Below are positions 1-26,154 of a DNA stretch of 26,154 bases, piece by piece. Under the pieces are notes generated by a model. The model worked only from the letters and a program-made list of their open reading frames with translations. It had not been told where the DNA came from and ran no database searches. The stretch spans positions 1 to 26,154 of IMG/VR virus record IMGVR_UViG_3300048592_000519; one strand, written 5' to 3'. The position numbers and the translations under genes were made by a program. Origin of the DNA: a virus. Numbering within the stretch: position 1 is the stretch's first letter; each line of letters opens with the position of its first letter.

Positions 1-158
1 AGCGGCGCCGTCAACTCCAGCCAGCCGCTCTCGTTCTTCCCCTCCAACAGTTGCACCGTCGAGGGATAGATCACGCCGTTGTCGGTCGCGTCCTTCAGCG
101 GAAAATCCAGATCGTCCGCCGCATAAAACAGACAGATCGCCGGGCTAAAACGTGCCAT
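1..158 (-). CDS. Phage tail protein, N-terminal fragment (runs off left edge)
   Basis: An open frame begins at an ATG at 158-156 and stays open to the left edge, giving about 52 residues that start MARFSPAICLFYAADDLDF. The start lies just past the TGA of the upstream gene (TGATATG arrangement), so it is the next cistron of the tail operon after the tape measure and the distal-tail-like gene. In siphoviruses this position usually holds a tail-tip, baseplate or fibre protein. The visible part has no motif I can assign, so the tail role rests on gene order only. Confidence 0.7.
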   Translation of the reverse strand, partial: MARFSPAICLFYAADDLDFPLKDATDNGVIYPSTVQLLEGKNESGWLELTAP

Positions 159-159
159 A

Positions 160-624
160 TCAGCTACCCACCGCCCACGCCGTCTTGCGTTCCCACACGC
201 ACTCCGCCTCAATCATCGGCCGCCGGTTGGCCGCCAGCGCCGTATCCTGCCCGCCCCTCAGGCGTTTCGGCCGCACGATCATCAGCCGCGCCGTGCAGGT
301 GTAGACCGTCTCCGTCCCGTTGGCCGCGATCTGCACCCCCTTCAGCGTGCCCGACTTGCCCCGCAGCCCCGCCAGAATCCGGTACTGCGCGTTCGTCACA
401 TCAAACCCCTTCGTTGCCCCCCGGCAGGCAAATACCGCGATCGTCTGCCCAAACGTGATGTCGCTGTCGGCCGTCCCGTCCAAATCCCACTTCGTGCCGT
501 TGCTCAGCGTCACAATCCGGCTGATCGTCTGGTCGCCCGTATCCTCGAACTCCATCATCCGCAGCCCCGTCGTGCGAATGCTCATCCCCGCAAACTCCTT
601 CAGGATCAACGCCCGTTCGCTCAT
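160..624 (-). CDS. Distal-tail-like structural protein, 154 aa
   Basis: The frame encodes 154 residues beginning MSERALILKEFAG. Its ATG overlaps the TAA of the tape-measure gene by one base (TAATG), which implies coupled translation. Composition is beta-rich with many short alternating hydrophobic stretches and no membrane segment or signal peptide. A gene directly after the tape measure in siphoviruses is commonly the distal tail protein or a tail-tip adaptor, and the size would suit a small version. I see no diagnostic motif. It is a real gene by position, overlap and coding bias; the function is inferred from order. Confidence 0.7.
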   Translation of the reverse strand: MSERALILKEFAGMSIRTTGLRMMEFEDTGDQTISRIVTLSNGTKWDLDGTADSDITFGQTIAVFACRGATKGFDVTNAQYRILAGLRGKSGTLKGVQIAANGTETVYTCTARLMIVRPKRLRGGQDTALAANRRPMIEAECVWERKTAWAVGS

Positions 625-3431
625 TACGCCACGCCCCCAACCCGGCTGAATTGGCTCAAGAACACATCACTTGCGTCCCGCACCGCCGCCCGCACCTGCT
701 CCGGTTGCGCCGGGCCATAGAAATACTGGTTGACCTCAAACGTCTGCGGGAACGCCCCGCCCAGATTGCCCCCGTTCGGCACAATCCGGCCGCTCGTCCC
801 CGGCACAAACAACTCCGGCCCCAACTCGCCGACGATATACGGCAGCCCGCTATACACCGGGCCGCCCGCCGCCCGGCCCGGCGGCAACGGCAGATTCACC
901 CCGTCGCCCATCGTGTTCGACGGCACAAAATTCACCGCGATCTCCACCTGCGTCGGCAGCCCGGCGATCGCCGCGTCCACTTCCGATGTGTCCGCGATAA
1001 AGCCGATTGTCTTCGCCTCGTCCGGGATGCTCGACACGGCCGCCGGGATCTGCACCTCCGTCGCGTCCAGCACCGCCTGCATGTCGGTCAGAATGGCGAT
1101 CGTCCGCGAATCCTCCGGCACCCCCGCCACCGAGTTGATCGCGTTGTCCAGCGCCGTCTCAAACGGCTCAATGTCCCCGTCAATCGGGATTTCAACGTCC
1201 AGCCCCTCAGACTCCAGCGCCCGCCGCTCGCCCGGGTCAAGCTGGATGTTGCCCTTCTTGGCGCTCAGTTCGATCTCCAATGTCGGCAGGTCGTTGTTCT
1301 GTAGCGCCTCAATCGCCCCGTTCACCTGATCCAGCAACGACCCCGCATCCGGGATGATGCCCTTTTGCCAGTCCTGAACCAGCGTCTTGATGGCCTCATT
1401 CAACACGGCCGCCTTCACCGCCGCCTCGGCCATCTGCGGCGTCACTTCGCCCGTCGCCACCCCCAACTCCGCCATCAGCGGCGCCGCCAGCCCCAGATTC
1501 CCCGCCATCTCCAGAATCGCCGCGTTCACCGCCCCGGCGTTCTCCGTCATGTCCGCCCGGAAGATGGGGATATCGGCGTCGAGCTGCTCGGCATAAAACG
1601 CCCCGCCCTCGGCCGCGCTCTGCTGATACTGGTCCAGCACCGCCATGTACGCTTCCAGCGCCGCCGTCCGCCGCTCGTCAATCGCCGCGCTCCGCTCCGC
1701 CTGCGCCGCCCGCTGCTCCTCGGCCGCCTGCGCGTCGTAGATCGCCGCCGCATACGCCCGCATGTCCTCGACCGTCGTCTGGTTGCGCTCATTGCGCCGC
1801 CGCTCGATCACCTCGCGCTGTTGCGCCACCGTGATCTCCGCCTGCGTCGCCGTCACAATCTCATCAGTGACCGCGGCCACCTGCGCCCCATACCCACTGC
1901 GCGCCTCGATGTAATTCCCTTGCGCCGCCTCCAGCTTCTCCAGCTCCCCGATCATGAGCTGAATCCCTTCGGCCGTCGCCTTCGCCTCATTCGGGTCAAA
2001 CCCCAACTGAATCCAGCCGATCCGGTAGCGGTCGGCAATCACATCCAGCTGCCTATCCAGCCCGTCCAGGTCGCCGCCGAGGTCCTCAATCTGCCCCCGC
2101 AGCGCCAGCCCAAAGAACTGCATCCCCGCCGTGCTGAAGATGTTCCCCAGCAAGTCGCCATAATGCGCCGCCGTCTGCTGCAACGCCCCGTCGAGGTTGT
2201 CCACCTCGCCCCGCGCGATCCGGATCGAATCCGCCACCGACCCCGCAAACGCCTGTTTGAACGTGTCGCTGGCGTTCTTGGCCGTGGCCTCCATCGCCTT
2301 GATCTGCGCGGCCGTGCTGTCGCTCTGGTCGCCGACCAGCGCCAGTCTATCCTCCAACGCGGCAATGACGGCCTGGTCAAACAGATCGCCGACCTTGCCC
2401 TCTTCTTTCAGCTCCTTGATCTTGTTCTTGACCGTTTCAATCGACAGGCCCAGCGAGTCGAGCCGCATGGTGCTGTCGTTCGATAGCGTCAGGTTCAGGA
2501 TGTTGGGGTCAATCCGTAATTGGCTGATGAGGTTGGTGAGGTTGGCCGCGTCCTGAACATTGCGGGCCAGCCCGAAGCTGATCAGGTCCGACGCGCCCTG
2601 CATCAGCGTGGCGTTGTCGATCATCCCCGACGAGGCTTCCTGCAGCGCCGCCTTGAGCGCCGCGCCCGACGAGCCGATGCTCACCGCCAGATTGTTGAAC
2701 TTCTCCTCAAGGACGGTCAGCTCTGCGCCTTCGGTCGCCGCGTCCTTGAGCGCCGTCCCCACCGCTTGGCCGAAATCCAGCAGTTGCCGCGTCGCCAGCA
2801 CAATCGCCCCACCGGCGATCAGGTTGCGGATGTTGGTCACCACGCTAACCAGGCTGTTGCTGCCCGACCGCCGCGCCTTTTCCAGCCGCAGCTCGGCCGC
2901 TTCCGCCTGCGCCGTCGCCTTCCGCGCGTTCTCCCGCGCCCGAACGATGTCGTATTCGCTCTTTTCCGTTCGCGAGGCCGCCTGATACGTCCGCTGCCGT
3001 TCCTGCGCCAGCTTCTCCTCGGCCGCCGCCGTCCGCGCCACCACCTGCTGGGTCCGCTCTTGTGCCTGGACAAGCTGCTCTTGCGCCTTGGCCGTGCGGA
3101 TGGCCGCCTGTTCGCTCTGCTGCTGGGCCGCCACCGACCGGCTTTCGACGATCTCGGTCCGGATGGCCGCCTGTGCCGCGCGTTCGCGGGCGGCCGCGGC
3201 CCGGCTGAGTGCGGCTTCCATCTGGGCCGCACTGGCGATCTGCTTTTTCTCTTCGGCCGTCAGGGAGCCATACGCCGCCGCCAGTTGCCGCGCCTCGGCA
3301 TTGGCGGCCTCAAACGCGCCCGTTGTCCGCTGCATGGCGGTCACCAACGCGGCGGTTTCGTTCTCCAGCTTCTTGAGGTCGCTGGTATCGGCTTTCGCCC
3401 GAAGGTTTAGTTCAAGGTCACGCTTCGCCAT
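624..3431 (-). CDS. Tail tape measure protein, 935 aa
   Basis: This is the longest gene of the window. Residues about 15-190 are Ala/Gln/Glu/Arg-rich with repeated short units such as AQEQLVQAQERT, giving a long predicted coiled coil. A hydrophobic segment follows near residues 195-215 (LIAGGAIVLATRQLLDFG). The middle holds further helical Ala-rich stretches and the C-terminus is Gly/Pro-richer (around VNLPLPPGRAAGGPVYSG, then GELGPELFVPG, a motif often seen near tape-measure C-termini). Tape measure proteins set tail length and sit inside the tail tube before DNA ejection. At roughly 0.15 nm per residue the tail would be about 140 nm, fitting a siphovirus. It follows the two tail-assembly genes and overlaps the nearer one by 14 bases. 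Confidence 0.93.
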   Translation of the reverse strand: MAKRDLELNLRAKADTSDLKKLENETAALVTAMQRTTGAFEAANAEARQLAAAYGSLTAEEKKQIASAAQMEAALSRAAAARERAAQAAIRTEIVESRSVAAQQQSEQAAIRTAKAQEQLVQAQERTQQVVARTAAAEEKLAQERQRTYQAASRTEKSEYDIVRARENARKATAQAEAAELRLEKARRSGSNSLVSVVTNIRNLIAGGAIVLATRQLLDFGQAVGTALKDAATEGAELTVLEEKFNNLAVSIGSSGAALKAALQEASSGMIDNATLMQGASDLISFGLARNVQDAANLTNLISQLRIDPNILNLTLSNDSTMRLDSLGLSIETVKNKIKELKEEGKVGDLFDQAVIAALEDRLALVGDQSDSTAAQIKAMEATAKNASDTFKQAFAGSVADSIRIARGEVDNLDGALQQTAAHYGDLLGNIFSTAGMQFFGLALRGQIEDLGGDLDGLDRQLDVIADRYRIGWIQLGFDPNEAKATAEGIQLMIGELEKLEAAQGNYIEARSGYGAQVAAVTDEIVTATQAEITVAQQREVIERRRNERNQTTVEDMRAYAAAIYDAQAAEEQRAAQAERSAAIDERRTAALEAYMAVLDQYQQSAAEGGAFYAEQLDADIPIFRADMTENAGAVNAAILEMAGNLGLAAPLMAELGVATGEVTPQMAEAAVKAAVLNEAIKTLVQDWQKGIIPDAGSLLDQVNGAIEALQNNDLPTLEIELSAKKGNIQLDPGERRALESEGLDVEIPIDGDIEPFETALDNAINSVAGVPEDSRTIAILTDMQAVLDATEVQIPAAVSSIPDEAKTIGFIADTSEVDAAIAGLPTQVEIAVNFVPSNTMGDGVNLPLPPGRAAGGPVYSGLPYIVGELGPELFVPGTSGRIVPNGGNLGGAFPQTFEVNQYFYGPAQPEQVRAAVRDASDVFLSQFSRVGGVA

Positions 3432-3714
3432 TGGCTACCGCCTCTCGGTCGTTGATGCAGGCAATGATTGCCGCCGCTTCCAGCCCCAGCTTCTCATGCA
3501 GGTCCAGCCGCTCCTGCGACGCCAGCAGCGTCACCCCGTCCGCGTCAAACAACGCGCTCACCCCGGCCGCCTGCTCCATGGCTGTCATCACATATTCGTC
3601 TTGGTCATACGCCCCACCAGCCGCCGGCAGAACGTTATACGCCCGGCACCGCCTGAATAGCGTCAGTGCCCACGGCTCGGCGATGTCATTCGGCGCCGTT
3701 CGATACAGCCACAC
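3418..3714 (-). CDS. Second tail-assembly (chaperone-like) protein, 98 aa
   Basis: A 98-residue frame starts at a GTG (3714-3712) inside the end of the preceding gene, overlapping it by 29 bases, and ends 14 bases into the tape-measure gene. Two short overlapping frames between the tail tube and the tape measure are the usual place of the gpG/gpGT-type tail assembly chaperones, which coat the tape measure during tail assembly. In lambda the second frame is reached by programmed frameshift. Here the frame stays open upstream of the GTG (reading FAGIATRVWLYR), so a fusion would be possible, but it would need a +1 or -2 shift and I see no convincing slippery heptamer. Independent start at the GTG is the simplest reading. 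Confidence 0.65.
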   Translation of the reverse strand: MWLYRTAPNDIAEPWALTLFRRCRAYNVLPAAGGAYDQDEYVMTAMEQAAGVSALFDADGVTLLASQERLDLHEKLGLEAAAIIACINDREAVANGEA

Positions 3715-4120
3715 CCGCGTTGCGATCCCAGCGAAACAACAACTGCGAGTTTTCCCACTCGCGGTACGCCTTCGCCACCCAGACCGCCACCGGCAACGGC
3801 AACTCGGCCTCCGGCGTCTTCTCCGTGAGCTTCTTCTTGCCCGGCCCCGTCACCGCCAGCTTGCCGAAATGCAGCCCCAGCACCACATCGTCATACAGGA
3901 ACGCCAGCCGCTCCGATTCCTCGGCCGCCTGGTTAAACGCGATACCAATGCGCGGGGCGTCGCTCGCTTCCTCGCCCCGCGCATTGACCCGCGCCTGCCA
4001 TTCCTTATGCATCGCCAGCGTCATCACCACCGGGAACGTGATCGTTCCCGGATAGCCCGCCACCGGCGAGACCCCCACGCCGTCCGCATCCAGATAGGTC
4101 ACTTCACTAGGCACGCTCAT
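3686..4120 (-). CDS. First tail-assembly (chaperone-like) protein, 144 aa
   Basis: The 144-residue protein starts MSVPSEVTYLDADGVG behind a clear Shine-Dalgarno (GGAGAGGTGAG on the minus strand). It lies directly after the tail tube gene and before the 98-aa frame and the tape measure. Its C-terminal part (LPVAVWVAKAYREWENSQ) is helical, and the N-terminal half includes a MTLAMHKEWQARV stretch. By order and size it is the G-like tail assembly chaperone of this phage; no sequence motif proves it. The same GAGAGGTGAG ribosome-binding sequence precedes the tail tube gene, which suggests strong expression of both. Confidence 0.7.
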   Translation of the reverse strand: MSVPSEVTYLDADGVGVSPVAGYPGTITFPVVMTLAMHKEWQARVNARGEEASDAPRIGIAFNQAAEESERLAFLYDDVVLGLHFGKLAVTGPGKKKLTEKTPEAELPLPVAVWVAKAYREWENSQLLFRWDRNAGVAVSNGAE

Positions 4121-4137
4121 GATCTCACCTCTCCTTG

Positions 4138-4548
4138 TTAGCTAACGACCACCGACCCCGAAACCGCCCACGTGTAGCTCATGCTGTTGGCGTCGCTGGT
4201 CACGCCCGGAATGTCCAGGCGATACAGCAGCCCCGTCAGCGTGAAGGTCGAGCCGCTGCTGGCTCCCTTCGGCTTGTAGACGATCACCACATCGTCGCCG
4301 TGCTTGCCGTCCAGCACCGGCCACAGGTCCGACGTTTCGCCGTCCGTGTAGATGCTGGTGAACTCGAAGTTGCGCGGCGCCTTGTCGCCCGTCTGCGTGA
4401 ACGTGTCGCCGCTCAGCGACGAGAACGAATTGACGGCATACTCGCCGCCGCTGGGGTTGATCGCCGTGGTTTGGTCCTGAAACGCCGTCCCGTCCACGGT
4501 GATCGTCACCTGCGTTGCCTTGGGAATATTGGTCTGACTAATAGCCAT
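4138..4548 (-). CDS. Major tail tube protein, 136 aa
   Basis: The 136-residue, Ser/Thr/Gly-rich beta protein begins MAISQTNIPKATQVTITVDG and contains segments such as PRNFEFTSIYTDGETSD and SMSYTWAVSGSVVVS. It has no cysteine or membrane segment. Size, beta-rich makeup and place between the tail terminator and the tail-assembly genes fit the siphovirus tail tube subunit, which polymerises around the tape measure. A strong Shine-Dalgarno (GAGAGGTGAG) precedes the ATG. Part of the middle (GETSDLWPVLDGKHGDDVVIV) resembles tube proteins of the lambda-V/HK97 type in general style, but this is pattern judgement and not a family match. Confidence 0.75.
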   Translation of the reverse strand: MAISQTNIPKATQVTITVDGTAFQDQTTAINPSGGEYAVNSFSSLSGDTFTQTGDKAPRNFEFTSIYTDGETSDLWPVLDGKHGDDVVIVYKPKGASSGSTFTLTGLLYRLDIPGVTSDANSMSYTWAVSGSVVVS

Positions 4549-4559
4549 GTCTCACCTCT

Positions 4560-4991
4560 CTAGTTTGGAATAACCCGCACATACAAAATCCCCCGCCGGA
4601 AGTTGACCAACTCCTGCGGCGAGGCCGGTTTCTGCGTCGCCGCATACGGGTAGCAATCGTTCCACACCGGCTCGTTCGCTCCCCATATCGCCCGCCAGAT
4701 ACCGTCCGTCACGCTGTTCAATGCCCGTTCGGCCGCCTCATACTCCCCGTCAATGCGCACCAGCACATCGACAATGAAGTCGTAGCCCATCTCCAGCCCG
4801 TCCGGCGTGTCCGTCAACACGTCCGAGATGGCCGTCACCACCGCCGTCACTTCCAGTTCCGTCTTCGCCGTCCGGTACCCGTACACGCCGTCAATGCCGC
4901 TGACACCCTCTATGAGTGTCACCAGCCCGTCCAGACAGTCGTTCGTCGTCGAGCCCGGCATCACCGGCCCGCCAATTACTGCCAAGCCCAT
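4560..4991 (-). CDS. Tail terminator / completion-like protein, 143 aa
   Basis: The 143-residue protein starts MGLAVIGGPVMPGSTTND and has alternating beta and helical segments (EVTAVVTAISDVL, YDFIVDVLVRIDGEYEAAERAL). Its ATG at 4991-4989 lies 16 bases inside the end of the HK97 gp10-like gene. The order gp10-like, then this gene, then tail tube is the standard place for the tail terminator (gpU-like), which caps the finished tail and joins it to the head. The helical EAAERALNSVTDGIWRAIWG stretch and overall length agree with that family. The assignment is chiefly by synteny. Confidence 0.7.
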   Translation of the reverse strand: MGLAVIGGPVMPGSTTNDCLDGLVTLIEGVSGIDGVYGYRTAKTELEVTAVVTAISDVLTDTPDGLEMGYDFIVDVLVRIDGEYEAAERALNSVTDGIWRAIWGANEPVWNDCYPYAATQKPASPQELVNFRRGILYVRVIPN

Positions 4992-5413
4992 AAGTCATCT
5001 ACCCTTGCCAGGATGGTCTGCTCCATCCGGTCTAGGACCGCCTCGCCATGCAGGTCGGCCGTCAGCTCAAACCAGTTGAAATACCGCATGGCCCATGACT
5101 CACCATACGCGGCCGGTTTGCCCCGGCTCACTGGATTGGTGACATACGGGTCAATGAACACCACGCCTTCAACGCCGTCGCCGCCAACGCCCACCTCGCC
5201 CCGGTGGGCACTCCGCAACGTGCCCGTATCCACCGGCGCGGCCCCGGCCGCCAGATCGCGCAGCTGGAGAGTGCCCGCCGAGACCACGCGCCCCAACAGT
5301 CCGGCCGCTGTGTTGTCGGCCAGCTCCTGCAGCGCCCGCCGGTTGGCCTGCGCCAGCTGGCTCAATTGCGAGAACGCGCCGATCGTGCCTTCATCCCAAC
5401 CGAAATTGAGCAT
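4976..5413 (-). CDS. HK97 gp10-like neck/tail protein, 145 aa
   Basis: The protein carries the hallmark APVDTGTLRSAHR near residues 60-72, typical of HK97 gp10-like and minor-tail-Z-like neck proteins, following a helical region (LAQANRRALQELADNT). Such proteins sit at the head-tail junction and help tail attachment. The C-terminal helix DRMEQTILARVDDLWAW is also usual for the group. The ATG overlaps the TGA of the preceding gene by one base (TGATG). Length is close to the usual 120-150 aa. I am confident of the family and less so of the exact structural role. Confidence 0.85.
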   Translation of the reverse strand: MLNFGWDEGTIGAFSQLSQLAQANRRALQELADNTAAGLLGRVVSAGTLQLRDLAAGAAPVDTGTLRSAHRGEVGVGGDGVEGVVFIDPYVTNPVSRGKPAAYGESWAMRYFNWFELTADLHGEAVLDRMEQTILARVDDLWAWQ

Positions 5414-5745
5414 CAGACTTCTTCCTCAATCAGCAGCTCGACGAACGCGGCCGCGTCCCGTGGCCACGGCGACACCGCCCGAATGCGGTAATCCCGGCCG
5501 CCGGTACGCACGCGCCAATCCGTTTGCGCCGCGGTCGCCGATGTGTAGACCACCATCAGCCGCGCCGCCTGCGCCATCCCGGCCCGCTCGGACTGTTCGC
5601 TGCTGGCCGGATACACCATCGAACACGACACCCCGGCCGCCACCGTCTCCCGCGCCGCCGGGTTCGTCGCCCCCGCCGGAACGCGCTTGATGTCGCACGT
5701 CTGCGTCAGCCGCAGCCCACGCCGGGCGCTAGCAATCAGGGGCAT
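5413..5745 (-). CDS. Head-tail joining (head closure-like) protein, 110 aa
   Basis: I place the start at the ATG at 5745-5743, which overlaps the TGA of the connector gene by one base and has GGAAG upstream; the open frame extends further upstream but only as antisense-free shadow inside that gene. The 110-aa product begins MPLIASARRGLRLTQTCD and contains a beta-rich C-terminal half (RVRTGGRDYRIRAVSPWPRD) ending EEEV. A small beta protein between the HK97 gp6-like connector and the gp10-like neck protein is generally the head closure (stopper) protein. The 'tool-like' phrase TGGRDYRIRAV resembles head-tail joining proteins, which is the basis of the call. Confidence 0.75.
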   Translation of the reverse strand: MPLIASARRGLRLTQTCDIKRVPAGATNPAARETVAAGVSCSMVYPASSEQSERAGMAQAARLMVVYTSATAAQTDWRVRTGGRDYRIRAVSPWPRDAAAFVELLIEEEV

Positions 5746-6152
5746 CAGAACTTCCCCACCCAGTTCCGAAACGCATCGGACCAGTCCACAATGCCGCTGC
5801 TCTCGCCGTCGGCCGTCCCGTCTTCGCTCGTCGTCCAGCCGTGCACTGCCCGCATCGCCGTCGCCCGCGCCGCGAACTCGGCCGCCTGCCGCGCCTCTTC
5901 GCTCTCCGGCCCCAGCCGGTAGCTGCCCGCATACCGCGACCACTCCGCCGCCAGCGCCTCAAACGTCCGCGCCGCCGCCCGGTTGATCCCGTCCGCCTCG
6001 AGCATGAGGAACGTGTCCAGCTCATCGTCGGCGTAGTTGCCGCCCTTCGGCCGCGGCCCGTCGCCCTCGGCCGAGTCGCCGACCAGCAGCCGCAACACCG
6101 ACCGCCGCCATACCGCCCGCGAGTCGTTGGTGATGTCAAACGTGACCGTCAT
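5745..6152 (-). CDS. Head-tail connector (adaptor, gp6-like), 135 aa
   Basis: The start is the ATG at 6152-6150 (MTVTFDITNDSRAV) with a GAGG-type ribosome site 8 bases upstream; longer readings enter the upstream gene without a better site. The protein is mainly helical, with YADDELDTFLMLEADGIN followed by AARTFEALAAEWSRYAG, a layout typical of gp6/gp15-type adaptors that bind under the portal ring. It ends in a Trp-rich tail (WSDAFRNWVGKF). It is next to the head-closure and neck genes. Family assignment is by helical pattern and order. Confidence 0.75.
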   Translation of the reverse strand: MTVTFDITNDSRAVWRRSVLRLLVGDSAEGDGPRPKGGNYADDELDTFLMLEADGINRAAARTFEALAAEWSRYAGSYRLGPESEEARQAAEFAARATAMRAVHGWTTSEDGTADGESSGIVDWSDAFRNWVGKF

Positions 6153-6163
6153 GGTCGCCTCGC

Positions 6164-6586
6164 CTAGGTCAACAGCACAATGCCGTTGGCCCCCCACTGC
6201 AGCGTGTAGTTGCCGCCGTTGGTCGCCGTGGTCACTTCCCAATAAGCGATCAGGCAGTCACTCGCGTGCGTGTCGCTATACAGGATCGCGTGGCTCGGCG
6301 TGCCCACGTTCAGCCCCGTCCACGTCACATCGGCCGCGTCGAACTTCGCCCGGTCGTTGGTCGTGTCCTTCGTGATCGTCAGCGAGGCCAGCGTGGCCCC
6401 ACCGGCCGTGTACCCCGCGCCGCTCTCCTCATACGCCAGCACGTCCGCCTTCCCGTTGTGCGTGTCGATGTTGGGCGTATACCCCGTCACCAGCATCACC
6501 TTCAGCGTGTGGCCGTCGAGGTCGATCGTCCCCGCCATCAGCTCTTTCTTGAATTCGTTGTAAAGCGCTCCGTCACCCTGTGCCAT
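6164..6586 (-). CDS. Conserved phage structural protein, 140 aa
   Basis: The protein begins MAQGDGALYNEFKKELMAG and includes the stretch TGYTPNIDTHNGKADVLA and a C-terminal GGNYTLQWGANGIVLLT. I recognise this type as a small beta-rich protein that recurs in many phage structural operons without an agreed function; it may be a minor head, decoration or tail protein. No transmembrane or signal segment is present. It lies between the small head-proximal genes and the connector, 11 bases upstream of the connector start. It should be expected in virions, but that is inference. Confidence 0.75.
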   Translation of the reverse strand: MAQGDGALYNEFKKELMAGTIDLDGHTLKVMLVTGYTPNIDTHNGKADVLAYEESGAGYTAGGATLASLTITKDTTNDRAKFDAADVTWTGLNVGTPSHAILYSDTHASDCLIAYWEVTTATNGGNYTLQWGANGIVLLT

Positions 6587-6594
6587 TTCTCACC

Positions 6595-6807
6595 TCACTC
6601 ACCTAGACCGCCCGGAGAGACCGACATCCCCACCGTGCCCAGCCCGATTACAATGTTCCCGTCGCCGTCCACCACGGCCGTGTTCACCAGCGCGTCAATG
6701 CGCCGCCGCACGGCCGCCAGTGCCAACGCCAGCTCCTCATCACTACCGCCCAGCCGCTCAATCGCGGCCACGGCCAGCAACGCCACTGCCTGCTCCTGTC
6801 GATTCAT
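6595..6807 (-). CDS. Small phage protein, 70 aa
   Basis: This 70-residue frame overlaps its upstream neighbour by one base (TGATG) and is followed 8 bases later by the next gene, so it is a true member of the operon. The N-terminal half is an Ala/Leu/Glu-rich helix (QAVALLAVAAIERLGG), and the C-terminal half is Gly/Val-rich (DGNIVIGLGTVGMSVSPGG). I do not recognise a family. Its place among head genes suggests a minor virion or assembly factor. Confidence 0.6.
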   Translation of the reverse strand: MNRQEQAVALLAVAAIERLGGSDEELALALAAVRRRIDALVNTAVVDGDGNIVIGLGTVGMSVSPGGLGE

Positions 6808-7097
6808 CAGAATGCACTCCTGCGCACGTTAAACTGCCCTTCGCCGGCCGCCGTCACCGCCCCGCTGCTCTCCCAGCGATACGACCACGCCCCCGGCACC
6901 GTCACAATCAGGTCCACGAAATACGACCCCTCATCCTCGCGCCCCACGCCCTCATCGACGCCATACGTGTACGTCGACACCAATCTCAGCGGTGAGGCCG
7001 TCTTGCACACCACCACCGTGGGATCCACCGCCTCGCCCGCTTCGTCGGCAAACCGCACCGTCAGCCGCACCTGGTCGCCAATGTCGTAGTTCCTCAT
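6807..7097 (-). CDS. Small beta-rich phage protein, 96 aa
   Basis: The start is the ATG at 7097-7095 (MRNYDIGDQVRLTVRF), overlapping the TGA of the 708-aa gene by one base. The 96-residue product looks like a single Ig-like or beta-sandwich domain: an opening VRLTVRFADEAGEAVDPT followed by SYFVDLIVTVPGAWSYRWES. Proteins of this style occur beside head/fibre genes in other phages and often decorate the capsid or help fibre assembly, but I cannot name a family. The gene is real by overlap and coding pattern. Confidence 0.65.
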   Translation of the reverse strand: MRNYDIGDQVRLTVRFADEAGEAVDPTVVVCKTASPLRLVSTYTYGVDEGVGREDEGSYFVDLIVTVPGAWSYRWESSGAVTAAGEGQFNVRRSAF

Positions 7098-9223
7098 CAG
7101 CCGCACCCGTCCCTGTCGCCCACCGTCGCCGACCACCGCGCCGCGTCGTGGAGGTCAACCGTCCACCGGCTCCGATCCCCCACCAGCGCGCACCCCAACA
7201 GCAGGAACACAATCAAATCATTCAGGGTCAGCGCCCCCGCCAGCTCCTGCATCAACACCGACACGCCCCCCGGCGCAACCACCACCGTCGCCGGTGACAA
7301 CAGCCCCGTCAGCTCCGCCATCTCAATCAGCGCCGGTGACCCGACGCTCGAGACAAATAGCGCCAGCGCTTCGACCAGCGCCTCAACCGTCGCCACCTCA
7401 ACGGCCGTCGCCCCCGGCACGATCCCCAGAGGTTCCACCGCCAGCAAATGCCCCAACGACGCCAGCGCCACCGTCATCGGCGAGACGCCCACGCCCACGC
7501 TCTCGGCCGCCAGCACCGCCGTCAACGTCGCCAGCAGCACATCCTGCCCCAGCCCCAACGCCATCACCTGCGCGATCAGGTTGAACGTGTTGAACTGCAA
7601 CACCACCGCGCCCGGCACCACATCCAGCCCCACGGCCGATGCACTCGCCGCCAGCGCCAGCAGCTCCACCGGCAGATTCTCGCCCACAATCGACACACTC
7701 ACGGCCGCGCCGCTCAAGCTGACCGTGTTCAGCGTCACCTGCGACAGGTCGTTGGCGATCGTGAACGTCACCGTGCTCGAGGCCGAGGTCAGCGTGCCCA
7801 TCAGCAACGCCACCGCCCCCGTCGCCACCGTCGCGCTCTCGTGCCCCAACAGCGCCGTCAGTTCGTCCAGCAGCAGCGCCACCTCCCCCGGTGTCACCGC
7901 CCCCAGCCCCACGGCCGCCCCCGCCGCCGCGGGCGTGCCCATCACCGGCGCCACCGCTCCCGGTGAGACCGTCACCGTCACGGCCGAACTTGCGCCGGTC
8001 AGCGTATTGGTCACAATATTCTGTGACCCGCCGTCGTCGAGGTAGACAACCGTTAACGTCGGTGCATATATGCCGGATTCATACATGCGGACCCAGGCAT
8101 AGCCGGCCGACGAGTTGTCAATGACGTACAGACCCAACTGACCCGCGCCGGTCCAGCCTGCACTATCAACAATTTCTTGCAGAACCGCCTGCATCCCGGC
8201 CGCGCTGCCTACCGGGCGAACGCTTTCGCCGGTACCGGATTCTGTATGCGTGGCCGATGCCGTTGTCTTGGTCCTGCTGCTGAAATCGTAGTTAGCCGTG
8301 GAAAAATTGGTCGCATTCGCCTCGCCTCGCACGAGGAATGAAACACTGTTAAACGACACCATACGCAGGTTCAACGTTGCGGAGATAACGGCCGCTCCGT
8401 GAGGAATGGCAACACTATCAAAAAGAAAGGCCAGTATCTTCTGTTCGCCGTTTCCTATGATTCCGAGACTGCCGGTAGAAAGAATAATCGACCCGTCGGG
8501 ATACTCCGCCCCATCTTTCGAAGCCGCATTAACACTGTATTCAACTGTGGCCTGATTGCCCGCCCGTAACGCAACGGCCGACACGGCCGCCTGTGGGGTC
8601 GCCGCCGCAATCGACACCGCCCCCGGCGCAACCGCCCCGCTGACGGCCGCCCCGGCCGCCGATAGCGTGCCCAGCGCCACCGTCTGCGGCCCGCCCCCGG
8701 CCGTGTAGGTGATGTCAATCTGCCAGTAGTCGCTGCCGTTGTCGTAGGCCAAAATGCGCGCCGTCGCTGACCCGCTGGTGCAGTCGCCAATCAACGCAAT
8801 CGGCCCCGTCCACCCCGCTCGCGAGGTGATCTCCTGCACAATCGCTGTCACGTCTACATCGTGGAAGCCCGTGCCCACGCCACTGGCGATGTCAACCGCG
8901 CTGGCCGTCGTCTGCGTCCGGTCGCTGATGTTGTTACTGGCCGTTGTGAACACGGCCGCCGTGTCCACATCCTCGCCGTACCACGTCATGATCGGGTCGT
9001 CGTAGCTGAGGCTGGCGCACTTATACCGCAACGTTGCCGCCGTGACGTTGCCCGGCAAATCGGCAAGATACGCCGACGCGTCAACCCACATCCCCGCCCA
9101 GCGCAAACCGGAATTCACCGCCAGCGCAGAATCGTCAATATCGACCGTGCTGCCACCTTGCCATGCATCGTGATTTGATGCCGTTGGGTAAAGTGAAATG
9201 CTGGCCATGATCGTCGTTTGCAT
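7097..9223 (-). CDS. Repeat-rich virion protein with two jelly-roll-like domains, 708 aa
   Basis: Three parts can be seen. Residues about 7-175 and about 215-395 are two beta-rich domains with a shared plan: an opening on Tyr/Ser-rich strands, an internal SDRTQTTAS or SSRTKTTAS segment, then IVQEI or VLQEIVDSAGWTG, and a closing strand. They resemble DNRLRE/TGF-propeptide-like jelly rolls found on surface proteins. Residues about 396-690 consist of roughly eleven degenerate units of 22-24 residues built on V-x-PGAV-x-L and T-L-x-A patterns. A shorter copy lies between the two domains. A probable fibre or capsid-decoration protein, it sits between the capsid gene and the connectors. The start at 9223 has no good ribosome site; ATG at 9208 is an alternative. 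Confidence 0.75.
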   Translation of the reverse strand: MQTTIMASISLYPTASNHDAWQGGSTVDIDDSALAVNSGLRWAGMWVDASAYLADLPGNVTAATLRYKCASLSYDDPIMTWYGEDVDTAAVFTTASNNISDRTQTTASAVDIASGVGTGFHDVDVTAIVQEITSRAGWTGPIALIGDCTSGSATARILAYDNGSDYWQIDITYTAGGGPQTVALGTLSAAGAAVSGAVAPGAVSIAAATPQAAVSAVALRAGNQATVEYSVNAASKDGAEYPDGSIILSTGSLGIIGNGEQKILAFLFDSVAIPHGAAVISATLNLRMVSFNSVSFLVRGEANATNFSTANYDFSSRTKTTASATHTESGTGESVRPVGSAAGMQAVLQEIVDSAGWTGAGQLGLYVIDNSSAGYAWVRMYESGIYAPTLTVVYLDDGGSQNIVTNTLTGASSAVTVTVSPGAVAPVMGTPAAAGAAVGLGAVTPGEVALLLDELTALLGHESATVATGAVALLMGTLTSASSTVTFTIANDLSQVTLNTVSLSGAAVSVSIVGENLPVELLALAASASAVGLDVVPGAVVLQFNTFNLIAQVMALGLGQDVLLATLTAVLAAESVGVGVSPMTVALASLGHLLAVEPLGIVPGATAVEVATVEALVEALALFVSSVGSPALIEMAELTGLLSPATVVVAPGGVSVLMQELAGALTLNDLIVFLLLGCALVGDRSRWTVDLHDAARWSATVGDRDGCG

Positions 9224-9284
9224 TTGCCGGGCGGTGGCTAGGAGTGCACCACCGCCCGGCTAGGTAATGACCGTCGCCGGTCCC

Positions 9285-9503
9285 CTAACGGCCCGCCCGT
9301 GCCCTACGGGCCTTCGTGGGCGCTGCCTTCGGCGTGTCGGCCGTCTCCGGCGCGGCCGCTTCCGGCAACTCCTCAACCGGGATCACGAACTTCCGATAGT
9401 CCGTCAGAATGACCACCACCCGGCCGCCGTTCTCGCCTATCGTCATAATGTCCGCTTCCCCTACGCCCAAATGCGCCGCCGCGCGAGCTCGTAATTCGTC
9501 CAT
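9285..9503 (-). CDS. Small head-region protein, 72 aa
   Basis: The 72-residue protein starts MDELRARAAAHLGVGEAD behind GAGAG. Residues 1-48 look like a compact alpha-beta fold ending DYRKFVIPVEEL, and residues 50-72 are a basic Ala/Pro/Lys tail (KARRARAGR). It lies 60 bases downstream of the capsid gene stop. Small proteins here are often capsid accessory or head-tail factors; I do not recognise a family. The basic tail may contact DNA or protein, which is inference only. Confidence 0.6.
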   Translation of the reverse strand: MDELRARAAAHLGVGEADIMTIGENGGRVVVILTDYRKFVIPVEELPEAAAPETADTPKAAPTKARRARAGR

Positions 9504-9563
9504 CTCTCAACTGCCCTGACCCGAGGGCCGGATACAACACCCGGCCCCCGGCTCCTAACCTGC

Positions 9564-11786
9564 TTAAGCCACGTTGCGCTTGCCGATGCCGCGCGGACCG
9601 TTCACGCCCGCCGCGAACTCGTCACGCACCTTGATCGGCAGCACGTCGTTGGTGAACATCAGCCCGCTCCTCTCCGAGACCACCGAGAACAGCTCCGGCG
9701 CCGGATGCGCCCGGCCGCCCGGATTCTGGCTGTAGCTCATCTGGATCACTGGGTACACCATCGGGTCGACGACGTAGGCCCAATTGTTGTTGTCCGTCCA
9801 GTCCGGCACCACCAGCGGCACCGGCCGCGGGTCCGCAAAGCCGCGGTCCTGCGCTTCCGGCGTGTAGGAGGTCGGCATGCCCTCGCCGTAGCCGAACAGC
9901 TCCAACGCCGTGTCGTACAGCTCGGCCGGGACTAGCACGAACCGCGGGAACACGCCCAGCACCGCGCCGCTCTGCAACTCGGTGTGCTGGAACGCCTCAG
10001 CGCGGGCCGCCCGCCATCCGGCGGCGTCCAGCGCGGCCGTGCCGATGTTGGCATGGTCGGCGTGGAACAGCGCCTTGCTGTCCGTCGCCAGCGTCGGGCC
10101 CACGCCCGCATTGGCCGTGAACAGCGCACTGATGGCCGCGCTACGCGAGCGAACGGCCGCGTTGGCCAGCGCCCGCGGGATCGCCTGCATCTGCTGGATG
10201 TCGCTGTTCTTGATCATCTCGCGGGTGATGCCCACGTACCCGCCGCGCTTCACGAACGCGGCCGTTTCCTTGGCGTCGTCAACCGCGAGTTCGGTGTAGG
10301 TCCCGCCCTCAGCGACGGTCGGCAGGTTGGTAATGCCGCCCATCGTGATCCACTTCATGGTCTGCAAGCTGCCGTCGTTGGGCTCGACGCTGGTGATACG
10401 CTCAAACCAGCGCCAGTGGTCGAGGCGCACCATCTGCTCCACGATCACCTTGTTCAGCGCGTCCACAGCCAGGTTCGGCAGCGTCGCCGTCGTCGCCGAG
10501 GCGAACATCAGCCGGGTCGGGTCGAAGATGCCCCGGAACTCGGTGTCACCCGTCAGGGCAACGTACAGCTGGTCAAACCGGCGCATGTTGGCCGGCGGCG
10601 TCTTGGCCCCGCCCACGCCGAAGAACCAGTTCACATGGTCACTGGCCTCGTCCATGGCATCGCGCACCTGCATGTCACGCGGCGCCTTGCCCCCGATCTG
10701 AACCACGTTGCCCTCCTGCAGGGCCGCCAGTTCGGCGCGGGCCTCAGCCACGGCCGTCTCCACGTCGCCGGGCGTCTCATACGTGCCGCGCTGCAAACGC
10801 GCCTGCACCGCCGAGGGCAGCCCCGACGCCTGAATAATGGCCTTGGCGGCCTGGGCCTGTACGGCCTGCAGCCACTCGTTGGCCTTCGGCTCAACCACCT
10901 GCTCAGCGGCCGCGCCCTTTTCCACTTCCTTCATCTCGCTCATGACTTCACTCTCCGTTTCAATGTCGGCCGTCCCACCCGCGGCCGCTAAGCTGATCTT
11001 TGCCGGGGCGCGGTGCCGCCGGCGATGCTCCAAATAGTGCGCGGCAAACACCCGCGCCTTGGCCGGTTCGATGTCGTAGTCGTAGATACCGGTCAAAAAC
11101 TCGCGCACCCGGCCGGGCAGTTCGCCCGTCTCCAGGTACTCGTGAATCACCCCTTCCAATGCCGGTAGCGACGCCCCGCGAAACACCTCGTCGAGCGTCT
11201 CGTACACATCGGCCGCCAGCCGGCTCGTCGTGTTGCCGAACAGCCCGTCCCGGTTGGCCGCCGGTTCGTCCACCGCGTCCACCGCGTGCGCCGCCTCAAT
11301 CCGCAATGCCGGATACTTTGCCGTCGCCCCCTGCGGCCGGAAGCCCTCGTCCGGCGTCTCCGTCCCGTCGGCCAACGTCCACGCCCCGTAGCCGTCCACC
11401 ACCACCGACAGCCCAAACGCTTCCGGGTCCTCTTCGGCGAGGCTCTCCACATACTCGCGCAGGTCGCCGCTGGGCGACTTGGCCGCCGTCTCGCTCAGAT
11501 GCAGGTCACCGATCACCTTGTCGCCCTGCACCTGAAAGTTGCGCATCCGCCCCAGATACTTGCCCAGCCCGTCCGCGCTCAGGCCGGGGTGGGTGAAACG
11601 GCTCTTCAACCCCGCCGCGGCCGCGTTGCCGAGGTCGGCGAACTGTTGCAGCGATGTCCGGTCCACCATCAGTCCGTGCCCCAGCGCCTCCACCGCCTGC
11701 ATCGCCGAGACGCCGCGCAACACGTGCGCCTCCCGATCCACGCGGCCGACCGGCCCATAGGCGTTAAACCTCATTCGTTCCGTCAT
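9564..11786 (-). CDS. Fused prohead protease-major capsid protein, 740 aa
   Basis: The N-terminal part (about 1-235) has the features of a head-maturation protease: RFTHPG with His66, then an FGLSVVVDG strand with Ser127, about 60 residues apart as in the His/Ser proteases of phage heads. A charged region (about 280-380, EVEKGAAAEQVVEP then Ala/Gln-rich helix) resembles a scaffold or delta domain. Residues about 380-740 match HK97/Mu-like capsid proteins, with a TDTEFRG-type E-loop region, RGGYVGITREMIKNSD, AISALFTANAGVGP and a C-terminal SERSGLMFTNDV. The ATG overlaps the stop of the 72-aa gene (ATGA). A second in-frame start with its own ribosome site lies at codon 282. Processing would release the shell protein and peptide scaffold during head assembly. 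Confidence 0.88.
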   Translation of the reverse strand: MTERMRFNAYGPVGRVDREAHVLRGVSAMQAVEALGHGLMVDRTSLQQFADLGNAAAAGLKSRFTHPGLSADGLGKYLGRMRNFQVQGDKVIGDLHLSETAAKSPSGDLREYVESLAEEDPEAFGLSVVVDGYGAWTLADGTETPDEGFRPQGATAKYPALRIEAAHAVDAVDEPAANRDGLFGNTTSRLAADVYETLDEVFRGASLPALEGVIHEYLETGELPGRVREFLTGIYDYDIEPAKARVFAAHYLEHRRRHRAPAKISLAAAGGTADIETESEVMSEMKEVEKGAAAEQVVEPKANEWLQAVQAQAAKAIIQASGLPSAVQARLQRGTYETPGDVETAVAEARAELAALQEGNVVQIGGKAPRDMQVRDAMDEASDHVNWFFGVGGAKTPPANMRRFDQLYVALTGDTEFRGIFDPTRLMFASATTATLPNLAVDALNKVIVEQMVRLDHWRWFERITSVEPNDGSLQTMKWITMGGITNLPTVAEGGTYTELAVDDAKETAAFVKRGGYVGITREMIKNSDIQQMQAIPRALANAAVRSRSAAISALFTANAGVGPTLATDSKALFHADHANIGTAALDAAGWRAARAEAFQHTELQSGAVLGVFPRFVLVPAELYDTALELFGYGEGMPTSYTPEAQDRGFADPRPVPLVVPDWTDNNNWAYVVDPMVYPVIQMSYSQNPGGRAHPAPELFSVVSERSGLMFTNDVLPIKVRDEFAAGVNGPRGIGKRNVA
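10941..10956 (-). promoter_or_regulatory. Internal in-frame ribosome site and ATG within protease-capsid gene
   Basis: On the minus strand GGAGAG (10956-10951) stands 7 bases before an ATG (10943-10941) that is in frame with the fusion gene, at codon 282. Initiation here would give a 459-residue protein holding the scaffold-like stretch and the whole capsid domain but no protease. The spacing and match are better than those of several real starts in this operon. Confidence 0.5.
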
Positions 11787-12001
11787 TCCCCATCCTCCAG
11801 TGCAATCCGGCGCGTTGCCGGTCTGCGTCCCGCCCGGTTGATGTTCAATTGCGTGGCCGGAATGCTGATGAACACCAGCTCCACCTCGCCCGGCCCGTCA
11901 TCAACCCATTCAAACGTCGCCCCCGGAATCGGCCGCCCGTTGACCGTCACCACCTCGCGGCCGTCCTGATACGACACCGAGACGCTGTTACCGCTGGCCA
12001 T
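11783..12001 (-). CDS. Small protein between portal and capsid fusion, 72 aa
   Basis: I set the start at the ATG at 12001-11999 (MASGNSVSVSYQDGREV), which overlaps the end of the portal gene by 14 bases and has GAGGG 5 bases upstream; a longer frame is only a portal-gene shadow. The stop overlaps the ATG of the protease-capsid gene (ATGA). The product is beta-rich (EVVTVNGRPIPGATFEWVDDG) with a basic C-terminal stretch (NRAGRRPATRRIALEDGE). I do not recognise a family. Its place between portal and protease suggests a minor head-assembly protein. Confidence 0.65.
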   Translation of the reverse strand: MASGNSVSVSYQDGREVVTVNGRPIPGATFEWVDDGPGEVELVFISIPATQLNINRAGRRPATRRIALEDGE

Positions 12002-13391
12002 CGTCGCCCTCTTGCGCCGCCGGGTCCGGCGCGTCGGCCGGTTCCTCAGGCGGCATGAGCTGCGGCGGCACTTCCGGTTCTGGCGCGGCCTCGAGTTCGT
12101 CCATGATGGCCTGAATCTGACCCTCATCCATGCCTTCGCCGATGAACTGGAAGAACAGCCGTAGCGATTCCTCGCGCAGTGTCGGTGAGTCGGTCCCCAG
12201 CGCCGTCGCCAGACTGTTGAAGGCGTCGGCCAGCTCCCGCCCGGCCGTGGCGAGGTTCGTGTTGTCGTCCCGGCTGATGTCGGGCAGCTCCACCACAATG
12301 TCATCACGCGACGGTAGCCGCCGCGTCGTCGTCGAGCCGTAGGCCCGGCTGTACGCCACGTGGCACAGGTCAATCACCATGTCGGCCACTTCCTGCTGCC
12401 GCCGCTTCATGTGCCGCACGGCCGCCCGCTCCATCGCCGTCGCCGTGGCCAGGTTGACATCCATGCTGTCGGCCAGCCAGTGCGGCGGCTGCCCCGCGCC
12501 CACGGCCACCATCATGCGCACCGCCTGCAGGTCGTTGGCCGCGTCCGCCCCGCCGAGGTTTGGCGTCTTCATGTCCCACTCTTCGTCCGCGTCGTGAACG
12601 ATGATCGCCCCCGGGGAGGGCGTGTTGGAGCTGTACTTCTTATGTGTCGCCGCCACGGCCGCCTTGGGCACTTTCACGAACCAGTAGAACACCCGTGCCG
12701 CCCAGTTCAGCTGCACCCGGTCCTCCAGCATCCGCGAGTAGCGCAACAGCCACGGGATGATCGGCGCCAGGTCCCCGTCGCCCCACAGCGCCCCTACCGG
12801 CCGGTTGATGGCGTAGTGGCACATCACCGCGTCGGCCGTCGCCGCGTCCGGGTGCTGCGGCGAAAGCCACACCCGCGCCGGCTCCCCCGGCCCCTGCTTC
12901 TCGTGGTACTCCAGCTCCATCTCCCAATCGTTGTCGGCCGTGACGATCTTCAAGATGTGGCTTTTGGGGATGGCCCGCACGTAGCTCATGCCGTCGGCCG
13001 AATTGCGGAACAGCGCCACGAACAGATCCCCCGCCCGGCTCCATTCGTCCACGAGGGAAGGCAGCCGCAAATCCATGCGGTTCTGCCGGTGTGTCCAGAA
13101 CTGGTCGATGAACCGCCCCATCTGCCCCGGCGCCTGCGGTTGCAGCCCGTCGCCCAGCACATGGTCGGTCGTTGTGTCGATGATGCGCCGCGCCTGCGGG
13201 TGCTTGCGCCACGCCTCCAGCGCGTCGGCATACAGCGCCTCCATCTCGGCCCAGTCGCGGTCGTTGGCCCGCGTCCCTGTGCCGTAGGTCTCCCAGCCGT
13301 CCGAGGAACTCGTCACCGGCGCGGCCGCAATCTCCGCTAATGCGGTTGTCTCAAAGCCCAGCCAGTGTAAGAACCGTTCCCATCTCGTCAT
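11988..13391 (-). CDS. Phage portal protein, 467 aa
   Basis: The 467-residue product starts MTRWERFLHWLGFETT and has the run of features typical of lambda/SPP1-type portals: a helical N-terminus (AEMEALYADALEAWRKHPQ), RRIIDTTTDHVLGDGL, the wing with SYVRAIPKSHILKIV, a clip-like HPDAATADAVMCHYAIN, and a C-terminal stem with AAVRHMKRRQQEVADMVIDL. The acidic tail (EEGMDEGQI to EPEVPP) is common. The portal forms the dodecameric DNA entry ring at the head vertex. Length is in the usual 400-550 range. No Shine-Dalgarno is visible upstream; a U-tract hairpin ends right at the start codon. Confidence 0.88.
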   Translation of the reverse strand: MTRWERFLHWLGFETTALAEIAAAPVTSSSDGWETYGTGTRANDRDWAEMEALYADALEAWRKHPQARRIIDTTTDHVLGDGLQPQAPGQMGRFIDQFWTHRQNRMDLRLPSLVDEWSRAGDLFVALFRNSADGMSYVRAIPKSHILKIVTADNDWEMELEYHEKQGPGEPARVWLSPQHPDAATADAVMCHYAINRPVGALWGDGDLAPIIPWLLRYSRMLEDRVQLNWAARVFYWFVKVPKAAVAATHKKYSSNTPSPGAIIVHDADEEWDMKTPNLGGADAANDLQAVRMMVAVGAGQPPHWLADSMDVNLATATAMERAAVRHMKRRQQEVADMVIDLCHVAYSRAYGSTTTRRLPSRDDIVVELPDISRDDNTNLATAGRELADAFNSLATALGTDSPTLREESLRLFFQFIGEGMDEGQIQAIMDELEAAPEPEVPPQLMPPEEPADAPDPAAQEGDDGQR

Positions 13392-13397
13392 GCAAAA

Positions 13398-13449
13398 AGC
13401 GCCTTACCAGCCTACGGCGTTCAGGACGCTCGCAAATAGGTAAGGCGCT
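13398..13449 (-). terminator. Terminator-like hairpin directly upstream of portal start
   Basis: The arms AGCGCCTTACC (13398-13408) and GGTAAGGCGCT (13439-13449) are perfect 11-bp inverted repeats with a 30-nt loop that holds a smaller hairpin (GCGT/ACGC). On the minus strand the stem is followed by TTTTTGC and then the portal ATG. A second GGCGCTC copy, three bases beyond the outer arm, could pair alternatively. It reads as a rho-independent terminator or attenuator placed in the portal leader. Confidence 0.6.
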
Positions 13450-13467
13450 CAATGGCGCTCATCTACG

Positions 13468-13504
13468 TATGGGTGGGGGTCGTGGTCAAGAATACCCCCA
13501 CATA
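13468..13504 (-). repeat. G-rich hairpin in portal leader
   Basis: TGGGGGT (13474-13480) and ACCCCCA (13494-13500) form a 7-bp stem with a 13-nt loop, extended by TATG/CATA after a two-base bulge. It lies in the predicted untranslated leader between the candidate promoter and the terminator-like hairpin of the portal gene. A related ACCCCCA-ATATGG pattern occurs near attP at 16945-16960. Confidence 0.45.
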
Positions 13505-13514
13505 TGGTGCTCAA

Positions 13515-13543
13515 AGTATAGTCGATGCCGCTACGCCCGTCAA
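13515..13543 (-). promoter_or_regulatory. Candidate sigma70 promoter of the head-tail operon
   Basis: On the minus strand TTGACG (13543-13538) and TATACT (13520-13515) are separated by 17 bases, a near-consensus match at ideal spacing. It overlaps the stop codon of the 63-aa gene and points to the portal. Transcription would begin near 13508 and leave a leader of about 115 bases containing two hairpins. Confidence 0.6.
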
Positions 13544-13731
13544 CCCCATGCGTCTCGCGCCCGGCCGTTTGCTTCCGGGTCCGTCTCGATTACCACCGGC
13601 AGCTCCGGCCGGTACTGCGTCAGGTCGATGGTATACATCACACCCCGCAGCTGCACCTGTATCACCAGCCGCTCCGGGTCGAACTTGAACAGCAAACGGC
13701 CGTCGGGTCCGCGAACATCAGTGTAGGCCAT
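13540..13731 (-). CDS. Small protein between large terminase and portal, 63 aa
   Basis: The 63-residue frame begins MAYTDVRGPDGRLLFKFDP and overlaps the large-terminase stop by one base (TAATG), so it is translated in series with packaging genes. It is a short beta-rich protein (RLVIQVQLRGVMYTIDLT) with no Cys and no membrane segment. I do not recognise a family. Its end overlaps the -35 of the candidate portal promoter, so this gene closes the terminase transcription unit. Confidence 0.6.
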   Translation of the reverse strand: MAYTDVRGPDGRLLFKFDPERLVIQVQLRGVMYTIDLTQYRPELPVVIETDPEANGRARDAWG

Positions 13732-15059
13732 TAGGCGACGTGCCTCAGGTGGTCGAGCGGGTCATAGCCCGGCACCCAGTCGCTTTCCGGTTCCCGATCG
13801 TCGTTGAGGTAGGAGCCGACATAGCGCAGGGCGTCGAGCCGGTGGTACTGCGACTTGTCCGCAATGGCCTCCAGCGGTTCGCCCGCCTCGTCGGTCACGC
13901 GGGAGTAGTTGCCCAGCTCGTCGAGCGTCTCAGAACAACTGTCAAAAACTATCAACCGGCCGTTGGCGAACAGCGAGTACACCCGGTTGATGCCCACCTC
14001 GACATCACCGACCAGCGGCTTGCGGACCCGCAGTCCGGCCGTGGTGAATTCGTCCCGCCATTGCTGTTCGCCCGGCGCCCCGCCGAACGCCTCGAACTCG
14101 CCCGGTTCGCCTTCCAGCAGCAGCGCCGCGTGTTCGGCCGCCGTCCTGTCGCCCGCATGGTACTCGCGGTACAGGAACAGCTGGCCATCGTCCGGCCGCT
14201 GGGCGATGAACACGGCCGCCGTGTTGACGCCGCCGAAGTCGAGCCCGAGGTAGCGGGGCCAGTCCGAGGGGATGGGGAACGGCCGGCAGGTCATGGTGTC
14301 GGCGTCGAAGGCGGAGTAGATGAGGCCCGCCGGCCGCGTGAACAGCGCCCGGTTGAACATGTCGAACCGCCAGGCCGGCAGCTCTCGCCGCGCCCGGTCG
14401 TACTCCTCGCGCGGGAACGCCGGGTTCATGATCGACTCGAACCGCACAAGCGATACGTCGTCGCCCGGCGCGTCCCAAAAGCGCTGTTTGAGCCAGCCCC
14501 AATAATAAGGCGTGGTCGTGATCAGCACCCGGCCGCGGTGGATGGCCAACCGCCGCATGATGGCCTCGAACGATTCCGCCTTGAACGCCGGCTGACCCGC
14601 CTCGTCGAGCCACGCCGCCCGCGCGGTGGCGCTCTCGAGGCTGTCGGGGTCCGTGGCGTAGCCGAACCAGACCGTGGTCTTGTAGTCGCGGCCGCTGGCC
14701 CCCCATAACCGCTGCTGGCCCGTCTCGTCCACCTCGAACCGCCGCGATGGCGAGCCAACATAACGGCCGAGCGCGAGGTAGTCCTCGAACAGCCGCCGGA
14801 ACTCCGGCAGCGCCTTCTTGTCGAGCAAGCTGAACGTGGGCGTGACCACGAGGTAATCGCCCGGCCCGGCCGTCTGCATCTCCCGGTGGAGCCATGCGGG
14901 CCCGAATGTGGTCTTGCCGCCCTGTGTGCCCGCCAACACGACCACATACCGGCCGTCGGCCTGCCATGCCTGCCACTGGCCGGGGTGCATGTGGTAGCGG
15001 AGTTTACCCGCGGCCGTCAGTTCGTAGAAGTCATTCGGGGGTGTCGGCGTCGAGGTCAT
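13731..15059 (-). CDS. Terminase large subunit, 442 aa
   Basis: This is the packaging motor. Counting from the ATG at 15059 the Walker A motif is GTQGGKTT (44-51), the Walker B-like WLDEAG (150-155) carries Asp152-Glu153, and the coupling motif ITTTPYYWGWL lies near 180-190. The nuclease domain opens with YLGLDFGG (Asp274) and later acidic residues follow. The ATPase drives DNA into the prohead and the nuclease cuts concatemers. An upstream TTG (15080) would add seven residues; neither start has a clear ribosome site, and the overlap of 29 bases with the upstream gene suggests coupling. Length is typical of the family. Confidence 0.93.
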   Translation of the reverse strand: MTSTPTPPNDFYELTAAGKLRYHMHPGQWQAWQADGRYVVVLAGTQGGKTTFGPAWLHREMQTAGPGDYLVVTPTFSLLDKKALPEFRRLFEDYLALGRYVGSPSRRFEVDETGQQRLWGASGRDYKTTVWFGYATDPDSLESATARAAWLDEAGQPAFKAESFEAIMRRLAIHRGRVLITTTPYYWGWLKQRFWDAPGDDVSLVRFESIMNPAFPREEYDRARRELPAWRFDMFNRALFTRPAGLIYSAFDADTMTCRPFPIPSDWPRYLGLDFGGVNTAAVFIAQRPDDGQLFLYREYHAGDRTAAEHAALLLEGEPGEFEAFGGAPGEQQWRDEFTTAGLRVRKPLVGDVEVGINRVYSLFANGRLIVFDSCSETLDELGNYSRVTDEAGEPLEAIADKSQYHRLDALRYVGSYLNDDREPESDWVPGYDPLDHLRHVA

Positions 15060-15402
15060 GGGGTGGGGGTACGATCTCAATGCCCAGCACGCCGACGCGG
15101 CCGCCGGCCGACGTTACGTCTACCTGCGACTTCTCGCCGTCGATGTGCTTGTAAAGCCACTTTACGATGTTGGCGTATTCCTCCAGGTCTTTCACCTCGA
15201 GCGCGCGGCCGTCGAGCATCGTCACCCTTCCCGTGGTGACGATTTCAGCCATCATCTGGGCGATCAGCCGCTTACGCGCCACGCGCGCGCCGTCCGGCGT
15301 CGGAACCGTCTTCCCCAGTTCCGTCTCCAAGATGGCCGTTAGCGCTCTATTCTTCGGCGGTCGCCCCGCTGGGTTGCCGGATTGGCCTTTCTTAAACGGC
15401 AT
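15031..15402 (-). CDS. DUF5681-type, small-terminase-like protein, 123 aa
   Basis: The start is the ATG at 15402 with GGGGAG five bases upstream; an upstream extension lacks coding support. The N-terminus MPFKKGQSGNPAGRPPKNRA is the signature of DUF5681 proteins, a basic Gly/Pro-rich segment followed by a helical region (IAQMMAEIVTTGRVTM). Proteins of this type are regularly encoded just before large terminases and are thought to act as small terminase subunits that bind the packaging site. It overlaps the large terminase by 29 bases. Family recognition is strong; the terminase role is by context. Confidence 0.8.
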   Translation of the reverse strand: MPFKKGQSGNPAGRPPKNRALTAILETELGKTVPTPDGARVARKRLIAQMMAEIVTTGRVTMLDGRALEVKDLEEYANIVKWLYKHIDGEKSQVDVTSAGGRVGVLGIEIVPPPHDLDADTPE

Positions 15403-15424
15403 TGCTCCCCACTGTATAGCAGAC

Positions 15425-15439
15425 GTTTCAAAATGAAAC
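15425..15439. promoter_or_regulatory. Palindrome in terminase leader, candidate operator
   Basis: GTTTCA and TGAAAC are perfect arms around AAA. The palindrome lies about 15 bases downstream of the candidate -10 of the terminase promoter and 23 bases before the start codon, where a bound protein would block transcription. Confidence 0.4.
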
Positions 15440-15453
15440 ATTTCCCCTGCGTC

Positions 15454-15483
15454 ATGATACCACAAGCGACGCGCAAAAGTAAA
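15454..15483 (-). promoter_or_regulatory. Candidate promoter of the terminase genes
   Basis: On the minus strand TTTACT (15483-15478) and TATCAT (15459-15454) are 18 bases apart, giving a good -10 and fair -35. The site lies in the gap between the integrase stop and the DUF5681 gene and would start transcription about 45 bases before that ATG. Confidence 0.45.
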
Positions 15484-15492
15484 GACTGGCGG

Positions 15493-16437
15493 CTACTTCA
15501 GCCACCGATCCACAGGCGAGGCGCGCCGGTGGGCCTGCTCGACATCGGCCTGCGCGAGGTGGAGGTAGTAGCGCACCATGGTCAGCGACGAATGGCCCAA
15601 CAGCGACTGAAGGGTGAACACGTCGCCGCCGTTGCGCAGGTACTGAATGGCGAACGTGTAGCGGAAACGATGCGGCTTGCAATCGGGCACGCCGGCGGCC
15701 TGGCCGAGATGCACCAGCCGCTTGCGCAACCATGAGACGCTCATGGGCCCGTCAGTCGAGGCGAATAGCGGCGCCATCGGATCGGCACCGTCCGGCCGTT
15801 CCTGCAGGTAGCGCCACACCACCGGCCGCGTCACGTCCCCCAGCCAAACAGTACGCGGTTTGCCCCCCTTGCCATCATGGATGCTGAGCTGCCCAGTGGA
15901 CAGATGAACGTCGCCCACAGTCAAGGCGCACAACTCGCCCGCCCTCATGCCGGTATCAAGCAACGTCAGGACGATGGCGTGATCGCGCAGGCCGTCATGG
16001 TAGCGCTTGCCCGACCGCGGCCGTTTGGCGCGAGTAGGACGAACGGCGGCCAGCAACGCCCGCACCTCGTCGACGGTGAACGGCGTCTGTTCGGCGTTGG
16101 TCGTCTTCGGCCGCGGCACCTTGCCCGCCACCATGTCGGGCGTGTCCAGCGTCTCGCCCACCCACCGGGCGAAGGACTTCAGCGCCGTCCACGCATTGTA
16201 GACCGACTGGCTGGAGAGTGGCGCCGTGTCGCCGTTGGAGCGCACCGGCCGATAGTCATGCCGCAAGTAGGCCAGAAACGCCGTCACCTGCTCGTGCCCG
16301 AGGTCTTCCAGTGGTGGATCTTCAGCCCACGTCGCAAACCGCTCCAACTCCCACCGGTAGAGCGCAATCGTCCTTGGCCGCAATCCCTCCGCTGTCTTAA
16401 AGAGCAAGTAGCCGTCAATCGCCTGTCGCAGTCGCAT
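15493..16437 (-). CDS. int: Tyrosine integrase, 314 aa
   Basis: This is a site-specific recombinase of the phage integrase family. A SAM-like core-binding domain (about 1-100, with LYRWELERFATWAE) precedes the catalytic domain, where the expected residues are all visible: Arg in TGMRAGELCAL, Lys in HDGKGGKPR, His-x-x-Arg in PHRFRYTFA, His in LLGHSSL, and the nucleophile Tyr in MVRYYLHL. The start MRLRQAIDG has GGGAG about 9 bases upstream; an ATG nine bases earlier abuts that site. It lies 93 bases from the tRNA-Sec fragment, so it should catalyse insertion into and excision from the host selC gene. Confidence 0.92.
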   Translation of the reverse strand: MRLRQAIDGYLLFKTAEGLRPRTIALYRWELERFATWAEDPPLEDLGHEQVTAFLAYLRHDYRPVRSNGDTAPLSSQSVYNAWTALKSFARWVGETLDTPDMVAGKVPRPKTTNAEQTPFTVDEVRALLAAVRPTRAKRPRSGKRYHDGLRDHAIVLTLLDTGMRAGELCALTVGDVHLSTGQLSIHDGKGGKPRTVWLGDVTRPVVWRYLQERPDGADPMAPLFASTDGPMSVSWLRKRLVHLGQAAGVPDCKPHRFRYTFAIQYLRNGGDVFTLQSLLGHSSLTMVRYYLHLAQADVEQAHRRASPVDRWLK

Positions 16438-16455
16438 GAGCACCATCTCCCGACC

Positions 16456-16492
16456 GGCCGCTAGTCCGGCACTGTGCCATAAACTAGCGGCC
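16456..16492. repeat. Nested inverted repeat between integrase and att site
   Basis: The arms GGCCGCTAGT (16456-16465) and ACTAGCGGCC (16483-16492) are perfect and enclose a second small palindrome, GGCAC/GTGCC around one base. The element lies in the integrase leader 38 bases from the att core. It may bind integrase or an excisionase, or fold in the integrase mRNA. Confidence 0.55.
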
Positions 16493-16530
16493 ACCTGGTC
16501 ACCTACGGGCGCTCAATAAAAAGGCTGCGT

Positions 16531-16597
16531 CTTCAAAATTGGCGGCCGGTCGCGCATAGCGAGCGGCGGTGGGTTCGACTCCCATCCACTCCCGCCA
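16531..16597 (+). other. attP core: 3' part of a tRNA-Sec gene
   Basis: The 67 bases match a selenocysteine tRNA from the anticodon loop to CCA. The loop is CTTCAAA with anticodon TCA (16533-16535). A long variable arm follows, with 9-nt arms (GCCGGTCGC and GCGAGCGGC, one mismatch) around GCATA. The T arm is GTGGG-TTCGACT-CCCAT, then an eight-base acceptor strand CCACTCCC, G and CCA. Eight acceptor bases, the long arm and TCA together define tRNA-Sec. The 5' half (acceptor GGGAGTGG, D arm, 5' anticodon strand) is absent, so it is not a functional tRNA but an integration site that restores selC on insertion. Confidence 0.85.
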
Positions 16598-16682
16598 TCC
16601 GCTCAAAACGCCAGACTGACGGCCGGTCGCTCCTGCGCCCGTAGGCCAACCGGCCACCAGTCTTCCCCGCATCGTTCTTTGA

Positions 16683-17070
16683 CCGTTTTCGGCCATTTCG
16701 ACCACACCTGATCCAAACCTCGGCCAATAGGTTTGCACCCCACTTTGGCCTCTATTTCGCCCGTTTTTAGGGACAGCACCCCACAAACGGCCGTCAGGCT
16801 GGCACAAAGTAGGGACAGCCCCCCATTTCGGCCGTTTTCGACATCGCCATGATCCAAACCTGCCAAACTGTTTCCTATATAAGTGTTTTTTATATATATC
16901 TCTATAAGAGAAAGGTTTGGTAGGTTTGGATCATTGGTCCGCACCCCCCATATATGGGGGTAAAACGGCTCAAAACAGGCATTTTGGCCCACATATACCG
17001 ACCAAACCTTTTCGCCTGAGGTTTGGATCGTCCAAACCTAGGTTTGGACGATGGTTGCAGATGCAACCAT
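16683..17070. repeat. Iteron-like repeat field with AT-rich tract, non-coding
   Basis: This gap holds no convincing gene. It carries repeated AGGTTTGGA/TCCAAACCT elements in both orientations: at 16709-16720, 16850-16861, 16913-16920, 16922-16933, 17002-17009, 17019-17030, 17031-17039 and 17040-17048. The last three make back-to-back palindromes. Other features are a duplicated TAGGGACAGC (16768 and 16810), a tract of mostly A/T at 16869-16909, the palindrome CCCCCATATATGGGGG (16945-16960) and an inverted pair ATGGTTGCA/TGCAACCAT (17051-17070). Iterons beside an unwinding tract suggest a replication origin; arm-type integrase sites are an alternative given attP 90 bases away. Confidence 0.6.
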
Positions 17071-17147
17071 ATTTAGAACAGCCGTGCTAATAATTCACGC
17101 TTCGTTCACAACGGCGGCCGCATTCGGGTGCTACACTGCGGGTTGTC

Positions 17148-17303
17148 ATGCGCGTTCTGGTCACCTCCCTCATTGCCCGATCCCCCACCATGTCGGCGCT
17201 GCTATGTTGGCTGGTATGGCACGCGCGGCCGTCAGCGCGCGACATGTTGGCGGCAAGATTACGGCGGTATCAGGACGGGCAAGCCCCGCCCCCGAGTGAC
17301 TAG
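17148..17303 (+). CDS. Possible small ORF, 51 aa
   Basis: An ATG at 17148 opens a 51-residue frame (MRVLVTSLIARSPTMSALLC...) rich in G/C third positions, with a hydrophobic patch (MSALLCWLVWHA) and a basic stretch (RDMLAARLRRYQ). Its TAG shares the palindrome CTAG with the stop of the convergent exported-protein gene. No clear ribosome site is present. It may be a small regulatory or membrane peptide, or chance. Confidence 0.25.
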   Translation: MRVLVTSLIARSPTMSALLCWLVWHARPSARDMLAARLRRYQDGQAPPPSD

Positions 17304-17773
17304 CGGCAGCGGACCGTGTAGGTCCAGTTGGCGTTAGTGGCCTCGACGCTGAGCTCGTAGGTCGCGGCCGTCGACAGATCCCACCACTGCGTGCCGTCAA
17401 TCAGGCGTTCGCTTTTGGGCCAGGTGACAACGACCGTGGGCACGACGAGCTGGTTACGGCCGTTGACCACCTGAAACGCCAGTTCCGGCGCGTCGCCGGT
17501 GGTGTCGTGGATGCGCGCCGTCCATTGGAATTCCTGCGTTGAGCAACCCACTGGAAACGTCAGGGCGAGGCCGTCCGTGTCGCCCGTGCCGCGCCCTTCG
17601 GCTATTACCTCATTCGGGTCGATGGTCGGCAGCGGCGCCCCGGTCACGATGATGGGATTGCGCGTGGGTGTGGGCGCCGGCGCGTAGGGCGCCGGGTCTG
17701 GCCAGAGTGCCACCAGCGCCACCAGCACCGCGCCCGCGGTCAGCGCCAGCGCGGCGAGACGGATGGCTTTCAT
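17300..17773 (-). CDS. Exported protein of unknown function in lysogeny operon, 157 aa
   Basis: The start is ATG 17773 with GGGGAAGA directly upstream. The N-terminus is a signal or anchor (MKAIRLAALALTAGAVLVAL), followed by a Pro/Ala/Thr linker (PAPYAPAPTPTRNP), then a beta-rich domain of about 110 residues with only two cysteines, one in FPVGCSTQEF and one in the last residues (VRCR), which may pair outside the cell. The Trp-rich EFQWTARI and WTYTVRC strands suggest a beta sandwich. No enzyme motif is visible. It is the third gene behind the repressor and would be expressed in lysogens, so a surface-change, superinfection-exclusion or lysogenic-conversion role is plausible but unproven. Confidence 0.65.
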   Translation of the reverse strand: MKAIRLAALALTAGAVLVALVALWPDPAPYAPAPTPTRNPIIVTGAPLPTIDPNEVIAEGRGTGDTDGLALTFPVGCSTQEFQWTARIHDTTGDAPELAFQVVNGRNQLVVPTVVVTWPKSERLIDGTQWWDLSTAATYELSVEATNANWTYTVRCR

Positions 17774-17780
17774 TCTTCCC

Positions 17781-17900
17781 CTACTTGTCTGGATTGCGAC
17801 GAATCGCCCACACAATAGCGGCAACAGCAACGGCGACGGTGCCGAGACATAGAAGTGGAGCCGCCACCAGTAATTCGGGCCAACCAAAGCCACCGAACAT
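17781..17900 (-). CDS. Single-span membrane peptide, 39 aa
   Basis: A 39-residue frame starts at ATG 17900 behind AGGAG and stops 8 bases before the exported-protein gene. It reads as a short N-terminal segment (MFGGFGWPELLVA), one membrane helix (LCLGTVAVAVAAIVWAI) and a positive end (RRNPDK), implying the C-terminus faces the cytoplasm. It sits 10 bases after the repressor stop. Small membrane peptides in this place can block superinfection or toxins can act there, but nothing here settles which. Confidence 0.6.
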   Translation of the reverse strand: MFGGFGWPELLVAAPLLCLGTVAVAVAAIVWAIRRNPDK

Positions 17901-17909
17901 ACGATTCTC

Positions 17910-18269
17910 CTACTCTTTCGATTCCTTTCGCCTCAGCCTGAAAAGCGCATAGTCAAGTATTTCCTGTCGTTCATCCGGGCTCATCTGCCTCATGATTGAC
18001 AGGACCTGCTGAAACGTCAGGTTCTCTTCTTGTGTGGGCTCGGGCGGCAACAGGCCGGCGGCACGAAAAATCATCTCTGCCGGTAAATTCAATCCCTTAG
18101 CGATTGCATTAGCAGCATCAGGGCCGGCTCGTCTGTCGCCGTTCAAAATGCGCGTCACAGTGGCGTTCGGTAGCCCGGCCGCATTCGCCAGGTCAATCGG
18201 CCGCCATCCACGCAAAACCAACTGGTCTTCCAACCACACTGAAAAATCGATCTCTTCCACCAGCCACAT
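17910..18269 (-). CDS. XRE-family repressor, 119 aa
   Basis: An HTH_XRE domain covers about residues 20-75: RPIDLANAAGLPNATVTRILNGDRRAGPDAANAIAKGLNL, where the second helix-turn-third helix (LPNATVTRIL) is the recognition region. The C-terminal part (FQQVLSIMRQMSPDERQEILDYALFRL) is helical and probably dimerises. No LexA-like catalytic Ser/Lys peptidase is present, so induction cannot be by RecA-assisted self-cleavage in the usual manner. The gene has a strong GGAGGT ribosome site and diverges from the RHH gene, the standard lysogeny-lysis switch layout. It heads a three-gene leftward operon. Confidence 0.85.
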   Translation of the reverse strand: MWLVEEIDFSVWLEDQLVLRGWRPIDLANAAGLPNATVTRILNGDRRAGPDAANAIAKGLNLPAEMIFRAAGLLPPEPTQEENLTFQQVLSIMRQMSPDERQEILDYALFRLRRKESKE

Positions 18270-18280
18270 TGTAACCTCCA

Positions 18281-18302
18281 GGAAACTTCCAATGGGAATT
18301 CC
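18281..18302. promoter_or_regulatory. Candidate repressor operators in divergent region
   Basis: Two GGAA/TTCC elements sit side by side: GGAAACTTCC (18281-18290) and GGAATTCC (18295-18302). They lie between the repressor start and the -35 of the rightward promoter, the expected place for switch operators. Confidence 0.45.
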
Positions 18303-18314
18303 AGCAATTACCTA

Positions 18315-18343
18315 TTGACACTCAGTGCGCGCTAGTGTAGAAT
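18315..18343 (+). promoter_or_regulatory. Rightward early promoter
   Basis: TTGACA (18315-18320) and TAGAAT (18338-18343) are 17 bases apart, a perfect -35 and a five-of-six -10. It points into the RHH gene and the recombination-replication operon and is the strongest promoter match in the window. A GTAGTTACCT element immediately follows (18344-18353). Confidence 0.8.
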
Positions 18344-18399
18344 GTAGTTACCTTGGGGAATCGCATAGTGTACCTACCGGAAGAAGGAGAAAGGCAGTG

Positions 18400-18603
18400 A
18401 TGATAGAACAAATTGACACCAACGAATCAGTCGATCGCCGTAGCATTTCATTGTTCCCCGACCAGTGGGCCGTCATTGATGAAGTCAACGACCGTTTTGA
18501 TTTTCGCAACGTTTCTAACGCCCTTCGGTACGTGCTCAGTGAGTACCGTCGCCTGAAGGAATTCGAGGCCATCATGCGCAACACCGCTACTGATGGTCAG
18601 TAA
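18400..18603 (+). CDS. Ribbon-helix-helix regulator (Cro-like position), 67 aa
   Basis: The start is ATG 18400 (MIEQIDTNESVDRR) with AAGGAG 10 bases upstream; an overlapping GTG lies three bases before. Residues about 17-57 fit a ribbon-helix-helix fold: strand RRSISLFPDQ, helix WAVIDEVNDRF, a turn, then helix VSNALRYVLSEYRRLK. These proteins bind DNA as dimers through the strand. It is the first gene after the early promoter, diverging from the XRE repressor, so it may act like Cro or as an antirepressor that turns off the early genes. Confidence 0.7.
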   Translation: MIEQIDTNESVDRRSISLFPDQWAVIDEVNDRFDFRNVSNALRYVLSEYRRLKEFEAIMRNTATDGQ

Positions 18604-18656
18604 CAGTATAGCCCCTCTGTCAATCCGTTGAGTTTGTGTTCAAAAGGAGAACCGCA

Positions 18657-19385
18657 ATGACCGATCAATCCGCTTTCGTATCCGACCCCTGGGCCGCCGC
18701 AGTCAACCCTGAGGAGGCCACCTATTCATCCGATGTGTACGGCCAGATGGAGATGGATGTCTGGTTCTGCGTCCTGCAGAAGGGCGTCGGCCGCGTGCCG
18801 TTCGACCCCACCGTCCACACCGCCGGCCAGCGCCGCACCGTGGTCGATGTCGTGATCACCGACATCAGCGGCTACAACTACAGCCGGTCGTTCATCGCCG
18901 AGATCGCCACCGACGGCTGGCTCAAGATTACACTGCCCTCGCTGCAGGCGCTGGGCGTGACCGACCTGAAGGGCTTCAACGGCACCTACGTCCACGCGGT
19001 CATGGAGGCCCACGGCGAGTACACCGACCGCGACGGCAACAAGAAGCAGCGCACCGCGCCGAAGATTCTGCGCACCTTCCCCAACTTGGAAGCGTGCGAG
19101 GCGGCCGCGCAGGGTGACCAGAAGGTCTTCGCCACGGCGACGGCGACGGCGGCTCCGCCGGTCAACGGCAACGGCCACGCGCCGGCCGGTGACGACGCCG
19201 AGCGTCAGGTGGCGTTGCAGTTCCTGCCCGCCATCGTCAAGACCTGCGTCGAGGGCAACGGCGTCAACAGCGCCAAGCTCGATCTCGCGCTCAAGTCCAA
19301 TCCGATTCTGGCGCGCCACTTCAACCTGGCCTCGCCGGAAGTTGCACAGGCTATGTCGCAGGCTCTAGCCGAGCCCGCGTTCTAG
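18657..19385 (+). CDS. Probable ssDNA-binding or recombination accessory protein, 242 aa
   Basis: The start is ATG 18657 with AAAGGAGA seven bases upstream. Residues about 35-150 are beta-rich (RTVVDVVITDISGYNYSRSF, GTYVHAVMEAHGEYTD) and could be an OB fold. A Pro/Ala/Gly linker follows (ATATATAAPPVNGNGHAP) and a helical C-terminal domain of about 55 residues. It is the first large gene of a set with an ERCC4 nuclease and a RecT-like annealing protein, which favours SSB or a nuclease partner. No family motif is certain. Confidence 0.55.
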   Translation: MTDQSAFVSDPWAAAVNPEEATYSSDVYGQMEMDVWFCVLQKGVGRVPFDPTVHTAGQRRTVVDVVITDISGYNYSRSFIAEIATDGWLKITLPSLQALGVTDLKGFNGTYVHAVMEAHGEYTDRDGNKKQRTAPKILRTFPNLEACEAAAQGDQKVFATATATAAPPVNGNGHAPAGDDAERQVALQFLPAIVKTCVEGNGVNSAKLDLALKSNPILARHFNLASPEVAQAMSQALAEPAF

Positions 19386-19408
19386 CAAGGGTTCTCCTCC
19401 TTGTCTCT

Positions 19409-19467
19409 GGGCCGGGTGGGTGGCTTCCTAGTAACGTTACCTCCCCCTTCCACCACCCACCCGGTCC
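19409..19467. repeat. Large nested inverted repeat upstream of ERCC4 nuclease
   Basis: The arms GGGCCGGGTGGGTGG (19409-19423) and CCACCCACCCGGTCC (19453-19467) pair over 15 bases, with one G-T wobble. The 29-base loop holds the palindrome GTAACGTTAC (19431-19440). No T run follows either strand, so it is less a terminator than an mRNA structure or a protein site ahead of the nuclease gene. Confidence 0.6.
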
Positions 19468-19485
19468 ACCCTTTAGGAGCCTACC

Positions 19486-20268
19486 ATGACCGAGAAAACA
19501 ACTGTCCGATCCCTAATCGTCGATAACCGCGAACCGCCGTGGATGCACCGCATGGAACTCGACGGCGCCCGCGTCATCTCTACCCAGCTGCAGTGCGGCG
19601 ATGTCTGGCTGACCGGCGACGACGGCGCGCTGCTTATCGTCGAGCGCAAGACCGCCTCTGACCTCGTGGCTTCTATCGCCGACGGCCGCCTGTTCGACCA
19701 GGCCGCCGCCATGGTCCAGCTCTCGCCGTGGTCCTACGTCGCCATTCAAGGCACGTTGGCTGTCGGTCCGCAGGGCACCACGCTGGTCGACGGCCAGCCA
19801 ACCCAGTGGCAATGGTCCAGCGTGCAGGGCGCCCTGCAGACCGTGCAGGAGCTGGGCGTGGCCATCATCTACCTGTCCGACCAGCCCATCGGCTTCGTTC
19901 AGTTCCTGGCCCGCCTCATCACCCGCGACCGCGGCAACGTGCGCGCCGGCGGCGTTCGCAAGCCCGAGCTGCTGGCCCCCGGCATGCTGGCCCTCATGGC
20001 CCTGCCCGGCATCGGCGCCGACCGCGCCAAGGCGCTGCTCGAGACCCTCGCCGGCGCCGCCTGGGCGCTGGAATACCTGACTGACACCAACTGGCAATCT
20101 GACCACGTGACCGGCATCGGCGACGGCGTGCGCGCCAAAGTGCGCGAGGCCCTCAGCCTGCCCGAGGGTGCCAAGCTGGCCGTGCTGGTGGATGGTCCGC
20201 CCGCCACCGGCACAACCGAACCCAAACCCGTCTACACGATGGAAGACGCCAACCGCGAGCTGTTCTAA
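19486..20268 (+). CDS. ERCC4/XPF-family nuclease with helix-hairpin-helix, 260 aa
   Basis: The product has the ERCC4 nuclease signature: VDNREPP (12-18), GDV (38-40) and V-ERKTASD (53-59, Glu53-Arg54-Lys55 and Asp59), the GDx(n)ERKx3D metal-dependent motif of XPF/Mus81 nucleases that cut branched or flapped DNA. A helix-hairpin-helix near 167-190 (ALMALPGIGADRAKALL) should bind DNA. The ATG follows TAGGAG. It sits before a RecT-like gene, so it may supply the processing step of phage recombination or resolve replication intermediates. A second HhH-like stretch is faint (HVTGIGDGVRAKVREAL). Confidence 0.85.
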   Translation: MTEKTTVRSLIVDNREPPWMHRMELDGARVISTQLQCGDVWLTGDDGALLIVERKTASDLVASIADGRLFDQAAAMVQLSPWSYVAIQGTLAVGPQGTTLVDGQPTQWQWSSVQGALQTVQELGVAIIYLSDQPIGFVQFLARLITRDRGNVRAGGVRKPELLAPGMLALMALPGIGADRAKALLETLAGAAWALEYLTDTNWQSDHVTGIGDGVRAKVREALSLPEGAKLAVLVDGPPATGTTEPKPVYTMEDANRELF

Positions 20269-20288
20269 CCGCACTTTGGAGGAACCCC

Positions 20289-21035
20289 ATGACCAACGCA
20301 ATCGCAATCCGCAACGCCATGACCCCCACTTTGTGGGAGATGATCGACCGCATGGCCCCCGTCATGCACCAATCCCGTCTGTTTGGCGTGTCCAGCCCGG
20401 CCGCCGCCGCCGCCATCATGGTCAAGGGCCACGAACTGGGGCTCTCTCTGGCGGCCTCATTCGACCTGATCCACGTCATCGATGGCAAGTCCGGCCTGTC
20501 GCCCCGCGGCGCCCTGGCCATCCTGCATGCCTCGCCCGACATCGCCAACATCGCCATCAGTCGAATCACCGACGATAAAGGCGCTTATCTTGGCCACGAG
20601 TGCACCATCCGCCGCCGCAACGGCTTCGAGTACACCGCCCGCTTCACCATGGACGACGCCAACCGCGCCGGTCTGGTCAAGGCCAACAGTGGCTGGACCA
20701 AATACCCCGAAAACATGTGCCTCTGGCGCGCCGTCGGCTTTGCCGCCGACGTGGCCGCGCCCGACATCATCGGCGGCATGAAGACGGCCGACCAGTACGG
20801 CGCGGCCATCAGCGACCAAGGCGATGTCATCCCCGGCGAGTGGGGCGAACTGACCGACACGGCCGCCCTCGATGCCGGGCCCGACGAATCCGCCCAAGCC
20901 GCGATGCTGGCCCAAAGCCTGATCGCCGAATACGGTGCCGAGGCCGTACTGGCCGCCAACGGCGGGCAAATCCCGGCCACGCTGGAAGAGATCGACGCCG
21001 TGCGCTACCGGCTCATCGCCGACGAGGAGGAGTGA
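20289..21035 (+). CDS. RecT-like single-strand annealing protein, 248 aa
   Basis: The N-terminal half holds the pattern of the phage RecT-related group: SPAAAAAIMVKGHELGLSL followed by DLIHVIDGKSGLSPRGALAIL. The middle (ENMCLWRAVGFAADV then DIIGGMKTADQYG) is another typical block. The acidic, Ala-rich C-terminus ends EEE. Such proteins coat ssDNA and anneal complementary strands in phage recombination and DNA replication. A strong GGAGG precedes the ATG. It follows a nuclease, the usual pairing, although here the nuclease is ERCC4-type and not a RecE/lambda-Exo-type exonuclease. Confidence 0.7.
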   Translation: MTNAIAIRNAMTPTLWEMIDRMAPVMHQSRLFGVSSPAAAAAIMVKGHELGLSLAASFDLIHVIDGKSGLSPRGALAILHASPDIANIAISRITDDKGAYLGHECTIRRRNGFEYTARFTMDDANRAGLVKANSGWTKYPENMCLWRAVGFAADVAAPDIIGGMKTADQYGAAISDQGDVIPGEWGELTDTAALDAGPDESAQAAMLAQSLIAEYGAEAVLAANGGQIPATLEEIDAVRYRLIADEEE

Positions 21036-21517
21036 TGTCAGAGGTATTCTTTCCTGTCGGCGATTCCATCGTCACCGTCAGCGCCGAAGATGAATCCCTG
21101 TGGTGCAACGCCTGGTTCATCAACGGCCGCGGCTACGTGGTAGGGCAGGGCGGCAGCCTCTACCCCTTCCAGCGCCTGCACCGCGTCGTGATGGAGCGCA
21201 TGCTGGGCCGTTCGCTGCGCCGTCATGAGCTGGTCGACCACATCAACGGCGACAAGCTCGACAACCGCCGCGAGAACCTGCGCCTGGCCACCAACGCCGA
21301 GAACCAGTTCAACCGCGGCCTACCGGCGCACAACACCACTGGCTACAAAGGCGTTTACCGCAACCCCAACGGCCGTCGCCAGTGGACCGCCGCCATCACC
21401 ATTAACCGCAAGAAGCGCCATCTCGGCAGCTTTCACACCGCCGAAGACGCCGCCCGCGCCTACGACGCCGCCGCGCAGGAGCTGGCCGGCGTCTTCGCCC
21501 GAGGGAACTTCCAATGA
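21035..21517 (+). CDS. HNH endonuclease with AP2 DNA-binding domain, 160 aa
   Basis: The start ATG 21035 overlaps the RecT-like stop by one base (TGATG) and has GAGGAGGAG upstream. The HNH motif is clear: LHRVVMERML (His49), then VDHINGDKLDNRRENLR (70s, with His69, Asn71, Asn77). An AP2-like module follows at about 100-158 (GYKGVYRNPNGRRQWTA, then RKKRHLGSFHTAEDAARAYD). This pair is typical of homing endonucleases that cleave and spread between phages. It is inserted between recombination genes without disturbing their reading frames, since the following gene overlaps its stop (ATGA). Confidence 0.88.
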   Translation: MSEVFFPVGDSIVTVSAEDESLWCNAWFINGRGYVVGQGGSLYPFQRLHRVVMERMLGRSLRRHELVDHINGDKLDNRRENLRLATNAENQFNRGLPAHNTTGYKGVYRNPNGRRQWTAAITINRKKRHLGSFHTAEDAARAYDAAAQELAGVFARGNFQ

Positions 21518-22341
21518 CCAGCGCCACCATCCGCGAACTGACGCCGGGCACGGTGTACATCTACACCCCTTACAACTCCGCGTTTCTTGCCGCCTTCAAG
21601 GCCGTCATTCCCGGCGCCGACCGCCGTTGGGACCCCGACGCCCGCGTGTGGCAAGTGGCCGCCAACCACGTCCCGGCGCTGGTCGACCTGTGCCGGCGCC
21701 ACGGCATGTCGGTCGACGCGCCCGCACTGACAACCGCGGCCGCCGCCCCCACGCCCACGATTCAGGTCCTGCGCGTCAGCTACATCGGCGCGCCCAAGGA
21801 GCGCGAGGACGGCAGTTTCAGCGCCTACGGCAACACCGACGGCGAGTGGAAGCTCGTCTTCCCACAGGCCGTGCTTCAGGCGTGGTTCAACGACGGCACC
21901 GCGTCCCCGGCCGCGGCCGTGACGTTCTACGGCCTGCTGGCCGTCAAACGCACCGCCACCGAGGCCGATATCAAGGCCGCCTATCGCAAGCTGGCCAAGC
22001 GCTGGCACCCCGATGTCAACCGCGATCCCGACGCCACCACGATGTTCCAGCAACTCGGCCGCGCCTATGAGGTCCTCAGCGACCCCCAACAGCGCCGCCG
22101 CTACGACGCCGGGCTCCAGCTCGAGGCGTCAGTCACCGGCCGCCAAACGCGCACCTTGACCACCGACTACTGGCGGCCGCCGCTCCGTTGCGGCTGGCTT
22201 TCCATGTCCGGCTTCTGGCGGGTGGGGCGGTTCCATGTGCAAGAGATTCTCGGCTGGCAGGACATCACCGACGCCACCGGGCGCACGCTGGTCACCGCGT
22301 GGCCGATGGGCGCCGACACCTTCGAGGAGATTTGGGTATGA
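21514..22341 (+). CDS. J-domain protein with HARP-like N-terminal module, 275 aa
   Basis: Residues about 138-199 are a complete J domain: FYGLLAVKRTATEADIKAAYRKL, the invariant HPD (165-167), and YEVLSDPQQRRRYD. J domains recruit Hsp70 (DnaK) and stimulate its ATPase. The N-terminal 14-64 stretch (IYTPYNSAFLAAFKAVIPGA, RRWDPDARVWQVAA) resembles the HARP module of SMARCAL1-type annealing helicases and the N-terminus of T4 UvsW-like proteins, which binds forked DNA. The C-terminus is aromatic-rich, with no Zn fingers or Gly/Phe region as in DnaJ. The ATG overlaps the HNH stop (ATGA). A link between chaperone and DNA handling is suggested. Confidence 0.75.
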   Translation: MTSATIRELTPGTVYIYTPYNSAFLAAFKAVIPGADRRWDPDARVWQVAANHVPALVDLCRRHGMSVDAPALTTAAAAPTPTIQVLRVSYIGAPKEREDGSFSAYGNTDGEWKLVFPQAVLQAWFNDGTASPAAAVTFYGLLAVKRTATEADIKAAYRKLAKRWHPDVNRDPDATTMFQQLGRAYEVLSDPQQRRRYDAGLQLEASVTGRQTRTLTTDYWRPPLRCGWLSMSGFWRVGRFHVQEILGWQDITDATGRTLVTAWPMGADTFEEIWV

Positions 22342-22895
22342 ACACCACCATTGTCCCCGGCAGCATGGCCGACATCGCCCAGCGCGAGAACATCAGCCTG
22401 GCCGAATCTTTCCTAACCTGTGACGTGCTGGTCCTCATCGACCAGTCCGGCAGCATGGCCGCCCATGATGCGCCCGGCGGCCTGTCCCGGTTCGACGCCG
22501 CGCAGAACGAACTCAGCCGCCTTCAGCGCGAGAATCCCGGCCGCGTTGCCGTGGTCGAATTCAGCAACACGGTCCGCTTCTGTCCCGGCGGCGTTCCCAG
22601 CCGTGAGGGCGCTATGACCGACATGGCCGCGGCCCTTCGCTTCGCCAAGGTCGTTGACGGCGCCAGTCAGATCGTGCTCATCAGCGACGGCCTGCCCGAC
22701 AGCCAGAACGACGCGCTGGCCGTCGCCCGCACCTACACCTCACCGATCCACACCATCTACATCGGCTCGGAACGCGACACCGACGGCGGCCGCGCGTTCC
22801 TTCAGCGACTGGCGGCCGCCTGCGGTGGCCGGTCCTTCCAAAGCGACGCGCCCGGCCTGTTGGGCGCCCGCGTTGAACAACTCTTACTAGCGTAG
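22338..22895 (+). CDS. Von Willebrand factor A domain protein, 185 aa
   Basis: The protein is almost wholly a VWA domain: the MIDAS starts with DQSGSM (Asp35-x-Ser37-x-Ser39), Thr94 (EGAMTDMAAAL) is the third ligand, and SDGLPD (Asp117) the fourth, so metal binding is intact. Strands LVLID, VAVVEF, IVLISDG and HTIYIGSE alternate with helices as expected. VWA proteins often bridge partners to AAA+ or MoxR-type ATPases; no MoxR gene is present, but a P-loop protein follows. It overlaps the J-protein stop (ATGA), has GAGGAGA as ribosome site, and is cytoplasmic by lack of a signal. Confidence 0.85.
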   Translation: MNTTIVPGSMADIAQRENISLAESFLTCDVLVLIDQSGSMAAHDAPGGLSRFDAAQNELSRLQRENPGRVAVVEFSNTVRFCPGGVPSREGAMTDMAAALRFAKVVDGASQIVLISDGLPDSQNDALAVARTYTSPIHTIYIGSERDTDGGRAFLQRLAAACGGRSFQSDAPGLLGARVEQLLLA

Positions 22896-22927
22896 TTACC
22901 TGTACCCGTGCCAAGGGGAGCAGAACA

Positions 22928-24031
22928 ATGGCCTCATCATCGGCGTATCTCATGGCCCTGCACGGCATGGGGTATCAGTTTCGATACAACGAACTAACAG
23001 ACCGGGTTGAAGTGAACGGAACACCAATCAGCGACGTTATTTCGGCCGAAATCCGCACCAAAATGCGCGACGCCGGCCACAAAAGCATGACCTCCGTTGA
23101 GGACGCGTACACCGCCCACGCCTGGCAGCAATGCTACAACCCGGTCCGCGACTACCTGACGGGGCTGGTCTGGGACGGCCAGCCCTACATCGCCAAAATT
23201 GGCGACTACATCACCGACGAGCACGCCATCTTCGCCCAGTTCCTGCGCCGGTGGATGATCGGCGCCGTCGCCAAGGTCTTTCGGCCCGCGCGAAACTTCA
23301 TGCTGGTCCTCGACGGTCCGCAGGAGATCGGCAAATCCTACTTCGCCCGGTGGCTGTGCCCCAACATCCTTGACGATTACTTCATCGAGGGCGGGATCAA
23401 TCCCGACGACAAAGACACGTGGATCCGCTTGTCCAGCAAGTGGATATGGGAACTGAGCGAACTCGGCGCCACCACGCGCCGCGCCGACCGCGAGGCCCTC
23501 AAGGACTTCATCAGCCGGCAGGAGGTCGTCATCCGGCGGCCGTACGGCCGGCACGACATCGTTAAGCCCGCGCTCTCTTCCCTCATCGGCACGATCAACG
23601 AAGAAGGGCCCGGATTCCTCAACGACCCCACCGGCTCGAGCCGGTTCGGCGTCGTCACCGTCACCGGCATCGATTACGCCTACACCACCGAACTGGACAT
23701 CGACCAGCTCTGGGCCGAGGCGATGGTGGCCTACCAAGACGGCGAAAGCTGGCTGCTGACCGCCGCCGAACGCGCCACGCGCAACGCCATCAACGAAGAG
23801 TACGAGGTCGACACCCCGCTCGAGGCCCTGCTCCGCAAGCACTACAACATCGACCCCGCCGGCACCAGCTGGATCAGCGGCATCGACATCATTCAGGAGC
23901 TGGAGTTCTACGGTCTCAAGGACAACCAGCGCGCTTCGCTCATGGAGCTGGCCCGCGTGATGAAACGCGCCGGGATCGAACGCCGCCGCGTCAGCCGCGT
24001 CTGGAGCTACCGAGGAGTGACCAAACGATGA
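22928..24031 (+). CDS. VapE/VirE-family P-loop protein, 367 aa
   Basis: The product matches virulence-associated E (VirE) ATPases: QCYNPVRDYLTGLVWDG near residues 68-84, a P-loop GPQEIGKS (130-137), a KWIWELSELG (171-180) Walker B-like strand and a FISRQEVVIRRPYGRHD segment with basic residues. These superfamily members act as replicative helicases or primase partners in phages and satellites. A ribosome site AAGGGGAG lies before the ATG. The next gene is a Prim-Pol, with overlapping ATGA, the usual pairing of VapE-type helicase and primase. Confidence 0.85.
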   Translation: MASSSAYLMALHGMGYQFRYNELTDRVEVNGTPISDVISAEIRTKMRDAGHKSMTSVEDAYTAHAWQQCYNPVRDYLTGLVWDGQPYIAKIGDYITDEHAIFAQFLRRWMIGAVAKVFRPARNFMLVLDGPQEIGKSYFARWLCPNILDDYFIEGGINPDDKDTWIRLSSKWIWELSELGATTRRADREALKDFISRQEVVIRRPYGRHDIVKPALSSLIGTINEEGPGFLNDPTGSSRFGVVTVTGIDYAYTTELDIDQLWAEAMVAYQDGESWLLTAAERATRNAINEEYEVDTPLEALLRKHYNIDPAGTSWISGIDIIQELEFYGLKDNQRASLMELARVMKRAGIERRRVSRVWSYRGVTKR

Positions 24032-24864
24032 ACACCGTCCAAACCGCCGCCACCACATGGCTCGACAGCGGGATCGCTGTCATCCCCATCGCCTACCGCG
24101 ACAAACGGCCGCGCGTCCCCTCATGGCGCGAATTCCAGGACCGCCTACCCACGGCCAACGAAGTGCGCCGCTGGTTCGCGTCCCGCTTGACCAACCTCGC
24201 CATCATCACCGGGTGGCGCGGCCTGGTCGTGTTGGACTTCGACCAGCGGCCGCTCTACGACCTCTGGCGGGCGTGGGCCACCGCCACCGCCCCGGCCGTC
24301 ACCAACTCCTACACCGTCCGCACCTCACGAGGCGTACACGTGTACTACTACATCGCCGAACCCGTCCAGACCATGCGGGCCGGGACGATCGACATCAAGG
24401 CCGCCGGCGGCTACGTCCTGGCCCCGCCGTCGATCCACCCCAGCGGCGCCGCCTATGAAGTCATCACCCCGGCCGCCATCATGCGGGTGGACCGCCTCGC
24501 CGACCTGCTGCCCCCGGCGCTGTTGGAGCAACCCCCCGCGCCCGTCCGCCCGCGCCGCGTCGAGGAGCTGCCCGCATCCCCGTGGCACTCCGCCATCGCC
24601 CCCGCCCGCCTGACTGACCGCACCATCAGCGAGATAGCCGACATGCACAACCTGCTCGACCTGTTCCCCGGCGCCCAACGCCGTGGCCAACGCTACTGGA
24701 CCTGCTGCCCGCTGCACAACGACCACAACGCCAGCCTCAGCATCGACGCCGACGGCCGCCGCGCGCGCTGCTGGGCCGGCTGCCTCTGGGGGGATTACAT
24801 CGACTGGTACGCCGCGCTCAACGATTTGACCCTCAGCGCGGCCGTGGCCGAACTTAGTTGTTAA
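24028..24864 (+). CDS. Primase-polymerase with C-terminal CHC2-type zinc finger, 278 aa
   Basis: A bifunctional primase-polymerase domain spans about 1-160: the catalytic LVVLDFD (Asp70, Asp72), SRGVHVYY (His104) and DIKAAGGYVLAPPS (Asp122) motifs are all there. The C-terminal 222-262 is a zinc finger of primase type: YWTCCPLHNDH, then ARCWAGCLWGDYIDW, giving Cys227, His230, Cys248 and Cys252. In DnaG this finger is at the N-terminus; here it trails. It should lay down primers for the VapE-linked helicase. The ATG overlaps the VapE stop, with GAGGAG upstream. Confidence 0.88.
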   Translation: MNTVQTAATTWLDSGIAVIPIAYRDKRPRVPSWREFQDRLPTANEVRRWFASRLTNLAIITGWRGLVVLDFDQRPLYDLWRAWATATAPAVTNSYTVRTSRGVHVYYYIAEPVQTMRAGTIDIKAAGGYVLAPPSIHPSGAAYEVITPAAIMRVDRLADLLPPALLEQPPAPVRPRRVEELPASPWHSAIAPARLTDRTISEIADMHNLLDLFPGAQRRGQRYWTCCPLHNDHNASLSIDADGRRARCWAGCLWGDYIDWYAALNDLTLSAAVAELSC

Positions 24865-24874
24865 GGAGACACCG

Positions 24875-25057
24875 ATGAACGCACTTGACCGCCGCCGCCG
24901 CCAAATGGCCCTGACCCGCATCATCTTGTTTTTGATTCTGGCAATCGCCGTTGTCGGCCTGGGACTGGACACGCTCGACACCCGCATGCAGGCCGCCATC
25001 GCCCTGCTGCTGGGCCTGCCCCTCATCGCCGCTGTGTGGCTGAAATGGACCTCATGA
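24875..25057 (+). CDS. Small two-helix membrane protein, 60 aa
   Basis: The 60-residue frame begins MNALDRRRRQMALTRI behind AAGGAGA and has two predicted hydrophobic helices (IILFLILAIAVVGLGL and AAIALLLGLPLIAAVWL) around a short turn (DTLDTRMQ). A basic N-terminus suggests both termini inside. It has no signal for export and no cysteines. It lies between primase and methyltransferase in a cytoplasmic DNA operon. Membrane peptides here could act in lysis control, replication anchoring or exclusion; none is proven. Confidence 0.65.
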   Translation: MNALDRRRRQMALTRIILFLILAIAVVGLGLDTLDTRMQAAIALLLGLPLIAAVWLKWTS

Positions 25058-25854
25058 CCACGCCCACCGCCCGCATCATCACCGGCGACTGCCTGGACAT
25101 CATCCCGACGTTGGATGACGGCAGCATCGACCTGGTTGTCACCTCGCCGCCCTACCCCGGCCAGTACGGCAACGAGATGAACTCGCCCGCGTGGCTTTAT
25201 TGGACAAGTCGATGGCTACAGCTCCTTGAGCGCAAACTCACGCTCACCGGCGTTATCGCCCTCAACGTGGCTTTCAAACGCACCGATCGTGGCTGGTACG
25301 ATAGCCTTGTCTTCAACCTCGGCCATCCGGGATGGACCCGCTACAACATTCTCGACATCTACATCTACGGCAAATCCAACCCGCCGCCCAACGGCGCGCT
25401 CACCTACTGCGACCCGCCCGGCTGGGAATACGTGTTCATCCTGACCAATGCCAGCCGGCCGGAGGATGTCACGTTCAACCCCGTGCGGCGGCCGTACTCG
25501 GCCAACTCCCTGCGCGCCAACGGCAACCTGTACAGTTCCCGCACGGCCACCACCGAAGCCCACCCCGACGGCGCGCGCCAGACCACGCTCATGCGCTTGT
25601 CCAGCAGCGCCGACCAAAACCGGCCGCGGGCCAAGGGGATCTCGTTCCCGCGCACGTTGCCCGAACGGTTTATCCGGCAGTACACCAACCCCGGCGACAC
25701 CGTGCTCGATCCCTTTTGCGGCGTCGGCACCACTGTCCGCGTGGCCCATGAACTCGGCCGCCGGGCTATCGGCATCGAGATCGACCCCGACGAGGCCGAC
25801 ACTGCCCGGGCGTGGCTGGCCGAACCGACACAACCCGTGTTATTCAGCATCTAG
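25054..25854 (+). CDS. DNA methyltransferase, beta class (N4-C or N6-A), 266 aa
   Basis: I start at the ATG 25054 that overlaps the stop of the membrane protein (ATGA); earlier GTG/ATG codons add at most six residues. Motif IV is TSPPYP (30-35) and motif I DPFCGVGTT (219-227), in the order IV to I that marks the beta class acting on exocyclic amino groups (m4C or m6A). The SPPY catalytic motif is intact, and no target-recognition domain beyond the middle is plain. No restriction endonuclease is next to it, so it is an orphan enzyme likely to protect phage DNA or change its signalling. The specificity cannot be read. Confidence 0.88.
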   Translation: MTTPTARIITGDCLDIIPTLDDGSIDLVVTSPPYPGQYGNEMNSPAWLYWTSRWLQLLERKLTLTGVIALNVAFKRTDRGWYDSLVFNLGHPGWTRYNILDIYIYGKSNPPPNGALTYCDPPGWEYVFILTNASRPEDVTFNPVRRPYSANSLRANGNLYSSRTATTEAHPDGARQTTLMRLSSSADQNRPRAKGISFPRTLPERFIRQYTNPGDTVLDPFCGVGTTVRVAHELGRRAIGIEIDPDEADTARAWLAEPTQPVLFSI

Positions 25855-25862
25855 GAGGCCCC

Positions 25863-25904
25863 ATGAATCACGAAATCTACCTATATTTCTTGGAGATACA
25901 ATGA
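25863..25904 (+). CDS. Possible 13-aa leader ORF
   Basis: ATG 25863 follows the methyltransferase stop with a strong AGGAGG site and encodes MNHEIYLYFLEIQ before TGA. The stop overlaps the ATG of the next gene (ATGA), so translation of the leader could feed ribosomes to that gene. A peptide this short could also be chance. Confidence 0.35.
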   Translation: MNHEIYLYFLEIQ

Positions 25905-26154
25905 GCAATTTGCAAAATGACCATTACGATCTGTGGGCCGCGCTAACCTACAATGATCTCAGGAGCGAACTTGCGCGAGTTGTGGCCGTGCTTGCTTTCA
26001 TTGAGGGAGAGCATGATGGGGCCGAATATCACTGGATTGTCCAGCTTGATCAGCCTAATGTGTTCGCCTATGTAAACGGCGCGTGTGATTACACCGGCTG
26101 GGATTGTAGGTCGTGGTGCAATGTTCAGACGGGCGAAACAATAGCCGACGTTCT
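25901..26154 (+). CDS. Phage protein with CDYTGWDC-type motif, partial at right edge
   Basis: The ATG at 25901 has GGAG six bases upstream and the frame stays open to the end of the window (84 complete codons). The product begins MSNLQNDHYDLWAAL with a helix (RSELARVVAVLAFIEGEH), then HWIVQLDQPNVFAYVNGACDYTGWDCRSWCNV. The CDYTGWDC block recurs in small uncharacterised phage and bacterial proteins; its function is not known to me. The lower GC around 25860-25960 differs from the rest of the operon. The 3' end is outside the window. Confidence 0.65.
   Translation, partial: MSNLQNDHYDLWAALTYNDLRSELARVVAVLAFIEGEHDGAEYHWIVQLDQPNVFAYVNGACDYTGWDCRSWCNVQTGETIADV

Follow-up and report, generated by a model that had tools for sequence, protein, structure and literature searches.

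A 68-bp copy of a tRNA-Sec gene 3' half as the probable attP core of a tailed-phage-like virus of Anaerolineae

The window, by which we mean the whole stretch of DNA that was analysed, comprises 26,154 nucleotides of the virus record IMGVR_UViG_3300048592_000519 from IMG/VR. The features found at the locus are collected in Table 1. Terminase, portal, protease-capsid and tail genes lie to the left of a short block that copies the 3' half of a selenocysteine tRNA gene (selC). An earlier note made from the letters alone (the original prediction in the following) had placed a terminase block on one side of this copy and a repressor-replication block on the other, and the gene content by Pfam and PHROG matches agrees with this. 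The head protease and the capsid protein are apparently fused in one protein of 740 amino acids.

Table 1. Coordinates of the features in the window, with the basis of each assignment
Feature	Position	Strand	Basis
Tape-measure-like protein	624..3431	-	Size and position; PHROG matches weak, to unknown function only
Protease-capsid fusion	9564..11786	-	PF25209, PHROG head maturation protease
Portal protein	11988..13391	-	PHROG portal, 3e-26
Large terminase	13731..15080	-	PHROG terminase large subunit, 1e-27; 44-61% identical in 12 Anaerolineae genomes
Small terminase-like protein (DUF5681)	15031..15435	-	PF18932; a 44-48% identical protein precedes TerL in the cousin prophages L066 and L079
Tyrosine integrase	15493..16494	-	PF00589 (E=1e-30), PF13495; true start likely ATG 16446 or 16437
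Left putative accessory core half-site copy (CGACCGGCCGCTAGT, 13/15)	16451..16465	+	Motif match
Probable attP core (tRNA-Sec gene 3' half, anticodon loop to acceptor end)	16529..16596	+	selC matches with consistent boundaries
Anticodon loop CTTCAAA (TCA), probable 7-bp overlap for strand exchange	16531..16537	+	Predicted exchange point; identity to hosts and the G145 att copy (GTCTTC) start 2 bases earlier, and attP-like tRNA halves of relatives start at their anticodon loop
Right putative accessory core half-site copy (CGACCGGCCGTCAGT, 13/15)	16615..16629	-	Motif match
Second right putative half-site copy (CAACCGGCCACCAGT, 12/15)	16647..16661	+	Motif match
HTH repressor	17910..18269	-	PF01381; PHROG transcriptional repressor
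Early/replication block (ERCC4 nuclease, RecT-like, HNH, DnaJ-domain, VWA, VapE-like helicase, Prim-Pol)	19486..24864	+	
DNA methyltransferase	25036..25854	+	PF01555

The original prediction described a 67-bp copy of the selC 3' half at 16531-16597. A copy is present there, but the homologous block covers 68 bp from 16529 (GTCTTCAAA...) to 16596 (...CCCGCC); its left edge lies two bases earlier, and position 16597, the last A of 'CCA', is common to some hosts only, as most of those examined carry GCCT. The block consists of GT, the anticodon loop CTTCAAA with anticodon TCA, the 3' anticodon strand ATTGG, a variable arm of 9 bp with one G.G mismatch, the T-arm, an acceptor strand of 8 nt (CCACTCCC) and GCC, and identity to hosts thus starts 2 bases upstream of the anticodon loop. 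The 5' half of the tRNA-Sec is absent from the window. For this reason ARAGORN reported no tRNA in the whole window, and the Rfam tRNA-Sec model scored 24.1 bits, below its gathering score of 47.

When 5' halves from related hosts were joined in silico to the 3' half of the window, a complete tRNA-Sec was obtained, and the block keeps every pairing required for this rebuilding. The joined tRNA, having the anticodon TCA, an 8-bp acceptor and a long variable arm, was recognised as tRNA-Sec, which confirms the isotype originally assigned.

A gapped pattern of the core matched three Chloroflexota assemblies only when bacterial genomes were searched, each with a full tRNA-Sec. Among the Anaerolineae genomes sampled, 268 of 396 gave tRNA-Sec-like matches to the core; the alignment started at 16529 in nearly all of the matches listed and mostly ended at 16594-16596. 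The best genome (G098) carries a selC identical at 65/69 positions, followed by 64/69 for L005 and L014 and 63/69 for L004 and L015. With 65/69 identity and a boundary exactly at the anticodon loop, a chance origin of the block is excluded. Between L005 and the window, both partners of one variable-arm pair differ (TCGC/GCGA versus TTGC/GCAA), and such a paired change is what a real tRNA would show.

The search for the core in bacterial genomes, which had been proposed as a check, therefore returned full tRNA-Sec genes with a similar 3' half, but no exact match: no selC identical to the core was found in the 396 Anaerolineae genomes or in 56 genomes of the order of G098, and the exact core pattern had no match in viral contigs. 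Neither attL nor attR of this phage was found in viral contigs, bacterial genomes, the 396 Anaerolineae or the 56 genomes of that order, and one terminase cousin only was present among the latter. SelA was found in all six of the closest genomes (one has a fragment only, where its contig ends), and these Anaerolineae hosts therefore probably use selenocysteine. That the host must encode tRNA-Sec is thereby supported indirectly, by the 268 genomes with matches and by SelA, while the exact host was not found among them. The attachment site links an otherwise orphan virus contig to selenocysteine-using Anaerolineae hosts.

The integrase carries PF00589 together with a SAM-like domain. Its predicted catalytic set R-H-R-H-Y is intact, as R184, H275, R278, H301 and Y310 are invariant in an alignment of 8 sequences. 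A start near residue 17-20 is favoured when the protein is aligned with its relatives; counted from the point where these align, the sequence would be too short to hold an additional N-terminal domain for arm binding. The distance of 93 bases between integrase and tRNA copy, as originally given, holds for a start at ATG 16437, and becomes 36 bases if the upstream GTG 16494 is used.

Integrase relatives among GenBank phages were at most about 31% identical among the matches listed, and hence no annotated phage is close. Scans of viral contigs with the integrase and the terminase gave one 4.3-kb terminase fragment only (L002). VapE relatives in viral contigs were distant only, with up to 37% identity, and none of the viral contigs from the VapE search carried at least three window genes. 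No other contig was seen with the replication and head genes of this phage together.

Many integrase relatives were found in the class Anaerolineae, and 60 loci with 32-48% identity were read. An intact tRNA lies beside the integrase at 44 of the 60, parallel to it and just upstream at 43 and antiparallel at one. The targets at the 43 parallel loci are tRNAs for Met, Pro, Val, Gly, Thr, Asn, Arg, Gln and Ser. At two further loci (L037 and L040) only a tRNA-Met 3' half is present, starting at the anticodon loop, an arrangement like that of the window apart from orientation; on the L040 contig, ParA and replication-type (plasmid-like) genes follow beyond the tRNA-Met half. In G344, a relative lies by an intact tRNA-Pro whose stretch from anticodon loop to 3' end recurs as an exact 48-bp copy 15 kb away, giving an attL/attR pair. 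In the cousin prophage L066, a tRNA-Val is followed by integrase, TerS (44%) and TerL (47%), and the order integrase-TerS-TerL is the same as in the window. By sequence relationship and by the anticodon-loop sub-site, the window fits into this tRNA-targeting integrase family. Locus L067 (G312:C137) contains more than 30 tRNA genes of most isotypes at 9810-12930; an integrase relative beside tRNA-Arg lies about 1.6 kb and a terminase relative about 35 kb from this array, which is possibly phage-borne.

At 24 tRNA-Sec host loci no integrase relative lay beside selC, nor did any other member of this integrase family turn up at selC. Second selC-like copies occur in five genomes, one of them belonging to a genuine prophage with a non-homologous integrase (G145) and the others being duplicates or fragments. 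In G145 (L234, L229) an integrase unrelated to that of the window adjoins an intact tRNA-Sec; a second contig carries an exact 66-bp copy of part of this tRNA-Sec, which starts with GTCTTC and has a host-type gene on one side and a RecT-like gene on the other. Judged by its sequence and position, this repeat is the attL/attR of a non-homologous prophage and starts at the same point of selC as the window block. It is direct evidence that the same selC segment serves as att core in Anaerolineae. The RecT-like gene of this prophage lies near attR. Thus selC, best known as an attachment site from enterobacterial islands, has this role in Chloroflexota too.

Copies of a core half-site flank the block. 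The 15-mer adjoining the anticodon loop (CGACCGGCCGCCAAT in reverse complement) was used as query, and the copies at 16451 and 16615, one per side, are the sole non-core matches of at least 13/15 in the 26 kb; none of 1000 shuffles of either flank reached the 13/15 pattern. A similar mimicry is seen in the 43 relatives whose tRNA is parallel: the gap between tRNA and integrase matches the two segments on either side of the anticodon loop of their own tRNA better than shuffled sequence does (3' side p=1.5e-6, 5' side p=1e-3; kinship among the loci makes both p-values too small). No such excess was seen for D-arm, T-arm and acceptor segments in the gap of these 43 relatives, and the contrast between anticodon-adjacent and other tRNA segments is independent of locus kinship. 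Furthermore, the core segments of the relatives match their own flank better than the flanks of loci with other tRNAs.

The half-site copies may be extra integrase-binding sites that replace arm sites, and since they occur to the left and to the right of the core, they speak for a single attP made up of the two flanks. As a tentative suggestion, on which we would rather bet against than for, the integrase family may use flanking copies of core half-sites instead of arm-type sites; such copies would change with the targeted tRNA, flank and core being re-tuned together on a tRNA switch, here even with reversed orientation. Having many tRNA targets, the family is a good set for studying target switching and arm-site replacement.

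Other repeats are found in the intergenic region further right. The whole window has nine CCAAACCT octamers, where 0.5 would be expected, and eight of them fall within 335 bp (16713-17047) in both orientations; they surround an AT-rich stretch at 16880-16920, with a palindrome ATCGTCCAAACCT/AGGTTTGGACGAT at 17027-17052. The cluster probably represents operators or origin iterons. TAGGGACAGCACCCCA at 16768 is repeated at 16810 (94%; 16768-16825) in the same intergenic region.

The tRNA-Sec half is antiparallel to the integrase, whereas the tRNA is parallel in 43 of the 44 relatives with an intact tRNA, and the window therefore lacks the orientation typical of the family. This orientation and the flanking half-site copies are features beyond the original prediction. 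The one relative with an intact antiparallel tRNA (L193, G095:C242; tRNA-Met) is maybe a second reversed layout.

The original prediction further took the DNA for a circular or virion genome. The contig does contain an unintegrated junction, with phage genes on both sides; however, the IMG/VR record is linear and has no terminal repeats, so that circle, concatemer and virion DNA are indistinguishable, and the window is probably incomplete.

Taken together, the 68-bp block is very probably the attP core of a temperate virus that resembles tailed phages and has its host among the Anaerolineae (Chloroflexota); at this core the integrase would recombine the phage with selC. A phage-borne tRNA 3' end with an exact gene boundary, an adjoining integrase and restoration of the tRNA in silico are all found here and point to an attP. 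The original reading as attP in tRNA-Sec is upheld by isotype, boundaries, the adjoining integrase, phage genes on both sides, the att sites of relatives and the half-site copies in both flanks. The tyrosine integrase is expected to recombine the block with the host selC at the anticodon loop, the presumed exchange point. In attL, next to the repressor side, the host 5' half and the phage 3' half would together give an intact tRNA-Sec; attR, next to the integrase, would hold the displaced 3' half of selC. Insertion into the selenocysteine tRNA gene would in this way leave the gene unbroken. The predicted integrated form accordingly has an intact selC followed by the repressor side, with the integrase at the displaced 3' half.

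The same arrangement could arise in integrated DNA, if two elements were in tandem in one selC (the phage to the left and another element to the right) or if an attR lay beside another mobile element. In favour of this, islands inserted in tandem at a single tRNA gene have been described (PMC4383910), and islands, too, contain VapE/Prim-Pol modules; L183 has the closest VapE (46-47%), next to a different recombinase. Since the window is cut at its right end, a further integrase could lie beyond it, but no second one was seen in the 9.5 kb to the right of the core. Head, repressor and replication genes from the two halves add up to what one temperate phage would carry, the GC contents of the halves are alike (0.657 and 0.642), and the same half-site motif flanks the core on both sides, both flanks appearing adapted to one integrase. 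We consider this explanation improbable.

Smaller still is the probability we assign to the tRNA-Sec half being a relic or passenger without a role in integration, the true attP lying elsewhere. Its orientation relative to the integrase, unlike that of nearly all relatives, would fit such a reading. Yet the half sits where the relatives carry their tRNA target, with exact gene boundaries that are not expected in relics and with all pairing for tRNA rebuilding kept. It is exactly this core that recurs in the flanking repeats, and the 500 bp upstream of the integrase contain no parallel T-loop motif.

Interpreted as an attP core, the block adds a clear new case to a well-known class of phage sites. 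The Anaerolineae relatives (e.g. L034, L037, L040, L066 and L051) share with it integrases of about 40-49% identity, the anticodon-loop sub-site and half-site mimics in the flank, but have non-Sec targets and a parallel tRNA, whereas the window has tRNA-Sec in antiparallel orientation. As a target of phages and islands, selC is known from PhiE067 (PMC7266877) and from the Pf-tRNA-Sec prophages (PMC7549136). The Burkholderia phage PhiE067 is likewise temperate, with an attP that duplicates the tRNA-Sec gene at its 3' end and an adjoining integrase; it differs in being a myovirus of Proteobacteria with a 19-bp attP at the selC 3' end (PMC7266877), while the core in the window, with its Chloroflexota host, spans 68 bp and begins at the anticodon loop. 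The integrases of Pf filamentous phages fall into types with Gly, Met and Sec targets, and the Pf-tRNA-Sec group resembles the window in having a XerC-type tyrosine integrase and a tRNA-Sec attB, but these phages are filamentous and their 27-bp core runs from T-loop to CCA (PMC7549136). Anticodon-centred sites are used by 2083 of 3919 islands, about half of the tRNA islands in Islander (PMC4383910), and the correspondence of the anticodon stem-loop to a core-overlap-core layout is established (PMC8371274). In Islander islands with an anticodon-centred attP a 3' tRNA fragment from the anticodon loop is displaced by the island in the same manner; those islands are integrated, whereas the window contains an unintegrated junction (PMC4383910).
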